Positions 1-64,000 of a DNA stretch of 64,000 nt are shown here, one piece after another. Position numbers and translations under genes: made by a program. The notes under the pieces are model-generated. The model was not told the origin of the DNA. It did not search any database and worked only from the letters and a program-made list of their open reading frames with translations. This DNA comes from Prauserella aidingensis (GTDB lineage: Bacteria; Actinomycetota; Actinomycetes; Mycobacteriales; Pseudonocardiaceae). Location of the stretch: NCBI RefSeq assembly GCF_024171865.1, contig NZ_JAMTCN010000017.1:1-64000 (forward strand), in the 5' to 3' direction. The first letter of the stretch is position 1. Each line of letters begins with the position of its first letter.

Positions 1-362
1 CCTCGATCAGGGCGCAGCGCTGGCTCAGTCCTGCGTCCGGGCGAAGAAGGCCGCTGCTTTTTTCAGGAACTCATTCTCCATCCGCAGCCGCCGGACTTCG
101 TCTTCCAACTCGCTCAACCGCGCACGCTCCACGGGACTCATCTCGGGCTCGGGTTCCGGGTTGTCCCGCCGCCAGGAATTGACCCAGTTACCCAGGGTCC
201 CCTCGTTGATCTGCAGTTCCCGGGCCACCTCAGCCACCGGCCGACCGGTCGTGACGACCAGCTGCACCGCCTCGGCCTTGAACTGCGGACTGAACTTCCG
301 ACGCTCCTCCGGCACAGACACATCCTCTCAATCGAGAGGCCCTGTCCAAGATCCTTGGTACA
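1..362 (-). mobile_element. IS3-family insertion sequence, partial (runs off the window)
   Basis: The end of an IS3-type element is read on the minus strand. Its terminus is placed at 362, where the minus strand starts TGTACCAAGGATCTTGGAC, a TG-initiated end of the kind IS3 elements carry. OrfA lies at 321-25. From an A6 run (58-63, minus-strand AAAAAAG) the -1 frame stays open past the OrfA stop at 25-27 to the window edge and reads DAGLSQRCALIE, like the start of an IS3 OrfB transposase. This is the usual OrfAB fusion by -1 frameshifting. The catalytic DDE domain and the other terminal repeat are outside the window, so activity cannot be judged. Confidence 0.8.
25..321 (-). CDS. IS3-family transposase OrfA (HTH_Tnp_1)
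   Basis: This 98-residue protein is the DNA-binding subunit of an IS3 transposase. The N-terminal helix-turn-helix is recognisable (KFSPQFKAEAVQLV, then VAEVARELQINEGTLGNWV), followed by a leucine-zipper-like helix (ARLSELEDEVRRLRMENEFL) that mediates OrfA/OrfAB assembly in this family. The start is GTG at 321-319; an overlapping ATG three bases upstream is in another frame. The length is normal for OrfA. The A6 run near its 3' end is the likely frameshift site joining it to OrfB. Confidence 0.9.
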   Translation of the reverse strand: MSVPEERRKFSPQFKAEAVQLVVTTGRPVAEVARELQINEGTLGNWVNSWRRDNPEPEPEMSPVERARLSELEDEVRRLRMENEFLKKAAAFFARTQD

Positions 363-364
363 CC

Positions 365-475
365 TCAATACCGATAGCAGGTGGAGATGCCGACGCCATG
401 GGGCTGCTGAAGCAAACTGTGACAAGCGGCCCGGACGACGTCCTCACGGAACTCACGGGGATACGGCTTGGGCAC
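365..475 (-). pseudogene. remnant of a second IS3-like OrfA, cut by the neighbouring IS
   Basis: Starting at GTG 475 with a GGAAGG sequence upstream, the minus strand encodes MPKPYPREFREDVVRAA, the characteristic N-terminus of another IS3-family OrfA subgroup (VPKPYPREFREDVV...). Similarity fades after about 17 residues and the frame stops at 365-367, three bases from the end of the IS at 362. The simplest reading is that an IS3 element landed in or near an older IS3-like element, leaving only its first codons. Bases 476-662 upstream hold no gene I can support; they probably include the left end of the older element. Confidence 0.6.
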
Positions 476-662
476 AGTGGCATCCTTCCACGCCCACCTC
501 TCAGCAAGCGAACTCAGATGTCACACATCCATTCGAGCAGCCCCGTCACTCGGAGGACTGGTCCACTCCAGACCCTCCGGCTTCCCGCCTGACACAGGCC
601 CAGCCCTCCCTTACCGCGTCGTTCCCAGCGGTCCATCGGTGTCGACGCCTCGGCCGCGGCGC

Positions 663-1160
663 TCAGTTGCGACGGCGGCGCCACCACCGGCGACGTCGAC
701 GTGGCGCGGGCCGCGGCTGCTCCGCGCGCGACTCCTCCCCCGGCGCTTCGGACGTGTCGTCGGTCCCCGAACCGCCGCGGGCCCGGCGCCACTCGTCGAG
801 GACGTCGTCGACGGCGACCGGTGTCAGGCGGATGTGCGGCCCCTCGCCGGAGCGGATCCACGCGGCGATACGCAGGTTCAGCTCGCGGACCAGGTCGCGC
901 ACCTCGTGCTCGCTGCGCAGCGCGGCGACCGCCGACGGCAGGTTCTCGACCTCCTTGCGCAGTCGCAACGGTTCCGGCAGCGCCGCGTCGACCGACAGGC
1001 CCTCCCGCTCGATGTAGGTGCTCAGCCAGTCGCGATCCAGCCCGGTCAGGGGTTTGCCCGCGCCCGACAACGCGTCGAAATCGCCACGTTCCTGAGCCTC
1101 GCGGATCTGCTTCTCGACCCACGACTCGAAGTCGACGCCCGGCGGTTTGCGTTCCGTCAT
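663..1160 (-). CDS. DUF1992 / DnaJ-C28-like domain protein
   Basis: This 165-residue cytoplasmic protein carries the DUF1992 domain (about residues 8-80): FESWVEKQIREAQERGDFDALSG, then GKPL and the DRDWLSTYI region. In actinobacteria the domain occurs as a small stand-alone protein of unknown function; it is named after its occurrence in eukaryotic DNAJC28. The C-terminus (about 130-165) is low complexity and ends in an Arg/Trp-rich tail, which could bind nucleic acid or membrane, but that is a guess. The start is ATG at 1160. The gene stands alone between the IS debris and a LysR gene on the same strand. Confidence 0.8.
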   Translation of the reverse strand: MTERKPPGVDFESWVEKQIREAQERGDFDALSGAGKPLTGLDRDWLSTYIEREGLSVDAALPEPLRLRKEVENLPSAVAALRSEHEVRDLVRELNLRIAAWIRSGEGPHIRLTPVAVDDVLDEWRRARGGSGTDDTSEAPGEESRAEQPRPAPRRRRRWWRRRRN

Positions 1161-1212
1161 GACCCCACCTCACCGGCGATCATCGCGCCGGACGCCCACC
1201 ACCCGCAACCGG

Positions 1213-2178
1213 CTACCCGGACCCGCTCCCCGAGGCGTCACCGACCATGCCCTCTCCCCCGACGGCACACTGCAGCAACAACCGCGCCGCCGAGCTGAGC
1301 AGCGAACCCCGGTTCCACGCGACGACGACGCCGACCGGGTCCTGCCGAGGCTCCAGGTCGGTGCGGACGACGACGCCTGTCTCGTCACGACTCCGATCGC
1401 GGGGCCTGCTGTGACACGGCGGCGGCACCAGCAGGGTCCACCCCAGCCCGCAGGCGGCGAACGCCCGCGCCGTGGCGACGTTCTGCGTCCGGTACGCCAC
1501 GCGCGGGGCGAATCCGGCCTGCCGGCACACCTCCACGGCGTGCTCGGCACTCGGCGAGACGTCAACCAGCACCATCGGTTCTTCCGCGAGATCCGCGAGG
1601 CGGAGTAGCCCGGAAACACGGGCAAGCGGGTGATCCGTGGCCAGCACCGCGGCGGGCTCGCGGGACTCCAGCGTCGCGACCCGCCAGTCCGGGGGCAGAC
1701 CGAGGTCGTAGCCGACCGTCAGGTCGAGCTCACCGTCGTCGAGGCTGCTACGCAGACTGTTCCGCGTCGCCTCGTGCAGCTCGACCCGCACGTCGGGGTA
1801 ACGCCGGGTGAAACCGCGCAGCAACTCCGGCAGCACGGTCGGCCCGAGCGACGAGTCGCAGCCCAGTGCCAGCGGGCCCGCCACGACGCCGTCGTCGCCC
1901 GACGGGTCCGCCTGCAGTTCACCCGCCTGCCGCAGCAACGTGCGCGCCCGGCTGAGCACGGCCTCACCCGTCGGCGTCAGCTGCACGCCCCGAGCCCGTT
2001 TCCGCACGGTGAGCCGCACGTTCAGCGCCTTCTCGAGATCGGTGACGGCCGCCGCGAGCGCGGACTGCGACAGGTGCAGCCGCTCCGCCGCGCCGCTGAT
2101 CGTTCCCGTGTCCGCCACCGCCACGAACGCGCCCAGCTGGCGGATCGTGTACGTGGGCAGGTTGTCCGCACGCGACAT
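1213..2178 (-). CDS. LysR-family transcriptional regulator
   Basis: A 321-residue LysR-type regulator. The N-terminal winged HTH is clear (YTIRQLGAFVAVADTGTISGAAERLHLSQ..., residues about 9-65) and is followed by the periplasmic-binding-like effector domain (GPLALGCDSSLGPTVLPELL, then a DLTVGYDLGLP segment). I place the start at ATG 2178 because the HTH begins right after it and a TACGGT -10 element ends 6 nt upstream, so the mRNA is probably leaderless. Translation can be extended further upstream in frame but that stretch is not protein-like. The C-terminal 60 residues are Arg-rich and poorly conserved. Its target is unknown; no obvious divergent operon adjoins it. Confidence 0.85.
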   Translation of the reverse strand: MSRADNLPTYTIRQLGAFVAVADTGTISGAAERLHLSQSALAAAVTDLEKALNVRLTVRKRARGVQLTPTGEAVLSRARTLLRQAGELQADPSGDDGVVAGPLALGCDSSLGPTVLPELLRGFTRRYPDVRVELHEATRNSLRSSLDDGELDLTVGYDLGLPPDWRVATLESREPAAVLATDHPLARVSGLLRLADLAEEPMVLVDVSPSAEHAVEVCRQAGFAPRVAYRTQNVATARAFAACGLGWTLLVPPPCHSRPRDRSRDETGVVVRTDLEPRQDPVGVVVAWNRGSLLSSAARLLLQCAVGGEGMVGDASGSGSG

Positions 2179-2184
2179 GCACCG

Positions 2185-2190
2185 ACCGTA
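2185..2190 (-). promoter_or_regulatory. -10 element of the LysR gene (leaderless)
   Basis: TACGGT on the minus strand, separated by 6 nt from the ATG at 2178. No Shine-Dalgarno sequence is present and no convincing -35 hexamer is visible. Confidence 0.5.
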
Positions 2191-2286
2191 GCGCCGGGCG
2201 GGCCGGTTCGTCGGACGAGCGATCTCCGGGCCCGCATCGGGGACGTCCCCGATGCCGCACGCGCGCCGCAGGCGCATGGTGGAGGT

Positions 2287-2487
2287 ATGACAACACCGAC
2301 CACCACGAAGCTCACCCGTTCGCGCCACAACCGCATGCTCGGCGGGGTGTGCGCAGGCCTGGCCCACCGGGTCGGCTGGAAACCGCGGACGATGCGCCTC
2401 GCGTTCATCGTCTCGTGCCTGCTGCCCGGACCGCAGTTCCTGCTCTACCTCGTACTCTGGATCGTCATCCCCGTCGGCGACCGCTGA
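2287..2487 (+). CDS. PspC-domain small membrane protein
   Basis: A 66-residue protein consisting of little more than a PspC domain: RSRHNRMLGGVCAGLA followed by a hydrophobic segment (about residues 38-63, ending LYLVLWIVIPV). PspC domains occur in envelope-stress regulators and in small stand-alone membrane proteins of actinobacteria. The start is ATG 2287, preceded by a strong GGAGG at 2281-2285. It faces away from the LysR gene at 1213-2178, so the two share a divergent promoter region of about 110 bp. Confidence 0.85.
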   Translation: MTTPTTTKLTRSRHNRMLGGVCAGLAHRVGWKPRTMRLAFIVSCLLPGPQFLLYLVLWIVIPVGDR

Positions 2488-2545
2488 ACCGGCCCACACA
2501 CGGCAGCACCGCGGCACGGCAGCGCCGTGTCAGGGAAGCGCCGTG

Positions 2546-3469
2546 TCAGGGCAGCGTGGCGCTGGCGCCGAGGCCCTTCTCGGCCGCGGCGGCACGCACC
2601 GCCTCGATGACCAACCGCAGCGACGGCCTCGGCGTGCCCTTGGCCCGGTAGGCGATCGACACCCGCCGCATGACCGGCTCGGTCAGCGCGACGATGTCTA
2701 CGCCGGGCGGCAACAGTGACAGCCCGAGGTCGGACACGAGCGTGACGCCCAGTCCCGAACCGACCATCGCCAGCGCCGTGGCCTGCTCCTCCACCTCGTG
2801 CGCGATCTTCGGTTCGAAACCCCGCTGCTGACAGGCGATCCGGACGGCGCGGCCGAAATGCGACCGCGGCCCCGCCAGCACCCACGGGTGTTCCGCCAGA
2901 TCGGTGAGCGACACCGCCGGCTCGGGCACGACCCCGGTCGGCGCCGCCGCGTGCAACCGCTCCACGGCGACGACCTCGCGCGCCAACGCCGGATCCCACG
3001 GCATCGGATAGTCCGAGTAGTCGATCACGAACGAGAAGTCGAGCGTGCCGTCCCGCACCGCGCCCGCCGTCTCCTCGGGCGCCAGTTCCCGCGTGCGCAC
3101 CTCGATGCCCGGATGGTCGGAGGCCAGCGCCGTGAGCGCGGCCGGCAACAGACCCGACGCCACCGACGCCCACACGCCCGCCGTCAACCGCGCAGACAGG
3201 CCGTCCTGCGCGTTCTCGAGGGCGTGCGTCGCCCTGCCCACCGAGTCGAGGATCTCCTCGGCGTGTTCGGCCAGCAGCGTGCCGAGCTCGGTCAGCTGCA
3301 CCCGCCGTCCCAGTCGTTCGAACAGCTGCACGCCCACGTCACGTTCCAGTTGGGCCAGTTGCTGCGAGACGGCCGACGCCGAGTAGTGCAGGGCACCGGC
3401 GGCCGCGGTCACGGTCCCCCTCCGGTGCAGTTCGCGCAGCATGCGCAGGCGGTGCAACGACAGTTCCAT
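2546..3469 (-). CDS. LysR-family transcriptional regulator
   Basis: About 307 residues. The HTH begins immediately (MELSLHRLRMLRELHRRGTVTAAA...YSASAVSQQLAQLE), followed by the effector-binding domain (LTAGVWASVASGLLPAAL; FSFVIDYSDYP; LGVTLVSDLGL). A GTG at 3487 would add six residues; neither start has a good ribosome binding site. It is divergent from the glutamate/leucine-type dehydrogenase at 3812, a common arrangement in which LysR controls the amino-acid catabolic gene it faces. That link is inference from position. A CCTGC-N6-GCAGG inverted repeat at 3487-3502 could be its autoregulatory site. Confidence 0.85.
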   Translation of the reverse strand: MELSLHRLRMLRELHRRGTVTAAAGALHYSASAVSQQLAQLERDVGVQLFERLGRRVQLTELGTLLAEHAEEILDSVGRATHALENAQDGLSARLTAGVWASVASGLLPAALTALASDHPGIEVRTRELAPEETAGAVRDGTLDFSFVIDYSDYPMPWDPALAREVVAVERLHAAAPTGVVPEPAVSLTDLAEHPWVLAGPRSHFGRAVRIACQQRGFEPKIAHEVEEQATALAMVGSGLGVTLVSDLGLSLLPPGVDIVALTEPVMRRVSIAYRAKGTPRPSLRLVIEAVRAAAAEKGLGASATLP

Positions 3470-3811
3470 GGCCGTCAGCGTAGACACCTGCCCCTGTGCA
3501 GGAAGCGTGAACGTTTCCGTGCGTGATCTTTAACTGGACGCAGAGCTACCCCCGGCCCCACGCTGGACACAGCGGGCAGGAAGCGGCGACACGGCCTCAC
3601 CGCAACCGAGCACCGATCCCTCATCGACGACACGGCAGACCGCCGGGTGGCGGTCGACGCTGCCCTTTTTCGGTGACGGAGCGGTTTTCGGTGGCGGGAC
3701 ACGGCCGGTGACCTGCCCGGTGCGAACGGTCCGGCGGGACGACCCGGCGGCAGGCAGCGACAGCAGGCGACACGAACAACAGGCGACACGATTGGTGGAG
3801 GTGGGTTCCAG
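3470..3811. other. divergent intergenic region, LysR / dehydrogenase
   Basis: A 342-bp gap with no gene. It contains the inverted repeat CCTGC-N6-GCAGG (3487-3502), an AT-richer stretch at about 3510-3536, and repeated GGCGACACG-type words just before the dehydrogenase start (for example near 3777 and 3785). These are plausible promoter and operator parts, but no clear -10/-35 pair stands out. Confidence 0.4.
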
Positions 3812-5056
3812 GTGACCACGATGGAAAACCGTCCGGCGACCGGCGGCACCGCGGCCGGCACTCGGGGCGCGGGCGCGACCGACATCCGCACCAGCGAGCC
3901 CCTGCTGCGGCTGACCTGGACCGACCCGGTCACGGGTGCCCAGGGTTTCCTCGTGGTGCACACGCTCGCCTCCGGCCTGGCGACCGGCGGCACGCGGATG
4001 CGCGCGGGCTGCACGATGAAGGAGGTCGAGGACCTCGCCCGTGGCATGGCGGCGAAGACCGCGACGTTCGACCTGCCCGTGGGCGGGGCCAAGGGCGGCA
4101 TCGACTTCGACCCGAAGGACTCCCGGGCGGTCGAGGTCCTGGAGCGGTTCTGCCAGGCGATGCGCCCGTGGCTGGACGCCCACTGGGTGACGGCCGAGGA
4201 CCTCGGCGTGCCGCAACACCTCATCGACGACGTCTTCGACCGGCTGGGCCTCGAGCAGAGCTACCACGCGGCGATCAGCCGGGCCCCGCACCCGGAGCGC
4301 ACCCTGCGGCGCGTGCAGGCCGGCCTGAACGCGCCCGTCCCCGGCGGACTGCTGCTCGGCGACGTGATCGGCGGGTACGGCGTGGCGCAGGCGTGCCTCG
4401 GCGCGGCGGGCGCCTGGGGCTGGGAGCACGAGACGACCACCGTCGCCATCCAGGGCATCGGCACGATGGGCGGCGGTGCCGCGTTCTACCTGCACGAGGC
4501 GGGAATGCCGGTCGTGGCCGTAGCCGACGCCGCCGGCACGCTGTACCGGCCGGAGGGCCTCGACGTGCCCGCGCTGCTCGAACTGCGGGACGCCTACGGC
4601 GAGATCGACCGGAGCAGGCTGCCGGAGGACGTACAGCAGCTGCCGCGTGACGCCGTGATCGCGACCGACGCCGACATCCTCGTGCCCGCGGCGATCTCGT
4701 ATGCGGTCACGCCGGACAACGTGCCCGACGTCGCGGCCAAGGTGGTCGTCGAGGCCGCCAACTCGGCGACCACACCGGAGGCCGAGGCGATGCTGGCGGC
4801 CCGCGAGATCCCGGTCATCCCGGACTTCGTCGCCAACGCGGGTGCGGCCGCGTGGGCATGGTGGCTGCTGCTCGGTTACGTCGACGCCGACCCGGCGACG
4901 TCGTTCCACCGGCTGCGCACCGAGATGCAGTCGAAGGTCGCCATGCTGCTGGGTTCGTGGGACGTCGACGGGACGCCGCTGCGGGAGACGGCGTGGCAGC
5001 TCGCGTCGGCCAACCGGGAGGTGCTCGCCGAGTCGCCGGACGTGTCCATCCCGTAG
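3812..5056 (+). CDS. Glu/Leu/Phe/Val dehydrogenase family protein
   Basis: A 414-residue NAD(P)-dependent amino-acid dehydrogenase catalysing reversible oxidative deamination of an amino acid to its 2-keto acid and ammonium. The dimerisation domain carries the substrate motif LPVGGAKGGIDFDP (catalytic Lys in GGAKGG, about residue 93) and the second catalytic stretch TAEDLGVP. The Rossmann fold has GIGTMGGG near residue 215 and the C-terminus has VIPDFVANAGAA. An N-terminal extension of about 25 residues (TGGTAAGTRGAG) is low complexity. The start is GTG 3812 with an ATG three codons later. Whether it prefers glutamate, leucine or another substrate cannot be read from sequence. It is divergent from a LysR gene. 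Confidence 0.85.
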   Translation: MTTMENRPATGGTAAGTRGAGATDIRTSEPLLRLTWTDPVTGAQGFLVVHTLASGLATGGTRMRAGCTMKEVEDLARGMAAKTATFDLPVGGAKGGIDFDPKDSRAVEVLERFCQAMRPWLDAHWVTAEDLGVPQHLIDDVFDRLGLEQSYHAAISRAPHPERTLRRVQAGLNAPVPGGLLLGDVIGGYGVAQACLGAAGAWGWEHETTTVAIQGIGTMGGGAAFYLHEAGMPVVAVADAAGTLYRPEGLDVPALLELRDAYGEIDRSRLPEDVQQLPRDAVIATDADILVPAAISYAVTPDNVPDVAAKVVVEAANSATTPEAEAMLAAREIPVIPDFVANAGAAAWAWWLLLGYVDADPATSFHRLRTEMQSKVAMLLGSWDVDGTPLRETAWQLASANREVLAESPDVSIP

Positions 5057-5113
5057 GTTCCGGCCCCACGGTCGCCTGTCCGATCGTCGCCTGTTCGGTG
5101 GGAACCCGTCGGC

Positions 5114-5158
5114 AAGCGGGCTCCGCACTCGCGTCATGACGTGAGGCGGGGCCCGCTT
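5114..5158. terminator. hairpin between convergent genes
   Basis: AAGCGGGC (5114-5121) pairs with GCCCGCTT (5151-5158); the stem extends inward for 13 bp with one mismatch and holds a second inner hairpin (ACTCGCGTCATGACGTGAG). It sits between the dehydrogenase and the convergent thioesterase gene and can serve both. Confidence 0.6.
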
Positions 5159-5205
5159 CGCCTCGTTCGGCCCGGGCGTGGCGACCGCACGGGCCGGGGT
5201 CGAGG

Positions 5206-6051
5206 TCAGCCCTTGAAGTAGACGAGCTGGTGCGTGGTGGCGAGCAGGTCACCGCCGGTGCCCCACAGGCAGGCGGACTGGTCGAAATAGCCGTGTCCGA
5301 AGCGATTCGACCGGGCACGGGCCAGCACCGGGCTCGATCCCTGCGCGGCGAGTGCGTCGTCGTCCGCGTGGAAGTAGATCGTGAGCGACACCGTGCCCGC
5401 GGGCATCGCCTGGCCGCGGCGCAGGAACACGCGCGGGTAGAACACGTCGCACAACGACGTCAGCGCCGGGAAGTCGAGGGGGCGCAGCGGGGCGTCGCGG
5501 ACCCACAGCGTGGTCGTCGAATCGGGCGATTCCGGGGCTCCGTCGAGCGCGGGCACGGCGCCGTCGAGGAAGCGCATCTCGTAGTTCTTGGCCCACTCCA
5601 CGTACTCCGGCATGGCGGTGACGGGCGTGGCCGCGGGCGCGGGCACGTCGGGCATGGCCGTCTCGGTGTCGGCCCACGTGTCACGGCGGACGGCGTACAC
5701 GGCGGTGGCGGTCGTGACGACCTGGCCGTCCTGGGTCAGCTCGAGCGACCAGTGTTGGGTGGAGCGGTTGGTGCGCGCGGGCCGGGCGGCGACGGTGAAC
5801 TCGCCGTCGGCGACGGGCCCGGCGTAGTTGACGGTCAGCGACACCGGGACGCCGAGCCGTTCGGGGTGCCGCTGCACGGCCTCGAGCAGCGTGGCCGCCG
5901 TGATGCCGCCGTACGGGCCGACCATGTTGGCGTAGGCCGGGTGCGTGTGCCCGATGTACGCGCTGTCGCCGGTGTCGGCCGGTTTCAGCGCGATCGCCGT
6001 GTCGAACGGGTGCTCGCGGTTCACCCGCTCCGGGTTCTCGACCTCGCCCAT
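5206..6051 (-). CDS. acyl-CoA thioesterase family protein (double hot-dog)
   Basis: A 281-residue protein with two hot-dog halves as in TesB/thioesterase-like proteins. The N-terminal half has GHTHPAYANMVGPYGGITAATLLEA and a strand pattern typical of acyl-CoA binding; the C-terminal half has RSNRFGHGYFDQSACLWG near the end. Such proteins hydrolyse acyl-CoAs in the cytoplasm, but the chain-length preference is unknown. The start is ATG 6051, with a GAGGAGG ribosome binding site just upstream. The frame can be extended 43 codons upstream, but that stretch is Arg-rich and not homologous. The gene is monocistronic and converges on the dehydrogenase. Confidence 0.8.
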   Translation of the reverse strand: MGEVENPERVNREHPFDTAIALKPADTGDSAYIGHTHPAYANMVGPYGGITAATLLEAVQRHPERLGVPVSLTVNYAGPVADGEFTVAARPARTNRSTQHWSLELTQDGQVVTTATAVYAVRRDTWADTETAMPDVPAPAATPVTAMPEYVEWAKNYEMRFLDGAVPALDGAPESPDSTTTLWVRDAPLRPLDFPALTSLCDVFYPRVFLRRGQAMPAGTVSLTIYFHADDDALAAQGSSPVLARARSNRFGHGYFDQSACLWGTGGDLLATTHQLVYFKG

Positions 6052-6253
6052 GGGTGCCTCCTCGATCCGCCCGACAGGAACGTCGACATGCTTAGCACGG
6101 CGTAACAACGCCCGTCGCCTGCGGGAGTGGCCCGGGCGACGGTCCTCACAGTCCCCGGCCGACGGGACGGGGACCGGCATGACACTCGGTGTCTCCGGGT
6201 GGCCGCGAGGGCACGGTGCGTGTGAGCACGAGCGTCGCGCGCCGGTCCGCGCC

Positions 6254-6259
6254 TACGGT
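6254..6259 (+). promoter_or_regulatory. -10 element of the YdcF-like gene (leaderless)
   Basis: TACGGT followed by 6 nt and the ATG at 6266; no Shine-Dalgarno sequence. Confidence 0.55.
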
Positions 6260-6265
6260 CGGGGT

Positions 6266-6949
6266 ATGCGTGCGACGACGGTGGCCGCCGCCGCGGTGCT
6301 CGCCGTTCTGTGCTGGGGCGAGTTCGAGCACTGGCGGTCGTCACGGCGGTGGCTCGGCACGGCCCGCGGCGCCGGTGCCGGGCCCGAGGTCGTCGTCGTG
6401 CTCGGCTACGGCAACCGGGGCACGCGGGCGAACGTCGTCAACCGGTGGCGGGTGCGCGCGGGCCTGCGGTCGCGCACGCCGGGGGCACGGCTGATCCTGA
6501 CGGGCGGTGCGGTCGCGGGACCGGTGCCGGAGGCGACCGTGATGGCCACGTACGCCCGTCGCGCGTGCGGCTACGCCGGGCCGCTGGCCACCGAGACGGC
6601 CAGCCGCACGACGTGGGAGAACGTCGTGAACGTCGCCCCGTTGCTGGAAGACGCCGGCCGGATCGCCGTCGTGTCGCATGCGCTGCACGCGGAGAAGGCG
6701 AGACTCTGGCTGTGGCGCCTTCGTCCCGACCTCGCCGCCCGGTTGACACGCGGGCGGGAGTACCGGTTCGGCGAGTGGATACTCGCCAAGCCCGCACTCG
6801 CCGTCCTCGGTCGGCGCGGCCTGCGAGCGATGCTGCCGCCCCCGGTGACACGCGCCGCCGGCGGTGACACACGCCGTCAGCACGGTCCGATGTGCTGTGT
6901 CCGATGTGTCCGGACCATGTGCTGTGCGCTCAGTGGCGTTCGGAGCTGA
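6266..6949 (+). CDS. YdcF/ElyC/SanA-type (DUF218) protein
   Basis: A 227-residue protein with an N-terminal hydrophobic segment (residues 3-18) and a DUF218 domain: VVVVLGYGNRGTRANVVNRWRVRAG, LILTGGAV, ETASRTTWENV (the conserved E-x-x-S-x-x-T-x-x-N pattern) and IAVVSHALHAEKARLW. DUF218 proteins are membrane-associated and have been linked to envelope polysaccharide metabolism (ElyC, SanA), but most have no assigned reaction. The last 30 residues (RQHGPMCCVRCVRTMCC...) lie inside a degenerate repeat tract and look like read-through sequence rather than a conserved tail. Confidence 0.8.
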   Translation: MRATTVAAAAVLAVLCWGEFEHWRSSRRWLGTARGAGAGPEVVVVLGYGNRGTRANVVNRWRVRAGLRSRTPGARLILTGGAVAGPVPEATVMATYARRACGYAGPLATETASRTTWENVVNVAPLLEDAGRIAVVSHALHAEKARLWLWRLRPDLAARLTRGREYRFGEWILAKPALAVLGRRGLRAMLPPPVTRAAGGDTRRQHGPMCCVRCVRTMCCALSGVRS

Positions 6950-7016
6950 GCGGTATTCGGACCTCGTGGTGTTCGGAGCTCAGTATCGTGCGGAGTTCGG
7001 CGTGGCGTGCGGAGCT
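6938..7016 (+). repeat. degenerate tandem repeat, about 17-bp period
   Basis: Five related 10-mers start at 6938 (GTTCGGAGCT), 6955 (ATTCGGACCT), 6971 (GTTCGGAGCT), 6988 (GTGCGGAGTT) and 7007 (GTGCGGAGCT), spaced 17, 16, 17 and 19 bp. A looser set of GTCCGATGTG words precedes it at about 6885-6910. The array overlaps the end of the YdcF-like gene and fills the gap to the next gene. Its function is unknown. Confidence 0.6.
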
Positions 7017-7117
7017 GTTTCCGCGGTTCGACGGGGCGTCCCGGGCGACTCGGACCGCTCCGCGCTTCTGTCCGGCCCGCGGCCGGTAAGGGCCGGCCAC
7101 GGGCCGGGCAGGGCGGA

Positions 7118-7585
7118 TCATTCGGCGTGTTCCTCGATGGACGGGCTCATCTGCGGGTCGCGGCCCCGCTGTCCGGGTACCGGTGCGACGACCGGGCCGG
7201 CCTGCCGCCGGGAGCGCCGCTCCCCTGCCCCGGCCCGGGCCGGGGAGTCGAGGCGTTCCTCGACGAGGACGGTTTCGTGCATGTTCGCCAGCACGGTCAT
7301 CGTCACGGCGTGGGCCGCGGCCAGCAGCAGGAGGAGCACGCCCAGGTTGCCGACGGTCGCGCGGAGCACGCCGCCGCCGAAGCCGAGGTCGAGCACCGCC
7401 ACCAGCGCGAGCACGCCGAGCATCAGCAGGTGGAACAGCACGCTGGCGAGGCGAGCCTGCGACCCCGCCCTGGCGTCGTCCACATCGGACAGATAGCGCT
7501 TCCCGCTGCGGTACAGGATCTGACCGTCCACCGCGATCATCAGCCCACCCAGTACGAGGAAGGCCAGAAAGGCGTCGTCAGGCAT
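7118..7585 (-). CDS. small membrane protein, unknown
   Basis: A 155-residue protein with three predicted membrane helices: about residues 5-20 (FLAFLVLGGLMIAVDG), 47-66 (LASVLFHLLMLGVLALVAVLD as core) and 78-98 (LGVLLLLLAAAHAVTMTVLA). A hydrophilic Arg/Pro-rich tail follows. The start is ATG 7585 with GGGAGA upstream. I do not recognise a family; similar three-helix proteins are common as hypothetical proteins in actinomycetes. It is monocistronic. Confidence 0.65.
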   Translation of the reverse strand: MPDDAFLAFLVLGGLMIAVDGQILYRSGKRYLSDVDDARAGSQARLASVLFHLLMLGVLALVAVLDLGFGGGVLRATVGNLGVLLLLLAAAHAVTMTVLANMHETVLVEERLDSPARAGAGERRSRRQAGPVVAPVPGQRGRDPQMSPSIEEHAE

Positions 7586-7945
7586 GTCGGTCTCCCTTCA
7601 GCCTGCGAGAACGGCCTTCATCGGGTAGCCGGGAGCGCTCCGCACGGAAACGGGGCGACCGCCGACTGTGGTCGAGCGCACCGCCGAGACCGCACCGCCC
7701 ACCCGCGCTTCACCCGCTCGGAGTAGTCGCCGCCGCGGATCGGGACAACGGGGTGGGCCGTCGGCGCAACGGGGTGATCACGAAGGGCCGACCAGGAACA
7801 CGCAACACATCGGAGCTGGCCACGGCGCCGCCACAGCCACACACCGGCACCGCGACCACCGACATCTCGATCTCGGCGACCCGCTGTCAGGCCGTCGTCG
7901 CGGACGCGGTACAGTACCGACATCGCTTCGACGCGAGGCGATGGC
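7586..7945. other. intergenic region upstream of tRNA-Pro
   Basis: A 360-bp gap. The only feature I can point to is TACAGT at 7910-7915, a plausible -10 element about 30 nt before the tRNA. No -35 hexamer at standard spacing and no coding sequence of credible composition were seen. Confidence 0.4.
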
Positions 7946-8019
<74 letters not shown>

Positions 8020-8025
8020 CCGGCA

Positions 8026-8069
8026 AAACAAGGCCGTGACCTGCACATTTGCGGGTCACGGCCTTGTTT
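8026..8069 (+). terminator. tRNA-Pro terminator
   Basis: AAACAAGGCCGTGACC (8026-8041) is perfectly complementary to GGTCACGGCCTTGTTT (8054-8069), with a 12-nt loop and a T-rich end. It starts 6 nt after the tRNA. Confidence 0.85.
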
Positions 8070-8109
8070 GCGTTCGGCCATATCGCCGACTGAGTGACTA
8101 TCTGAGTGA

Positions 8110-8211
8110 CTACTCCCTCGGTTTGCGGGCGAAGATGTCGTCCATCGCCCTGGCAGCTTCCTCCATCACCGGCCGGATCTGGTGCCGGTAGATCCGAGGC
8201 GTCTTACTCAT
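8110..8211 (-). pseudogene. C-terminal stub of a tyrosine site-specific integrase
   Basis: The frame encodes 33 residues, including IYRHQIRPVMEEAARAMDDIF, which matches the extreme C-terminus of actinomycete tyrosine integrases (the ...YRHQIRPVI...A..MD.IF tail that follows the catalytic Tyr). The catalytic RHRY domain is missing. It points toward the 3' end of tRNA-Pro about 90 bp away, exactly where the int gene of a tRNA-integrated element lies. An ATG at 8211 overlaps the end of the upstream gene by 8 nt, so the stub may still be translated by coupling. It is most likely a relic of an integrative element. Confidence 0.65.
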
Positions 8212-8503
8212 CGACGCCGAGCCATTCGTGCCAGCAGGCGTGGCAGTCGAACAGGGCCGGCGGCACGCGGCGCCGGCGGCGAGGTACGACGACCTGGCGG
8301 CCGCACAGCATCTCGGCCACGGTGTCGGCAGCCGGCGCGTCGACCGTGCCGCCGATGTGGCGCACGCCTTCGACCACCGGGCGCCAGCCCGGCACGGCGT
8401 CGAGATCAGGCGTATCGGGGTCGGCCTCGACCGGCCATCCGTCCGGTCCCACGGTCACCAGGCCGCCGTCGGCGTGCTGCACGAGCCACATGGCGGGCAG
8501 CAT
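8204..8503 (-). CDS. hypothetical protein, accessory
   Basis: A 99-residue protein of unknown family. Residues 6-45 look like a small beta-rich unit (WLVQHADGGLVTVGPDGWPVEADPDT read in short strands), and the C-terminus has a CHACWHEWLG segment with a Cys/His cluster that could bind metal. It lies between the XRE regulator (53 bp upstream) and the integrase stub (8-nt overlap) on one strand, so the three probably form one transcript. Its start is uncertain; no strong ribosome binding site precedes ATG 8503. Confidence 0.55.
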   Translation of the reverse strand: MLPAMWLVQHADGGLVTVGPDGWPVEADPDTPDLDAVPGWRPVVEGVRHIGGTVDAPAADTVAEMLCGRQVVVPRRRRRVPPALFDCHACWHEWLGVDE

Positions 8504-8556
8504 CGCGGGCCGCGAGAGGGGTGGCAGGTACGGCTTGTACCCCTCACCCGGTCAGG

Positions 8557-9786
8557 TCACGCGGCGACGCCGACCCGTTCGCACAGGTCCCGCACGTCCT
8601 CGGCCAGCCCGGTCGGCGGCCGCTTGCGCAGCCCGACGAGCATCTCGCGGGCGTGCCCGTTGTAGCGGATCGTTTCCGAGGCGGTGCGCTCGCTCGAGTT
8701 CAGCAGGGCCCACGTTGCGTGCCGGTCGCCGCGCTGCCAGTGCGCCCGCGACACCTCGATCAGGTGCCGCGACCGACGCGCCAACGAGGGGATCGCCTCG
8801 GCGTCGAACCGGTCCGCGACCTGCAACGCCTCGCCGGGCCGCTGCAAGTCGACGGCGATCGTGACCGCGTGCGCGCCCATGACCGGCTGCGAGAAACTCG
8901 ACTGCACATGCCGATACCCGGTGCCCAGATCGCGGGCGATCCGGTCGGCCGTCTCCCAACGCGCCATCGCCTCGCCGTGCCGGCCCCGCCGGGCGTGCAC
9001 CAGTGCGCATTCGACCTCGAGCGCGCCGGCCATGCCCCGCCAGTCGGCGTGTTGCTGGTCGTAGGGCTGTAGCTGCCGGATCGCGTCCTCGGCCAGCGCG
9101 AGCGCCTCGTCCCACCGGCCGGACTCGCGCAGCGCCTGCACCATCGCCCACGCGCCACCTGCCGCGACGAGCGGGTCATCGGCCTCCTGCCCCTCGGTGA
9201 GCGCGCGGTCAGCCACCATCCACACCAGCTCGGGCGCCGGCTGGTAGGCGACGTAGAAGTCGGCGAGCTGGTAGACGCCGGAGAGCACGCGCCGCGCCTG
9301 GCGCCGATCGTCACCACGCAACGCGCGCACGGCCGCCTGCGCATCGCGAATCAGGTCCGGCAGCACCGCGCCGAGCTGGGTGCGGTGATCCGGCGTCGAG
9401 TGGCGCACCCGCCACGCCCGTTCGAGGCGCCGCGCGAGATGCTCGACGTTCGGCGGCGCGGCAGGCATCGCCCCCGCGACGCGGTACTCGGTGATCGCGG
9501 CCTGCACCGCAGGCAGGGCGGCGTGCCGGGTGCCGGCGAACATCTCGACCGACACGGCGTCACCGTTGCCGGTCAGCTCGGCCAGGTCGTCGAGCTCGAG
9601 CGCATGCGCGAGCTTGAGCAGCATGTTCAGCCGCGGTGTCTGCAACCGCCCGTTCTCCACGGCTTTGAGCCACTCGGCGGACCGTTCCACCAGCCCGGCG
9701 AGCACCGGGCGGGACAGTCCCGCGCGCTCGCGGAAGAACTTGATGCGCTGCCCGACGGTCACCTCGTCGTGCGGCTGCGGGTACAT
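8557..9786 (-). CDS. XRE-family regulator with TPR-like C-terminal domain
   Basis: A 409-residue protein. Residues about 10-65 form a Cro/C1-type HTH (TVGQRIKFFRERAGLSRPVLAGLVE..AEWLKAVENGR); the rest is a helical TPR-like array (repeated WDEALALAEDAI, GEAMARWETADRIAR, PGEALQVADRF, WALLNSSERTA). This architecture is common for actinomycete regulators that respond to peptides or control mobile or differentiation genes. The start is ATG 9786. Four copies of CTTCGCGGA or its complement lie upstream and are candidate operators. Position suggests it belonged to the integrative element whose integrase stub is downstream. Confidence 0.8.
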   Translation of the reverse strand: MYPQPHDEVTVGQRIKFFRERAGLSRPVLAGLVERSAEWLKAVENGRLQTPRLNMLLKLAHALELDDLAELTGNGDAVSVEMFAGTRHAALPAVQAAITEYRVAGAMPAAPPNVEHLARRLERAWRVRHSTPDHRTQLGAVLPDLIRDAQAAVRALRGDDRRQARRVLSGVYQLADFYVAYQPAPELVWMVADRALTEGQEADDPLVAAGGAWAMVQALRESGRWDEALALAEDAIRQLQPYDQQHADWRGMAGALEVECALVHARRGRHGEAMARWETADRIARDLGTGYRHVQSSFSQPVMGAHAVTIAVDLQRPGEALQVADRFDAEAIPSLARRSRHLIEVSRAHWQRGDRHATWALLNSSERTASETIRYNGHAREMLVGLRKRPPTGLAEDVRDLCERVGVAA

Positions 9787-10250
9787 AGCACCACACCCTT
9801 CGCGGAGTCGATGCCCTTCGCGGACGCCCACGGTGGCCAAACCCGGGGGCGTCACCTCCGCGAAGAGGACGCGGCCAGGGTAGCGCGATCACCACCCCGA
9901 CAGGATCGGCCAACCGCGCGGCACCGCAAGGCCGGCGACGTCGCCGACGCGACACCCGCCGCAAACACACTCCCGTGGTTGTACAGCGCTACGAGTCCGC
10001 GAAGAAAGCGTTGTCGCGGTGCGCTCCTGCCGGACACGGGCGAGGATGAGCCCCCGCCGCTGTTGCCGTTCCCACCGGGCTCGGGCGGCGGTACGCCGTC
10101 GCAAATCCCACGCGGCCCGGCGACGCCCACCGACCAGGCATGACGACAACGCGTCGGTCGCAGCCGCACACTCCTCGCGAGTAGCGCACCGTATTCCGGG
10201 GAAGTCGACGGTGGAGCGTTCGGAACGTCTCGGTCACACGGGAGGGGACG
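9787..10250. promoter_or_regulatory. long upstream region of the XRE gene with four repeated elements
   Basis: CCTTCGCGGA occurs at 9797-9806 and 9815-9824 (18 bp apart, direct), and its inverted core TCCGCGAAG occurs at 9857-9865 and 9996-10004. The copies cluster upstream of the XRE start, so they are candidate binding sites for that regulator or another one. No gene with credible composition was found in this 464-bp stretch, and no duplicate of the tRNA-Pro 3' end (attR) was seen. Confidence 0.45.
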
Positions 10251-10565
10251 ATGACACACTCACGACCGTCGACCGGCGACCACGTCGGCGACGCCACCAC
10301 CGTCGGCCGCACCCGCTCCGGCGGGCTGTGGGTCGGCCTGATCGTCGCCGCGATCGTCCTGGTACTGCTGCTGGTCTTCATCCTCCAGAACCTGCAGAGC
10401 GTGCAGATCAACCTGCTCGGATTCAACGGCCACCTGCCCTTGGCCGTCGCGATCCTCCTGGGGTTCGCGGCAGGCGCCGTCCTCATCGCCGTCCCCGGGA
10501 CAGTGCGGATCATGCAGCTGCGCCGCAACGTGCGCCGCGGAGGCAACGGCACGCCCACCACCTGA
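10251..10565 (+). CDS. LapA-domain (DUF1049) membrane protein
   Basis: A 104-residue inner-membrane protein with two helices (about residues 26-45, VGLIVAAIVLVLLLVFILQN, and 62-82) linked by the LapA/DUF1049 signature QNLQSVQINLLGF. In enterobacteria LapA works with LapB in envelope homeostasis; in actinobacteria the domain is found as a stand-alone protein of unknown role. The start is ATG 10251 with GGAGGGGACG just upstream. It converges on mgtE through a perfect hairpin. Confidence 0.8.
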   Translation: MTHSRPSTGDHVGDATTVGRTRSGGLWVGLIVAAIVLVLLLVFILQNLQSVQINLLGFNGHLPLAVAILLGFAAGAVLIAVPGTVRIMQLRRNVRRGGNGTPTT

Positions 10566-10602
10566 CGACGACCGACGAGCGCCCCGGGCGACACGGCCGC
10601 AC

Positions 10603-10635
10603 GCGCGGGCCGGCGTCGGCGGCGCCGGCCCGCGC
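10603..10635. terminator. bidirectional hairpin, lapA-like / mgtE
   Basis: GCGCGGGCCGGCG (10603-10615) pairs perfectly with CGCCGGCCCGCGC (10623-10635) around a 7-nt loop. It directly abuts the mgtE stop codon. Confidence 0.75.
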
Positions 10636-11973
10636 TCAGACGCCGAGCACGGCGTGGGCGATGAGGAAGTAGATCAACAAGCCCGTGGCGTCAACGAGCG
10701 TCGTGACGAGCGGTGCGGAGATCACCGCCGGGTCGATACCGAGCCGCTTGGCCAGCAACGGCATCGTGGCGCCGACCGTGGCGGCCCAACTGCAGATCAC
10801 CACCAGCGACAGGGCGACGGTCGTGGCCACCGGCACGTCGACCAGCACACTGCCGATCACCAATCCGACCGCGCCGAGCGCCGCGCCGAGCAGCAGGCCC
10901 ACCCTGCTCTCCCTCCAGGCCACCCGCAACAGATCCCGCGTGCGGACCTCTCCGACGGCGAGCGCGCGCACGGTGGCCGTCGCCGCCTGCGCACCCGCGT
11001 TCCCACCCGCACCGGTCAGCAACGGGATGAACAGGGCCAGTGCGGTGACCGCGGTCAACGACGCCTCGAAGAACTGCAACACGTTGACGGTCAGCGTCGC
11101 CGCCACGATGAGCAGCAACAGCCATACCACCCGCGACCGGGCCAGCTGCACGACGCTCGCCGACATGTAGTGGCCGCTCCACGGCGCCGCGGCAGCCTGC
11201 CTGGCGATGTCCTCGGTGTCGGCCGCCTCGATGACCTCGAACGCGTCGTCGATCGTGAGCAGCCCCAGCACCCGGTTCTCACTGTCGACCACGGGCAGCG
11301 CCAGCACGTTCGCCTCCTGCATGAGGCGTGCGGCGTCCTCCGCCTGACCGGTGGCCTCGACCACCGGATAGTCCTCTTTGAGCAGTTCGGTCACGGGCCG
11401 GTCCGGGGCGCTCAACACGACGTCGCGCAACGACACGACGCCCACGAAACGCCGCTGGTCGTCGGTGACCGGCAGGGTGTAGACGGTCTCGGCGTCGGCG
11501 CCGCGGTCGCGCACCACCTCGAGCGCCTCCCCTGCCGTCCGCCGCTGCCGCAACGCCACGGTCTCCGGACTCATGTACCGGCCGACGGACCCGTCCGGGT
11601 AGCCGAGCAGGCCGGCCGTCATCGACCGCTTCCGCGGGCTGAGCCCGGCGAGTACCTGCCTGGCGAACTTCGCCGGTGCCTCACCGAGCAGTCGCGCGCG
11701 GTCGTCGGGATCCATCTCCTCGACGACGTCCTGGAACGCCTCGCCGCGCAGTTCGGCGAGCACCTTGTGCTGGTCCGGCGGGTCGAGCTCCTCGAACACC
11801 GTCAACGCACGGTCCTTGTCGAGCAGCCGGAACAGCAGCGCGGCTCGGACCCCGTCGGCGCGGGCGAGCTCGTCGGCGACCTCGTGCGGCGGATGGTCGG
11901 CGACCCACCTCTCCAGCCCCGGCAGGTCGTGTGCGTCGAACAGGTCGTCCAGCGTGTCCGTGTCCGCGGTCAT
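10636..11973 (-). CDS. mgtE: magnesium transporter MgtE
   Basis: A 445-residue Mg2+ channel/transporter of the cytoplasmic membrane. It has the three usual parts: an N-terminal helical MgtE_N domain (about 1-125, LLFRLLDKDRALTVFEELDPPDQ), two CBS domains (about 125-250, with the LPVTDDQRRFVGVVSLRDV and LALPVVDSENRVLGLLTIDD strands) and a membrane domain of five helices (about 285-445) with the conserved GAGGNAGAQAATATVRALA ion-path segment. The start is ATG 11973 with GGAGGAG upstream; a longer in-frame extension is unlikely. In this family the N and CBS domains sense cytosolic Mg2+ and gate the pore. The gene is monocistronic. Confidence 0.92.
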   Translation of the reverse strand: MTADTDTLDDLFDAHDLPGLERWVADHPPHEVADELARADGVRAALLFRLLDKDRALTVFEELDPPDQHKVLAELRGEAFQDVVEEMDPDDRARLLGEAPAKFARQVLAGLSPRKRSMTAGLLGYPDGSVGRYMSPETVALRQRRTAGEALEVVRDRGADAETVYTLPVTDDQRRFVGVVSLRDVVLSAPDRPVTELLKEDYPVVEATGQAEDAARLMQEANVLALPVVDSENRVLGLLTIDDAFEVIEAADTEDIARQAAAAPWSGHYMSASVVQLARSRVVWLLLLIVAATLTVNVLQFFEASLTAVTALALFIPLLTGAGGNAGAQAATATVRALAVGEVRTRDLLRVAWRESRVGLLLGAALGAVGLVIGSVLVDVPVATTVALSLVVICSWAATVGATMPLLAKRLGIDPAVISAPLVTTLVDATGLLIYFLIAHAVLGV

Positions 11974-12140
11974 CCCGCTACTCCTCCGCTGCCTGCTGCC
12001 CGAGGCATCTCGGCGCCTGTCGCGTTCCATCATTCGCGATCCCGGCGCACATGCACGCTCGCGACGCGGGCAGGGTGCGGTGAGCCACAGCCGAACGTGT
12101 CACACCTGCCGCTCCGGCCCCGATCGGCGAGGATGAACCC

Positions 12141-12857
12141 GTGACCGACTCACGCCGCCGCGACACCCTCGCCGCCGGCGACGGATGGCCTGCCTCGGTG
12201 CGCGCCGACGTCGAGACACTCTGGCACTTCCACCGCATCGACGATCCGTTGCGGCCCGTCGACGTCGCCGTGGGACTCGGCAGTCACGACGCGGGCGTCG
12301 CCGTCCGCACCGCCGCGCTGTATCACCGCGGCCTGTTCCCGCTCGTCGTGTTCACCGGCGCCACCACGCCCACGACCGCCGGGCGGTTCCCGCGCGGCGA
12401 AGCCGTCCACTTCCGCGAGATCGCCCTGCGCCACGGGGTCCCCGCCGACGCCGTGCGCATTGACACCGAAGCCACCAGCACCGTCGGCAACATCGACAAC
12501 ACCCGCGCCCTGCTCGCAGCCGAGGGCCGCACGCCACGCAGCGTGCTGCTCGTCTCGCGCCCGTACCAGCAACGCCGGGCACGGGCCGTCGCGGCCGCCC
12601 GCTGGCCGGACGTCGACGTCCACTGCACCGGCGGCGACCAGGACCTCGACACGTATCTCGCCTCGCTCGGCGACCCGGACCGCGTGGCGACCATGCTCGT
12701 CGGCGACACCCAGCGACTCGACCTGCAAGGCCGCTCCGGCGAGATCGCACCCCAGCGCATTCCGGATCACGTCCGCCGCGCCTACGACCGCCTCGTCGCC
12801 GCCGGTTACACCGACCGCCTCATCACGCCCCACCCGGAGCTCACCGACCTGAGCTGA
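12141..12857 (+). CDS. YdcF-like DUF218 protein
   Basis: A 238-residue cytoplasmic DUF218 protein without a membrane segment. It begins with VETLWHFHRIDDPL and VDVAVGLGSHDAGVAVRTAALY, and has LVVFTGATTPTT, the ETAxST-type signature as DTEATSTVGNIDNTRALL, and VLLVSRPYQQRRARAVAAARWP. This soluble subgroup is widespread in actinobacteria and resembles E. coli YdcF, which binds S-adenosylmethionine in vitro; the physiological role is unknown. The start is GTG 12141. It is the second DUF218 protein in the window but is not close in sequence to the one at 6266. Confidence 0.8.
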   Translation: MTDSRRRDTLAAGDGWPASVRADVETLWHFHRIDDPLRPVDVAVGLGSHDAGVAVRTAALYHRGLFPLVVFTGATTPTTAGRFPRGEAVHFREIALRHGVPADAVRIDTEATSTVGNIDNTRALLAAEGRTPRSVLLVSRPYQQRRARAVAAARWPDVDVHCTGGDQDLDTYLASLGDPDRVATMLVGDTQRLDLQGRSGEIAPQRIPDHVRRAYDRLVAAGYTDRLITPHPELTDLS

Positions 12858-13018
12858 ACGCGGCCACGGTGGAAAGGCGGCCACAGTGGAAAGGACGCGG
12901 CGCCGGAGAGAACGGTGTCCGGACGGGCGGATTCGACGGCCACGCACCCGCGGCCGTTCCCGGCTGTGACCAGTGCCCCGATGCCGACGATCAGGACATC
13001 CGGCGACGCCGCGAACAC

Positions 13019-13024
13019 TACGCT
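13019..13024 (+). promoter_or_regulatory. -10 element of the Pro-rich membrane protein gene
   Basis: TACGCT, then 7 nt, then ATG 13032; no ribosome binding site. Confidence 0.45.
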
Positions 13025-13031
13025 GCCGTCC

Positions 13032-13883
13032 ATGCCGCCGACACCGCCCGGCCCGCACGGCACCCCCGGCCCGCCCGGACCGGCGCCCCACGGACAGCCC
13101 TCGCGATCCGGACCGCAGGGGCCGCACTGGCCACCGGGACCGTGGCCCCCGAACGCAGCCGCCAACCTGTCGCCCGCACCGCGCCACGACAACCGCCACG
13201 CCCCGGCCGGCGATCCGCGATTCCAGGACCGCGTCCCGGGGTGGTGGGCCGACTTCGGCCGCGCGCTGCTGTGCGCCGTCGCCGCCATCGCCATATCCAC
13301 CGGCCTTCTCGCGCTCGCGCAGACCGGCATGCTCCGCACCCGGAACCGGGACATCATCGCCGGCGGAACCGACTTCGCCGCGGTCCTCGTCACGATGCAG
13401 GGCCTGAGCTGGGGCCTGTTCCTGCTCGTACCGAGCCGCGGCGACAACGGGTACCGCACGCGGAGCCTGGCGCCGCTCCTCGTCGCCGGCATCCTCGCGT
13501 CCGCGTTCGTGCAACAGGCCATCATGCTGTTCTGGCCGGCCATCATGGGATCGAACGCGACCCCGGGCACGGTCGGCGCCACCGTGGACGGCGACCCCCT
13601 GGCCGTCGCCACCACCTTCGCCCTGCTCGTCGCGACGACCTCCTGGTTCGCGGCCACCTGGGTCGCGATGACCTGCTGGGGATGGCGTGCCGCGCTGGGC
13701 GCGGTGGTGCCGTTCCTCGGCGCGATCGGGGTGTTCGGCTGGACGGCGGTGACCACCTTCGGCGACGCGCCGACCTCGGCGTCCTTGTTCGGGTGGGCCG
13801 CGGCCGCCGCGACGGGGCTCGCGGCCGTGGCACTCACCGGCGCGCTGCTGACCTGCGCGCGCCGCACAGCCCGTCCCGGGTGA
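13032..13883 (+). CDS. membrane protein with Pro-rich N-terminus, unknown
   Basis: A 283-residue protein. The first 60 residues are Pro/Gly-rich (PPTPPGPHGTPGPPGPAP), presumably a disordered cytoplasmic tail. About six predicted membrane helices follow (for example ALLCAVAAIAISTGLLALAQ; LLVAGILASAFVQQAIMLFW; TFALLVATTSWFAATWVAM; LGAVVPFLGAIGVFGWTAV). I see no catalytic motif. I chose ATG 13032 because TACGCT ends 7 nt upstream (leaderless); a GTG 117 nt further upstream is in frame. It could be a component of a secretion or envelope system, but nothing in the neighbourhood supports a particular role. Confidence 0.6.
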   Translation: MPPTPPGPHGTPGPPGPAPHGQPSRSGPQGPHWPPGPWPPNAAANLSPAPRHDNRHAPAGDPRFQDRVPGWWADFGRALLCAVAAIAISTGLLALAQTGMLRTRNRDIIAGGTDFAAVLVTMQGLSWGLFLLVPSRGDNGYRTRSLAPLLVAGILASAFVQQAIMLFWPAIMGSNATPGTVGATVDGDPLAVATTFALLVATTSWFAATWVAMTCWGWRAALGAVVPFLGAIGVFGWTAVTTFGDAPTSASLFGWAAAAATGLAAVALTGALLTCARRTARPG

Positions 13884-14038
13884 CCGCGCCCTGGACGACG
13901 CCACACGACCGCACCGGCTCACGAATCCGTTTCGTCCCGATCACGGTCGCGAAACGATGCAGCGGGAACACTGTCCGTGAAAACGCGCATCCTAACCGGT
14001 GAGTCCTACCTCACCTCTCATGTTCACCAAAACGGAAT

Positions 14039-15235
14039 GTGAGAGCCTCAGCACCCATGCGGACAGCGGAGGTGGCCCTCTGGGCCGCGGTGGGCCTGGC
14101 AGCAGTGGCGATCGTCGCCGTGTCGCTCGCCGGCTGGCAGCTCGTCGTCGCGCGCCGGCAGGTACAGCAGATCCGAAGACTGGCCGTCAAGGTCCGCGAC
14201 CTGTCCGCGGAGACACAGAGTCACGCCGGGCAGGCGGCCGAGGCCGACGAGAGCGCCCGCGACCAGGCGCGCTGGGCGTGGGAACAGGTCAAGCTCGCCA
14301 GTACGCAGCTCGAACAGGCCCAGCAGGAGAACCAGGCCAGCGCCCAGGCGGAACAGTGGGAGTGGGCCTACGCCCTGACCATGGCCGCCCGTGAACTCGT
14401 CGACACCAGCACCGAACTCATCCGCATCGGCCTCGACACACAGGTGGCGCCGCACTACCGCCAGTCCGCGAACCGGCACTACCGCCAGTCCTGCCAACGC
14501 TGGCAGGACACGATGATCAAGGCGTTGTCCCGGACCTCACCGAGCCTGGAGGTGCAGCACCAGCTCATCGCGTTCGGCTATGTGCACCAACGCCTCCACG
14601 GCCACATCGACGTCCTGCTGCGCGCCACCGAAACCGGCACCGTGTCCGACAAGGATCCCGTGGCTCAGAGCGTCCACGCACTGCGCCACGAACTGGCCAA
14701 CGTGCACCGGCAGTTCCAGCGCACGGTCAGCGCCAGTCTCGCCACGGCAGGTGAGACCGAGTTCCACGACAGCGGCGTCGCCGATGCGGGCACCCGCAGC
14801 ATCCAGGCCGCGCCCACCGACGACCGGTCCCCGCACGTCTCCGCACCGCACACAGCCGCACCGCAGCACTCCCCCGCCCCGACGTCGTCGCCACCGACCG
14901 CAACCCCGCAGCCTGCAACCCCACAGACCCCGCCCCCACAGACCGCAGCTCCACAGACCGCAGCTCCGCAGGCCGCAGCCTCGCGGGCCCGGCCCCCGCA
15001 GGCAGGAACCCAGCAGAACGGGGTCCGGCAGAACGGCGTCCGGCAGAACGGGGCAGCACCGCCGGTCGCCCAGCGGAACGGCTCTCCGCGGACCGGGACG
15101 GACCAGAGCGCGACCCGCCAGATCGCCAACACCGCAGGCGAGTCGCAACGCACCCCGGAGGCGGTCCCCGACGCGGGACCGGCACCGCAGGGTCCGCCCG
15201 CCAAAGCCAGGACACCGCAGGCACGCACCGCCTAG
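14039..15235 (+). CDS. single-pass membrane protein with coiled coil and repetitive tail
   Basis: A 398-residue protein of unknown family. One membrane helix (about residues 9-31, EVALWAAVGLAAVAIVAVSL) is followed by a long helix/coiled-coil region (about 35-115) rich in Gln/Glu/Ala, then a folded-looking helical part to about residue 235. The last 160 residues are low complexity and repetitive: PQTAAPQTAAPQAA and (V/Q)RQNGVRQNG units. The start is GTG 14039, with ATG 14057 as an alternative. The C-terminal tail is probably disordered and cytoplasmic. It is not obviously linked to the sigma-factor gene that converges on it. Confidence 0.6.
   Translation: MRASAPMRTAEVALWAAVGLAAVAIVAVSLAGWQLVVARRQVQQIRRLAVKVRDLSAETQSHAGQAAEADESARDQARWAWEQVKLASTQLEQAQQENQASAQAEQWEWAYALTMAARELVDTSTELIRIGLDTQVAPHYRQSANRHYRQSCQRWQDTMIKALSRTSPSLEVQHQLIAFGYVHQRLHGHIDVLLRATETGTVSDKDPVAQSVHALRHELANVHRQFQRTVSASLATAGETEFHDSGVADAGTRSIQAAPTDDRSPHVSAPHTAAPQHSPAPTSSPPTATPQPATPQTPPPQTAAPQTAAPQAAASRARPPQAGTQQNGVRQNGVRQNGAAPPVAQRNGSPRTGTDQSATRQIANTAGESQRTPEAVPDAGPAPQGPPAKARTPQARTA
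14926..15055 (+). repeat. in-gene short tandem repeats
   Basis: Within the 14039 gene, ACAGACCGCAGCTCC-type 15-mers (coding PQTAA) repeat around 14937-14972, and a 15-bp unit coding QNGVR repeats around 15013-15050. Both keep the reading frame, so copy number can vary without breaking the gene. Confidence 0.6.
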
Positions 15236-15248
15236 CTGTACCCGGCGC

Positions 15249-16475
15249 TCAGCCGTCGCCGGGCGCGAGCCGCCGCAGCCGGGACCGCAGGTGCCGCTGT
15301 TCGGCGAGACCGACCGCATCGGCGATCGCGCGGCGGTAGGCTGCCACCGCCTCCTCGCCGCGGCCCGACCGTTCCAGCAGATGCGCCCGCACGGCCTCCA
15401 GCCGCGGCAGCCCGGGGCTGCGCGCCGCCAGCTCGTCGAGCGCGGCCAACCCGGCCGCGTCGCCGTGGACCATGGCCTGCGCGACGATGCGATTCAGCGT
15501 GATCGTCGGATTCGCGTGCCCGGTCACCGACTCCAGCAGCCGGTACAGCACGAGGATCTCCTCCCAGTCCGTGCGGTCGGTGTCGGGGGCCTCGGCGTGC
15601 AGCGCCGCGATGCACGCCTGCAGCAGGTACGGACCCGGCTCGGCCCCGGCCACGACCCGCTCCACCAGTGCCGTGCCCTCGGCGATCAGCGCGCGGTCCC
15701 ACAGCGAGCGGTCCTGTTCGTCGAGAGGTCGCAGTGCCCCGCCCGGACCGATGCGCGCGGGCTGGCGCGCCTCCGTCAACAGCATCAGCGCCAGCAGTCC
15801 GGCCACCTCGGCCGAATCGGGCACGCTGTCCCGCAACGATCGTGCGAGCCGGATCGCCTCGGCGGCCAGGTCGGCGTCCCGCGGCGGCGCACCGCCGGTG
15901 GTGTGGTGGGCTTCGGTGAACATCAGGTACAGCACGTCCAGGACCGACGTGAGCCGCTCCGCCGCGTGTTCCGGCCTCGGCAACGCCCTCCCCGTCGCGG
16001 CCAGCGCGCGTTTGGCGCGCGTGATGCGCTGCGCGATCGTCCGCTCGGGCAGCTGGTACACCCCGGCGATCTGCGCCGTCGTCAGGCCCGCCACGGCGCG
16101 CAGCGTCAACGCGACCCGGCCCGCCCGCGGCAGCTCCGGATGGCAGCACAGCTGCAGCACCAGCAGCGAGTCGTCCCGCTCCGCCGCCTCCGGATGCACG
16201 GGCGGATGCAACCGCGCCGCCCGCTCCTCACGGTCCCTGCGCCGGGCGTCGCTGCGGACCCGGTCCACGAACCGCCTGCGCGCGGTCGCCGTCAACCAGC
16301 CCAGCGGGTCGTCCGGCGAGCCGGAGGGCCACTGCCGGTGGGCGTCGAGCAGTGCCTCCTGCACCGCGTCCTCGCACAGATCGAACCGCGCGCTGCCGTA
16401 GCCGCGCACCAGGCGGGCGAGGACCCGCGGCGCCGCCTCGCGCCACAGGTCCGCCGCCCGGTTCTCGTCGGTCAC
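15249..16475 (-). CDS. ECF sigma factor, ECF42-type, with C-terminal TPR-like extension
   Basis: A 408-residue sigma-70-family factor. Region 2 (about residues 10-80, LCEDAVQEALLDAHRQWP, PLGWLTATARRRFVDRVRSD) and region 4 (about 125-185, LTLRAVAGLTTAQIAGVYQLPERTIAQRITRAK) are followed by a DUF6596/TPR-like domain of about 220 residues (LMLLTEARQPARIG, LLESVTGHANPTITLNRIVAQA). Such long ECF factors paired with a DGPF/YCII protein form group ECF42. No anti-sigma gene is present; in this group the extension is needed for activity. GTG 16475 overlaps the stop of the upstream YCII gene (GTGA), so translation is coupled. Confidence 0.88.
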   Translation of the reverse strand: MTDENRAADLWREAAPRVLARLVRGYGSARFDLCEDAVQEALLDAHRQWPSGSPDDPLGWLTATARRRFVDRVRSDARRRDREERAARLHPPVHPEAAERDDSLLVLQLCCHPELPRAGRVALTLRAVAGLTTAQIAGVYQLPERTIAQRITRAKRALAATGRALPRPEHAAERLTSVLDVLYLMFTEAHHTTGGAPPRDADLAAEAIRLARSLRDSVPDSAEVAGLLALMLLTEARQPARIGPGGALRPLDEQDRSLWDRALIAEGTALVERVVAGAEPGPYLLQACIAALHAEAPDTDRTDWEEILVLYRLLESVTGHANPTITLNRIVAQAMVHGDAAGLAALDELAARSPGLPRLEAVRAHLLERSGRGEEAVAAYRRAIADAVGLAEQRHLRSRLRRLAPGDG

Positions 16476-16840
16476 CCGTCTCCCAGGTCCGCGAACAGCA
16501 CCGGCCGCACCTCCAACGCCAGGCCCGGAACGTTCGCGTCGGGGATGCGCTTCGCCAACTCCAACGCACGCGCCTCGTTCTCGACGTCCACCAGGTAGAA
16601 CCCGCCCAGGTACTCCTTGCTCTCGGCGAACGGGCCGTCGGTCACCTCCGGCCCGTCGGAGCCGCTGCGGACGACCCTGCTGCGGCTCGGGTCGGCGAGC
16701 GCCTGCGTCGCCACGAACTCGCCACTCTCCTTGATCTCGGACATGAACGCGCCGTGCCCCTCCCCGATCCGCTGTTGCTGCTCCTCGGTGAGGTTCTCCA
16801 TCACGGCCGGGTCGACCTGCATCATGATCACGTACTTCAC
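16472..16840 (-). CDS. DGPF/YCII-domain protein (ECF42 partner)
   Basis: A 122-residue YCII-related protein: VKYVIMMQVDPAVM at the start, the TDGPFAESKEYLGGFYLVDV signature (DGPF motif, about residues 70-90), and an ALELAKRIPDANV helix. YCII domains are small ferredoxin-like folds with a His/Asp pair; their biochemical role with ECF42 sigma factors is unknown. The start is GTG 16840 behind a GAGGAGG ribosome binding site. It is the first gene of a two-gene operon, and its stop overlaps the sigma-factor start. Confidence 0.88.
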   Translation of the reverse strand: MKYVIMMQVDPAVMENLTEEQQQRIGEGHGAFMSEIKESGEFVATQALADPSRSRVVRSGSDGPEVTDGPFAESKEYLGGFYLVDVENEARALELAKRIPDANVPGLALEVRPVLFADLGDG

Positions 16841-17054
16841 TGTGTCCTCCTCGGTTCGGGTGCCGCCGCCGCGGCGGCACACCTGGGGGTCGTCACCGGA
16901 CCGGCAGACGCGACACCGTGCGCGAGCGGATCCGCGGAGCATTCTCGTCGAAACGACGCGCGCCGGGATGTCGCGAACCGCCGATCGGTGACGACCACCC
17001 GGTGAGCGCCGCAGCCGCGCGCTCACCACGACGACCGACACCCGAGGAGACGAC

Positions 17055-17699
17055 ATGACACAGCGAGTCCGGGTCCACTGCATCACCGTCACCGCCGACG
17101 GCATCGGAGCGGGCGACGACCCGAGTGTCGACCGGCCTTTCGGCGACGTCGACCCCGGCGACCTGTTCGCCTGGGCGGGCGCGACGGCCAGTTGGGTCAA
17201 CCGCACCGAACCCGGCGGCCACCGAGGTCTCGACGACTGGCTCACCCGCGACTTCACCCGCGGCATCGGGGCCGAGATCATGGGCCGTGGCAAGTTCGGC
17301 CCGCAGACCGGCCCGTGGCCGGATCACGAGTGGCAGGGCTGGTGGGGCGACGAACCGCCGTTCCACACGCCGGTGTTCGTGCTCACCCACCATCCTCGCC
17401 CGACGCTGACGCTCGGCGAGACGACGTTCCATTTCCTCGACGCCACGCCGGAGCGCGCCGTGGAGCAGGCGAAGGCGGCCGCCGACGGCGGCGACGTGCG
17501 TATCGGCGGCGGCGTCGCCACCCTGCGTTCCTTCCTCGACGCGGATCTGATCGACGACATGCACATCGCCGTCACACCGGACGAACTCGGCACGGGCAAA
17601 CGGCTCTGGGAATCGCCCGACGAGCTGACCGACCGATTCCACCTGGAACGCGTGCCGAGCTCGAGCGGGATCGTGCACCACTTCTTCTGGCGACGCTGA
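17055..17699 (+). CDS. RibD C-terminal / dihydrofolate-reductase-like protein
   Basis: A 214-residue NADPH-dependent reductase of the RibD_C fold: VRVHCITVTADGIGAGDDPS at the N-terminus, IMGRGKFGPQTGPW (cofactor loop), PVFVLTHHPRPTL, GGGVATLRSFLDADLIDDMHIAVTP and a C-terminal FHLERVPSSSGIVHHFFW strand. This single-domain family (YyaP/YwjB type) is common in actinobacteria and the substrate is usually unknown. The start is ATG 17055 after GAGGAGACGAC. It is divergent from the YCII-ECF42 operon, with about 215 bp between them. Confidence 0.85.
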   Translation: MTQRVRVHCITVTADGIGAGDDPSVDRPFGDVDPGDLFAWAGATASWVNRTEPGGHRGLDDWLTRDFTRGIGAEIMGRGKFGPQTGPWPDHEWQGWWGDEPPFHTPVFVLTHHPRPTLTLGETTFHFLDATPERAVEQAKAAADGGDVRIGGGVATLRSFLDADLIDDMHIAVTPDELGTGKRLWESPDELTDRFHLERVPSSSGIVHHFFWRR

Positions 17700-17710
17700 C
17701 GCTGAAACGT

Positions 17711-17769
17711 CCGCGGCGGGCACGTCGGCGGACGCCCGGGGCCACGGCCCGGGGCGGTGCCCGCCGCGG
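17711..17769 (+). terminator. hairpin after the RibD-like gene
   Basis: CCGCGGCGGGCAC (17711-17723) pairs perfectly with GTGCCCGCCGCGG (17757-17769); an inner CCCGGG/CCCGGG pair lies between them. It separates the reductase from the fluoride-channel pair. Confidence 0.65.
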
Positions 17770-17811
17770 GGTTGCCGGAGTGCGGCGCGGGCGATCGGTG
17801 ATGATGGGCCC

Positions 17812-18216
17812 ATGACCGGGACCCACCGCTGGGACGTGCTGCTCGCCGTGGCCGCGGGCGGCGCGCTCGGCAGCCTCGCACGTTACGCGCTCGGCGCGGC
17901 CCTGCCGTCACCCGCGGGCGTCGCGACACTGCTCGGCAACGTCGCGGGCTGCCTCGCCCTCGGGGCGCTCATGGCCGTCCTGGCCCGGCAGGCGCCGCAG
18001 CCCCGGCTGCTGCGGCCGTTCCTGGGGGTCGGCGTGCTCGGCGGATTCACGACGTTCTCGACGTACGTGCTCGACGCACTCGCGACCGCCTACGACGGAC
18101 ATCTCGTCGCCGCGTTCGCGTACGCCGCCGGGTCGGTCCTGGCGTCGCTGCTCGCGGTCGTCGCGGGTGTCACCGGCGCCCGCAGGCTGCTCGACCGGCC
18201 GGGGCGCCCGGCATGA
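17812..18216 (+). CDS. crcB: fluoride ion channel FluC/CrcB, subunit 1
   Basis: A 134-residue, four-helix membrane protein that exports fluoride. Family motifs are present: GGALGSLARYALG (N-terminal GGxxGxxxRY) and VGVLGGFTTFSTYVLD (the FTTFSTY polar track), plus an Asn in LLGNVAGCLALG. Actinobacteria often carry two crcB copies that form an antiparallel heterodimer; here they overlap by 4 nt (ATGA). The start is ATG 17812. GATGAT lies 6 nt upstream and there is no Shine-Dalgarno sequence, so the mRNA may be leaderless. Confidence 0.93.
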   Translation: MTGTHRWDVLLAVAAGGALGSLARYALGAALPSPAGVATLLGNVAGCLALGALMAVLARQAPQPRLLRPFLGVGVLGGFTTFSTYVLDALATAYDGHLVAAFAYAAGSVLASLLAVVAGVTGARRLLDRPGRPA

Positions 18217-18590
18217 CGCCCGCGATGGTCATGCTCGGCGGAGCGGGCGGCGCACTCCTGCGGTACCTCATCGACCTACGGGTGCAGCGGGGCCGCACCA
18301 CCGCGTTCCCGTGGGGCACGCTCGCGGTGAACGTGCTCGGGTCGGCGCTGCTCGGGCTGCTCACCTCGTGGGTGCTGGCCGCGGGCACGGCAGGTGGCGC
18401 GGTGTTCGCGCTGGCGGGCGTCGGACTGTGCGGCTCGTTGACGACGTTCTCGACGTTCGGCTACGACACCGTGCAGCTGATCACCCAGCGACGGCACCGG
18501 CACGCGGCCGCCAACGTCGTGGTGACCGTCCTCGCCGGGCTCGCCGCCGCGCTCGCCGGCCTGCTCGCCGGCGGCGCCCTGTGGGGCTGA
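18213..18590 (+). CDS. crcB: fluoride ion channel FluC/CrcB, subunit 2
   Basis: A 125-residue CrcB paralogue: GGAGGALLRYLIDLRVQ, FPWGTLAVNVLGSALLG and GLCGSLTTFSTFGYDTVQL, with four helices. It starts at ATG 18213 inside the stop region of the first copy, so both are made from one mRNA. The two proteins differ mostly in the loops, in keeping with a dual-topology pair that evolved fixed opposite orientations. Confidence 0.93.
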   Translation: MTPAMVMLGGAGGALLRYLIDLRVQRGRTTAFPWGTLAVNVLGSALLGLLTSWVLAAGTAGGAVFALAGVGLCGSLTTFSTFGYDTVQLITQRRHRHAAANVVVTVLAGLAAALAGLLAGGALWG

Positions 18591-18618
18591 CCCAGGCGAA
18601 CCCGGCCGGTCGTGCGCC

Positions 18619-19572
18619 TCACGCTGGTGCGAGCGCCCGCACCAGCGCCGCCGGATCGCCGCCCGTGGTCAGCGGCATCAGCACCGGTGTCGTCACCCCG
18701 GCCTCCACGTAGGCGCGCACCCCCTCGCGGCACGCCTCCGGTCCACCGTGGACGACCAGCTCGTCCACCACGTCGTCCGGCACCGACTCCACGGCGCGTT
18801 TCCGGTCACCCGCCGCCCACGCCTCCTGCATCGCGGCGAGCCGTTCGCCGCGCCCGAGCCAGTCGTGGAACGCGCGGTAGACCGGCACCGTCAGGTAGGC
18901 GCAGATGTGCCTGCGGGCCAAGGCCCGCGCCTCGTCGGCGTCCTCGGTCGGGCAGACGAAGATGCGCGCCACCAGCTCGGAGTCGGCACCGAGTTCACCG
19001 CGCACCGCGGGCACGTCGGAGGCCGCGAGCCAGTTCGTGATCGCACCGGCCGATTCGCGGCCCGCCATCCGGAGCATGCCCGGCCGCAGCGCGGCGACCA
19101 TCACCGGCGGCGGCGTCTCGGGTGGGCGGCCGAGGCGGAACCCGCGGACCGTGAACGTCGGGTACTCCTCGGTGACCTTCTCCCCCGCCAGTGCCGCCCG
19201 CAGGAACCGCACCGTGTCGCGGGTCCGCGCGTACGGCTCGGCGAACTCGGCCGCGTTCCAGTTCTCCACGATCACCTGCGACGAGGTGCCCACGCCGAGG
19301 ACGAACCGGCCCGGCGCGCAGTCGGCGGCGCTCGCCGCGCTCATCGCCAGCAGGCCGGGGCCACGGGTGTAGACCGGTGCGATCGCGGTGCCGAGCCGCA
19401 GTTCGGGAGCCCACTGCGAGGCCAGCACCAGCGGCGTGAACGCGTCCGCGCCGCTTGCCTCCGCCGACCACAGGTCCGTGTAGCCGAGATCCGGCAGCTG
19501 CGCGACGAGCTCGCGATGCTCCGGCAGCGACAGCCCGTCGAGCGGAACGGTCAGGCCCCACCGTCCCGTCAT
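18619..19572 (-). CDS. LLM-class F420-dependent oxidoreductase
   Basis: A 317-residue luciferase-like monooxygenase-fold protein: WGLTVPLDGLSLPEHRELVAQL, YTDLWSAEASGADAFTPLVLA, GPGLLAMSAASAADCAPGRFVLGVG and the TFTVRGFRLGRPPE loop. This is the pattern of actinobacterial F420-dependent enzymes, which use coenzyme F420 rather than FMN; the substrate is unknown. ATG 19572 overlaps the stop of the S9 peptidase gene (ATGA), so the two form a coupled operon with the peptidase first. Confidence 0.85.
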   Translation of the reverse strand: MTGRWGLTVPLDGLSLPEHRELVAQLPDLGYTDLWSAEASGADAFTPLVLASQWAPELRLGTAIAPVYTRGPGLLAMSAASAADCAPGRFVLGVGTSSQVIVENWNAAEFAEPYARTRDTVRFLRAALAGEKVTEEYPTFTVRGFRLGRPPETPPPVMVAALRPGMLRMAGRESAGAITNWLAASDVPAVRGELGADSELVARIFVCPTEDADEARALARRHICAYLTVPVYRAFHDWLGRGERLAAMQEAWAAGDRKRAVESVPDDVVDELVVHGGPEACREGVRAYVEAGVTTPVLMPLTTGGDPAALVRALAPA

Positions 19573-21665
19573 GCGCCCACCTCCACGCCGAGTTGCTCCT
19601 TGAGCCACCGCACCTGCGTGAGCATCAGGTTCTCCGCGACCTCCTCGGCCTGCGGGGTCATGTGCGTCGCCCCGGCCAGCGGCAGGAACGTGTGCGCGCG
19701 GCCCGCGGCGAGCAGCTCCGACGAGAGCCGCAGCGCGTGGGCGACGAACACGTTGTCGTCGGCGAGCCCGTGCACGATCAGCAACGACCGCTCCAGTTTC
19801 GGCGCGTCGGTGATCAGGGAGTTGCGCTCGTACACCTCGGGCGCCTCGTCGGGATGGCCGAGGTAGCGCTCGGTGTAATGCGTGTCGTACAGGCTCCAAT
19901 CGGTCACCGGGGCGCCCGCGACCCCCGCGGTGAACACGTCCGGTCTGCGCAGCACCGCCGCGGCCGCGAGGTAGCCGCCGAACGACCACCCGCGGACGGC
20001 GACCCGGTCGAGGTCGAGGTCGCCGAACCGCTCGGCCGCGGCGTGCAGCGCGTCGACCTGATCGGCCAGCGCGACGTCGCCGAGGTCGCCCGCCATCGCC
20101 CGTTCCCACGCGGGCCCGCGACCGGGCGAGCCGCGGCCGTCGACGACGAGCACCGCGAAGCCCTGGTCGGCCAGCCACTGCGGGGTGAGCATCGCGTTCC
20201 GGCTGCGCAGCACCCGCTGGGCGTGCGGCCCGCCGTAGGGGTCGAGCAGCACGGGCAACGTCCCGTCGCCCGGTGCGTGTCCGGTCGGCAGCACCAGCGC
20301 GGCGCGCAACGCCCGCTCGCCCAGTTCGAGCCAGTGCACGTTCGGCTCGATCCCCGGATCCGCCGCGACGGAGGCGATGCCGGCCACACGCTCGCCGCCG
20401 CGCAGTACCGACACGCCGATGCCCGCGTAGTCGGGGCTCCACGACGCCAGCACCGCCGCATCGACCGTGCCAGCTCCGTTGTGGACACCCATGCCCTCCG
20501 ACAACCGCCGCACCGTGCCGCTGTCGGTGCGGTAGACGTGGATCTGGGTCGGGTCGTCGCCGGAGGCGCTGAACAGCACCTCGTCGCCGACGTCGAGGAC
20601 GGAGCGCACCTGCAGGTCGGTGCCGGTGACCGCGGTGCCGTCGACGAACAGGCGATACGCCCCGTCGGCCACGCCGACGCGGACGAGCCGCCCGTCGGGG
20701 GTCCACGCGGGCACGCCGGTGACGATCTCGACCCAGTCGGGGTCCTGCTCGGTGTGCAGCACCCGCGTCGAGCCGTCGGTGACGTCGAGGGCGCGCACCT
20801 CGAGGGTCTTCTGGTCGCGAGACTGCACAGTCAGCAGCGGCGGCCCGCCCGCCGACCAGTGCACCGCGACGAGGTACTCCCACTCGCCCGCCGGAACGTC
20901 CACCCGCTCACCGTCGAGCGTGACGACCGCCGCCGACACGGCGACGTTCGTGGTGCCCGCCGCGGGATAGGCGACCGTGTTCACCGGCGACGCAGGGTTC
21001 GCCGGATCGGCGATGTGCCAGCGCGGCACCTCCGAGCGGTCGGTGCGCGCAGCGAGCAGGCTACGCCCGTCGGGCGACCACCAGTAGCCGCGTACGCGCC
21101 GCATCTCCTCCGCGGCGATGAACTCGGCCAGCCCCCAACCGACGTCCTCGCCCTCGGTGGGCTCCGGCCCCGCCACGACCCGGTCGTCACCGGTCGCCAG
21201 CTCCACGACGTGCACTCGCCGGTCCGCCACGTACGCCACGTGCGTGCCCTGCGGATTCGGCCGCGGATCGATCACCGCGGCGTCGACGAGCATCCGCACC
21301 GCGCCGGTGGTCAGGTCGGCGGTGTAGAGCCTGCCGGACAGCGAGAACGCGGCGACCGAGCACGCCGCGTCGGTCGCGAACCCGACCACTCCCCCGGACA
21401 TCTCCCGGGTGCGTTCGCGCCGGGCACGTTCCTCGGCGGGCAGGTCCTCCTCGCCGGGCAACAGCTCGGCCGCGTCGACCAGTTTCGACTCCTCGCCCGT
21501 CGTCACGTCCAGCTGCCACAGGCTGTTGCGCCGGTCGACCCCGGACTCGGAGCGGAGGAACAGCACGCGCCCGCCGTCGGGCGTGACCTGGAACTGCCGG
21601 GGCGTGCCGAGCGTGAACCGTTGCGTGCGCGCCTGGGCGCGGAGGAAGGAGAGATCGTCTGTCAC
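19569..21665 (-). CDS. S9-family (prolyl oligopeptidase / DPP-IV-like) peptidase
   Basis: A 698-residue serine peptidase. The N-terminal two thirds form a DPPIV-type beta-propeller (ELGERALRAAL and repeated WSPDGR/TPDGR blades). The C-terminal alpha/beta-hydrolase domain has GRGSPGRGPAWERAM, the nucleophile elbow RGWSFGGYLAA (Ser about residue 560), VHGLADDNV (Asp) and GATHMTPQ (His). It has no signal peptide, so it is probably a cytoplasmic dipeptidyl- or oligopeptidase. The start is GTG 21665. It heads an operon with the LLM oxidoreductase and is divergent from rocD. Confidence 0.9.
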   Translation of the reverse strand: MTDDLSFLRAQARTQRFTLGTPRQFQVTPDGGRVLFLRSESGVDRRNSLWQLDVTTGEESKLVDAAELLPGEEDLPAEERARRERTREMSGGVVGFATDAACSVAAFSLSGRLYTADLTTGAVRMLVDAAVIDPRPNPQGTHVAYVADRRVHVVELATGDDRVVAGPEPTEGEDVGWGLAEFIAAEEMRRVRGYWWSPDGRSLLAARTDRSEVPRWHIADPANPASPVNTVAYPAAGTTNVAVSAAVVTLDGERVDVPAGEWEYLVAVHWSAGGPPLLTVQSRDQKTLEVRALDVTDGSTRVLHTEQDPDWVEIVTGVPAWTPDGRLVRVGVADGAYRLFVDGTAVTGTDLQVRSVLDVGDEVLFSASGDDPTQIHVYRTDSGTVRRLSEGMGVHNGAGTVDAAVLASWSPDYAGIGVSVLRGGERVAGIASVAADPGIEPNVHWLELGERALRAALVLPTGHAPGDGTLPVLLDPYGGPHAQRVLRSRNAMLTPQWLADQGFAVLVVDGRGSPGRGPAWERAMAGDLGDVALADQVDALHAAAERFGDLDLDRVAVRGWSFGGYLAAAAVLRRPDVFTAGVAGAPVTDWSLYDTHYTERYLGHPDEAPEVYERNSLITDAPKLERSLLIVHGLADDNVFVAHALRLSSELLAAGRAHTFLPLAGATHMTPQAEEVAENLMLTQVRWLKEQLGVEVGA

Positions 21666-21913
21666 GGAACGACACTCTGGCAGACCCCGCCGTCGCCCGG
21701 CCACGCCGCGCCCGGTGCGCGTGGCACGCGCGCGAGGCGTCCGGCCGCACCGCCGGGAGCGTGGCCGGCCACACCCGCACCGCCGTGGCGCCCGCCCGCC
21801 GGCTCACGGTCCGACGTTGGCGCACAACGAATCACCGTTCGGACGCCGCGAGCACGCAATGATCCTCGCTCCTGCGCAACGCATTCCGGCTGATCTCGAC
21901 ACCTGATCGGCCC

Positions 21914-21919
21914 TAATCT
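21914..21919 (+). promoter_or_regulatory. rocD -10 element (leaderless)
   Basis: TAATCT, then 6 nt, then ATG 21926, with no ribosome binding site. Confidence 0.55.
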
Positions 21920-21925
21920 GAACGC

Positions 21926-23182
21926 ATGACGACGTTCGCCGACCGCACCGCCGCCACGTCCAGCCCGTCGCCCGCCGCTCCGGCGGCCACGGCCGACTTC
22001 ATCGCACTCGACGAGCAGTGGAGCACGCACAACTACCACCCGCTGCCGGTGGTGATCGCAGGCGGCGAGGGCGCCACCGTGACCGACGTCGAGGGAACGA
22101 CGTACCTGGACTTCCTGTCCGGCTACTCCGCGCTGAACTTCGGCCACCGGCACCCCGACCTGATCGCGGCGGCGACCGAGCAGCTGGAGCGGGTCACCCT
22201 GACGTCCCGCGCGTTCCACCACGACCGGTTCGGGCTGTTCTGCCGCGAGCTGGCGGAGCTGACCGGCACCGAGATGGTGCTGCCGATGAACTCCGGCGCC
22301 GAGGCCGTCGAGTCCGCGATCAAGGTCGCGCGCAAGTGGGCCCACCGGGTCAAGGGTGTGCCCGACGGGCAGGCGCGCATCGTCGTCGCCTCCGACAACT
22401 TCCACGGCCGCACCACGACGATCGTGTCGTTCTCCACCGACGAGGACGCCCGCGCCGACTTCGGCCCGTTCACCCCGGGATTCGACGTCGTGCCCTACGG
22501 CGACGCCGACGCGCTCGCCGCGGCGATCACCGACCACACCGCGGCCGTGCTGGTCGAACCCGTCCAGGGTGAGGCCGGCGTCGTCGTACCGCCCGCCGGG
22601 TACCTGCCCGAGGTGCGCAGGCTGTGCGACGAGGCGGGCGCGCTGCTGATCGCCGACGAGATCCAGTCGGGCCTGTGCCGCACCGGCACGGTCCTCGCGC
22701 TCGAACACGAGGGCGTACGAGCGGATCTGTACACGCTCGGCAAGGCCCTCGGCGGCGGCATCGTGCCGGTGTCGGCCGTCGTCGGCCGCCGCGACGTGCT
22801 CGGCGTGCTGCAACCCGGCGAACACGGCTCGACGTTCGGCGGCAACCCGCTCGCCTGCGCCGTCGGCCGCGCCGTGGTGCGGCTGCTGTCGACCGGCGAG
22901 TTCGCCCGGCGCGCCACCACACTGGGCGAACACCTGCACACGCGCCTGGCCGGACTCGTCGGCCACGGCGTCAGCGCGGTCCGGGGCCGTGGCCTGTGGG
23001 CGGGTGTCGACATCGCCCCCGGCGGGCCGACGGGCCGCCAGGCCTCCGAGGAGCTCCGCGCACGCGGCGTGCTCTGCAAGGAGACCCACGGCTCCACCCT
23101 GCGGATCGCGCCGCCGTTGGTGATCACCGAGGCCGAGCTCGACCGTGGGATCGACGCGATCGAAGCGGTCGTCGGAGCGTAG
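21926..23182 (+). CDS. rocD: ornithine aminotransferase
   Basis: A 418-residue PLP enzyme that converts ornithine and 2-oxoglutarate to glutamate-5-semialdehyde and glutamate in arginine/ornithine catabolism. It shows WSTHNYHPLPVVI at the N-terminus, GAEAVESAIKVARKWA, the ornithine-aminotransferase signature SDNFHGRTTTIVSFSTD, the PLP-binding ADEIQSGLCRTG (Asp) and YTLGKALGGGIVPVSAV with the Schiff-base Lys. The length is normal. A Lrp/AsnC regulator often adjoins rocD but is not present here. A perfect hairpin follows the gene. Confidence 0.93.
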   Translation: MTTFADRTAATSSPSPAAPAATADFIALDEQWSTHNYHPLPVVIAGGEGATVTDVEGTTYLDFLSGYSALNFGHRHPDLIAAATEQLERVTLTSRAFHHDRFGLFCRELAELTGTEMVLPMNSGAEAVESAIKVARKWAHRVKGVPDGQARIVVASDNFHGRTTTIVSFSTDEDARADFGPFTPGFDVVPYGDADALAAAITDHTAAVLVEPVQGEAGVVVPPAGYLPEVRRLCDEAGALLIADEIQSGLCRTGTVLALEHEGVRADLYTLGKALGGGIVPVSAVVGRRDVLGVLQPGEHGSTFGGNPLACAVGRAVVRLLSTGEFARRATTLGEHLHTRLAGLVGHGVSAVRGRGLWAGVDIAPGGPTGRQASEELRARGVLCKETHGSTLRIAPPLVITEAELDRGIDAIEAVVGA

Positions 23183-23210
23183 GCCCCTGCACGAGAGGGC
23201 AGCGGCGGAC

Positions 23211-23246
23211 GTGTCCGTGCGGATCACCGGAACACCGCACGGACAC
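23211..23246 (+). terminator. rocD terminator
   Basis: GTGTCCGTGCGG (23211-23222) pairs perfectly with CCGCACGGACAC (23235-23246) around a 12-nt loop. Confidence 0.7.
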
Positions 23247-23272
23247 CGCGGGCCGCCGGGCAGAATGGGCAC

Positions 23273-24640
23273 ATGATCGATCTGCGCACGCCGGTGAGCA
23301 CCGAGGACGTCGTCGCCCGCGGAAAGGCGATGCGGGACGCCACCCCACCCACGTCCCACGACCACGACGCGACGAGCCCGCAGCGACCCGACGTGCTCGC
23401 CTACATCGAGGCGAGCAACGCCGGGCGCCTGCCGCACCTGCTGCCGTTGCGGCACGGCCGGATGGCCGCGTCGCCGTTCGCGTTCTACCGCGGCGCCGCC
23501 GGGCTGATGGCCGCCGACCTCGCGGGCACGCCGTCCAGCGGTATGCACGCCCAGCTGTGCGGGGACGCCCACGCGGCGAACTTCGGGCTCTTCGGCACGC
23601 CCGAGGGCGAGATCGTCATGGACATCAACGATTTCGACGAGACCGTGCCGGGCCCGTGGGAGTGGGACCTCAAACGGCTCGCGACGAGCCTCGTGCTCGC
23701 GGGCCGCGAAGGCGACGTGTCGGAGAAGAAGTGCCGCAAGGCGGCCGAGGACGTCGTCAAGTCCTACCGCCGCACGGTGCGCGAGCTCGCCGAGGTGCCG
23801 TTCCTCCGGTCGTGGAACGCGCTGCCGGACTCCTCGGTGGTGGAGAAGGCGAAGGCCGACGAACTGATCGACGACTTCGAGAAGGCCGCGGCGAAGGCGC
23901 GGAAGAACACGAGCGCCAAGATCGCGGCGAAGCGCACCGAGGAGTACTCCCACGCCTCCGGCGACAGCGCGTGGCGCTTCACCGAGGAACCGCCGAAGCG
24001 CACCCGTGTCGACGAGGCCACGGCCGACGCCGTGATCGCTGGGCTGGAGTCCTACGTGGACACGCTCAGGGAGTCGCGCCGCAACCTCATCACGCGCTAC
24101 TCGGTGTCCGATGTGGCCTTCCGCGTCGTCGGCACCGGCAGCGTGGGCCGCCGCGGCTACATCGCGCTGCTGCGCGGCAACGGCGACGAGGCTCTCGTGC
24201 TGCAGCTGAAAGAGGCGTGCCCGTCCGCGTTGGCCGACGTCCTCGATCCCGAACCGTGGGACCACGAGGGACACCGCATCGTCCACGGCGCGCGACTGGT
24301 GCAGGCCGAGACCGACATCCTGCTCGGCTGGACGACGATCGAGGGCAGGCCGTACATCGTCCGCCAGTTCCGCAACATGAAGGGCGACATCGACCCGACC
24401 GGCCTCGACGGCGGACACCTCGACGACTACGGCAGGCTCGCGGGCGCCCTGCTCGCCCGCGCCCACACGCGCTCGCTCGACCCGCGCCTGTTGGCGGGGT
24501 ACTTCGCCGAGGACAGCGACATGGACGAGGCCGTCGGCCGCTACGCGGTGCGCTACGCCGACCGGACCGAGGCCGACCACGCCGAACTGGTCGCCGCGAT
24601 CAAGGCGGGCAAGCTCGAGGCCGAGTTCGAGGAGGACTGA
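23273..24640 (+). CDS. DUF2252 family protein
   Basis: A 455-residue cytoplasmic protein of the DUF2252 family, distantly related to protein-kinase-like/aminoglycoside-phosphotransferase folds. Landmarks are LLPLRHGRMAASPFAFYRGAA, CGDAHAANFGLFGTPEG (kinase-like HGDxHxxN loop), DINDFDET (metal-binding DxND) and FRVVGTGSVGRRGY (Gly-rich loop), with VRQFRNMKGDID near the C-terminus. The domain order differs from classical kinases. Family members have no established substrate. The start is ATG 23273. It is monocistronic and converges on gabD through a 15-bp hairpin. Confidence 0.85.
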   Translation: MIDLRTPVSTEDVVARGKAMRDATPPTSHDHDATSPQRPDVLAYIEASNAGRLPHLLPLRHGRMAASPFAFYRGAAGLMAADLAGTPSSGMHAQLCGDAHAANFGLFGTPEGEIVMDINDFDETVPGPWEWDLKRLATSLVLAGREGDVSEKKCRKAAEDVVKSYRRTVRELAEVPFLRSWNALPDSSVVEKAKADELIDDFEKAAAKARKNTSAKIAAKRTEEYSHASGDSAWRFTEEPPKRTRVDEATADAVIAGLESYVDTLRESRRNLITRYSVSDVAFRVVGTGSVGRRGYIALLRGNGDEALVLQLKEACPSALADVLDPEPWDHEGHRIVHGARLVQAETDILLGWTTIEGRPYIVRQFRNMKGDIDPTGLDGGHLDDYGRLAGALLARAHTRSLDPRLLAGYFAEDSDMDEAVGRYAVRYADRTEADHAELVAAIKAGKLEAEFEED

Positions 24641-24641
24641 T

Positions 24642-24691
24642 CCGGCCGGTCCGGGCGCGGCGACGGGTGTCACCGTGCCCGGACCGGCCGG
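24642..24691. terminator. bidirectional hairpin, DUF2252 / gabD
   Basis: CCGGCCGGTCCGGGC (24642-24656) is perfectly complementary to GCCCGGACCGGCCGG (24677-24691). Confidence 0.75.
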
Positions 24692-24697
24692 GGCGAC

Positions 24698-26134
24698 TCA
24701 GTGCGCGATGCTGACCGAGCGCGTGTTCAGGTAGGCCTCCATCGCCTCCGGACCACCCTCGGTCCCGTAGCCGGAGTCCTTCACGCCGCCGAACGGCAGT
24801 TCCGCGGACGGCATGGCCGGCATGTTGACCCACAGCATGCCCACCTCGACCTTCCGCGTCAGCGTGTCGGCGGCGGCCAGCGACCGGGTGAAGGCGTAGC
24901 CGGCAAGGCCGTACGACAACCGGTTGGCCTCGGTGATCGCCTCGTCGAGGTCGGTGAAGCCGCGGATCGCCGCGACCGGGCCGAACGGCTCCTCGTTGAA
25001 CAGCCGCGCATCGGAGGGGACCTCGTCGAGCACGGTCGGCGCCCAGAAGTTGCCCGCGTCGCCGATCCGCTCACCGCCGGCGAGTGTCGCCGCACCCCGG
25101 CCCACGGCGTCCTCGTGGAGCGAGGCCATGGCGTCGAGACGCCGGCTGTTGGCCAGCGGGCCCATCTCGGTGCCGTCGGCCAGCCCGTCGCCCACCGTCA
25201 CGCCGGTGGCCGATTCCGCCAGCGCCTTGGCGAAGTCGGGGCGCACGGACTCGTGCACCAGGAACCGCGTCGGCGAGATGCACACCTGGCCCGCGTTGCG
25301 GAACTTCGCCTTCGCCATGGTCTTGACCGCGAGCTCCACGTCGGCGTCCTCGCACACGATGACCGGCGCGTGCCCACCCAGCTCCATCGACACGCGCTTC
25401 ATCTGCCGTCCCGCGAGTTCGGCCAGCTGCTTACCGACCGCGGTCGACCCCGTGAAGGTGATCTTGCGGATCGCCGGGTGCGCGATCAGGTACTCGGAGA
25501 TCTCCGCCGGGTCGCCGTAGACGAGCGCGAGGACGCCCGCGGGGAGGCCGGCGTCCTGGAACGCGCTCACCAGCGCCGCCGGGCTGGCAGGAGTCTCCTC
25601 GGGGGCCTTCACGACCATCGAGCACCCGGTGGCCAGGCAGGCACCGAGCTTGCGCACCACCTGGTTGATCGGGAAGTTCCACGGCGTGAAGGCCGCGACC
25701 GGGCCGACCGGGTCCTTCACGACGAGCTGGCGGATCGACGGGTCCGCGCGGTGCGGCACCGTGCGGCCGTAGACGCGCAGTCCCTCGTCGGCGAACCAGT
25801 CGATGATGTCCGCGCCCGCCAGGATCTCGCCCTTGGCCTCGACCAGCGGCTTGCCCTGCTCGCGCGTCATCAGCTCGGCGATCTCACCGACGCGCTCGCG
25901 CACCAGTGCGGCGGCCCGGTGCATGATCGCGGCGCGCTGCGCGGGCGTGTAGTCGCGCCACACCTCGAATCCCCGGCGCACCGAGTCGGCGGCGGCGTCG
26001 AGGTCACGGCGCGAGGCGTGCGCCACACCGCCGATCACCTCGCCGGTCGCGGGGTTGTGGACGTCGATCCGGCGACCGTCCTCCGCATCCCTCCAGTCGT
26101 CGTCGATGAAGAGCCGGGTGTCCGGATAGGTCAT
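24698..26134 (-). CDS. gabD: NAD(P)-dependent succinate-semialdehyde dehydrogenase
   Basis: A 478-residue aldehyde dehydrogenase that oxidises succinate semialdehyde to succinate, the last step of GABA breakdown. It shows [50 protein letters not shown] (catalytic Glu), [14 protein letters not shown] (catalytic Cys about residue 283) and [14 protein letters not shown] near the end, closest to the GabD/ALDH5 subgroup. The start is ATG 26134 behind AAGGAGG. It could feed on GABA made by the guanidino locus at 51-57 kb, although no GABA aminotransferase gene lies in the window. Confidence 0.85.
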
Positions 26135-26328
26135 CTCGGGGAGCCTCCTTGATCGCGTGCGCTCAGTGTCCGGCGAACGGGCCGTCCCACGAACGGCGCT
26201 GCGGCAACGGGTGTCGTTCCCGGCCGCCGGGTCGGCGGCCGGCGGGTCGGTGCGGCGGGACGGTTCTGCCGTGGCCTCCGCGGACCGGCCACCGTCGACG
26301 GTATCGCGCGGCGGCCGAATCCGGCCCC

Positions 26329-26334
26329 TACGAT
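26329..26334 (+). promoter_or_regulatory. -10 element of the PAP2 gene (leaderless)
   Basis: TACGAT, then 6 nt, then ATG 26341; no ribosome binding site. Confidence 0.5.
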
Positions 26335-26340
26335 GCCGCC

Positions 26341-26940
26341 ATGCCGGTCGCGCTCGCCTGCACCCTCGGCCTCCTCGCGGCGGTCGTCGTCTCGACGGGC
26401 GTCGTCGTGGCGGGCGGCCGCGCCCCGGTCGGTCCGGACGTGGCCGTGGCCGCCGTCGCGGACCGGTTCGGCGAGGAAACGCTCACCGGATTCGTCCTGC
26501 CCACCGAACCTCCGGTGTGGCTCACGGCGCTGGCTCTGCTCACGGCCGCCTCACTGTGGCGGCGCCGGTGGGACGTCGCCGCCACCGCGGTCGGCGCCCC
26601 CACGGTCGCGGTCGCGCTGACCACCTGGGTGGCGAAGCCCCTGTTCGACCGTTGGTACGACGACCACCTCGCCTACCCCAGCGGACACACCGCGGCATTG
26701 GTCTCGACCCTGACCGTGCTGGTGCTGACCTCGCCACCGGCATGGCGCCGCGGGCCGGCGGTGGCAGCGGCGGCCGTCTCCGTCCTCGCCGGTCTCGGCC
26801 TGGTCGGACTCGACCACCACTACGCGACCGACGTCGTGGGCGGCGCCGCACTCGCCGTCGCCGTGACGCTCGTCGTGGCGCGGCTCGCTAGCCGCGCGAC
26901 ACCGGCGCCGACGCCTCGGCGTCCCGCGCCAGAGCCGTGA
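26341..26940 (+). CDS. PAP2-family membrane phosphatase
   Basis: A 199-residue integral membrane phosphatase with about five helices. The PAP2 motifs are present: [11 protein letters not shown] (degenerate motif 1), YPSGHTAAL (motif 2, catalytic His) and [19 protein letters not shown] (motif 3, nucleophilic His and Asp). Motif 1 lacks the usual RP ending, as in several actinobacterial homologues. Likely substrates are lipid pyrophosphates or phosphatidic acid. The start is ATG 26341. Its last 53 nt overlap the end of the convergent zapE gene, so both stop codons lie inside the other gene. Confidence 0.82.
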
Positions 26941-27940
26941 GCCTGCTGACCGCCCGCAGGTACTTCTTGCGATACCCGCCCGCCAGCATCTCCGAGGTGA
27001 ACAGCGTGTCGAGCGAACCGCCCGACACCAGGACCGGAACGGCCCGGTCGTAGAGCCGGTCGGCCAGCGCCACCAGTCGCAGCGCGATGGCCTGGTCGTC
27101 GGCCGCCCGGATGCCGCGGACGTGCACCGCCGACAGGCCGTCGACGAGGCGGCCGTACTTCGACGGATGCAGGTTCGCCAGGTGACCGCACAACGCGTCG
27201 AAGTCGTCGAGGGTGGCGCCGGGACGCTGCTCGGCAGAGGCGAGGAGCTCGTCGTCGGTCAGCGCGGCGGGCGGTTCGGGCAATCCGCGGTGCCGGTAGT
27301 CCGGGCCGTCGACCCGCACGACCTCGAACTTCGCCGACAACGCCTGGATCTCCCGCAGGAAGTCCTCCGCCGCGAACCGGCCCTCGCCGAGCTTGTCGGG
27401 CAGCGTGTTCGAGGTGGCGGCGACGAACACGCCCGCGGCGGCCAACTCCTTGAGCAGCCGGCCGACCAGCATCGTGTCGCCCGGGTCGTCGAGTTCGAAC
27501 TCGTCGATCGCCAGCAACCGGTGTTCCGACAGCCGCCGCACGGCCTCGCCGAACCCGAGCGCACCGACGACGTGGGTCAGCTCGACGAACGTGCCGTACG
27601 ACTTCGGCCCGGGAACCGCGTGCCAGATCGACGCCAGCAGGTGCGTCTTGCCGACGCCGAACCCGCCGTCCAGGTACAGGCCCTGCTTGCCGTCGCCGTC
27701 GGCCCTGCCGCCCTTGCGGCCGAACAACCCGCGCAGGCCGGACCGGGTGCCGCCCGCGGCGCCGACGCGCTCGGCGAACGCACCGCAGGCGGTGACCGCG
27801 GCGGCCTGGCTGGGCTCGTCCGGGTTGGGGATGTAGGTCGAGAGCCGCACGTCGTCGAACCGCGGCGGGGGCACGAGCGTCGTGATCAGCTCGTCCGCGC
27901 CGATCTCGGGACGACGCTCGGTCAGCTTCTCGACAGGCAT
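26888..27940 (-). CDS. zapE: cell division protein ZapE / AFG1-like ATPase
   Basis: A 350-residue AAA+-like ATPase: LYLDGGFGVGKTHLLASIWH (Walker A, about residue 95), LLAIDEFELDDPGDTMLVGRLL (Walker B), VAATSNTLPDKLGEGRF (sensor 1) and a C-terminal region with LSAVHVRGIRAADDQAIALRLVALADRLYD. The family includes yeast mitochondrial AFG1 and E. coli ZapE, which affects Z-ring constriction; in actinobacteria its role is not settled. The start is ATG 27940. It corresponds in position to M. tuberculosis Rv2670c as I recall it. Confidence 0.88.
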   Translation of the reverse strand: MPVEKLTERRPEIGADELITTLVPPPRFDDVRLSTYIPNPDEPSQAAAVTACGAFAERVGAAGGTRSGLRGLFGRKGGRADGDGKQGLYLDGGFGVGKTHLLASIWHAVPGPKSYGTFVELTHVVGALGFGEAVRRLSEHRLLAIDEFELDDPGDTMLVGRLLKELAAAGVFVAATSNTLPDKLGEGRFAAEDFLREIQALSAKFEVVRVDGPDYRHRGLPEPPAALTDDELLASAEQRPGATLDDFDALCGHLANLHPSKYGRLVDGLSAVHVRGIRAADDQAIALRLVALADRLYDRAVPVLVSGGSLDTLFTSEMLAGGYRKKYLRAVSRLTALARDAEASAPVSRG

Positions 27941-28048
27941 GCTCCTCAGGTTAGTCGCCACCCCTGCCGCTCCCGGTTCCGATGTGACCTGGGCCGCCAC
28001 CGGCGCGACGGACCTGCGTGACCGGTCGGCGCATGCTGGGATGGCGGG

Positions 28049-28897
28049 GTGCATCAGCTGTGGCCCGTACCGACCGCCTCCGCGTCCACCTCCGCGTCCG
28101 CCGCCCCGGACACCGCTTTCCCGGGCACCGTCCCGCCGGGCACCGCTTTCCCGGACACTGCCCCGCCGGAGAACACCGTCCCGCCGGAACTGTCCGACGA
28201 CGACCTCGAGGCGATCTACGACTACCCCGCCGACCTCGACCGGCCCTGGGTGCAGGCCAACTTCGTCGCCTCCGCCGACGGCGCCGTCAGCGTCGACGAG
28301 CGGTCCGAGGGCCTGTCCAGCCCGGCCGACAAGCGCGTGTTCCTGCTGGGACGCGACCTCGCCGACGTCGTCCTCGTGGGAGCGGGCACGGCGCTGGCCG
28401 AGACCTACCGCGGCGCCCGCACCACCGAGGCCCGCCGGGAGCGCCGGCGGCGGCACGGCCTGTCGGACGTCCCACCGGTCGCCGTGGTGACCCGCCGCTG
28501 TTCGATCCCGCCGGACGCGCCGGTCGTCACCGACACGTCGGTGCCGACCCTGGTCATCACCGCCGCGGACGCGCCGGCCGACCGCAGGGCCGCGCTCACC
28601 GACGCGGGCGCCGAGGTGCTGCTCGCCGGCGAGGACACCGTCGATCCGGCCGCGGCGATCCGCCTGCTCGGCGAACGCGGCCTCCTCCGCATCGACTGCG
28701 AGGGCGGGCCACACCTGTTCGCCTCCCTCATGGCCGCCGACCTGGTGGACCAGGTGTGCCTGACCTACGCGCCGCTGCTGGCGGGCCCGGGACCGGGCCG
28801 TATCGTCGCGGGCCTGCCGTCGACGCCCCGCGACATGACGCTGCGGTCGCTGCTGCACGAGGACGGGTTCCTGCTCGCCCGCTACCGGCGGGCCTGA
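28049..28897 (+). CDS. pyrimidine reductase family protein (RibD_C / DHFR-like)
   Basis: A 282-residue protein. After a 45-residue low-complexity N-terminus (repeated TAFPGT/TAFPDT words) it has the RibD_C reductase fold: LDRPWVQANFVASADGAVSVDE, VFLLGRDLADVVLVGAGTALAE, DCEGGPHLFASLMAADLVDQVCLTY. It is the counterpart of M. tuberculosis Rv2671, a RibD-like NADPH reductase that can act as a dihydrofolate reductase when overproduced. The start is GTG 28049. It precedes the alpha/beta hydrolase gene as in mycobacteria. Confidence 0.85.
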   Translation: MHQLWPVPTASASTSASAAPDTAFPGTVPPGTAFPDTAPPENTVPPELSDDDLEAIYDYPADLDRPWVQANFVASADGAVSVDERSEGLSSPADKRVFLLGRDLADVVLVGAGTALAETYRGARTTEARRERRRRHGLSDVPPVAVVTRRCSIPPDAPVVTDTSVPTLVITAADAPADRRAALTDAGAEVLLAGEDTVDPAAAIRLLGERGLLRIDCEGGPHLFASLMAADLVDQVCLTYAPLLAGPGPGRIVAGLPSTPRDMTLRSLLHEDGFLLARYRRA

Positions 28898-29122
28898 CAC
28901 CGACTCGCGGCACACCCCGCGCCGCCCGGCGCCCCGCACCACGGGAGACGCGGCGCCCCACCCGGCCCTCACGGCGTGCTCACCGGGACCGTGCGACAGT
29001 AACGCCGCGTACCCCGGCAGCCCGCCGCGGCCACCACGGGTGCCGCCCGCGTGAGGACGACGCCGGCCCACCGGTGCCGCCGACCCACGAGTACCGCCGA
29101 CCGACGAGTGAGGACCTGACCG

Positions 29123-30664
29123 TTGCCGCGCCGCCATCCGCCCCGTCGCAGCGCCCGGCGGGCCGTGCTGGCCGCCCTGCTGCCCGTCCTCGTCGTGGCC
29201 GGGTGCACGGTCGGACCGTCGACGCGGCCCGCCGTGGTCCAGAACGACGCCCCGGCCCCGACCGAGCGGGAGCGGGAGGAGTCGGGACAGCCGCTGCCGC
29301 CGCTCGGCGAGCCCGGCCCGTCGACGCTCGACTGGTCCGACTGCGCGAGCGAGACCCGCGACCGGCTCGGCGGCGCCGCGGGCCGGAACCAGAACTACGA
29401 GTGCGCGTACCTCACGACCACCCTCGACCCGCCGGGGATGCCCGGGCAGGGCCTGACCCGCATGTCGGTGCTCAAGGCCGGCAACGGCCCCGTCCCGCTG
29501 GTCGTCGTCAACGACGTCGACGGCGAACCCGGCACCCTGTACGCGGCGCGGCTCGCGGCGAGCCTGCCCGACGCGCTGTTGGACCGGTTCTCGCTCATCG
29601 GCGTGGACCGGCGTGGCACGGGCGGTTCCGACGCCGTGCGCTGCATCCCGCCGAGCGAGCGCGCGACGCTGCTCGACAGCGACCCGTCGGCGGGCATCGA
29701 CCGTCCGCTGGACGCGGCGCGCACCGCCGGGCAGCAGTGCGCCATCGCGCTCGAGGACGAGCAGGGGGCCATCGACAGCAGGCGCACCACGAGCGACCTC
29801 GACACGCTCCGCGAGAGCCTGGGCATGGACCGCCTCCACGCCCTCGGCCACGGTGAGGGCTCGCGGGTCCTGGCGATGTACTCCGCCCGCTTCCCCGGCA
29901 AGACGGGGCGCATGGTCCTGGACGGCATGCCGGACCCGTCCGACGACCACGCCCGCGTGCTGGGCGGCGTCGCCGGGGGCGCCGAGGCGACGCTCGACGC
30001 GGCGGGCACGGAACTCGGCCGCGACCTGCGCGGCGACGTCACCGCGTTGACCGAACGGCTCGGCCGTGGCGCGCCGTTGACCTCCGACGGCTACCGGCTC
30101 ACCCCGCAGCTCGCGCTCCGTGCGGTGCTGGTCGGTCTCGCCGACCGCGAGCGCTGGTCCGCACTCGCCGACGCCGTCGCCGCGGCGCGCTCCGGCGACC
30201 CGGGCCCCCTGTTCCGGTTCGTCCGCCCGCACGTCGTCGAGGACCAGGTCTCGGCGGCCCGGCTCGACGGCACGATCGCGACCCGGTGCAACGACACCGC
30301 GACGCGCCTGCCCGCCGACCGCCTCGCCTCGACCGCCCGCGACCTCGCGCGCGAGCACCCCGTCTTCGGCGCCACGGTGGCCCAGGAGCTCGTGTGGTGC
30401 AGTCCGTGGCCCACCCGCTCCGGAGAACGCGGCGCGATCGGCTCCGAGCAGGCCCCGCCCATGGTGGTCGTCAGCACCGAGACCGACCCGGTCACGCCCG
30501 GGAAGGGCACGATCCGGGCCGCCGATCAGATGCCGTCGGCCGTGCACGTGGCGTGGAAGGGCGCCGGGCACGGAGCGCTGAGTTCGTCGTGCGTCACCGA
30601 CGCGGCACGGGCCTTCCTCGTCGACGGCGACGTGCCACGGGACGGCACCCTCTGCCCGGCGTGA
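29123..30664 (+). CDS. lipoprotein, alpha/beta-hydrolase (TAP-like) fold, nucleophile missing
   Basis: A 513-residue exported lipoprotein. The signal peptide ends at lipobox LVVAGC (Cys about residue 31). The mature part has a TAP/SlpE-type hydrolase layout: LIGVDRRGTGGSDAVRC (oxyanion region), LHALGHGEGSRVLAMYSARFPG (elbow), a long cap, VVSTETDPVTPGKG (Asp region) and WKGAGHGALSSSC (His region with the C-terminal Cys). At the elbow the expected GxSxG reads GHGEG, so the catalytic Ser is Gly244. Secreted homologues cleave tripeptides; this one may have lost or changed that activity. The start is TTG 29123. It corresponds in position to M. tuberculosis Rv2672. Confidence 0.8.
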   Translation: MPRRHPPRRSARRAVLAALLPVLVVAGCTVGPSTRPAVVQNDAPAPTEREREESGQPLPPLGEPGPSTLDWSDCASETRDRLGGAAGRNQNYECAYLTTTLDPPGMPGQGLTRMSVLKAGNGPVPLVVVNDVDGEPGTLYAARLAASLPDALLDRFSLIGVDRRGTGGSDAVRCIPPSERATLLDSDPSAGIDRPLDAARTAGQQCAIALEDEQGAIDSRRTTSDLDTLRESLGMDRLHALGHGEGSRVLAMYSARFPGKTGRMVLDGMPDPSDDHARVLGGVAGGAEATLDAAGTELGRDLRGDVTALTERLGRGAPLTSDGYRLTPQLALRAVLVGLADRERWSALADAVAAARSGDPGPLFRFVRPHVVEDQVSAARLDGTIATRCNDTATRLPADRLASTARDLAREHPVFGATVAQELVWCSPWPTRSGERGAIGSEQAPPMVVVSTETDPVTPGKGTIRAADQMPSAVHVAWKGAGHGALSSSCVTDAARAFLVDGDVPRDGTLCPA

Positions 30665-30798
30665 CCCGTGGCGTCGTGACGGGCCTGCCGGCAGGCGGTC
30701 GCCGGCCCATTCGCCGCCGCAACGCCGTTGTCGATCATGCCGAACCCCGGCCACCCGTCACTTGACGGAGGGCATGGGGAATGTTTCGCTGACGCGCG

Positions 30799-32052
30799 GT
30801 GAATCTTCTGTCGTTGCTCTCCGGTCTGACCAAGCACGACCCACACGCCATCATCGCGATCGACGCCGATCCCGTGCAGCCTGCTCACGTGAGCCGCTCA
30901 GAACTGTGGCGGCGCACGCTGCAACTGCGCGCGGACCTGGCGACGGCGGGCGTGGGGCGTGGTGACGTCGTCGCCGTGTGCCTGCCGAACTGGTCCGACC
31001 TGCTCGGCTGGCAGATCGCGACCGCGTCCCTCGGCGCGTGCGCTCTCGGACTGGACCCTTCGGCCCCGGTCGGCGACCTCGCGGCTGCCGTGACCGACGC
31101 GCGACCGCGTGTACTCGCGCTCGACCGGAACGTGCCCGCGGCACTCACCGACCGGCTCCGCGACAGCGGCGCATCGCCCGGCGACCCGCCTCCCGCCGTC
31201 GCGGTCGTGCCGGGTCCCTGGTCCGAACCGCCCGTCGATCCGTCGCCGTGGGACCTGGGTGGCGGCGCATGGCAGCCCAGCGCAGCGACCGCAGGCATGC
31301 CGATGCCCGCGACCAGCGGCGACGAACCCGCCGTGGCGTTCGCGCCCGGGCTCGCGCGCTACCGCGAGTCGGTCGTCGTGCGGCACGCGACGTCGACGGC
31401 GACCGCGCTCGGACTCGGCGACGGCGACCTGGTCGTCTGCACCCGGCCCGCGACTCGGCCCATCGCGTGGTCGTTCGCGCTCGCCGCGCTCGCGGGCGGG
31501 GCGACGTACCTGTTCGATCCGCACCTCGACGAGTCCACCCTGCCCGGCGAACTCGTCCGGTTCGGCGCGACCCACCTCGCCACCGACGAGGGAACGGCAC
31601 TGCGGCTCGCCAAGTCCTGTCACGCCCAGGGCCGCGACGCCGCCGCCTCGCTGCCCGCGCTGCGGTGGGTGGGCATCGCCAACGCCACCACCGCCGACGC
31701 CGCGCAGAGCCTCGACGAACTCGGTGTGCCCGCCCGCGGCTTCTACGCACCGGCAGGCGTGCTCGCGCCGTTCGCGGTGTGGGACACCGACCGGCCCACC
31801 GCGGACCGCTGGCTCGGCGGCGGACGGCCGGTGTGCAGCGACGTCGACATTCGCGTGACCGACCCCGGCACCGGCGAGGCCGTCCCCGCCGGTGAGACCG
31901 GCCTGATCGAGCTGCGCGGCGCGTGCGTGCCCGAAACCCGTGCCGACGCGGACGAGGCCGCGCACTCCGAGTGGTACTCCACCGGCGACCGGGGCGCCCT
32001 CACCACTGACGGCGACGTGCGGTTCGACGGCCCCGACCACCACGAGACGTGA
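30799..32052 (+). CDS. AMP-binding (ANL) domain-like protein, C-terminal domain absent
   Basis: A 417-residue protein resembling the large N-terminal domain of acyl/aryl-CoA synthetases: SRSELWRRTLQLRADLATAGVGRGDVVAVCLPN, WSFALAALAGGATYLFDP, GVLAPFAVWDTDRPT and ETGLIELRGACVPET...EWYSTGDRGALTTDGDVRF. The sequence stops at the hinge after FDGPDHHET, so the C-terminal lid with the catalytic Lys is missing, and the P-loop (TSGTTGxPK) is not recognisable. It is probably not a functional adenylating enzyme alone. The start is GTG 30799. It is followed after 30 bp by a DedA-like gene on the same strand. Confidence 0.65.
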   Translation: MNLLSLLSGLTKHDPHAIIAIDADPVQPAHVSRSELWRRTLQLRADLATAGVGRGDVVAVCLPNWSDLLGWQIATASLGACALGLDPSAPVGDLAAAVTDARPRVLALDRNVPAALTDRLRDSGASPGDPPPAVAVVPGPWSEPPVDPSPWDLGGGAWQPSAATAGMPMPATSGDEPAVAFAPGLARYRESVVVRHATSTATALGLGDGDLVVCTRPATRPIAWSFALAALAGGATYLFDPHLDESTLPGELVRFGATHLATDEGTALRLAKSCHAQGRDAAASLPALRWVGIANATTADAAQSLDELGVPARGFYAPAGVLAPFAVWDTDRPTADRWLGGGRPVCSDVDIRVTDPGTGEAVPAGETGLIELRGACVPETRADADEAAHSEWYSTGDRGALTTDGDVRFDGPDHHET

Positions 32053-32069
32053 GCCCGGCACCGGTCCTC

Positions 32070-32075
32070 TACGGT
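32070..32075 (+). promoter_or_regulatory. -10 element of the TVP38-like gene
   Basis: TACGGT, then 7 nt, then GTG 32083; no ribosome binding site. It suggests an own promoter rather than co-transcription with the AMP-binding gene. Confidence 0.45.
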
Positions 32076-32082
32076 TGATCCC

Positions 32083-32766
32083 GTGCCGCGCCGGACCAAG
32101 CTCGTTGTCGGAATCCTGCTTCTCGCGGCGTGCGTCCCGGTGGCCCTGTGGCTGCCGCTCCCGTCCCCGGCCGAGATGCGCGCCTGGGCCGATGAAGCCG
32201 GCGCCATGGGCGCCGCGGTGTTCCTGGTCGCCTACGCCGTGTGCACGGTCGCGCCCATCCCCCGCACCGTCTTCAACCTCGCCGCGGGCCTGATGCTCGG
32301 GCACGTCGCGGGCGTGGGCGTCGCCATCACCGCCACGATCCTGTCCGGCCTGTGCGGCTTCCTCCTCGCCCGTCTGCTGGGCAGGGAATTCGTCACCCGC
32401 CATCTGCACCGCACGCCGGTGCACGCGGTCAACGCCCGCCTGGCCGGCGGCGGTATGCTTGCCGTCGCCTCGCTGCGGCTGATCCCGGTCGTGCCGTTCG
32501 CACCGCTGAGCTACTGCTGCGGTGTGTCGTCGATCGCACTTCGGCCGTATCTCGTCGGCACCGCGCTCGGCAGTGTTCCGGGCACGATCGCCGTCGTCGT
32601 GCTCGGTGACGCCCTGACCGGCAGTACGCCGCCTGCGCTGCTGGTCTGTTACGCCGTGTTCGCCACGCTCGGCGCGGCGGGCCTGGTGCGGGTCGTCCGA
32701 ACGGCGGCGCCGGCCGACGGCCGGGTGGCCGACACGGACGCCCGGCCGGACGGCGCAACCGACTAG
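32083..32766 (+). CDS. TVP38/TMEM64 (DedA superfamily) membrane protein
   Basis: A 227-residue membrane protein with the SNARE-associated/VTT domain: VCTVAPIPRTVFNLAAGLMLG, ILSGLCGFLLARLLGREFV and LRLIPVVPFAPLSYCCGVSSI, where the RLIPVVPF re-entrant loop is the family hallmark. DedA-superfamily proteins act in membrane lipid scrambling or transport and in envelope homeostasis. There are about five helices plus a hydrophilic C-terminal tail (DGRVADTDARPDGATD). The start is GTG 32083. Confidence 0.88.
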   Translation: MPRRTKLVVGILLLAACVPVALWLPLPSPAEMRAWADEAGAMGAAVFLVAYAVCTVAPIPRTVFNLAAGLMLGHVAGVGVAITATILSGLCGFLLARLLGREFVTRHLHRTPVHAVNARLAGGGMLAVASLRLIPVVPFAPLSYCCGVSSIALRPYLVGTALGSVPGTIAVVVLGDALTGSTPPALLVCYAVFATLGAAGLVRVVRTAAPADGRVADTDARPDGATD

Positions 32767-32938
32767 CCGGCGGACGGTTCGCCTCAGGCGGGCCGGGCCG
32801 GGCAGCTACACTCGACACGGGCGCTAGCGGGGTGGCGCACCGGTCCTTCCGAGAACTCGAGCCGTCCCACTCGTAGGCGGCGAGTTCGAGCAGCAGCCGA
32901 GCAGTACCCGAGGAGAAGGCGTCATCGACACCGGTCAG

Positions 32939-34450
32939 TTGGTCGCAGGCCACTATCGCCTCGTAGAGCACGTCGGCAGCGGCGCCATGGGCATCGTGTG
33001 GCGCGCCGTCGATGAACGCCTCGAACGGTCGGTCGCCGTCAAGCAGATCCTGACGCAGCCCGGCCTGTCCGAGACCGAGCGCACGACCGTGCGCCAGCGC
33101 GCCATGCGCGAGGCGAAGAACGCGGCCCGGTTCCAGCACCCCAACGCCATCGTCGTGTTCGACATCGCCGAGCACGACGGCGACCCGGTACTCGTCATGG
33201 AGTACCTGCCGTCGCAGAGCCTGTCGGCGATCCTGGGCGACCGCGGCCCACTGCCGGTTCCCGAGGTGGCACGCATCGGTGAACAGGTCGCGGCCGCGCT
33301 GGTCGCCGCCCACCGTGCGGGCATCGTGCACCGCGACATCAAGCCGGGCAACCTGCTGATCGACTCCGCGGGCGTCTGCAAGATCACCGACTTCGGCATC
33401 TCGCGGGCCAGCGGCGACCTCACCCTCACGCAGACCGGGCTCATCGGTGGGACACCCGCGTACCTCGCCCCTGAGCTCGCCCGCGGCGCCGACCCCACAC
33501 CCGCGTCCGACGTGTTCGCCCTCGGCGCGACGCTGTACCACGCGATCGAAGGCCTGCCGCCCTACGGCGACAACACCAACCAGCTCGCACTGCTCTACGC
33601 CGCCGCGAACGGCCAGATCAACCCGCCGCAGCACGCCGGACAGGCGACCGCGCTGTTGATGAGCCTGCTGCGCACCGAACCGACCGAACGCCCCACGATG
33701 AGCGAGGCGCAGGAGCAGCTCGGCAGGCTGGCGGGTGGCAGCCCGGCGAGCGCTGCGCCGCTCGCGGCGACCGCCGTCTCCCCCGCGGTCTCGGATCACG
33801 GCGGAGGCCGCAGGCCCGCCGCGGCGCCGTGGCAGCGCGACAACTCGTCGTCCGGTCCGCATGCGACCGCCACCGGCGCCCCTGCGGCCGCGTCCTCCGG
33901 AGCCGCGCCCTCGAACGGTCCGGGCGGTCGTCGGAAGCCACTGCTGCTGGCCGCGGTCGGCGTCGCCGTGCTCGCCCTCACCGCGGTGCTCGTGTTCACG
34001 CTCGGCGGGGACGACGAACCCGCCGCGGGCGGGAACCCGTCCCCCACACCGGAGCCGACCTCGTCGTCGGCTCCCCCGTCGTCGAACACGCGGGCCGACG
34101 CGAGCGGGCCCGTCGACTGGGGCCAGGCAGGCGCGCTGGTCGGCGAGTTCTACAACGACCCGGACTGGGATCAGCTCACCCGGGACGCGCAGGCGGTGTA
34201 CGGCTCGGAGGACGAGTTCGACGAGTACTGGGATCAGCACACGCTGCAGAGCTGGTCCGACGCCTCCGCCCCCAACGGCCAGAACGCCGACGGCTCGGTC
34301 GACATCCAGGTGCAGCTCGACTTCGGCAACGGCAAGCGGCCCCACACGGTGCGGGTCGTCAACCCCGGCGGCGAACCCAAGCTCGACGGCGAGACCCGCC
34401 CGTCGGAACTCGACAGCCGGAACCAGCCGTCGGGCGGCTCGTCACGGTGA
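32939..34450 (+). CDS. membrane-anchored Ser/Thr protein kinase (Pkn type)
   Basis: About 503 residues. The N-terminal Hanks-type kinase has all key motifs: GSGAMGIVWRAVDE (Gly loop), VAVKQIL (Lys), HRDIKPGNLL (catalytic loop), DFGIS, YLAPELA (APE) and DVFALGATLY. A Pro/Ala-rich linker precedes one membrane helix (about residues 332-350, LLLAAVGVAVLALTAVLVF) and an extracellular domain with EFYNDPDWDQLTRDAQAVYG. The kinase likely senses an envelope signal. The start is unclear: TTG 32939 has no ribosome binding site, whereas the frame extends upstream as IDTGQLVAGHY from ATC 32924, which sits 8 nt after GAGGAG. No canonical start codon lies between 32828 and 32939. Confidence 0.88.
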   Translation: MVAGHYRLVEHVGSGAMGIVWRAVDERLERSVAVKQILTQPGLSETERTTVRQRAMREAKNAARFQHPNAIVVFDIAEHDGDPVLVMEYLPSQSLSAILGDRGPLPVPEVARIGEQVAAALVAAHRAGIVHRDIKPGNLLIDSAGVCKITDFGISRASGDLTLTQTGLIGGTPAYLAPELARGADPTPASDVFALGATLYHAIEGLPPYGDNTNQLALLYAAANGQINPPQHAGQATALLMSLLRTEPTERPTMSEAQEQLGRLAGGSPASAAPLAATAVSPAVSDHGGGRRPAAAPWQRDNSSSGPHATATGAPAAASSGAAPSNGPGGRRKPLLLAAVGVAVLALTAVLVFTLGGDDEPAAGGNPSPTPEPTSSSAPPSSNTRADASGPVDWGQAGALVGEFYNDPDWDQLTRDAQAVYGSEDEFDEYWDQHTLQSWSDASAPNGQNADGSVDIQVQLDFGNGKRPHTVRVVNPGGEPKLDGETRPSELDSRNQPSGGSSR

Positions 34451-34496
34451 CGACGGCATGACCGGCGGCGCGCTGGGCAGGCCGTTCGGCATGTCC

Positions 34497-34502
34497 TACC
34501 GT
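34497..34502 (+). promoter_or_regulatory. -10 element of the 34510 gene
   Basis: TACCGT, then 7 nt, then ATG 34510. Confidence 0.45.
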
Positions 34503-34509
34503 GGGCACC

Positions 34510-34809
34510 ATGCCGGATGACGACACGGCCCGCCGTCGGCGGCTGTTCGACGACGAGCTCGTGGGGCTCGACCCGGACGATCCGGAAGCCCAGGAGTTCG
34601 CCGACCACCTGAACCGGATGCAGCGCGCCGAGCCGGCGTTCACCGTCGAAGGATCGCTGCGCGGCGTCGCCGATTTCGCCGAAGGCAGTACCCGCGCGAG
34701 CGGCCTGCGCTGGTGGACCGCCGTGGTGATCGTTCTGCTGCTCCTCCTGGGCGTCGTCGTCGGTGCCTGGGACCAGCTGAGCGCCTTCGTCGCACACCTG
34801 ACGGGGTAA
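34510..34809 (+). CDS. small single-pass membrane protein, unknown
   Basis: A 99-residue protein with an acidic, charged N-terminal half (DDDTARRRRLFDDELVGLDPDD) and one C-terminal membrane helix (about 70-90, WWTAVVIVLLLLLGVVVGAW). I do not recognise a named family. A GTG at 34501 is in frame but ATG 34510 fits a leaderless start. It lies between the kinase and msrB on the same strand. Confidence 0.6.
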   Translation: MPDDDTARRRRLFDDELVGLDPDDPEAQEFADHLNRMQRAEPAFTVEGSLRGVADFAEGSTRASGLRWWTAVVIVLLLLLGVVVGAWDQLSAFVAHLTG

Positions 34810-34812
34810 TCT
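34807..34812 (+). promoter_or_regulatory. msrB -10 element
   Basis: TAATCT, then 7 nt, then ATG 34820; this favours ATG 34820 over GTG 34814 as the msrB start. Confidence 0.5.
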
Positions 34813-34819
34813 GGTGGGT

Positions 34820-35257
34820 ATGGATCCCGCCGCGAACACGACCCCTGCCGAGAACGCTCCCCGCGTCACCAAGTCCGACGACGAATGGCGCGCCGAACTG
34901 GGCCCCGAGGCGTACGCGGTGCTGCGCACGTCCGCGACCGAGCGCCCGTTCACCGGCGAGTACACCGACACCACGGCCGAAGGCGTCTACGAATGTCGGG
35001 GCTGTGGCGCCGAGCTGTTCCGATCGGCGACGAAGTTCGAGAGCCACTGCGGCTGGCCCTCGTTCTACGACCCGGCCGACTCGGACGCGGTCATCCTGCG
35101 CAGGGACACGTCGCTCGGCATGGTGCGCGTCGAGGTGCTGTGCGCCTCGTGTCACGGCCACCTCGGGCACGTCTTCGAAGGCGAGGGCTACGCGACGCCC
35201 ACCGACCAGCGCTACTGCATCAACTCGGTCGCCCTGCGCCTCGTTCCCGCGGAGTGA
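34820..35257 (+). CDS. msrB: peptide-methionine (R)-S-oxide reductase
   Basis: A 145-residue MsrB that reduces methionine-R-sulfoxide in proteins. It has the complete fold: TERPFTGEYTDTTAEGVYEC, the zinc-binding pairs CRGCG and CASCHGH, ESHCGWPSFYDP, and the resolving/catalytic RYCINSVALRL with the active-site Cys. The length matches mycobacterial MsrB. GTG 34814 is an alternative start two codons upstream. It occupies the same relative place as M. tuberculosis Rv2674. Confidence 0.93.
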   Translation: MDPAANTTPAENAPRVTKSDDEWRAELGPEAYAVLRTSATERPFTGEYTDTTAEGVYECRGCGAELFRSATKFESHCGWPSFYDPADSDAVILRRDTSLGMVRVEVLCASCHGHLGHVFEGEGYATPTDQRYCINSVALRLVPAE

Positions 35258-35301
35258 ACGACGCGGTGCCGTCGGGCCGCCGCTCACCCCGACACCGGGG
35301 C

Positions 35302-35715
35302 TCACGCGCAGCCGGGAACGACCTGGACCTGGCACGGCAGCCCGTGCGCTCTTCCCAGCCGCGCATCCGCGGTGACCAGTGGCAGATCGAGTCGCGCGGC
35401 CAGGCTCACGTACAGCCCGTCGTAGAAGCGCACGCGGTCCCGTAGGTCCCAGGCACCCCGGCTCAACGGCCCGGCGTGGGGATAGCGTTCATCCACCACC
35501 AGGTCCAGCGCGGCGAGCGCCGCCGACGCGTCCTCGGCCGAGAGCGCTCCCCGCAGCAGATGCTTGCGCAACACGTCGCCTACCTCGGCGTCGACGAGGT
35601 GCGGGGCGTGCACCGCGCCGGTGACGAGACGCCTCCCCAGGTCCTCGGCCCGTGATGTGCGCTCGGTCAGCATCACCACCAGGGTCGAGGCGTCCGCCAC
35701 GACCTCATCCATCAT
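35302..35715 (-). CDS. vapC: PIN-domain toxin (VapC family)
   Basis: A 137-residue PIN ribonuclease: VVADASTLVVMLTE (first Asp), HLVDAEVGDVLRKHLL (Glu), RFYDGLYVSLAARLDLPLVTADARLGRA (two further Asp residues) give the four-acid metal site. VapC toxins cleave tRNA or rRNA when freed from the antitoxin. The start is ATG 35715 (a second ATG follows directly). It overlaps the end of the antitoxin gene by 11 nt and is translationally coupled. Confidence 0.85.
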   Translation of the reverse strand: MMDEVVADASTLVVMLTERTSRAEDLGRRLVTGAVHAPHLVDAEVGDVLRKHLLRGALSAEDASAALAALDLVVDERYPHAGPLSRGAWDLRDRVRFYDGLYVSLAARLDLPLVTADARLGRAHGLPCQVQVVPGCA

Positions 35716-35980
35716 GCTGCGCCGTGTCCCCGTCGGCGGGCCACGGACCCCGGCTGTCGTCCAGATCGGCCAGGGCACTCTCCGCCGTCACACGCGATTC
35801 GTCCCGCTCAGCCAACGCCGCGCGCACACGTTCGAATGCCGAACGCTTCCGTGCGACACGTGCCAGGAATCCGGCCTGCTCACGCATGTAGGACTGCAGC
35901 GACTTGCCTTCCGCGCTTGCCGCCGCGCGCAGGGCCTCGTACTCCTCGTCCGGAATGTCGCGGATCTGGATGGTCGCCAT
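35705..35980 (-). CDS. vapB: ribbon-helix-helix antitoxin (VapB/FitA-like)
   Basis: A 91-residue antitoxin. Residues 1-30 are a ribbon-helix-helix DNA-binding unit (MATIQIRDIPDEEYEALRAAA, then GKSLQSYMREQ); the rest is a charged helical tail that would wrap the toxin. The start is ATG 35980. Two TAGCGCTA palindromes abut the start codon and are the obvious operator. TAAAGT at 35992-35987 ends 6 nt before the ATG, so the transcript is probably leaderless and the operator lies on the core promoter. Confidence 0.82.
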   Translation of the reverse strand: MATIQIRDIPDEEYEALRAAASAEGKSLQSYMREQAGFLARVARKRSAFERVRAALAERDESRVTAESALADLDDSRGPWPADGDTAQHDG

Positions 35981-35998
35981 AGCGCTACTTTAGCGCTA
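35980..35998 (-). promoter_or_regulatory. vapBC operator and promoter
   Basis: The 8-bp palindrome TAGCGCTA occurs at 35980-35987 and again at 35991-35998, with centres 11 bp apart (one helical turn on the same face), which suits two RHH dimers. The -10 hexamer TAAAGT (minus strand, 35992-35987) lies between and partly within them. Confidence 0.75.
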
Positions 35999-36026
35999 CA
36001 GCGTGCGGTGCGGCCACCGCGCCGAT

Positions 36027-36722
36027 TCAGGGCAGCGCGTGCACCAGGTCCGCGGGCTCGACGCGCGGGCCCGTGTAGAACGGGATCTCCTCACGCACGT
36101 GGCGCCGCGCCTCGGTGCCACGCAGGTGCCGCATGAGGTCGACGATCCGGTGCAGTTCGTCGGCCTCGAACGCGAGGATCCACTCGTAGTCGCCGAGAGC
36201 GAAGGCGGGCACGGTGTTGGCGCGCACGTCCGGGTAGTCGCGGGCCTCCTTGCCGTGGTCGGCGAGCATCTTGCGGCGCTCGTCGTCGGGCAGCAGGTAC
36301 CACTCGTAGGACCGCACGAACGGGTACACGCAGACGTACTTCTTCGGGTCCTCGCCCGCGAGGAACGCCGGGACGTGGCTCTTGTTGAACTCCGCGGGAC
36401 GGTGCAGCGCGACCTGACTCCACACCGGCGTCGACGCCCGGCCGAGCGGCGTCGTGCGTCGGAACCCGGTGTAGGCCGCCTGCAGCTGCTCGAGCTCCTC
36501 GGCGTGCCACCAGATCATGAAGTCGGCGTCCGCGCGCACACCCGCGACGTCGTACACACCCCGGACCACGACTCCCTTGTCGTCGAGCGCGTCGAGGTAC
36601 TCGGCGGTCGCCCGCGCCGCGGCGTCACGGTCGTCGCCGAGCGTACCGGGCTCGACCCGGAAGACCGACCACATCGTGTAGCGGATCGTGTTGTTCAGTT
36701 CGTCGTAGTTCAACCGAGCCAT
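36027..36722 (-). CDS. hemQ: coproheme decarboxylase HemQ (chlorite-dismutase family)
   Basis: A 231-residue enzyme that decarboxylates coproheme III to haem b, the last step of the coproporphyrin-dependent pathway of Gram-positive bacteria. It shows the Cld-family dimeric ferredoxin-like repeats with [53 protein letters not shown] and [23 protein letters not shown]. The Tyr of the [10 protein letters not shown] block is the conserved catalytic position in actinobacterial HemQ. The start is ATG 36722, 4 nt after the cgoX stop. Confidence 0.9.
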
Positions 36723-36726
36723 GGCC

Positions 36727-38151
36727 CTATGATCCCACCGCCACGCGGGCCGCCACGCGGCGGGCCGCGGCGTCCGCCGTGCCGATGCAGGCCGGAATGC
36801 CCACACCGTGGAGCGCGGCGCCGGCCACCGCGAGCCCGGGCAGGGCCGACACCGCCTCCTCGATCCGTGCGACCCGGTCGCCGTGCCCGACACCGTACTG
36901 CGGCAGACCACCGCCCCAGCGCTGCACGCGGGCCTCGACCGGTTCGGCGGTGATGCCGGTCAGCTCCGCGAGATCCGCACGGACGCGCCGCACGAGTTCG
37001 TCGTCGGTGGCGCGCAGTGCGGAGAGGTCACCGAACCGGCCCACCGAGCCACGCAGCAGCACGGGGCCGTCCTGATCGGACTGGTGCGGCCACTTGCGGG
37101 CGGAGAAGGTGAACGCCTTGGCGGTGAACCGTCCTCCGTCACGGGTGCGTTCCCCCGCCCCGATCAGCACCCCGGACGAGTCGGGCAGCGCCGTCCCGGG
37201 AGGCAGCGCCAGGGCGACCACGGCCACCGACGCGAGCTCGACCTCGCCGTAGGCGGCCGCGGCGGAGGGCGCGACGTCGGCCAGCAGACGTGCCGCGGCC
37301 GGTGCCGGCACGGCGAGCACGACGGCGTCGACGTCGAGGTCCGGTGCGGCGGGAGCGTGCGCGGCCGGGACCGCTCCGAAGGTGAGCCGCCACCCGCCGT
37401 CCCGGCGGGTCAACGCGCGGACCGGAACACCGAGCCGCACGTCCGCCTCCGCACGGGCGGCGAGTGCGGTGGTCAGTGAGGCGAGCCCACCGGCCAGCGT
37501 GCCGAACACCGGCGCCGGATTCGGCGGAGCCGCGGGATCCGGCAGCTGCGCGGCGATCGCGGAGGTGATCGATTCCGCGCCGCCGTCCAGCGCGTGCGCG
37601 AGGGCGGGCAGCACGGCACGCAGGCCGAGGCCGTCGGCACCACCCGCGTACACGCCGCCGAGCAGCGGGTCGACGAGCCGGTCCACGACCTCGTCCCCGA
37701 GCCGGCTGCGCAGCAGCCCGCCGAGGGACACGTCGGCACCGACCGGTTCGACCGGAGCGAGATTCCGCTCCGCCTCGACCGCGCGGACACCCGCGTCGGA
37801 CAGCACGTGCGCGACCGCGTCGCCGGCGGCGGGCACACCCATGACGGTGCGTTTCGGCAGGCCCACGGTCACGCCGCCCGCGCGCAGCGACGACGAGGCC
37901 CCGGAGGGGTGCCGCAGCCGATCGGTGAGCCCCAGTTCGTGGACCAGGTCGAGCGCCTCCGGCCTGCGCGCCAGGAACGCCTCCGCCCCGACGTCACACG
38001 CCTCGCCGCCCACCTCGACCGTGCGCAGCTTCCCGCCGAGGTCGCCGGACGCCTCGCACACGGTGATCGCGGCGTCCGGGCCGAGCAGGGTGCGCAAGCG
38101 GTAGGCGGCGGTCAGCCCGGAGACGCCTCCCCCGACGACCGCGACCTTCAC
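36727..38151 (-). CDS. cgoX: coproporphyrinogen III oxidase (HemY/CgoX)
   Basis: A 474-residue FAD flavoprotein that oxidises coproporphyrinogen III to coproporphyrin III. It shows the N-terminal dinucleotide-binding site [62 protein letters not shown] and a C-terminal [28 protein letters not shown]. It was formerly annotated as protoporphyrinogen oxidase; the presence of hemQ beside it supports the coproporphyrin pathway. The start is ATG 38151, 10 nt after hemE, in the operon hemE-cgoX-hemQ. Confidence 0.92.
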
Positions 38152-38161
38152 CCCGCGCTCC

Positions 38162-39280
38162 TCACAGACTGTGCACCAGCTCGACCACGCGGGTCAGCAC
38201 CTCCGGATCGGTGTCCGGCAGCACCCCGTGGCCGAGGTTGAAGACGTGCCCGGCGGCCTCGCGGCCCTCGGTGACGATGCGCCGCACCTCGGCCTCGATC
38301 ACGGGCCACGACGCCATCAGCAGCGCCGGGTCGAGGTTGCCCTGGACCACCGGCCGGGCCTCGCCCGAGGCCCGCAGCCTGCGGGCGGCCTCGTCCAGCG
38401 GCACCCGCCAGTCGACACCGACGACGTCCGCGCCGGCCTCGCGCATCGCGGGCAGCAGCTCGCCCGTGCCGACCCCGAAGTGGATCCGCGGCACGTCGTA
38501 CTCGGCGACGGCGGACAGCACCCGCGCCGAATGCGGCAGCACGAACTCGCGGTAGTCCCGTTCGGAGAGCGCACCGGCCCACGAGTCGAACAGCTGCACC
38601 GCGTCGACGCCGGCTTCGAGCTGAGCCGTCAGGAACGTGGCCGTCACGTCCGCGAGGCGGGAGGCCAGCCGGTGCCACAACTCGGGCTCGGCGTGCATCA
38701 GCGCCTTCGTGTGTTCGTGGTTGCGGCTCGGCCCGCCTTCGATGAGATAGGAGGCGAGCGTGAACGGTGCTCCCGCGAACCCGATCAACGGTGTCTCGCC
38801 GAGCTCGCGCAGCAACAGGCCGATGCCGTCGGTGATGGGCCGGACCTGCTCGGCCTCGAGCTCCGGGAGCGCGTCGACGTCGACCGCGGTCCGCACCGGA
38901 TGCGCGACGACGGGTCCCGTGCCGGGCACGATGTCGATGGCCAGCCCCGCCGCGTACAGCGGGACGACGATGTCGCTGAACAGGATCGCGGCGTCGACGC
39001 CGTGACGCCGCACCGGCTGCATCGTGATCTCCGCGAGCAGCGCCGGGTCGAAACAGGACTGCAGCATGGGCACGCCCTCGCGCACCGAGCGGTACTCGGG
39101 CAGCGACCGCCCGGCCTGGCGCATGAACCACACGGGCGTCCGGGAGGGGGTCCCGCCGCGGGCGGCGACCAGCAGCGGGGCGTCGGGCAGCGCGCGCCGC
39201 GCGGCGACCGGGGATCCTGTCCGCGGATCGGGATCGGACGGCGCGGGAACCGACGACGCGGAGAACGAGGCTGTCATCAC
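38162..39280 (-). CDS. hemE: uroporphyrinogen decarboxylase
   Basis: A 372-residue enzyme that converts uroporphyrinogen III to coproporphyrinogen III. It has [16 protein letters not shown] (signature 1), [35 protein letters not shown] (signature 2), [16 protein letters not shown] and [18 protein letters not shown] 30-residue N-terminal extension is typical of actinobacteria. The start is GTG 39280 or ATG 39277, adjacent and in frame. It is the first gene of the haem operon and is divergent from the DUF3000 gene, with about 86 bp between. Confidence 0.94.
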
Positions 39281-39354
39281 TGTTCATGGTGCCACGCCCG
39301 GATAACCACGCCGCCGTCGGCGCGTCGGACAGCGACCCGCACCACGCGACGGCT

Positions 39355-39360
39355 TACAGT
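39355..39360 (+). promoter_or_regulatory. -10 element of the DUF3000 gene (leaderless)
   Basis: TACAGT, then 6 nt, then GTG 39367; no ribosome binding site. Confidence 0.55.
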
Positions 39361-39366
39361 CTCGGG

Positions 39367-39930
39367 GTGACCGTGTTGACCCAGGCGCCGGAGGAATTCC
39401 GCCAGGCCGTCGCGGCGCTGCAGGCACTGCAGCCGCGACCCGAGGTGAGCCTCGAACCGATCAAGGCTCCGCAACGACTCGCGCCCTGGGCCTACGCACT
39501 CAGCTGCGAGACGACCGGACCCGGGGAGGTCGAGGCGTCCGGCAGGCTGGTCCTGCTGCACGATCCCGACGGCCAGGAGACGTGGGACGGCGTGTTCCGC
39601 CTCGTGGCCTACGTGCGCGCGGGCATCGACAAGGAACTGGCGACCGATCCGTTCCTCCCGTCGGTCGGCTGGTCCTGGCTCACCGACGCGCTCGAGGCCA
39701 CCGAGGCCGAGTTCACCGCGCTCGGCGGCACCGTCACCGAGACGTCGTCGGCCCGTTTCGGCGAGATCTCGGGCCCGTCGCGCACCGACGACCTCGAACT
39801 GCGTGCGTCGTGGACCCCGCTGACGCCCGAGCTCGGTCCCCACGGGGACGCCTTCTGCCAGCTGATGGCGAGTTACGCGGGCCTGCCGCCCGTCGGCGTC
39901 ACGATGTTCGGCCAGCGCCGCACGTCCTGA
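39367..39930 (+). CDS. DUF3000 family protein
   Basis: A 187-residue cytoplasmic protein found almost only in actinobacteria: FRQAVAALQALQPRPEVSLEPI, RLVLLHDPDGQETWDGVFRLVAYVRAGI, VGWSWLTDALEATEAEFTALGGTVTETSS. Its function is unknown. The gene order next to hemE and rnd is conserved in the phylum. The start is GTG 39367; the reading frame extends 27 codons further upstream, but the -10 element at 39355-39360 makes that unlikely. Confidence 0.8.
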   Translation: MTVLTQAPEEFRQAVAALQALQPRPEVSLEPIKAPQRLAPWAYALSCETTGPGEVEASGRLVLLHDPDGQETWDGVFRLVAYVRAGIDKELATDPFLPSVGWSWLTDALEATEAEFTALGGTVTETSSARFGEISGPSRTDDLELRASWTPLTPELGPHGDAFCQLMASYAGLPPVGVTMFGQRRTS

Positions 39931-40373
39931 CCGCTCCGCACCACCACTGCCCGTCCCCCGACCGGCGGCACCCTCCGAAGGTCGGGTCCTCCGCCGAACG
40001 TGCACCCGCCGCGGGACCGCTCACCGACCGGTCGCGGCCACCCGAACGCGTCCTCGTAATCGTGTCGGCATACTGGTCACGGGCAGCTGCACACGGCACA
40101 TGCACGCCCAGTGTGCGCACCACAACCCGGCGTTATCGCCCGCGGACCCGGGCCCGTTACAGCTTTCGCAAGGATTAATCCCATCGCGCTACAACGGAGC
40201 CCCCGAAGTGCAATCCGATCGGGATAGATACCCATTTGATGCCCCCACTACCCCACTCAGGCGGCTACAGTACCTGTCGACGACACCACTTTCGGTCTAA
40301 AGCTGGCGCGGCTGAACGGCCGAAAGTCCCGGTGCCGGTCGGGGGGCACGACCGACTCCAGGGAGGTAGTGAC
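39931..40373. other. 443-bp leader region of the LuxR-type regulator gene
   Basis: It contains no gene. Its second half is AT-richer than its surroundings, with TACAGT at 40266-40271 as the best -10 candidate, giving a 5' leader of about 95-100 nt that contains the inverted repeats described separately. ACCGACCGGTCG lies near 40024 and looks like a short palindrome; I see no terminator for the DUF3000 gene. Confidence 0.4.
40288..40354 (+). promoter_or_regulatory. structured 5' leader (candidate attenuator or RNA element)
   Basis: ACTTTCGG (40288-40295) pairs with CCGAAAGT (40320-40327). Immediately downstream two hairpins compete: GTGCC (40332-40336) with GGCAC (40345-40349), and CGGTCG (40336-40341) with CGACCG (40349-40354). 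The ribosome binding site GGGAGG at 40361-40366 follows after 6 nt. The layout resembles a regulatory leader, but I cannot match it to a known riboswitch class. Confidence 0.4.
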
Positions 40374-41090
40374 GTGGCTGCCGTCGGCTTTTCTCAGGCC
40401 GTTCGATCCACGCCAGCCGGCGCCTTGCCGGCGAGCATGGTTCCGCATCCGCGGGAAGAGTTGTTTTCCGTGATGGTGGTCGATGACCACCCGTTGTTGA
40501 GGGAGGCGATCGCCGGACGTCTTGCCCAGATGGGCGCAGGCACGGTGCACGAGGCCGCCACGGTGGCCGAGGCCAGGGCGCGCGCGACGGCCACGGGGCC
40601 GTGCGACCTCGCCATCCTGGATCTCGGCCTGCCGGACGGCAGCGGCATCGAGCTGGTCACCGAGCTGCGCAGCAACGGCTGGCCCCGTGTCGTGGTCCTG
40701 GCGTCGTCGGACGACCCGTACGCGGTCCGTTCGGCGTTCCAGGCCGGGGCGCAGGCCTACCTGCTCAAGTCCGCGTCGCCGGTGGTCGTCACCGACGGCG
40801 TGCGCCGGGTGCTCGACGGCGGCGTGTACGCCGACCCGAGCGTGGCACCGGTGCTGGCCACCGGAACCCGCGTTCCCGGCACGGACAACACCCCGCGCGA
40901 GCTCTCGGCGCGCGAGGTGGAGGTTCTGCAGCTCGTGGCGGACGGACAGTCCAACAAGGAGATCGGTGACGAGCTCAGCCTCTCCGCGCTCACGGTGAAG
41001 TCCCACCTGTCGCGGATCGGCCGCAAGCTCGGCACCGGCGACCGGGCCCAGATGGTGGCGCTGGCCATGCGTGCCGGCGTCATCCGCTAG
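40374..41090 (+). CDS. response regulator, LuxR/NarL type
   Basis: A 238-residue orphan response regulator. After a 30-residue lead, the receiver domain has VMVVDDHPLLREAIAG (acidic pocket), LAILDLGLPDGSG (phospho-acceptor Asp) and AYLLKSASP (Lys); the C-terminal LuxR HTH has ELSAREVEVLQLVADGQSNK..LSALTVKSHLSRIGRKLG. No histidine kinase is adjacent. The start is GTG 40374, set by GGGAGG 7 nt upstream; codons further upstream lie in the structured leader. The homologous regulator is conserved at this locus in many actinobacteria. Confidence 0.88.
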   Translation: MAAVGFSQAVRSTPAGALPASMVPHPREELFSVMVVDDHPLLREAIAGRLAQMGAGTVHEAATVAEARARATATGPCDLAILDLGLPDGSGIELVTELRSNGWPRVVVLASSDDPYAVRSAFQAGAQAYLLKSASPVVVTDGVRRVLDGGVYADPSVAPVLATGTRVPGTDNTPRELSAREVEVLQLVADGQSNKEIGDELSLSALTVKSHLSRIGRKLGTGDRAQMVALAMRAGVIR

Positions 41091-41102
41091 CGCCGACCTC
41101 AT

Positions 41103-41148
41103 CCCTACGGGACGGGCTCGCCGGGGGCAGGCGGCCCGTCCCGTAGGG
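41103..41148 (+). terminator. terminator overlapping the rnd promoter
   Basis: CCCTACGGGACGGGC (41103-41117) is perfectly complementary to GCCCGTCCCGTAGGG (41134-41148), a 15-bp stem with a 16-nt loop. Its 3' arm runs into TAGGGT (41144-41149), the likely -10 of rnd. Confidence 0.75.
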
Positions 41149-41149
41149 T
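41144..41149 (+). promoter_or_regulatory. rnd -10 element
   Basis: TAGGGT, then 8 nt, then GTG 41158; no ribosome binding site, so probably leaderless. Confidence 0.45.
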
Positions 41150-41157
41150 TGACACCC

Positions 41158-42426
41158 GTGCACAACGCAGAACACGCCTCCCCCGCGGCCGCCGCGACCG
41201 ATGCGCCGGACGGCGGGGAGGCTGCTGCGCCGGAGTTGCTGACCCGGCCCGTCGAGGGCACTCCTCCGGTCATCGAGGACGCCGAGGCACTTCGCGAGGC
41301 CTGCGATCGGTTGGCCGCCGGCACCGGCCCCGTGGCCATCGACACCGAGCGCGCGTCGGGCTACCGCTACTGGCCCAAGGCGTACCTCGTGCAGATCCGT
41401 CGTCAGGGAGCGGGCACCGTGCTCGTCGACCCGATCCCGCTCGCCGACGAGCTGGCGCCGCTGGCAACCGCACTCGGTGACGCCGAGTGGGTGCTGCACG
41501 CCGCGTCTCAGGACCTGCCGTGCCTGGCCGAACTGGGCCTCCACCCCGCCTCCCTGTTCGACACCGAACTCGCGGGCAGGCTCGCGGGCCACGAACGCGT
41601 CGCGCTCGGCACCCTCGTGGAGAAGCTGCTCGGCTACACCCTGGAGAAGGGCCACAGCGCCGCCGACTGGTCGCGACGCCCACTGCCCGACGAGTGGCTG
41701 GACTACGCCGCACTCGACGTCGAACTCCTCGTGCCACTCCGTGACACCCTCGAGGCCGAGCTGACGGCCCAGGGCAAGCTCGAGTGGGCCAGGCAGGAGT
41801 TCGAGGCCGTGCGCACCGCACCGGCGGCGCCACCGCGTGCCGAACCGTGGCGGCGCACCTCGGGCGTGCACAAGGTCCGGACCCCGCGCGGGCTCGCCGC
41901 CGTCCGCGCACTCTGGGAGGCGCGGGACGAGATGGCGCGCAAGCGCGACCGCGCGCCGTCCCGGGTGCTGCCCGACAGCGCGATCATCAACGCCGTGCTC
42001 GCTGATCCGTCCACGCCGCAGCAGCTGCAGGCGCTGCCGGTCTTCGGTGGCCGAGTGCAGCGCCGCTACAGCGCCCACTGGCTTCGCCGGCTGGAGGCCG
42101 CGAGGGAGCTGCCCGCCGAGGAACTCCCGAGCACGTCGACGGGTGGCGACGGACCGCCGCCCGCCAACCGCTGGGGCGACAAGGACCCGGACGCCGCCGC
42201 CCGACTGGCCGCCGCCCGCACGGCGCTGACGAAAATCGCCGAGTCGCACACGCTGCCGGTGGAGAACGTCCTGTTGCCCGACCTGCTGCGCCGCACCTGC
42301 TGGACTCCGCCCGAGGACCCCTCCCCCGAGGGCGTCGCCGCGGCGCTCGCCGACGGCGGGGCGCGGCCGTGGCAGGTCGACCTCGTCGCCGACGCGCTGA
42401 GCACCGCGCTGCACGCCACGGCCTGA
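41158..42426 (+). CDS. rnd: ribonuclease D (DEDD exonuclease with HRDC domain)
   Basis: A 422-residue 3'-5' exoribonuclease. The DEDD active site is visible: VAIDTERASGYRYWPKAYL (Asp, Glu), HAASQDLPCLAELGL (Asp), SRRPLPDEWLDYAALDVELLVPL (Tyr/Asp). The HRDC domain (about residues 245-320) has PRGLAAVRALWEARDEMARKRDRAPSRVL broken over two helices, and a C-terminal extension follows. It processes tRNA and other stable RNAs in bacteria where it is characterised. The start is GTG 41158. The mycobacterial counterpart sits just before dxs; here fad, dipeptidase and guanidino genes are inserted between. Confidence 0.9.
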   Translation: MHNAEHASPAAAATDAPDGGEAAAPELLTRPVEGTPPVIEDAEALREACDRLAAGTGPVAIDTERASGYRYWPKAYLVQIRRQGAGTVLVDPIPLADELAPLATALGDAEWVLHAASQDLPCLAELGLHPASLFDTELAGRLAGHERVALGTLVEKLLGYTLEKGHSAADWSRRPLPDEWLDYAALDVELLVPLRDTLEAELTAQGKLEWARQEFEAVRTAPAAPPRAEPWRRTSGVHKVRTPRGLAAVRALWEARDEMARKRDRAPSRVLPDSAIINAVLADPSTPQQLQALPVFGGRVQRRYSAHWLRRLEAARELPAEELPSTSTGGDGPPPANRWGDKDPDAAARLAAARTALTKIAESHTLPVENVLLPDLLRRTCWTPPEDPSPEGVAAALADGGARPWQVDLVADALSTALHATA

Positions 42427-42590
42427 GCACGGGACCGGCTCACGGCGCCCTCTCCGCCGTCCGGCGGCGCACGTCTCCGGCCGAGCTCGGCGCCGGTCAC
42501 GAGGTGTACCCGAAAGCGGCGACACCTGCCCACTCGGTGGAGTGACACACGGTGGGCGAGGCCACCCTGCGAAGCACCCGGACGCGCGAC

Positions 42591-42616
42591 TACTATCGCG
42601 GTTACCGGCTGGTAAC
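42591..42616 (+). promoter_or_regulatory. fadAB promoter and candidate operator
   Basis: TACTAT (42591-42596) is a good -10 hexamer. The inverted repeat GTTACC-GGCT-GGTAAC (42601-42616) starts 4 bp further downstream and so covers the transcription start. This is the usual placement for a TetR- or GntR-type repressor of beta-oxidation genes. The regulator itself is not in the window. Confidence 0.65.
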
Positions 42617-42679
42617 AACGCTGTACGGGCCGGTATCCGAGTTTCCGACACCGCGAACATCACCTCCGAAGGAGCACCC

Positions 42680-43882
42680 GTGTCCGCACCCGCGCGCACC
42701 GTGGCCTTCGTCGACGGGTTGCGAACCCCGTTCGGCAAGGCAGGCGACAAGGGCATCTACGCCAACACACGGGCCGACGATCTCGTCGTCAAGGTCATCC
42801 GCGAACTGCTGCGCCGTCACCCGGAGCTGCCGCCCGAGCGGATCGACGACGTCGCCGTCGCCGCCACGACCCAGACCGGTGACCAGGGCCTGACCATCGG
42901 CCGGACGGCCGCGCTGCTGGCGGGCCTGCCGAAGTCCGTTCCCGGTTTCGCCATCGACCGCATGTGCGCGGGCGCCATGACGGCCGTGACCTCGGTCGCG
43001 GGCGGCATCGCGTTCGGCGCCTACGACGTGGCCTTCGCGGGCGGCGTCGAGCACATGGGCAGGCACCCGATGGGCGAAGGCGTGGACCCGAACCCGCGGT
43101 TCCTGTCCGACAAGCTGGTCGACCCGTCCGCCCTGGTCATGGGCCAGACGGCGGAGAACGTCCACGACCGCTACCCGGCGATCACCAAGGAGCGCTGCGA
43201 CGCCTTCGCCGTCCGCAGCCAGGAACGCTTCGCCGACGCCGTGAAGACGGGCAAGATCGGCCCGGAGCTGGTGCCGGTCGCCACGCGGCACCCCGAGCTG
43301 GGCTGGGACCTCGTCACGGAGGACGAGCCTCCCCGCCCCGGAACCACGATGGAGAACCTCGCGGGCCTGAAGACGCCGTTCCGCCCGCACGGCCGGGTCA
43401 CCGCGGGCAACGCGGCGGGCCTCAACGACGGCGCGACCGGCGCGCTGCTCGCCGGTGAGGACACGGCGCGGGAGCTGGGCCTGCCCGTGGGCATGCGCCT
43501 GGTGGGCTACTCGTTCGCCGGTGTCGAGCCGGAGGTGATGGGTGTCGGCCCCGTGCCTGCGACCGAGAAGGCTCTGACGCGCGCCGGACTGTCCATCTCG
43601 GACATCGACCTGTTCGAGATCAACGAGGCGTTCGCCGTGCAGGTCCTGGCCTTCCTCGACCACTTCGGCATCGCCGAGGACGACACCCGCGTCAACGCCT
43701 GGGGCGGCGCGATCGCCTGCGGCCACCCGCTCGCCTCGTCCGGCGTCCGGCTGATGACCCAGCTCTCGCGCCGGTTCGCCGAGCGCCCCGACGTGCGCTA
43801 CGGCATGACGACGATGTGCATCGGTATCGGCATGGGCGGCACCGTCATCTGGGAGAACCCCCACTGGGAGGGCAACAAGTGA
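42680..43882 (+). CDS. fadA: acetyl-CoA C-acyltransferase (3-ketoacyl-CoA thiolase)
   Basis: A 400-residue thiolase that cleaves 3-ketoacyl-CoA to acetyl-CoA and a shortened acyl-CoA. It has the catalytic Cys in DRMCAGAMTAV, MGQTAENVHDRYPAITKERCD, GRVTAGNAAGLNDGATG, LFEINEAFAVQVLAF and the C-terminal CGHPLASSG and MTTMCIGIGMGG (second Cys). The start is GTG 42680, preceded by AAGGAG. It is coupled to fadB: the fadB GTG overlaps the fadA TGA. In TFP naming these are the beta and alpha subunits. Confidence 0.92.
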   Translation: MSAPARTVAFVDGLRTPFGKAGDKGIYANTRADDLVVKVIRELLRRHPELPPERIDDVAVAATTQTGDQGLTIGRTAALLAGLPKSVPGFAIDRMCAGAMTAVTSVAGGIAFGAYDVAFAGGVEHMGRHPMGEGVDPNPRFLSDKLVDPSALVMGQTAENVHDRYPAITKERCDAFAVRSQERFADAVKTGKIGPELVPVATRHPELGWDLVTEDEPPRPGTTMENLAGLKTPFRPHGRVTAGNAAGLNDGATGALLAGEDTARELGLPVGMRLVGYSFAGVEPEVMGVGPVPATEKALTRAGLSISDIDLFEINEAFAVQVLAFLDHFGIAEDDTRVNAWGGAIACGHPLASSGVRLMTQLSRRFAERPDVRYGMTTMCIGIGMGGTVIWENPHWEGNK

Positions 43883-45987
43883 TCACCGCAGAACAGGCAC
43901 AGAGCGCATTCCCCGACGAGGTCGTCACCCGTGCGGTGACGCGCGTCGTGACCGTACCCGGCCTCGACAAGCCGGTCGCCCTCATCACGATCGACAACGG
44001 CCACGACCACACGCGGCCGTCGACGTTCGGCCCCCAGAGCCTGGTGAGCCTGAACGCGGCGTTCGACGAGGCCGTCGCCGCCGACCCTGCCGCCATCGCC
44101 GTCACCGGCAAACCGTTCGTGTTCGCCGTCGGCGCCGACCTGTCCGGTGTGGAGCAGATCTCCGATCCGGAGCTGGCGCGGCAGATCGCGCAGACCGGCC
44201 ACGACGTGTTCCGCAGGTTCACCGAGTCGGAGATCCCGACGTTCGCGTTCGTCAACGGCGCCGTGATGGGCGGCGGACTCGAACTCGCACTGTCGTGTCA
44301 CTACCGCACGATGGCCGACAACGTGGCCGCGATCGCGCTGCCCGAGGTGTTCCTCGGGCTGTTCCCGGGCTGGGGCGGTACGCAGTTGCTGCCGAACCTG
44401 ATCGGCCCGGCCGCCGCGGTGACGGTGATCGTCGAGAACGCGTTGAACCAGAACAAGATGCTCAAGCCGACGCAGGCCGCGGAGCTGGGCATCACCGACG
44501 AGCTGCTGCCGTCGGCGGACTACCTGGAGCAGTCGCTGCTGTGGCTGGTGAAGGTCGTCCGCGGTGAGGTCACGCCCGCCCGTCGCGAGATCGACCGCGG
44601 CGGCGAGTGGGACGCCGCCATGGGCAGGGCGAAGGCCGTGGTGTCCGGCAAGACCAAGGGCGCCTCGCCGGGCGCGGAGAAGGCGCTGGAACTCCTGGAA
44701 CTCGCGCGCACCGCCGACCGGGACGCCGGCTACGCCGCCGAGACCGAGGCACTGGCCGAGCTGCTGATGTCCGATCCGCTGCGGTCCGGGCTGTACTCGT
44801 TCGACCTCGTCAACAAGCGGGCCAAGAAGCCTGCGGGCGCGCCGGACAAGTCGCTCGCCCGGCAGGTCGGCAAGGTCGGCATCGTCGGCGCGGGCCTGAT
44901 GGCCAGCCAGCTGGCGCTGCTGTTCGTGCGCAGGCTCAAGGTGCCGGTCGTGCTCACCGACGTCGACCAGGAGCGGGTCGACAAGGGCGTGTCCTATGTG
45001 CACGGCGAGATCGACAAACTGCTCGAGAAGAAGCGCATCGGTCCCGACGAGGCCAACCGGCTGCGCGCGCTCGTGTCCGGTTCGCTGGACAAGGCGGCGT
45101 TCGCCGACGCGGGCTTCGTCATCGAGGCGGTGTTCGAGGACCTGGGCGTGAAGCGGAAGGTCTTCGCCGAGGTCGAGCAGCACGTGAGCCCCGAGTGCGT
45201 GCTGGCGACCAACACGTCGTCGCTGTCGATCACGGCGATGGCCTCCGAGCTGCAGCACCCCGAGCGGGTCGTCGGCTTCCACTTCTTCAACCCGGTGGCG
45301 GTGCTGCCGCTGCTGGAGATCGTCCGCGGGGAGCGCACCGACGACGAGACGTTGGCGACGGCGTTCTCGGTGGGCAAGCAGCTGAAGAAGTCGAGCGTGC
45401 TCGTCAAGGACGCCCCGGCGTTCGTGGTGAACAGGGTGCTGACCCGTTTCCTGGGCGAGGTGCTGGCCACAGTGGACGAGGGCACGCCGTTCGACGTGGC
45501 CGACTCCGCACTCGACCCGCTCGGCCTGCCGATGTCGCCGATGACGCTGCTGCAGCTGGTCGGCCCGCCGGTGGCGCTGCACGTGGCCGAGACGATGCAC
45601 GAGGCCTTCCCCGAGCGCTACGGCGTGAGCGAGAATCTGAAGCGGTTCGTCGAGGCTGGCAAGTCCGCGGTCTGGCAGTACGACGACTCGGGCAACCCGG
45701 CGATCGACCCCGAGGTCGCCGAGCTGTGGCAGCAGGGTGACGCGCCGTCGACGGCCGAGCAGGTGCGTGAGCGCGCCCTGGCCGCGCTGGCCGAGGAGAT
45801 CCGCATCATGCTCGACGAGGGTGTCGTCGCCGAGGCCCACGACATCGACCTGTGCATGATCCTCGGCGCGGGCTGGCCGTTCTGGCTGGGCGGCATCACG
45901 CCGTACCTCGACCGCGCGGGCGTGTCGGAGAAGGTCGCGGGCAAGCCCTTCCTGGCTCCAGGCGTGGCGTCGGTTCCCCCGGCGTGA
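43879..45987 (+). CDS. fadB: fatty-acid oxidation alpha subunit (enoyl-CoA hydratase / 3-hydroxyacyl-CoA dehydrogenase)
   Basis: A 702-residue multifunctional protein. The N-terminal crotonase domain (about 1-200) has GKPFVFAVGADLSGVEQI, NGAVMGGGLELALSCHYRT and PEVFLGLFPGWGGTQLLPNL; the dehydrogenase part (about 325-690) has KVGIVGAGLMASQLALLFV (NAD site), ATNTSSLSITAMAS, VGFHFFNPVAVLPLLEIVR (catalytic His) and DPLGLPMSPMTLLQLVG. This is the normal FadB/TFP-alpha layout. The start is GTG 43879, overlapping the fadA stop by 4 nt. A perfect 15-bp terminator follows the gene. Confidence 0.93.
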   Translation: MITAEQAQSAFPDEVVTRAVTRVVTVPGLDKPVALITIDNGHDHTRPSTFGPQSLVSLNAAFDEAVAADPAAIAVTGKPFVFAVGADLSGVEQISDPELARQIAQTGHDVFRRFTESEIPTFAFVNGAVMGGGLELALSCHYRTMADNVAAIALPEVFLGLFPGWGGTQLLPNLIGPAAAVTVIVENALNQNKMLKPTQAAELGITDELLPSADYLEQSLLWLVKVVRGEVTPARREIDRGGEWDAAMGRAKAVVSGKTKGASPGAEKALELLELARTADRDAGYAAETEALAELLMSDPLRSGLYSFDLVNKRAKKPAGAPDKSLARQVGKVGIVGAGLMASQLALLFVRRLKVPVVLTDVDQERVDKGVSYVHGEIDKLLEKKRIGPDEANRLRALVSGSLDKAAFADAGFVIEAVFEDLGVKRKVFAEVEQHVSPECVLATNTSSLSITAMASELQHPERVVGFHFFNPVAVLPLLEIVRGERTDDETLATAFSVGKQLKKSSVLVKDAPAFVVNRVLTRFLGEVLATVDEGTPFDVADSALDPLGLPMSPMTLLQLVGPPVALHVAETMHEAFPERYGVSENLKRFVEAGKSAVWQYDDSGNPAIDPEVAELWQQGDAPSTAEQVRERALAALAEEIRIMLDEGVVAEAHDIDLCMILGAGWPFWLGGITPYLDRAGVSEKVAGKPFLAPGVASVPPA

Positions 45988-45999
45988 GGTGACGGCCGT

Positions 46000-46035
46000 G
46001 GCTGGGCCCGGGAGCGCACACTCCCGGGCCCAGCC
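46000..46035 (+). terminator. fadAB terminator
   Basis: GGCTGGGCCCGGGAG (46000-46014) pairs perfectly with CTCCCGGGCCCAGCC (46021-46035) around the 6-nt loop CGCACA. It may also serve the convergent dipeptidase gene. Confidence 0.85.
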
Positions 46036-46056
46036 GTATGGGTCGTTATACGGCGA

Positions 46057-47937
46057 TCAGTCGCCGGTGTCCTGCAGCTGTGCCCAGGCACGCTCGGCCT
46101 GCCTGCGCCAGCCGTTCCCGTCGCCGGGGGCGGCCTGTTCCATGGCGCGGAAGAACCGCTCCTTCGACAGCTGCGACACGGGAAGCTGCAGCTCCCCGAC
46201 CCGGTCGGCATACGCACCGTGCTCACGCGGGAAGTCGCCGAGGCCCTCGCGGTAGCAGAAGGCGATACCGTCGGCGTCGCCGTCGAGACCGCCGCCGCGG
46301 TTCATGCTCTGACTCTCCGGCCGCGCGGTCTCCCCCGGCAGGTCGCGCCCCGTGGGCATGCGAATGCCGAACCGCTCACGCGTCTCGTGCTCGACGGCAC
46401 CGACCAGCCGGTCGCCGAGCCCCAGACTCTCACCGAGCCGGTCCCCGACGTACCGGGTCAGGTACTGCGCGGCCGCGTCCTCACGGCCGGCGTCGTAGTG
46501 ACGGGCGGCCTTCGCCACGACACGGTCCTGTTCGGACACGAGACCGCGTTCGAATTTCTCGATCTCCGCGGTCACCGGCTCGTAGAACGCCTCCGGGTGC
46601 TCACACGTGTGATACATCAACCGCTTGAACGTCCTGGTGGCGTACTCGGTCGCCTCGAGCGGAGCGTAGTCGGCCGCGACGTGCGTCGACGCCGTGCCGC
46701 TGGTCAGGTACCGATGCTGCTTGAACTCCGGTGGCACGTCCTCGGCTCCGATGTAGACCGGCACGTACGGTGTCGTGACCGCGCCGGTGACGGCGGTCCA
46801 CAGCGCGTTGAGGTTCCCGTTGTCCCTGCCGGACAACCGCGCGACCTGTCCGTATCCGGAACGGTCGTGCGACCACCTCGGATCCCGCACGTAGGCGAGC
46901 ATGTCCTCCAGGGACACCGGCGCGAGCCCGTCGGCCAGCTCGGCTTCCAGCTCCCCCTGCACGTTCGCGCCCCACGGGTGGGTCGGGCTCACCTCGCGCT
47001 CGTTGGGCCGCCAACCGCCGTAGACGGCCTGCGGGTCGAAGGTGTCGCGGCCTGCCGGGTCGAACCAACCCTGCTCCACCGCGTAGTCGATGAAGTGGTC
47101 GGAGGCGAGGAACTCGTCGGGACGGTCCTGATAGTCCAGGGGCAGCGGCTCCAGGTAGCCGGGGAAGGAGACGCGGGTTTCGTCCGGGCCGAGCCGCTCT
47201 GCGGCCCACAGCCCCTGGCTGCCGCCATAGTTGACGAGCACCCAGCCTTCGTTCTCATCGGCGAACAGGTGCGAGTTGCCGCCGTAGGTGGAATAGCCGT
47301 ACCGGTCGATGAGACCGCCGACGATCTCGACGGCCTCGCGCGCGCTCGTGGCGCGTTCCATGGCTATACGCGAGAGGTCACTGTAGTTCGGACCGGTCTG
47401 CACCGCATCGGTCTTGCCCAGCAACCGGTCGCTCGTCGGCGACCAGACGTCGCGGGCCGCGACACCGTGCTCGTTGAGCCCGCCGTTGGTCAGCGGGGCC
47501 GGGAAGCCTTCGAACTCGGAGTAGTTCGACGAGATGTACTTGGCAGTCCGGCGTGCCTGCGGGATCTCGGTCAGTTCGCCCGGGTACCCGGCGCGGTCGG
47601 TCACGCCGACCGTCGTGGTCGCGTCGTCGGGGAACTCTCGACTCGGCACGATCTCGAGCCAGTGACTGGACGGCTCGTGACCGAACCCGCCGAGCAGCGT
47701 CGCACCGTCCTCGGTGAGATTCTTGCCGACGTAGAAGGCGATGCTCTTCGTCGGCGCGTCGGGCCGCAGCACGCTGTCACCGTTCGCGCCCGCAACGGTG
47801 TCACCGCCACGGGCGGAGTCACCGGGGCCTGCGGCGGCGCCGGGGACGACGAGCAGGCCCGCTGCCACGAGCAGGCCGAGCGCCGCACCGGAGCCGCGCC
47901 TCCACGCTCGGCGATGCCTCGTTCTGGGGATTCGCAC
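46057..47937 (-). CDS. secreted C69-family (Ntn) dipeptidase-like protein, nucleophile Cys replaced by Ser
   Basis: A 626-residue protein with an export signal (Arg-rich start, then LGLLVAAGLLVVPGAAAG). The mature part follows peptidase C69/PepD-like Ntn hydrolases: SIAFYVGKNLTEDGATLL, YISSNYSEFEGFPAPLTNGG, LNEHGVAARDVWSP and GYSTYGGNSHLFADENEGWVL. In characterised members the N-terminal nucleophile is Cys in CTTxLVGK; here the aligned residue is Ser65. Ser is a valid nucleophile in other Ntn hydrolases, so activity may persist. The start is GTG 47937 behind AGGAAGGA. It lies 112 bp downstream of a two-component system on the same strand. Confidence 0.82.
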   Translation of the reverse strand: MRIPRTRHRRAWRRGSGAALGLLVAAGLLVVPGAAAGPGDSARGGDTVAGANGDSVLRPDAPTKSIAFYVGKNLTEDGATLLGGFGHEPSSHWLEIVPSREFPDDATTTVGVTDRAGYPGELTEIPQARRTAKYISSNYSEFEGFPAPLTNGGLNEHGVAARDVWSPTSDRLLGKTDAVQTGPNYSDLSRIAMERATSAREAVEIVGGLIDRYGYSTYGGNSHLFADENEGWVLVNYGGSQGLWAAERLGPDETRVSFPGYLEPLPLDYQDRPDEFLASDHFIDYAVEQGWFDPAGRDTFDPQAVYGGWRPNEREVSPTHPWGANVQGELEAELADGLAPVSLEDMLAYVRDPRWSHDRSGYGQVARLSGRDNGNLNALWTAVTGAVTTPYVPVYIGAEDVPPEFKQHRYLTSGTASTHVAADYAPLEATEYATRTFKRLMYHTCEHPEAFYEPVTAEIEKFERGLVSEQDRVVAKAARHYDAGREDAAAQYLTRYVGDRLGESLGLGDRLVGAVEHETRERFGIRMPTGRDLPGETARPESQSMNRGGGLDGDADGIAFCYREGLGDFPREHGAYADRVGELQLPVSQLSKERFFRAMEQAAPGDGNGWRRQAERAWAQLQDTGD

Positions 47938-48049
47938 GGCGTTCCTTCCTCTCGGGGATCAATCGAGAAGAAGGTTAGCGACGGTAACGATCTGGGTGGA
48001 AGTAGTGGTACGTACGTGTGATTCTTCGCCGATCGGACACGGAGTTCGG

Positions 48050-49186
48050 CTACGCCGCCGCGGGCAGGCGGACGGTGACGGCCAGGCCGCCGCCCACGAC
48101 CGGTTCGGCGGAGACCGACCCCTCGTGCGCCTCCGCGGCCGCCCGCACGATCGACAGGCCGAGGCCCGCACCGTGCCGCGCCGTCCTGGCCACGCCCGCG
48201 CGACGGAACGGTTCGAACAGTCCCGCCACCGTTTCCGGATCCAGCAGCTGCCCGGACGAGCGCACCGTCAGCGTCGTCCACCGGTCCCCTGCGGTGGTGG
48301 TGACCTCGATCCAACCGGCGTCGACGTTGTGGCGCACGGCGTTCTCCAGCAGGTTTCCCGCCACGCGTTCCAGCAGCGCCCCGTCGCCGGTCGTCAACGC
48401 CGGGGCCAGCCGTAGGTCGACGTTCAGCTCGCGGCGCCGTGCGTCGGGTTCGACGACCTGCCACGCCCGGCCCGCGACGTCGGCCACGTTGACCCGCTCG
48501 GTCAGTGCGATCCCGGCACCGTCGGTGCGGGCGAGCAGCAGCAGCGACGTCACGAGCCGTTCGGCACGTTCGGTGGCGTCGCGCACGACGCCGGCCATGC
48601 GGCGCAGTTCGGCCTCGTCGGCATCCTCGTCGGGCAGCGTGACATCGAGTTCCGTGCGGATGACGGCCAGTGGCGTGCGCAGCTCGTGGCTCGCGTTGGC
48701 CACGAACTGCCGCTGCGTGTCGAACGCCGACTGAAGCCGGTCCAGCATCGCGTCGATCGTGCGCGCCAACTCGGCGAGTTCGTCCCGTGTGGACACGTCG
48801 CCGATGCGCTCCCCCATCGACTCGCCGGAGAGCCGCTGCGCCGTGCCCGTGATGTCCCGGAGCGGCTGCAACACCCGCGAGGTGAACGTCCACGCGAGAA
48901 TGCCCGCCGCGGCGACCACGAAGCAGAACGCGATGCCCCCGGCGACCACGACCCGTTCGCGCGCCGCGTCGCGCAGGTGCTCGGCCAGGTCCTCGGCCTT
49001 GACGTGCACGCCGTCGACCTCGACGACCGTTCCCGGCGGCAGCTGCGGCACGCCGCCCACCGCGTCGCCGACGAGCGTCCAGGCCAGCCACAGCAGCAGC
49101 GCGCTGACGGCCGCGACGAGCGCCGTCGCGAGAATGGTGATGCGGGCGCGCAGGCTGCGCGCCGGAATACCCGTACGCCGGATCAC
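48050..49186 (-). CDS. sensor histidine kinase
   Basis: A 378-residue kinase with two membrane helices (about 14-36 and 81-103) enclosing a short extracytoplasmic loop of about 45 residues (VPQLPPGTVVEVDGVHVK). After that come a HAMP domain (RVLQPLRDITGTAQRLSGE), HisKA with FVANASHELRTPLAVI (phospho-His) and a HATPase domain (NLLENAVRHN, GAGLGLSIVRAAAEAH). The short sensor loop suggests detection at or in the membrane. GTG 49186 directly follows the response-regulator stop, so the two are co-translated. Confidence 0.92.
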   Translation of the reverse strand: MIRRTGIPARSLRARITILATALVAAVSALLLWLAWTLVGDAVGGVPQLPPGTVVEVDGVHVKAEDLAEHLRDAARERVVVAGGIAFCFVVAAAGILAWTFTSRVLQPLRDITGTAQRLSGESMGERIGDVSTRDELAELARTIDAMLDRLQSAFDTQRQFVANASHELRTPLAVIRTELDVTLPDEDADEAELRRMAGVVRDATERAERLVTSLLLLARTDGAGIALTERVNVADVAGRAWQVVEPDARRRELNVDLRLAPALTTGDGALLERVAGNLLENAVRHNVDAGWIEVTTTAGDRWTTLTVRSSGQLLDPETVAGLFEPFRRAGVARTARHGAGLGLSIVRAAAEAHEGSVSAEPVVGGGLAVTVRLPAAA

Positions 49187-49936
49187 TTACGTCAGGGAAC
49201 CGGACTCCGAGGATCCGCGCGCACCCGGGGTACCGCCGGCCTCCTCCGCGGCGTCCTCCGTGGACCCCGCGCCGGGCACGCGGTAGCCCGAGCCGACGAC
49301 CGTCTCGATCACACCGGGTTCGCCGAGCTTCTTCCGCAGGGTCATCACGGTGACGCGCACCGTCGTGGTGAACGGGTCGGCGTTCTCGTCCCACACGCGT
49401 TCGAGCAGGTCCTCACTGCTGACGACGGCACCGCCCGCGGACAACAGCACCTCGAGGACGCCGAACTCCTTGCGGGTCAGGTCCACGGGCTCGCCGCCGC
49501 GATGCACCGTCCGGCGCGACGGGTCGAGCTCGATGTCGCCCGCGGTCAGCACCGGCGGTGCGGCGGGCGTGGCACGCCTGCCCAGCGCCCTGACGCGCGC
49601 CACCAGCTCGGGAAACGCGAACGGCTTCGCCACGTAGTCGTCGGCGCCGAGTGAGAGCCCTTCGACCCGCTCGGAGACCGCGGTGCTGGCCGTCAGCATC
49701 AGCACCCTGGTCAGCTCGCCGGAACGCACGATCTCGCGGCACAGTTCGTCGCCCGGCATCCCGGGCAGGTCGCGGTCGAGCACCACGACGTCGTACCGCG
49801 TCACCGACGCCTTCTCGTGTCCGTCGTCGCCGTCCAGCGCGACGTCCACGGCCATACCTTCGCGACGCAGACCCCGTGCGATCGCCTCCGCGAGCGGGGC
49901 CTCGTCCTCAACTACCAACACGCGCACGTCACCCAC
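49187..49936 (-). CDS. response regulator, OmpR/PhoB type
   Basis: A 249-residue regulator. The receiver domain has VRVLVVEDEAPLAEAIARGL, VVVLDRDLPGMPGD (phospho-Asp), LMLTAST and DDYVAKPFAFPELVARVRAL; the winged-helix domain has LTRKEFGVLEVLLSAGG and VTVMTLRKKLGEPGVIETV...GYRVPG. The start is GTG 49936 (GTG 49927 is also possible). It pairs with the adjacent kinase. The C69-like dipeptidase downstream is a plausible target or operon partner by position only. Confidence 0.92.
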   Translation of the reverse strand: MGDVRVLVVEDEAPLAEAIARGLRREGMAVDVALDGDDGHEKASVTRYDVVVLDRDLPGMPGDELCREIVRSGELTRVLMLTASTAVSERVEGLSLGADDYVAKPFAFPELVARVRALGRRATPAAPPVLTAGDIELDPSRRTVHRGGEPVDLTRKEFGVLEVLLSAGGAVVSSEDLLERVWDENADPFTTTVRVTVMTLRKKLGEPGVIETVVGSGYRVPGAGSTEDAAEEAGGTPGARGSSESGSLT

Positions 49937-49998
49937 GGTGACACAGAAAGCTGAGAAGCACCTATGTGAACCCGCTGTTCGCATCGGCCCCGGGGCCC

Positions 49999-51507
49999 TC
50001 AGGATGTGTCCCAGCGCAGCGCGAACCACAGTCGCATCCGGACGTCCGGGTCGGTCAGATCGAGCCCGAGCGCGCGTTCGGCCTGCCGGATCCGGTGCCG
50101 CACGCTGTTGCGGTGCACGCCGAGTGCCGCCGCCGTCCGATCCCAGCCGCCGTGGCATGCCAACCAGGTGTGCAGGGTGTCGAGCAGGGAACCGGCACCG
50201 CGGTCGCGCAGCGGCGCAAGCAGCCGGCGTGCGAACTCGGCCGCGGCCTCGTGCGACACGACACCGGCGAGCCCGTCCTCAACACCTGCCTCGCCGCCGG
50301 CGACGACCGGCTCCCCACGCGCCCGAGCCCTCGCGAGCAGCGACGCCACCTCCGCATCGGCGTGCGGGAGCCGGTCGGCGGGCAGCGGGCCGGTCACGGC
50401 GACGAGCCAGCCGCCCGCCCCGAGCGCGTCGAGGACGTCGCGGCCGGGTACGACGGTGCAGACGGCCGTGAACCGCCGTCCCTCCAGCCGCACGAGCGGG
50501 GTCGCGAGCCCGGCCCGTAACCGGCCGAGTTCGATGTCCACAGCCTCCTCCCCGCCGCCGTCGGCGGCCCCCTGCAGGCGTTCCCCGGCCACGATGCGGT
50601 AGTCGCCGGACGGAAGCAGACCGGTCAGCACATCCGTGGGCGTCGCTCCGCGCAGCAGCGCGGTGACCGCGGCCCCGAGCCTGCCCGCGCCGGCCCCGGC
50701 CCCGGTGGCGATGCCGAGCAACGCTGCCCCGGCGGCCATGATCGCCCGGTCGGTGGTGGAGAGCCGGGCCGCACGTCCCACCACGAGCAGGTACGGAGCG
50801 CTGGCCTGCGGCGAGACCGGCTGTGCCACGACCACCGTGCCGTCGGCAAGCTCCGTAGTCGCACTGCGGATACCCTGGCCCGCCCGGAGCCGGGCAAGCA
50901 TGTCCCGCACCCGGCGCGGCAGCGGCCGCGGCGCCCGGCGTTCGGCGACGGGCTCGTCGGTGGCGCCGACCAGTGCCACCCACGCCGAGAGCCTGCCGGC
51001 GAGCTCCCTGGTGACCTCCCCCAGTTCGCCCGTCGCGGCCCTGGTCAGCGCCTCACGGGCCTCGTCGACGCGATGTTGCTCGTGCCTGCGCGCCTCGTCG
51101 AGGGTGAGCGAGACGGCGCGGCTGACCGCGATGAACGGCGTCTGCGGTGGCACGACCAGCAACGGCAGGCGGTGGCGGGCGCAGGCGTGCCGCAACCGGG
51201 GCGGGAGCGAGGAATGCAGCGGCGGGGTCACCCCGAATCCGAGCGCGGTGACACCCGCTCCGGCGATACCCCGCACGTAGGCGTCGACGGCCTCCCGGCC
51301 CGGCGCCAGGTTGACGCCCGCACTCAACAACAACTCCTGGCCCGTCAGGTACGGCGCGGGATCGTGCAGCTCGCTGACGTGTGCCCAGCGCACGGGTTCG
51401 TCGAGGGCACCGGGAGGCACCGTCTCGGGCACCAGCTCGAGTGCCAGTTCCGAGTGCTCGGCGACCGCTCGTAACGGCACCGACACATCGTTGTTCACAT
51501 CATCCAT
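49999..51507 (-). CDS. PucR-family transcriptional regulator
   Basis: A 502-residue activator. The N-terminal PucR domain (about 10-120) has PVRWAHVSELHDPAPYLTGQELLLSAG and LGFGVTPPLHSSLPP; a GGDEF-like/CdaR middle follows, and the C-terminal HTH_30 (about 440-500) has LLDTLHTWLACHGGWDRTAAALGVHRNSVRHRIRQAE written here in its key parts: WDRTAAALGVHRNSVRHRI. PucR-type regulators usually activate nitrogen-compound catabolism (purines, GABA, amines). It is divergent from the symporter-ureohydrolase operon, 89 bp away, with a palindrome between, so it is the likely regulator. The start is ATG 51507. Confidence 0.85.
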   Translation of the reverse strand: MDDVNNDVSVPLRAVAEHSELALELVPETVPPGALDEPVRWAHVSELHDPAPYLTGQELLLSAGVNLAPGREAVDAYVRGIAGAGVTALGFGVTPPLHSSLPPRLRHACARHRLPLLVVPPQTPFIAVSRAVSLTLDEARRHEQHRVDEAREALTRAATGELGEVTRELAGRLSAWVALVGATDEPVAERRAPRPLPRRVRDMLARLRAGQGIRSATTELADGTVVVAQPVSPQASAPYLLVVGRAARLSTTDRAIMAAGAALLGIATGAGAGAGRLGAAVTALLRGATPTDVLTGLLPSGDYRIVAGERLQGAADGGGEEAVDIELGRLRAGLATPLVRLEGRRFTAVCTVVPGRDVLDALGAGGWLVAVTGPLPADRLPHADAEVASLLARARARGEPVVAGGEAGVEDGLAGVVSHEAAAEFARRLLAPLRDRGAGSLLDTLHTWLACHGGWDRTAAALGVHRNSVRHRIRQAERALGLDLTDPDVRMRLWFALRWDTS

Positions 51508-51521
51508 GATTGGCCGCCTTT

Positions 51522-51538
51522 TGGGATGGATCATCCCA
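51522..51538. promoter_or_regulatory. candidate PucR operator
   Basis: TGGGATG-GAT-CATCCCA is a perfect 7-bp inverted repeat with a 3-bp spacer, located 15 bp upstream of the PucR ATG and 59 bp upstream of the symporter start in the shared 89-bp region. Confidence 0.6.
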
Positions 51539-51596
51539 TTCAATCACTCTCGGCGCAGGCCTACGGTTGCCGAAATCCGACGAGAAGGAGGCAGCT

Positions 51597-53036
51597 GTGG
51601 CCGGTGACTACACGGTGATCGCGCTCTACATCGCCACCATGATCGGGATCGGCTGGTACAGCCTGCGCCTGGCGAGAACACGTAACGACTACCTCGTCGC
51701 CGGGCGCAGGCTCGGCGGGTTCATGTACGCGGGCACGATGTCGGCCGTCGTGTTGGGCGGGGCCTCCACGATCGGCGGCGTCGGGTTGGGCTACACCCAC
51801 GGCGTCTCGGGTGCCTGGCTCGTGCTCACCATCGGCCTGGGCATCCTCGTGCTGCACGCGGTGTTCGCCAGACGGCTCGTGCGCCTGCGCATCACCACGG
51901 TCTCGGAGCTGCTCGACCTCCGCTACGGCGGCAGAACGAGCGCCATCTCCGGCGTGGTGATGTGGGGCTACACGCTGATGCTGACCGTGACGTCGACGCT
52001 GGCGTTCGCGACGATCTTCAGTGTCCTTTACGGACTGCCCACCGCGGTGTCGGTGGTGATCGGCGGTGGCATCGTCGTCACCTACGCGGCGCTGGGCGGC
52101 ATGTGGTCGATCACGCTCACCGATCTTGCGCAGTTCCTCGTCATGACCGTCGGATTCCTCCTGATCCTGCTGCCGGTCGCCCTCGGCGAGACCGGCGGAT
52201 TCGCGGGGTTGTCGGAGAAGCTGGACGCGAGCTTCTTCTCGTTCGGCTCCATCGGTGCCGGCACGATCGTCACCTACGTGCTGATCTACGGGTTCGGACT
52301 GCTCATCGGCCAGGACATCTGGCAGCGCGTGTTCACCGCGCGCAGCCCACGTGTGTCCACCTACGGTGGCATCGGAGCCGCGGTGTACTGCGCGCTGTAC
52401 GCGCTGGCGGGTGCAGTCATCGGCATGGCCGCGAAGTCGCTGTACCCCGACCTCGACAACGCGGACGACGCGTTCGCCACGAACGTGCGCGACCTGCTGC
52501 CGTCCGGTCTGCGGGGGCTCGTGCTGGCCGCAGCACTGTCGGCACTCATGTCGACGGCGAGCGGTGCGCTCATCGCGTGTTCCACGGTCAGCACCAACGA
52601 CATCCTGCCAAGGCTGCTGCGCCGCGAGCTCCGCGGCGGTGTGGGTGCCAACCGGATCACCACCCTCGTGCTGGGCCTGGTCGCCATCGCCATGGCGATG
52701 ATCGTCACCGACGTCGTCGCGGCCCTGACTGTGGCCTACAACATCCTGGTCGGAGGCCTGCTCGTGGCGATCCTCGGCGGGCTGCTGTGGCGGCGCGGCA
52801 CGCGTGCGGGCGCGCTCGCCTCGATGATCACCGGTTCCGTCGTCGTGGTCGTGTCCATGATCACCGAGGGACTGCTGGCCAACGAGCCGATCTACTACGG
52901 ACTGGGCGCGAGCCTGGTCGTCTACGTCGTGGTCGGTCTGGCCACGCCCCGCACGCCCGAGTCCGTGATGGCCGCGTGGGACCGGCGTGTCTCGGGCGCC
53001 GAACCGGAACCGGAGACCGCAGGCCGGGACTCGTGA
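51597..53036 (+). CDS. sodium:solute symporter (SSS family)
   Basis: A 479-residue membrane transporter with about 13 helices: VIALYIATMIGIGWYSLRLA, RTRNDYLVAGRRLGGFMYAG, ASTIGGVGLGYTHGVSGAWL, ITTVSELLDLRYG, YAALGGMWSITLTDLAQFLVM, GLRGLVLAAALSALMSTASGAL (the Na+-site helix with STASG). The substrate cannot be read from sequence; context suggests a guanidino or amino compound. The start is GTG 51597 after AAGGAGG. It is the first gene of the operon with the ureohydrolase, TPP enzyme and aldehyde dehydrogenase. Confidence 0.88.
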   Translation: MAGDYTVIALYIATMIGIGWYSLRLARTRNDYLVAGRRLGGFMYAGTMSAVVLGGASTIGGVGLGYTHGVSGAWLVLTIGLGILVLHAVFARRLVRLRITTVSELLDLRYGGRTSAISGVVMWGYTLMLTVTSTLAFATIFSVLYGLPTAVSVVIGGGIVVTYAALGGMWSITLTDLAQFLVMTVGFLLILLPVALGETGGFAGLSEKLDASFFSFGSIGAGTIVTYVLIYGFGLLIGQDIWQRVFTARSPRVSTYGGIGAAVYCALYALAGAVIGMAAKSLYPDLDNADDAFATNVRDLLPSGLRGLVLAAALSALMSTASGALIACSTVSTNDILPRLLRRELRGGVGANRITTLVLGLVAIAMAMIVTDVVAALTVAYNILVGGLLVAILGGLLWRRGTRAGALASMITGSVVVVVSMITEGLLANEPIYYGLGASLVVYVVVGLATPRTPESVMAAWDRRVSGAEPEPETAGRDS

Positions 53037-53087
53037 GTGCCCGCGGGACGCTCACGAGCAGCTCATCGAGAACAAGGAGTGCGTGTT

Positions 53088-54032
53088 TTGCCTGTACCAC
53101 CCGTTGACTCGTCGCAGGTACCGCGGTTCGCGGGCTTCGCGACCTTCGCCAGACTGCCCCGCCTCGACGAGGTGTCGCGCGCCGACATCGCCGTCGTCGG
53201 GGTCCCGTTCGACGCCGGTGTGTCGTACCGGCCCGGCGCGCGGTTCGGGCCCGCGGGCGTCCGGGAGGCGAGCAGGCTCCTCCGGCCGTACCACCCGGGG
53301 CTCGACGTCTCGCCGTTCGCGTCGCGGCAGGTGGCCGACGCGGGCGACATCGCGCTGAACCCGTTCGACATCGGCGAGGCCATCGCGACGCTGCAGGACG
53401 CCGCGCGCGACTTCGGCCGCGGCGGCACCCGGTTGGTGACCGTGGGCGGCGACCACACGATCGCGTTGCCGCTGCTGCGTGCGGCCGCCGCCGAGCACGG
53501 ACCCGTCGCGCTGCTGCACTTCGACGCCCACCTGGACACATGGGACACGTACTTCGGCGAGCCGTACACCCACGGCACACCGTTCCGCCGCGCGTCCGAG
53601 GAGGGCGTGCTCGACACGAGCGCACTGTGCCACGTCGGCACCCGCGGGCCGCTGTACGGCAAGGCGGACCTCAGCGAGGACGAACGTCTCGGCTTCGGCA
53701 TCGTGACGTCGGCGGACGTGCTGCACCGCGGCGTGCCGGAGACGGTGGCCGCACTGCGCGAACGCATCGGCGACCGGCCGCTGTACGTCTCGGTCGACAT
53801 CGACGTGCTCGACCCCGCGCACGCACCGGGCACCGGAACCCCGGAGGCGGGCGGCATGACCAGCCGCGAGCTGCTGGAGATCCTGCGAGGCCTGCGGGAT
53901 CTCCACCTGGTGGGTGCGGACGTCGTCGAGGTCGCACCGGCCTACGACCACGCCGAGATCACGGCGATCGCCGCCTCGCACGTGGCCTACGATCTCGTGA
54001 GCCTGCTCGCGCTGTGCGAGGAACCGGCATGA
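53088..54032 (+). CDS. ureohydrolase (agmatinase / guanidinobutyrase family)
   Basis: A 314-residue Mn2+-dependent ureohydrolase that releases urea from a guanidino compound. All metal ligands are present: GGDHTIALP (His), HFDAHLDTW (Asp, His, Asp) and [14 protein letters not shown] with TPEAGG (two Asp). It is closer in motif style to agmatinase/guanidinobutyrase (SpeB, GbuA) than to arginase. The start is TTG 53088 with AAGGAG 8 nt upstream; a GTG at 53037 lacks a site. Its neighbours (TPP decarboxylase-like enzyme, aldehyde dehydrogenase) favour 4-guanidinobutyrate as substrate, giving GABA plus urea, but agmatine is not excluded. Its stop overlaps the next gene. Confidence 0.88.
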
Positions 54033-55657
54033 CACGCATCGGCGGTGACCTCGTCGTCGAGACTCTCCGGGCGCTCGGCATGGACACGGTGTTCGGACTG
54101 CCCGGCCAGCACGCGCTCGGCATCTTCGACGCGTTGCGCCGCGCGCCCGACCTGCGCGTCGTCGGTGCCCGGGTCGAGAACAACCTCGCGTTCGCCGCGG
54201 ACGGGCACGCGCGCGTGACCGGTCGGGTCACCCCCATGGTCGTGTCCACGGGCCCGGGCGCGCTGCTGACGCTGTCGTCGCTGCAGGAGTCTCGGGCGGC
54301 CTCGGTGCCGGTACTGGGCATCGGCAGCCAGGTGCCGCTCGCCGGGATGGACGGCGGCCACCACGGGTACCTGCACGAGCTGCCCGACCAGCAGGCCTCG
54401 TTCCGCGGGATCGTCAAGTCGGTGCACGTCGCGCGCACCGCGTCACAGATTCCCTCGGCGCTGCGGGAGGCGTGGGCCTCGGCGGCCACCGCGCCGCGGG
54501 GTCCGGTGTGGGTGGAGATCCCCCAGGACGTCCTCATGGCACCCGCGGAGTTGCCGCCGGTCACGACGGCGGGTGTGCGTGTGCCGGAGCTCGAGCCCTC
54601 ACCGGAGCTGCTCGACACCGCCGCGGAGCTGCTGGCGGCCGCGACCGACCCGGTGATCCTCGCGGGCGGGGGTGTCGTGCGCGCGGAGGCCCACGAGGAC
54701 CTGCGCGCGCTCGCGGAGGCACTGCGGGCACCGGTGCTCACGACGTTCGGCGGCAAGGGCGCGTTCGGCTGGCAGCACCCGTTGTCCGGGCAGTCGTGGC
54801 TGGAGGACCGCCATGCCACGGAGTTCCTGGAGAGCGCGGACGTGCTGCTCGTCGTCGGTTCCGGCCTCGGTGAGCTGTCCAGCAACTATCACACGCTCGC
54901 CCCGCGCGGACGGATCGTGCAGGTCGAGGCCGATGCGGGCACACTCGGCGCCAACCACCCGGTGCTCGGCATCCACGGCGACGCGCGGGCGGCGCTGGTG
55001 GGCCTTGCCGCACGCGTGCCCCGCCGGGAACCCGACGGCCGCGCCGAGGCCGCCGTCACCGATCTCGTCGCACGGGTCCGGGAACGCCTCGACGGCCAGG
55101 ACCTCGCACGGGAACGACAGGTGCTCGCGGACGTCCGGGCGGCAGTGGCCGGGGCGGGCGAGGACACGCCGAGCTTCTGGGACATGACGATTCTCGGCTA
55201 TTGGGCCTGGTCGGCGTGGAACCCGGACGGCGCGCCGATCCACACGGCCCAGGGCGCGGGTGGGCTGGGTTTCGGCCTTCCCGCGGCGCTCGGCGCCGCG
55301 GCCGCGACGGGTGGTCCGGTCCTGGCGGTCTCCGGCGACGGCGGCGCCATGTACGGCGTGGCCGAGTTGGCCACGGCCGCCCAGCACGGCCTCGACGTGA
55401 CGTGGCTCGTCGTCGACGACGGCGGCTACGGCATCCTCCGCGAGTACCAGACCGGCGCGTTCGGTGAGACGACCGCGACCGAGCTCGCCCGTCCCGACTT
55501 CGCCGCGCTGGCACGCTCGTTCGGCGTTCCCGCAACGGTGTCCACCGTGGACACACTCCGCGACGACCTGACCGAGGCGCTGCGCTCGCCGGGGCCACGG
55601 GTCGTGGTGCTGCCGGCGGTACTGCGCCTGTTCGAACCGACCCACCTGGAGTCCTGA
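54029..55657 (+). CDS. ThDP-dependent enzyme, acetolactate-synthase-like (candidate 2-ketoarginine decarboxylase, AruI-like)
   Basis: A 542-residue thiamine-diphosphate enzyme with the three-domain ALS/decarboxylase layout. The PYR domain has [15 protein letters not shown] and [16 protein letters not shown] (activating Glu50), the central domain has [18 protein letters not shown] and [11 protein letters not shown], and the PP domain has [19 protein letters not shown] and [12 protein letters not shown] (GDGG..DDGG Mg-ThDP motif). True acetolactate synthases need a regulatory subunit and an FAD site; no ilvN is nearby. P. aeruginosa AruI, an ALS-like 2-ketoarginine decarboxylase, works with a guanidinobutyraldehyde dehydrogenase and guanidinobutyrase; the same gene types surround this one. 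ATG 54029 overlaps the ureohydrolase stop. Confidence 0.75.
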
Positions 55658-55658
55658 C

Positions 55659-57053
55659 GTGCTCACCAACTTCGTCGCGGGCGAACGCACCGCGGGTCAC
55701 GACGCGACACTCGACCTCGTCGATCCCGGCACCGGCGAGGTCAGCGGCCACACCGTGAACTCGGACGCCGCGGCCGTCGACGTCGCCATGACGGCCGCGG
55801 CCACGGCATTCCGCACGTGGCGCCGCACCACACCTGCCGAACGCCAGCGAGCCCTCCTCGCCCTGGCCGACGCACTCGAAACGCGGGCAGGGGAGTTCGC
55901 CGACGCGGAGGTTCGCGAGACGGGTAAGCCACGTGCCGTGGTGCTCGACGAGGAGATCCCCGAGTCGGTGAGCGCGCTGCGGTTCTTCGCGGGCGCCGCA
56001 CGCGTGCTCGAGGGCACGGCCGCCGCCGAGTACACGCCTGGCCACACGTCGTTCGTCCGCCGCGAACCGGTGGGGGTGTGCGCCCAGATCGCGCCGTGGA
56101 ACTACCCGCTGATGATGGCGGTGTGGAAGATCGCGCCCGCGCTCGCCGCAGGCAACGCGGTCGTGCTCAAACCCGCCGAGACCACACCCAGCACCGCGGT
56201 GCTGCTCGCCGAGGCCGCGGCGGAGCACCTGCCCGCGGGCGTGTTCAACGTGGTCCTCGGCGACCGGGACACCGGCAGGGCACTCGTGGCACACCCGGCG
56301 ACCGAGCTGGTGTCGATCACCGGCTCCACGCGCGCCGGCATCGACGTGGCCACCACGGCCGCTGCCGACCTCACGCGCACGCACCTCGAACTCGGTGGCA
56401 ACGCACCGCTGCTGGTCTTCGACGACGTCGACGTCACCGCGGCCGCCGAGCGCATCGCGGCCGCCGCGTTCTACAACGCGGGCCAGGATTGCACGGCGGG
56501 CAGCCGGGTGATCGCCCACGAGTCGGTCCACGACGACCTCGTCGCCGCCCTCACCGACGTCGCCGAGCGCACCCGCGCCGGTGTCGACTTCGGACCGCTC
56601 AACAGCGCCGCCCAACTGGCCAGGGTCGAACGCCTCGTCGAAGGGCTCGCCCGCCACGCCGAGATCCGGACCGGCGCCGCGCGCGTCGGTGAGCGCGGGT
56701 TCTTCTTCTCCCCCACCGTGATCGCGAACGTCGGCCAGGAGGACGAGATCGTGCAGGAGGAGATCTTCGCACCGGTGATCACGGTGCAGCGCTTCACCGA
56801 CGAGGCCCACGGAATCGCCCTGGCCAACGGCGTCCGGTACGGACTGGCCTCGTCGGTGTGGACGCGCGACCACGCTCGCGCGATGCGCGTGTCGGCCGAG
56901 CTCGACTTCGGCTGCGTGTGGCTCAACACCCACGGCCCACTGGTACCGGAGATGCCGCACGGCGGGTTCGGCCGCTCCGGGCACGGCAAGGACCTCTCGG
57001 CCTACTCGCTCGCCGACTACACCCGCATCAAGCACGTCATGAGCCACCTCTGA
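55659..57053 (+). CDS. aldehyde dehydrogenase (gamma-aminobutyraldehyde / 4-guanidinobutyraldehyde type)
   Basis: A 464-residue NAD(P)-dependent aldehyde dehydrogenase: GVCAQIAPWNYPLMMAVWKIA, SITGSTRAGIDVA, HLELGGNAPLLVFDDVD (catalytic Glu about 244), FYNAGQDCTAGSRVI (catalytic Cys about 278) and EEIFAPVITVQRF. The NAGQDCTA motif is like E. coli PatD (gamma-aminobutyraldehyde dehydrogenase); KauB of Pseudomonas has the analogous role on 4-guanidinobutyraldehyde. The start is GTG 55659, right after the TPP-enzyme stop. It is the last gene of the operon and converges on dxs through a nested hairpin. Confidence 0.85.
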   Translation: MLTNFVAGERTAGHDATLDLVDPGTGEVSGHTVNSDAAAVDVAMTAAATAFRTWRRTTPAERQRALLALADALETRAGEFADAEVRETGKPRAVVLDEEIPESVSALRFFAGAARVLEGTAAAEYTPGHTSFVRREPVGVCAQIAPWNYPLMMAVWKIAPALAAGNAVVLKPAETTPSTAVLLAEAAAEHLPAGVFNVVLGDRDTGRALVAHPATELVSITGSTRAGIDVATTAAADLTRTHLELGGNAPLLVFDDVDVTAAAERIAAAAFYNAGQDCTAGSRVIAHESVHDDLVAALTDVAERTRAGVDFGPLNSAAQLARVERLVEGLARHAEIRTGAARVGERGFFFSPTVIANVGQEDEIVQEEIFAPVITVQRFTDEAHGIALANGVRYGLASSVWTRDHARAMRVSAELDFGCVWLNTHGPLVPEMPHGGFGRSGHGKDLSAYSLADYTRIKHVMSHL

Positions 57054-57092
57054 CCGGAGACCACACCCGCCGACGCGGCACCCTCGCCGGCC

Positions 57093-57132
57093 GTGCCCGT
57101 CCCGCGGTCCACGGGGGACCGAGGACGGGCAC
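57093..57132. terminator. nested hairpin between the guanidino operon and dxs
   Basis: GTGCCCGTCC (57093-57102) pairs with GGACGGGCAC (57123-57132); inside it CGGTCC (57105-57110) pairs with GGACCG (57116-57121). Confidence 0.7.
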
Positions 57133-57140
57133 CCGTCCGC

Positions 57141-59057
57141 TCAGGCGCGGGGTGTCGGATCCGCCTCGGCGTCGTCGCGGGAATCGCCGATGCGGCCTGC
57201 GGCCCACTCGGTGACGGTGCGGGCCACGTCCTGTGCCGTCAGCCCGACGTCGGCGAGCACCTCGTCGCGCGATCCGTGCGCGTGGAAGGCCTGCGGCACG
57301 GCCAGGTCGCGCAGCGGCACGTCGCAGTCGGCGTCCCGCAGCGCGGCCGCGAGTGCCGACCCGACACCGCCGTGCCGCCCGCTGTCCTCCACGGTGACGA
57401 CCAGCCGGTGCCTGCGCGCCAGCGCGGCGAGCTCGCCGGGCACCGGGACGACCCACCGCGGGTCCACGACGGTGACGCCGATGCCCTGGTCGGCCAGGCG
57501 GTCCGCGGCCTCGAGCCCCAGGCCCGCGAACGCGCCCACCGACACCAGCAGCACGTCTTCGCGTTCGCTGCGGCGCAGCACGTCGACGGTGCCGAACCGC
57601 TCGGCCGCGGGCACCGACTCGACCACGCCGCCCTTGGAGAACCGTAGCGCCGTCGGCCCGTCGGACACGGCGACCGCCTCGCGCAGCTCCTCGCGCAGCG
57701 TGTCGGCGTCGCGCGGCGCGGCGACCCGCATGCCCGGCACCATGCCCAGCAGGGACAGGTCCCACATGCCGTGGTGGCTGGGCCCGTCGGGGCCGGTCAC
57801 GCCGGCGCGGTCGAGAACCAGCGTCACGGGCAGCCGGTGCAGCGCGACGTCCATCAGTGTCTGGTCGAACGCCCGGTTGAGGAACGTCGAGTACACGGCC
57901 ACGACCGGATGCCGCCCGTCCATCGCCAGCCCGGCGGCCGACGTGACCGCGTGCTGCTCGGCGATGCCGACGTCGAACCACCGGTCCGGGTGGGCCTCCG
58001 CGAACGTGTGCAGCCCCGTCGAGCGCAGCATGGCGGCCGTGACGGCCACGACGTCCTCGCGCTCGCCGCCGAGCCGGGTCAGCTCCTCGCCGAACACCGA
58101 CGTCCAGCTCGGACCCTTCGCGGGCGGCAGCCCGGTCTCCGGGTCGATCGGGTCGGTCTGGTGCATCTGGTCGGCCTCGTGGTTGACGGCCGGTTCGTAG
58201 CCGTGCCCCTTCTCCGTGGCGACGTGCACGATCACGGGGCCGCCGAACGTCTTCGCGCTCTGCAGAGCCTTCTCGAGCGCGACGACGTCGTGGCCGTCCA
58301 CCGGGCCGAGGTACTTGAGCCCCAGGTCGGAGAACATGACCTGCGGGGTGAAGGCGTCCTTGATGCCCGCCTTCGCGGCGTGCAACGCGGTGTAGATCGG
58401 CTTGCCGACCACGGGGGTGTGCTGCAGCAGTTCGCGGCCGCCGTCGAGAATGCGCTCGTACCCGGGGCGCAGCCGCAGCGCGGAGAGGTGTTCGGCGATC
58501 CCGCCGATGGTCGGCGAGTACGACCGGCCGTTGTCGTTGACGACGATCACCACGGGCAGGTCCGGCTGCGCGGCGATGTTGTTGAGCGCCTCCCAGCACA
58601 TGCCGCCGGTCAGCGCACCGTCGCCGACGACCGCGACCGCGTGGCGGTCGGTGTCACCGGCCAGCCGGAAGGACTTGGCCAGCCCGTCGGCGTACGACAG
58701 CGCCGTGGAGGCGTGGCTGTTCTCGATGTGGTCGTGCTCGCTCTCGTCCCGCGCCGGGTAGCCCGAGAGGCCGCCACGGCGCCGCAGACCGTCGAACTCG
58801 CCCGCGCGCCCGGTGACGATCTTGTGCACGTACGACTGGTGGCCGACGTCGAACAGCAGCGGGTCGCGCGGCGAGTCGAACACGCGGTGCAGCGCGAGCG
58901 TCAGCTCGACGACACCGAGGTTCGGACCCAGGTGCCCGCCGGTGCGGCGAACGTTGTCGACGAGGAACGTCCTGATCTCCTCCGCCAGGGCGCCGACCTG
59001 CTCGTGGTCCATCGCCTTGAGATCCGCCGGCCCGTGCACGGACTCCAGCAACGTCAC
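57141..59057 (-). CDS. dxs: 1-deoxy-D-xylulose-5-phosphate synthase
   Basis: A 638-residue ThDP enzyme that condenses pyruvate and glyceraldehyde-3-phosphate, the first step of the MEP isoprenoid pathway. It has [77 protein letters not shown] (ThDP motif), [18 protein letters not shown] and [23 protein letters not shown] prefer GTG 59057 ([16 protein letters not shown]), which has GAGG 6 nt upstream; ATG 59069 would add four residues. The C-terminal 20 residues are a variable acidic tail. Confidence 0.94.
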
Positions 59058-59097
59058 TCTCCACCTCATTCGCCGTCGGTTCCCGATGCCTGACCGC

Positions 59098-59820
59098 TCA
59101 GTCTAGAGAGGGATCGTCGGCCCCGAGCGGTGCCATGGCGTCGCGCACCTCGCCGAGCAGGTCGCGCATCGCCTCCTCCGCTCTGCGGTACTCCCCCGCG
59201 GAGACCGCCGCCGCGACGTTCTCGTGGGCGTCCAGCGCCTCGGGCACCGGCTGCTGCGGCATCAGTCCGAGGCGGGTCCTGCCCCGCAGCACGACGGCGA
59301 CGACGTCGGCCAGCGCGGCGAACATCTCGTTGCCGCTGGCCTCGAGCAGCAACGTGTGGAAGGCGATGTCGGCGTCCAGGAAGTCCGCCAGCAGGCCGCG
59401 TTCGCCGAGGCCCCGCAGCCGCGCGCCGAGTTCGACGATGCGGGTGCGCTGTTCGGCCGAGGCGTAGTAGGCCGCCGCGCCCGCGGCGAGGGGTTCGACG
59501 GCGATGCGGAGTTCGGTGAGCGAGCGGAGCTGGGCGTCGCGTCCGCTGCCGGCGAGCCGCCACCAGATCACCCTGGGATCGAAGACGTTCCACGATGTGG
59601 CGTCCTGGACGGTGATGCCGACCCTGCGGCGGGAGGTGACGAGCCCCATGGATTCGAGGATGCGCATCGTCTCCCTGGCGACGGTCCGCGAGACGCCGAA
59701 CCGCTCCTGGATTCCTTCGAGGGTCAGCGTGTCCCCCGGCGCGAGCTCGCCCTCGGTGATCTCGCGCCCGATGGCCTCCAGTACCGCGCCGTGCCTGCTC
59801 TCGAACCCCGCCCTGCTCAC
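59098..59820 (-). CDS. GntR/FadR-family regulator of the gluconate module
   Basis: A 240-residue FadR-subfamily GntR regulator: N-terminal winged HTH ([37 protein letters not shown]) shown by its core [17 protein letters not shown], and an all-helical FCD effector domain ([55 protein letters not shown]) with the metal-binding Asp/His residues. It is divergent from gluconokinase and the GntP permease, so it is probably their gluconate-responsive repressor. The start is GTG 59820; TAGCCT (59834-59829) ends 8 nt upstream (leaderless). Confidence 0.85.
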
Positions 59821-59934
59821 GACCGTCCAGGCTAGCCGTGGCAGGCGGGTCGTGGGGGCGACCCGCCGCGACGGCGGTCACCGTCACACCCGTGGCGGCC
59901 GTCGCGGAGGGCGGTCACGACCCCGAATCCGCAA

Positions 59935-59990
59935 TGGTGTTACCTTTCGATCCCAAACGTAGTATCTTTCAGCGCGACACGGCGCCCCGT
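59935..59990 (+). promoter_or_regulatory. gntK promoter region, candidate GntR site
   Basis: TAGTAT at 59960-59965 is the best -10 hexamer in the divergent region. CTTTC words at 59944-59948 and 59966-59970 flank it with AAACG between; ATACTACGT (minus strand) overlaps the -10. The area is AT-richer than its surroundings. No long perfect palindrome is present, so the operator is only a guess. Confidence 0.4.
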
Positions 59991-60030
59991 CCGCGGGGCA
60001 CACGCCGCGCACGTTCACCGAGGAGCGCCC

Positions 60031-60582
60031 ATGCCAGCCACCTGTCTCGTGGTGATGGGAGTGTCCGGCGCGGGCAAGAGCACGATCGCCGCTCGCCTCG
60101 CCGACGAGCTCGGCTGGCCCATGGCCGAGGCCGACGAGTTCCATCCCGAGGCCAACATCGCCAAGATGTCGGCAGGCACTCCCCTGACCGACGCGGACCG
60201 CATGCCGTGGCTCGAGGCGCTGCGGGCGTGGGTCGACCGCCGTGCCGACGCGGGCGAGAGCGTCGTCGTGACGTGCTCGGCCCTCAAGCGGACCTACCGC
60301 GACGTCCTCCGGGGCTCGGTGTCCCGGGTGCGGTTCGTCCACCTGCGCGGTTCGGTCGACACGGTGGGCGGACGACTCTCCGGCCGCTCCGGCCACTTCA
60401 TGCCGCCCGCGCTCCTGGAATCCCAGTTCGCCGATCTGGAACCCCTCGGTGAGGACGAGGACGGCGTGGCACTCGACGTGTCCGCCGATCCGGACGCGAT
60501 CACCGACGCCGCGCTGGACCGTCTCGGGCTCCGGTCCGGCGGCTCCGCCGAACCGGAGTCGGACCCGAACGCGCCACGCTGA
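60031..60582 (+). CDS. gntK: gluconokinase
   Basis: A 183-residue GntK-type kinase that phosphorylates gluconate to 6-phosphogluconate, feeding the pentose phosphate pathway. It has the P-loop VMGVSGAGKSTIAARLA (about residues 8-20), the family's EADEFHPEANIAKMSAGTPL substrate loop, VVVTCSALKRTYRDVLRG and VRFVHLRGS with the LSGRSGHFMPPALLESQF lid. An acidic/Pro tail of 20 residues follows the core. The start is ATG 60031 behind GAGGAG. It precedes the permease by 36 bp and is divergent from the GntR gene. Confidence 0.93.
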   Translation: MPATCLVVMGVSGAGKSTIAARLADELGWPMAEADEFHPEANIAKMSAGTPLTDADRMPWLEALRAWVDRRADAGESVVVTCSALKRTYRDVLRGSVSRVRFVHLRGSVDTVGGRLSGRSGHFMPPALLESQFADLEPLGEDEDGVALDVSADPDAITDAALDRLGLRSGGSAEPESDPNAPR

Positions 60583-60618
60583 AGCAACGACGACAACGAC
60601 GTCGGAAACGGAGCCGGT

Positions 60619-62007
60619 ATGAACACCGACGAGTGGACCCAGACCCTGGGAGCAGGGCCACTACTGGGCATAGCCGGGGCCGCGGTGGCGGTCCTGCTGG
60701 TACTGATCATCGGGCTGCGCGTGCACGCCTTCCTCGCCCTGGTCGCGGTCAGCATCGCCACGGCCTTCGCGGCGGGCATCCCCGCGGGCTCGGTCATGGA
60801 CACCCTGACCGACGGCTTCGGCTCGACACTCGCGAGCGTGGCGCTGCTGGTCGGCCTCGGCGCGATGCTCGGCAGACTGCTCGAGATCAGCGGCGGTGCC
60901 CAGTCGCTGACCGACGCGATGATCCGGCGGTTCGGCGAGAAACGCGCCCCGCTGGCGCTCGGCGTCGCCTCCCTGATCTTCGGGTTCCCGATCTTCTTCG
61001 ACGCGGGACTCGTCGTCATGCTGCCGATCGTGTTCTCCGTGGCACGGCGGCTCGGCGGCGGTGTGCTGCGCTACGGCCTGCCCGTGGCCGGTGCGTTCTC
61101 GGTCATGCACATCTACGTGCCGCCGCACCCCGGACCGGTCGCCGCGAGCGGACTGCTCGGCGCCGACGTCGGCCTCGTGCTGCTGTTCGGCCTGATCATC
61201 GCGGTGCCGACCTGGTACATCACCAGCTACCTGTACGGCGTCATGGTCGGCAAGCGAATCGCCCTGCCCGTGCCGGAGATCCTCCGCGGCGGATCCGACT
61301 CCGCAGAGCAGGACGAGAACCCGCCCGCGGCCTCCACGGTCATCGGCCTGCTGCTCATCCCGCTGCTGATGATCTTCGCCAACACCGGACTCGACACCGC
61401 GGGCGAGGCCGGCTGGATCGACGGCGACGCGAGCTGGGCGCAGGTCGCGTCGGTGATCGGCTCGACGCCGGTCGCACTGCTGGTGACCGTGTTCGTCGCG
61501 AGCTACGTGCTCGGCACCCGCCGCGACCGCAGCCGCGGCGTCATCGAGCGGTTGCTGGACTCCTCGCTCGGCCCCGTGTGCGCCATCATCCTCATCACCG
61601 GCGCCGGCGGCATGTTCGGCGCGGTGCTGCAGGCCAGCGGCATCGGTGACGCACTCGCCGACGCGCTGTCGGGCATCGGCATGCCGGTGTTCGTGGCCGC
61701 CTACGTCATCGCCGCGGTCCTGCGCATCGCCCAGGGTTCGGCCACGGTCGCCCTCACGACGGCGGCCGGCCTGGTGCAGCCGCTGGTGATGACGGGATCG
61801 TTCTCGAGCGTCGAGGTCGTGGCGATCGTGCTGGCGCTCGCCGCCGGTTCGGTGACGGCCAGCCATGTCAACGACTCGGGTTTCTGGCTGGTCGGCCGGT
61901 TCTTCGAAATGGACACCAAGACGACGCTCAAGACCTGGACGGTCATGGAGACCACGATCGGTCTCGTCGGTTTCGGCCTCGCGGGCGTGCTCTTCCTCGT
62001 CGGCTAG
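60619..62007 (+). CDS. gluconate:H+ symporter (GntP family)
   Basis: A 462-residue inner-membrane permease with about 12-14 helices: LLGIAGAAVAVLLVLIIGL, TLTDGFGSTLASVALLVGLGAMLG, GVASLIFGFPIFFDAGLVVMLP (GntP family hallmark FGFPIFFDAG), FSVMHIYVPPHPGPVAASG and GSVTASHVNDSGFWLVGRFF. It transports gluconate or a related sugar acid for GntK. The start is ATG 60619 with CGGAG upstream. A perfect 15-bp terminator follows it. Confidence 0.92.
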   Translation: MNTDEWTQTLGAGPLLGIAGAAVAVLLVLIIGLRVHAFLALVAVSIATAFAAGIPAGSVMDTLTDGFGSTLASVALLVGLGAMLGRLLEISGGAQSLTDAMIRRFGEKRAPLALGVASLIFGFPIFFDAGLVVMLPIVFSVARRLGGGVLRYGLPVAGAFSVMHIYVPPHPGPVAASGLLGADVGLVLLFGLIIAVPTWYITSYLYGVMVGKRIALPVPEILRGGSDSAEQDENPPAASTVIGLLLIPLLMIFANTGLDTAGEAGWIDGDASWAQVASVIGSTPVALLVTVFVASYVLGTRRDRSRGVIERLLDSSLGPVCAIILITGAGGMFGAVLQASGIGDALADALSGIGMPVFVAAYVIAAVLRIAQGSATVALTTAAGLVQPLVMTGSFSSVEVVAIVLALAAGSVTASHVNDSGFWLVGRFFEMDTKTTLKTWTVMETTIGLVGFGLAGVLFLVG

Positions 62008-62041
62008 CGACCGCCGCACGGCCTCCGGCGATCACCGCTGT

Positions 62042-62077
62042 CCCCGGTCACGGCGCAGGAACGCGCCGTGACCGGGG
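62042..62077 (+). terminator. gluconate operon terminator
   Basis: CCCCGGTCACGGCGC (62042-62056) pairs perfectly with GCGCCGTGACCGGGG (62063-62077) around the 6-nt loop AGGAAC. Confidence 0.85.
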
Positions 62078-62154
62078 GCCTCGTGTCGTGGCTGAGTACG
62101 TGCCGTCACGCTCGACGACGCGACCGCGGCGGTACGTGACGTGCGCGAGGCGTC

Positions 62155-62307
62155 GTGAGCCTGGCCGTCGTCGACGCGTCGGTACTGACGGCCTTCTACG
62201 CCGCCTACGTCGCGCTCGCCGAGCGCCTGAACGGGACGCTGATCACCGGGGACGGCAAGCTCGCGGCAGCGAGCGGGGCCCGGTGCCGCTTCGACCTCGT
62301 CGGCTGA
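62155..62307 (+). pseudogene. PIN-domain toxin (VapC) remnant with internal in-frame deletion
   Basis: GTG 62155 opens a 50-residue frame reading SLAVVDASVLTAFY, the first strand of a PIN domain with its Asp, and then directly AAYVALAERLNGTLITGDGKLA, the last helix and strand with the final Asp. The 70-90 residues that normally lie between, including two catalytic acids, are missing, so it is a join of both ends of a vapC gene. Just upstream, in a frame ending at TGA 62156-62158, VRAVTLDDATAAVRDVREAS resembles an antitoxin C-terminus that overlaps the toxin start as in intact vapBC pairs. The pair is dead or reduced to a relic. Confidence 0.7.
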
Positions 62308-62350
62308 GCCCGCAGCCGGTTCGGGTCGGCGCGCCCGTCGGCCCGCGCGT

Positions 62351-63538
62351 TCAGCGCTCCAGCAGCGCGACGCATTCGACGTGGTGGGTCATGGGGAACG
62401 CGTCGAACGCGCGCAGCGCCGTCATGCGGTAGCCGTGGCCCGCGAACGTGGCGACGTCGCGGGCCAGGGCCGCCGGGTCGCAGGCGACGTAGACGACGCG
62501 GTCGGGCGCGGCACCGGCGATCGCCTCGACGATCCCGCGCCCCGCACCCTTGCGCGGCGGGTCGAGGACGACAACGTCCGCCCGTTGCTCCACTGTGGAC
62601 ACGATCCGTTCGACCGTGCCACAGCGCCATTCCACCTGGGAAAGGTCGGCCAGATTGGACTGTCCGTCACGGACGGCCTGCCTGCCCGACTCGACAGCAA
62701 GCACCGTGCCGCCGGTGCCGACCTGGTCGGCCAGCACCGAGGCGAACAGGCCCGCACCCGCGTACAGATCCCACACCCGGCCCGCCGCGGGCGCCGCGGC
62801 CCACTCCCCCACGACCGCGGCCAGCGCCGTCGCCGCCTGCGGATGGACCTGCCAGAAGCCGTGGGCGGCCACCCGCCACGTGCGCCCGGCCGCGTGCTCG
62901 ACGGCGACGCCGCCCGACAGCTGCTTCGGCCTGCCGCCCCGGCGGATCTCCGCCAGGTGCACGGTCCCGCGCGTGTCCTCGGCGACCTCGAACTCGGTGC
63001 CCGGCCGGGCACTGCGGGCGAGCCCTTCCCGGGCGGCGCCTTCGACGGTGATCGGGCAGTCGTCCAGCGCCACGACGTCGTGGCTCCGGTGGGCCCTCAG
63101 CCCCGGCGCGCCGTCCCGGCCGGTGACGAACCGCACGCGGCTGCGCCAGCGCAGCGGCCCGCCGGACAGCTCCTCCACCTCGACGGGCCACGTGAGGCCC
63201 GCGAGCCGTTCCAGCTGCTCGGCGACCACCCGTGCCTTCAGGTCACGCTGCGCTGCGGGTGCCGCGTGCTGCCAGTCGCAGCCGCCGCACAGGCCGGGCC
63301 CCGCGACCGGGCACGGTGGTTCGACGCGGTCCGGCGAGGCCTCGAGCACGGCGATCGCATCGGCCCTGCAGAAGGACTTGCCACGGTCCTCCGTCACCCG
63401 CACCCGCACGCGCTCGCCCGGCAGCGCGTGGCGGACGAACACGACCCGGCCGTCGGCGCGGGCCACACAGTGACCGCCGTGGGCCACGTCCCCGACGTCG
63501 ACGTCGAACTCCCGGCCGGTCCAGTCGGTGTCGCTCAT
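62351..63538 (-). CDS. TRAM-domain class I SAM-dependent RNA methyltransferase (TrmA/RumA family)
   Basis: A 395-residue RNA uridine C5-methyltransferase. The N-terminal TRAM domain (about 8-60) has FDVDVGDVAHGGHCVARADGR; Cys residues in PCPVAGPGLCGGCDWQH form the 4Fe-4S ligand set of the RlmD type; the Rossmann domain has WDLYAGAGLFASVLADQVG, VVVLDPPRKGAGRGI and VYVACDPAALARDVATF with the catalytic Cys. The substrate (23S rRNA or tRNA) is not certain. ATG 63538 overlaps the stop of the permease gene (ATGA). It matches M. tuberculosis Rv2689c in position. Confidence 0.88.
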   Translation of the reverse strand: MSDTDWTGREFDVDVGDVAHGGHCVARADGRVVFVRHALPGERVRVRVTEDRGKSFCRADAIAVLEASPDRVEPPCPVAGPGLCGGCDWQHAAPAAQRDLKARVVAEQLERLAGLTWPVEVEELSGGPLRWRSRVRFVTGRDGAPGLRAHRSHDVVALDDCPITVEGAAREGLARSARPGTEFEVAEDTRGTVHLAEIRRGGRPKQLSGGVAVEHAAGRTWRVAAHGFWQVHPQAATALAAVVGEWAAAPAAGRVWDLYAGAGLFASVLADQVGTGGTVLAVESGRQAVRDGQSNLADLSQVEWRCGTVERIVSTVEQRADVVVLDPPRKGAGRGIVEAIAGAAPDRVVYVACDPAALARDVATFAGHGYRMTALRAFDAFPMTHHVECVALLER

Positions 63539-64000
63539 CGGTCGTCCTTCCCGTCCACGGAGGACCCGGTCCGGCCGCCGTCGCCACCGCCGGTCCCGCC
63601 GTTGGTGAGCCCGCGCCGCACGTCGCCGGCGACCGGCCGGGGTCCGTCGGAGTCGGAGCCGTGCGCCCGTTTCGACGACTCCAGCTGCCAGGGCACGCTC
63701 GTCACCATGACGCGGGACTGGAACAACAGCCGCGTCTTGAGCCGCAGTGCGCTCTGGTTGTGCAGCACCTGCTCCCACCAGCGGCCGACCACGTACTCGG
63801 GAATGAAGATCGTCACGACGTTGCGCGGGTTGTCGCCGCGGACCCGTTTGACGTAGTCGAGCACCGGCCGGGTGATCTCCCGGTACGGCGACTCGACGAC
63901 CTTCAGCGGGACCGTGAACTTCCGCCGGTTCCAGTCGTCGGTGAGCCTGCGCGTGTCACCGTCGTCGACGTTGACCGTCACCGCTTCCAGCACGTCCGGC
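63535..64000 (-). CDS. APC-family permease, C-terminal part (runs off the window)
   Basis: About 155 C-terminal residues are visible and the frame stays open to the window edge. The sequence VTVNVDDGDTRRLTDDWNR, FTVPLKVVESPYREITRPVLDYVK and NVVTIFIPEYVVGRWWEQVLHNQSALRLKTRLLF is the cytoplasmic regulatory tail found on actinobacterial APC amino-acid/potassium-type permeases next to this methyltransferase. The last 45 residues are disordered (GTGGGDGGRTGS). The transmembrane part lies outside. Its TGA (63535-63537) overlaps the methyltransferase start, so the pair is an operon. Confidence 0.8.
   Translation of the reverse strand, partial: PDVLEAVTVNVDDGDTRRLTDDWNRRKFTVPLKVVESPYREITRPVLDYVKRVRGDNPRNVVTIFIPEYVVGRWWEQVLHNQSALRLKTRLLFQSRVMVTSVPWQLESSKRAHGSDSDGPRPVAGDVRRGLTNGGTGGGDGGRTGSSVDGKDDR

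Follow-up and report, generated by a model that had tools for sequence, protein, structure and literature searches.

A divergent PucR-type regulator gene and four tightly packed genes, encoding in this order an SSS symporter, a ureohydrolase, a ThDP-dependent enzyme, and an aldehyde dehydrogenase (Table 1), form a conserved cluster in the 64,000-nucleotide stretch of Prauserella aidingensis DNA analysed here (the window), and their arrangement among relatives goes beyond chance. Tentatively, and with a little less than even confidence, we read the operon as a PucR-controlled route for the catabolism of a guanidino 2-oxo acid taken up by the cell, 2-ketoarginine (5-guanidino-2-oxopentanoate) being the most likely one. 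Its parts are of known kinds, the keto-acid enzyme representing an uncharacterized branch, and the end products would probably be GABA, urea, and carbon dioxide. The five gene calls of the initial annotation, the divergent regulator, and the tight packing were confirmed with refined coordinates, and all five proteins score above the Pfam gathering scores. The regulator and symporter genes are separated by 89 nt and the symporter and ureohydrolase genes by 51 nt, while the ureohydrolase and ThDP genes overlap by 4 nt and a gap of 1 nt precedes the aldehyde dehydrogenase gene.

Table 1. Features of the five-gene cluster (positions in the window)
Feature	Position	Strand	Remarks
PucR-type regulator	49999..51507	-	ATG start; PucR N-terminal domain and HTH_30
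Candidate PucR operator	51522..51538		Perfect 7+3+7 palindrome, TGGGATG-GAT-CATCCCA
SSS-family symporter, gbu/gpu-linked type	51597..53036	+	GTG start; probable importer of a guanidino acid
Mn-type ureohydrolase	53088..54032	+	TTG start; probable guanidino-acid hydrolase; automatic label agmatinase
ThDP-dependent enzyme	54029..55657	+	ATG start; probable 2-oxo-acid decarboxylase, uncharacterized clade
Aldehyde dehydrogenase, aminobutyraldehyde dehydrogenase (PatD) subfamily	55659..57053	+	GTG start

In the route that we infer, in all its substrates as well as in the order of its steps, the symporter would import 2-ketoarginine, the ThDP enzyme would decarboxylate it to 4-guanidinobutyraldehyde, the PatD-like dehydrogenase would oxidize the aldehyde to 4-guanidinobutyrate, and the ureohydrolase would release GABA and urea. 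GABA could then leave via GabT/SSADH-type genes and urea via urease. The arginine transaminase (2-ketoarginine) pathway of P. aeruginosa, consisting of AruH, AruI, KauB, and GbuA, uses the same three reaction types, whereas the window operon has its own importer, a ThDP enzyme of another clade, and a PatD-type dehydrogenase. The proposal of the initial annotation that this operon serves guanidino-acid catabolism holds, but its 2-ketoarginine step chain is plausible rather than proven, as the ThDP enzyme scores below the AruI cut-off, the dehydrogenase is of the PatD type, and the ureohydrolase may act at another step.

The linkage of the ThDP enzyme to the ureohydrolase argues in favor of the 2-ketoarginine reading. 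Among 394 genomes of the class, the ureohydrolase is present in all 47 ThDP-positive genomes (own genome included), and 44 of the 48 ThDP copies adjoin it. In 74 genomes of this sample the ureohydrolase occurs without the ThDP enzyme, and two genomes of the family (G083 and G105) have the ThDP enzyme but lack a ureohydrolase match at E<=1e-30, both of which count against the reading. The same two genomes also suit an order in which decarboxylation and oxidation precede urea release; in one of them (G083) the aldehyde dehydrogenase is retained beside the ThDP enzyme. Within 6.5 kb of the ThDP gene, 55 relative loci (23/23 relatives of the family search and 32/47 non-window places of the class search, 15 class places being left out) contained the ureohydrolase in 49 cases, the SSS symporter in 44, PucR in 42, a PatD-like aldehyde dehydrogenase in 22, and an NCS1 permease in 14. 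The co-occurrence of all five genes across actinomycetes, which had been suggested as a check, extends to 18 of these 55 loci (counted from the neighborhood table).

The ThDP enzyme, with its Pfam TPP N, M, and C domains above cut-off, is probably a 2-oxo-acid decarboxylase of an uncharacterized clade. Against NF005712 (5-guanidino-2-oxopentanoate decarboxylase, AruI) it reaches 300 bits, below the cut-off of 500 that the AruI-type (782.5 bits) and gbu-linked (864.3 bits) ThDP enzymes of P. otitidis pass; it is 29-33% identical to AruI-type and related Pseudomonas enzymes; and in the tree the window enzyme belongs to a separate clade (100/100) that joins the Pseudomonas NF005712 members only at 87/77. 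All of this weighs against 2-ketoarginine as the substrate. What speaks for it is His116, present in 59/59 loci and followed by Glu (48) or Gln (11): the resulting active-site LHE/LHQ motif is common to the window clade and the Pseudomonas AruI-type enzymes, whereas IlvB and IlvI have FQE, although the motif was noticed in this analysis and is no published criterion. Acetolactate synthase, glyoxylate carboligase, oxalyl-CoA decarboxylase, and pyruvate oxidase were rejected as assignments based on the tree (with weak deep-fork support), the cut-offs, and the motifs. Clustering with one of the first three, which the initial annotation had named as a refutation, was not observed in the tree, the separation being weakly supported (87/77 and 69/75). 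For the acetolactate synthase model TIGR00118 it scores 237 bits (cut-off 538.35), the RFDDR motif of IlvB, IlvI, and the L178 protein is replaced by a different ten-residue type of stretch, and the QWQ motif of IlvI and the L178 protein (QQQ in IlvB) is EYQ. An AF2 model (pTM 0.86; pLDDT 83.7, falling to about 56-58 at residues 101-120 around the LH motif) has an acetolactate-synthase-like fold. This is non-discriminating, as the 50 fold matches listed include both acetolactate synthases and cyclohexane-1,2-dione hydrolase.

A ThDP gene also lies one gene from a PAH-like ureohydrolase gene on the S. clavuligerus plasmid (L227), which we take to be CeaS1 and PAH1, and PAH is the third PDB match of the window ureohydrolase. 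The window enzyme might by analogy be a carboligase paired with the ureohydrolase, as CeaS with PAH in clavam biosynthesis. We regard this as highly improbable, given that the L227 ThDP protein is 27% identical and sits on a very long branch, that no beta-lactam synthetase-like gene is found among the five, and that the importer and the dehydrogenase indicate catabolism.

The ureohydrolase is probably a guanidino-acid hydrolase. Its best PDB matches are GbuA (3nio) and GpuA (3nip), and the GbuA positions R72, H129, D152, H154, D156, and D243 are retained. R72 has been proposed from modelling to contact the substrate carboxylate (PMC9772407). The window protein and 75/75 relatives' sequences (from 81 loci, 6 of which yielded none) keep this Arg, whereas SpeB and BtAGM have Ala; its retention favors the 2-ketoarginine reading. 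The following column is Pro as in GbuA, compared to Trp68 in SpeB and Glu in BtAGM, where it is a neighbor-subunit position near the amine, Trp68 itself not being conserved among agmatinases (PMC8125230).

Several features, on the other hand, point to an agmatine or polyamine operon, in which a true agmatinase would be accompanied by a dehydrogenase acting on putrescine-derived 4-aminobutyraldehyde and by the ThDP enzyme in a side reaction. The ureohydrolase passes the agmatinase models TIGR01230 (231.2 vs 174.3 bits) and NF002564 (310.5 vs 302), leans in the tree towards the agmatinases SpeB and BtAGM (94/85, with long branches) and groups with neither GbuA nor GpuA, contains an agmatinase-like stretch of 13 residues, and is 42-45% identical to GbuA, GpuA, PAH, BtAGM, and SpeB alike, all of which counts against the 2-ketoarginine reading. 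An EITA stretch is shared with the agmatinases, and clusters of ureohydrolase, NCS1, and aldehyde dehydrogenase genes exist without the ThDP gene (L237, L239, and L248). We nevertheless consider an agmatine operon unlikely, in view of the Arg and Pro columns, the symporter type common to gbu and gpu loci, and the fact that none of the five genes encodes a putrescine aminotransferase or oxidase; we also know of no role of a ThDP enzyme in agmatine breakdown.

At the position of GbuA M161 the window ureohydrolase has Tyr, matching Tyr157 of the GpuA specificity loop, and the same SSS type is found in a gpu-type (3-guanidinopropionate) locus (L253), where the symporter gene overlaps that of a ureohydrolase with this Tyr. 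The substrate could thus be a shorter guanidino acid, with either 3-guanidinopropionate or the 2-oxo acid derived from norarginine being degraded to beta-alanine and urea. This appears improbable: A. niger guanidinobutyrase also has Tyr at this position, which is therefore not exclusive to GpuA (PMC10833137); 3-guanidinopropionate itself would presumably require neither a ThDP enzyme nor an aldehyde dehydrogenase; and the window protein falls outside the GpuA cluster, in which the L253 ureohydrolase groups with GpuA at 100/99. Unlike the window, L253 has no ThDP or aldehyde dehydrogenase match and carries a LysR-looking ORF (by eye).

The symporter passes Pfam SSF (125.1 bits, gathering score 22.8), stays below the cut-off of TIGR00813 (135.1 vs 184 bits), and has close matches in three Pseudomonas genomes (481-494 bits; next 98) only at gbuA loci or a gpuA-like gene. 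This relationship favors 2-ketoarginine and makes it probable that the protein imports a guanidino acid. After gbuA, both P. otitidis (L220) and P. nitroreducens (L226) carry genes for an NCS1-type permease, a symporter of the same SSS type, and a ThDP enzyme above the NF005712 cut-off, hence a second phylum also has the set. The P. protegens locus (L109) has the symporter gene after gbuA and no ThDP match within its 21 kb. The statement that the Pseudomonas genes are unlinked is thereby contradicted in two of the three genomes. Like the window, the Pseudomonas gbuA locus groups the symporter (53% identity) with a ureohydrolase (43%; guanidinobutyrase by the name of its PDB relative) and a ThDP enzyme (33%), but it has a LysR-looking ORF (by eye) in place of PucR, no aldehyde dehydrogenase match in the loci examined, a ThDP enzyme of the NF005712 family, and Met161 in GbuA.

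The aldehyde dehydrogenase passes the PatD subfamily model NF010000 (645.8 bits, cut-off 615), as the only one of 27 own-genome matches, and remains below the TIGR03374 equivalog (507 bits, cut-off 909.3). For a PatD-type dehydrogenase, 4-aminobutyraldehyde would be an equally natural substrate. The same operon could work in another order with the same end products, the ureohydrolase first converting 2-ketoarginine to 5-amino-2-oxopentanoate, the ThDP enzyme yielding 4-aminobutyraldehyde, and the dehydrogenase GABA. In S. meliloti, arginine is converted to GABA by alternative step orders with a transaminase, an AruI-homologous decarboxylase, a guanidino ureohydrolase, and dehydrogenases, transamination there being described as a network with redundancy and no fewer than 16 enzymes; SpeB2 accepts 5-guanidino-2-oxopentanoate, 4-guanidinobutyraldehyde, and 4-guanidinobutanoate, and the AruI homolog IlvB1 has a sevenfold preference for 5-amino-2-oxopentanoate (PMC7268258). 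The IlvB1 preference counts against the preferred reading and, with the substrate range of SpeB2, for this order, which also matches the gene order (weak evidence in itself). With G083 and G105 speaking against it, we judge it a serious but rather doubtful option.

Elsewhere in the genome, urease (885.8 bits, cut-off 680) favors the 2-ketoarginine reading, while two points count against it: GABA transaminase matches in the own genome are all below cut-off (384 vs 506.65 bits), and no entry enzyme, i.e., an arginine transaminase or oxidase, was found in the operon. The gene at 24.7-26.1 kb, previously called GabD, is SSADH-like and scores 462.2 bits, short of the curated cut-off of 646.35. For an AruH-like protein, the own genome offers at best a match of 34% identity. 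Neither an aminotransferase nor an amino-acid oxidase was recognized when the 60 most widespread neighbor-ORF families of 59 loci were inspected by eye; the simple ORF caller behind this clustering overlooked even the ThDP ORF in 5 of the 59. In L222 and L223, by contrast, the AruI-type gene adjoins an aminotransferase-looking ORF (by eye).

The regulator carries PF07905 (82 bits) and PF13556 (HTH_30, 77.5 bits), both above cut-off. A conserved palindrome between its gene and the operon is new here and is a candidate PucR operator. It was matched with at most 3 mismatches of 14 in the spacers of 11/21 relatives, compared to a mean of 0.08 and a maximum of 2 in 300 mononucleotide shuffles, which ignore the kinship of the spacers; since the loci are related, the occurrences are not independent. 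Across the whole window the same threshold gave one match (the perfect one) against 1.87 expected, so the case for the palindrome rests on conservation. An amidase gene adjoins that of PucR in L053, and a similar-looking ORF is seen in L054.

No paper on the actinomycete cluster was among those listed in searches of the openly licensed PMC literature. Taken jointly, the ThDP clade may be an undescribed family of guanidino or amino 2-oxo-acid decarboxylases (with Asp-Asp where the cofactor motif normally has Asn-Asn), the ureohydrolase may be misnamed agmatinase in databases, and together with the PucR switch they may constitute a dedicated route by which many actinomycetes scavenge 2-ketoarginine that others produce or release, a combination that we consider possible though more likely wrong than right. 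The reading of the operon, if right, would provide a testable gene set for the use of arginine-derived keto acids across actinomycetes, would suggest that a large group of actinomycete 'agmatinases' are guanidino-acid hydrolases, and would put a name to the symporter type and a probable operator. Its value would lie in filling an annotation gap rather than in a new principle.

Five tightly packed genes make up the operon (table below), with Pfam matches to PucR/HTH_30, SSF, Arginase, three TPP-enzyme domains, and Aldedh; all five exceed the gathering scores when translated from corrected starts. The PucR gene diverges from the operon across an 89-nt spacer, and the four forward genes follow one another with a 51-nt gap, an overlap of 4 nt, and a 1-nt gap. 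The initial annotation had described the gene content and layout correctly, and only some starts were shifted. The operon is real and conserved and likely encodes a guanidino-acid pathway. The best single guess, with a roughly even chance of being right, is a route from 2-ketoarginine via decarboxylation, oxidation, and then urea release. The presumed DXS-like gene downstream lies near the ThDP gene in 7 of 59 loci, and the first three genes of the table lie ~24-28 kb away from the operon.

Features of the operon, its surroundings, and related loci (window coordinates unless an own-genome contig, C, or a fetched locus, L, is named)
Position	Strand	Feature	Remarks
21926-23182		Ornithine aminotransferase	TIGR01885, 479.9 vs 378.4
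23273-24640		DUF2252 gene	
24698-26134		SSADH-like dehydrogenase	Scores below its cut-offs
48050-50158		Two ORFs beyond PucR	Resemble a two-component pair (by eye); same-place matches in four relatives, L036-L039
49999-51507	-	PucR	
51522-51538		Perfect palindrome, TGGGATG-GAT-CATCCCA	PucR/SSS spacer
51597-53036	+	SSS symporter	
53088-54032	+	Ureohydrolase	
54029-55657	+	ThDP enzyme	
55659-57053	+	Aldehyde dehydrogenase (ALDH)	
57141-62007		GntR/FCD regulator, small kinase-like gene, GntP permease, and presumably DXS-like gene	Downstream of the operon
C8:104299-105222 / L055:7728-8735		Second ureohydrolase	Identity 61-63%; shares the Arg and Tyr
L254:2088-3731		Second ThDP protein (own genome, C11)	38% identical
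L227:3412-8056		ThDP gene, asparagine-synthase-related gene, and "agmatinase"-annotated ureohydrolase in a row	S. clavuligerus plasmid; which we take to be clavam genes

The ThDP enzyme scores 363 bits (cut-off 571) against an NCBIfam subfamily of hypothetical proteins and 300 bits (cut-off 500) against NF005712, the curated 2-ketoarginine decarboxylase (AruI) family. The initial annotation had proposed the AruI step for it. In a 44-row tree, the enzyme stands apart from E. coli IlvB, IlvI, Gcl, PoxB, and Oxc, albeit across a weak split (support 69/75), and it belongs to a distinct clade of its own (19 rows, 100/100), which Pseudomonas AruI-type and gbu-linked enzymes and one Aminobacter protein join only at 87/77. 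AruI-type here means exceeding the NF005712 cut-off and lying beside an ORF resembling an aminotransferase; the Pseudomonas AruI-type protein is presumably PA4977. Nearest to the clade, as its sister (98/94), is the second ThDP protein of the own genome, which likewise stays below the NF005712 cut-off (376.8). An L-H motif is common to the window and AruI-type enzymes (GYLHELPDQ in the gbu-linked P. otitidis enzyme, CLHETQDQ in AruI-type), and IlvB and IlvI carry FQE at this position. Absent from the window enzyme are RFDDR, found in IlvB, IlvI, and the synthase-like L178 protein of the own genome, and QWQ, found in IlvI and L178 and not in IlvB. Catalytic Glu50, His116, the first two GDG residues, Asp463-Asp464, and Tyr473 are kept in 59/59 loci (window included), and the Asp-Asp position is Asn-Asn in 15 of the 16 aligned rows that belong neither to the window clade nor to L185. 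Confidence in the AF2 model is good overall (pLDDT 83.7, pTM 0.86) but low (pLDDT ~56-58) in residues 101-120, which include the L-H motif; the model finds acetolactate synthases as best PDB matches, which is non-discriminating. The S. clavuligerus genes would represent a distant parallel pairing of ThDP enzyme and ureohydrolase.

The ureohydrolase is 42-45% identical to each of GbuA, GpuA, PAH, BtAGM, and SpeB. The window protein and 75/75 relatives' sequences (from 81 loci, six of which gave none; paralogues and loci without ThDP included) all retain GbuA R72, H129, D152, H154, D156, and D243, and the M161 position is Tyr in the window and 73 of the 75, with Ile in two distant paralogues. 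Modeling suggests that GbuA R72 contacts the substrate carboxylate (PMC9772407). In SpeB, the amine is served by Trp68 of the neighboring subunit (PMC8125230). The Trp68 column, which adjoins R72, is Pro in the window as in GbuA. The kept Arg and the Pro argue for a guanidino-acid hydrolase, whereas agmatinase models (whose cut-offs the window protein exceeds), a tree grouping with agmatinases (94/85, long branches), and a common EITA stretch argue for an agmatinase; on balance, the enzyme is probably a guanidino-acid hydrolase. The second ureohydrolase neighbors an ABC-transporter gene (ATPase part nearest amino-acid importers) and an ORF resembling, by eye, a LysR regulator.

The P. otitidis, P. 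nitroreducens, and P. protegens genomes were reached through a GbuA search (80 loci kept, P. aeruginosa not among them). Downstream of gbuA, the first two carry an NCS1 permease (confirmed by Pfam in locus L220), then an SSS symporter, then a ThDP gene over the NF005712 cut-off, whereas P. protegens has the symporter after gbuA, with no ThDP match within that locus. The window SSS has four close matches in these three genomes (481-494 bits, 53-54%; next 98 bits), three within gbuA loci and the fourth overlapping a ureohydrolase placed with GpuA in the tree (100/99). Because of these locations, the SSS type is associated with guanidino acids and is a putative transporter thereof. A table in PMC8264665 lists gpuP as "3-guanidinopropionate transport protein", and the symporter gene of locus L253 is presumably of this type. 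Among the spacers of 21 relatives (family loci holding both PucR and SSS), 11 contain the palindrome within three mismatches (0.08 expected from shuffling), and the other 10, from more distant relatives, have 4-7 mismatches. As the relatives are kin, this conservation is supportive, not conclusive.

The ThDP enzyme was found in 24/120 Pseudonocardiaceae genomes (E<=1e-100) and 47/394 Actinomycetes genomes (E<=1e-120) by protein search, own genome counted, with no match at E<=1e-100 in the four other same-genus genomes of the family sample. In the same draw of 394 genomes, judged by handles, all 47 fall within the 121 with the ureohydrolase (E<=1e-120; Fisher p = 4e-28, kinship uncorrected), and in 44 of 48 ThDP copies it lies <=4 kb away, start to start. 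The dependence is one-sided because 74 genomes hold the ureohydrolase without ThDP. Among 20 ureohydrolase places from the class, hand-picked near the top of the list and not beside listed ThDP matches, one genome has ThDP elsewhere, one place adjoins a 50%-identical ThDP stretch, six carry an NCS1-type permease, and three a PatD-like ALDH (56-66% identity). Near ThDP in 55 relative loci (23/23 from the family search and 32/47 non-window places from the class search) lie ureohydrolase in 49, SSS in 44, PucR in 42, ALDH in 22, and NCS1 in 14; the core is therefore ureohydrolase-ThDP, with transporter and PucR common and ALDH optional. Family loci L034 and L035 have PucR-SSS-ThDP, with the ureohydrolase (66%) at another place in the genome. 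Two family genomes with ThDP (G105, G083) gave no ureohydrolase match at E<=1e-30, which weakens strict coupling and mildly favors decarboxylation ahead of urea release. An Arthrobacter plasmid (NZ_AP024658, 55 kb; L029) has two ThDP genes of one protein accession plus second SSS and ureohydrolase stretches, which looks like a recent cluster duplication. An Embleya plasmid (NZ_CP108785; L028) has PucR and ThDP together with NCS1 and amino acid permeases and a creatininase-family gene, with no ureohydrolase match adjoining ThDP and a 72.6% one ~480 kb off on the same record.

In S. meliloti, an AruI homologue has a sevenfold preference for 5-amino-2-oxopentanoate, and a ureohydrolase accepts 4-guanidinobutanoate as well as the 2-oxo acid and the aldehyde (PMC7268258). 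The order of the three steps can therefore vary, and the PatD-type ALDH of the window would suit either sequence of events. The five operon genes include no entry enzyme, and the best own-genome match to a Pseudomonas AruH-like protein is 34% identical; in the simplest reading, a ready-made 2-oxo acid would be imported. Urease is present in the own genome, and its GABA transaminase candidates fall below the cut-off. The operon varies an established type of pathway, and its most interesting part is the uncharacterized clade of predicted decarboxylases.
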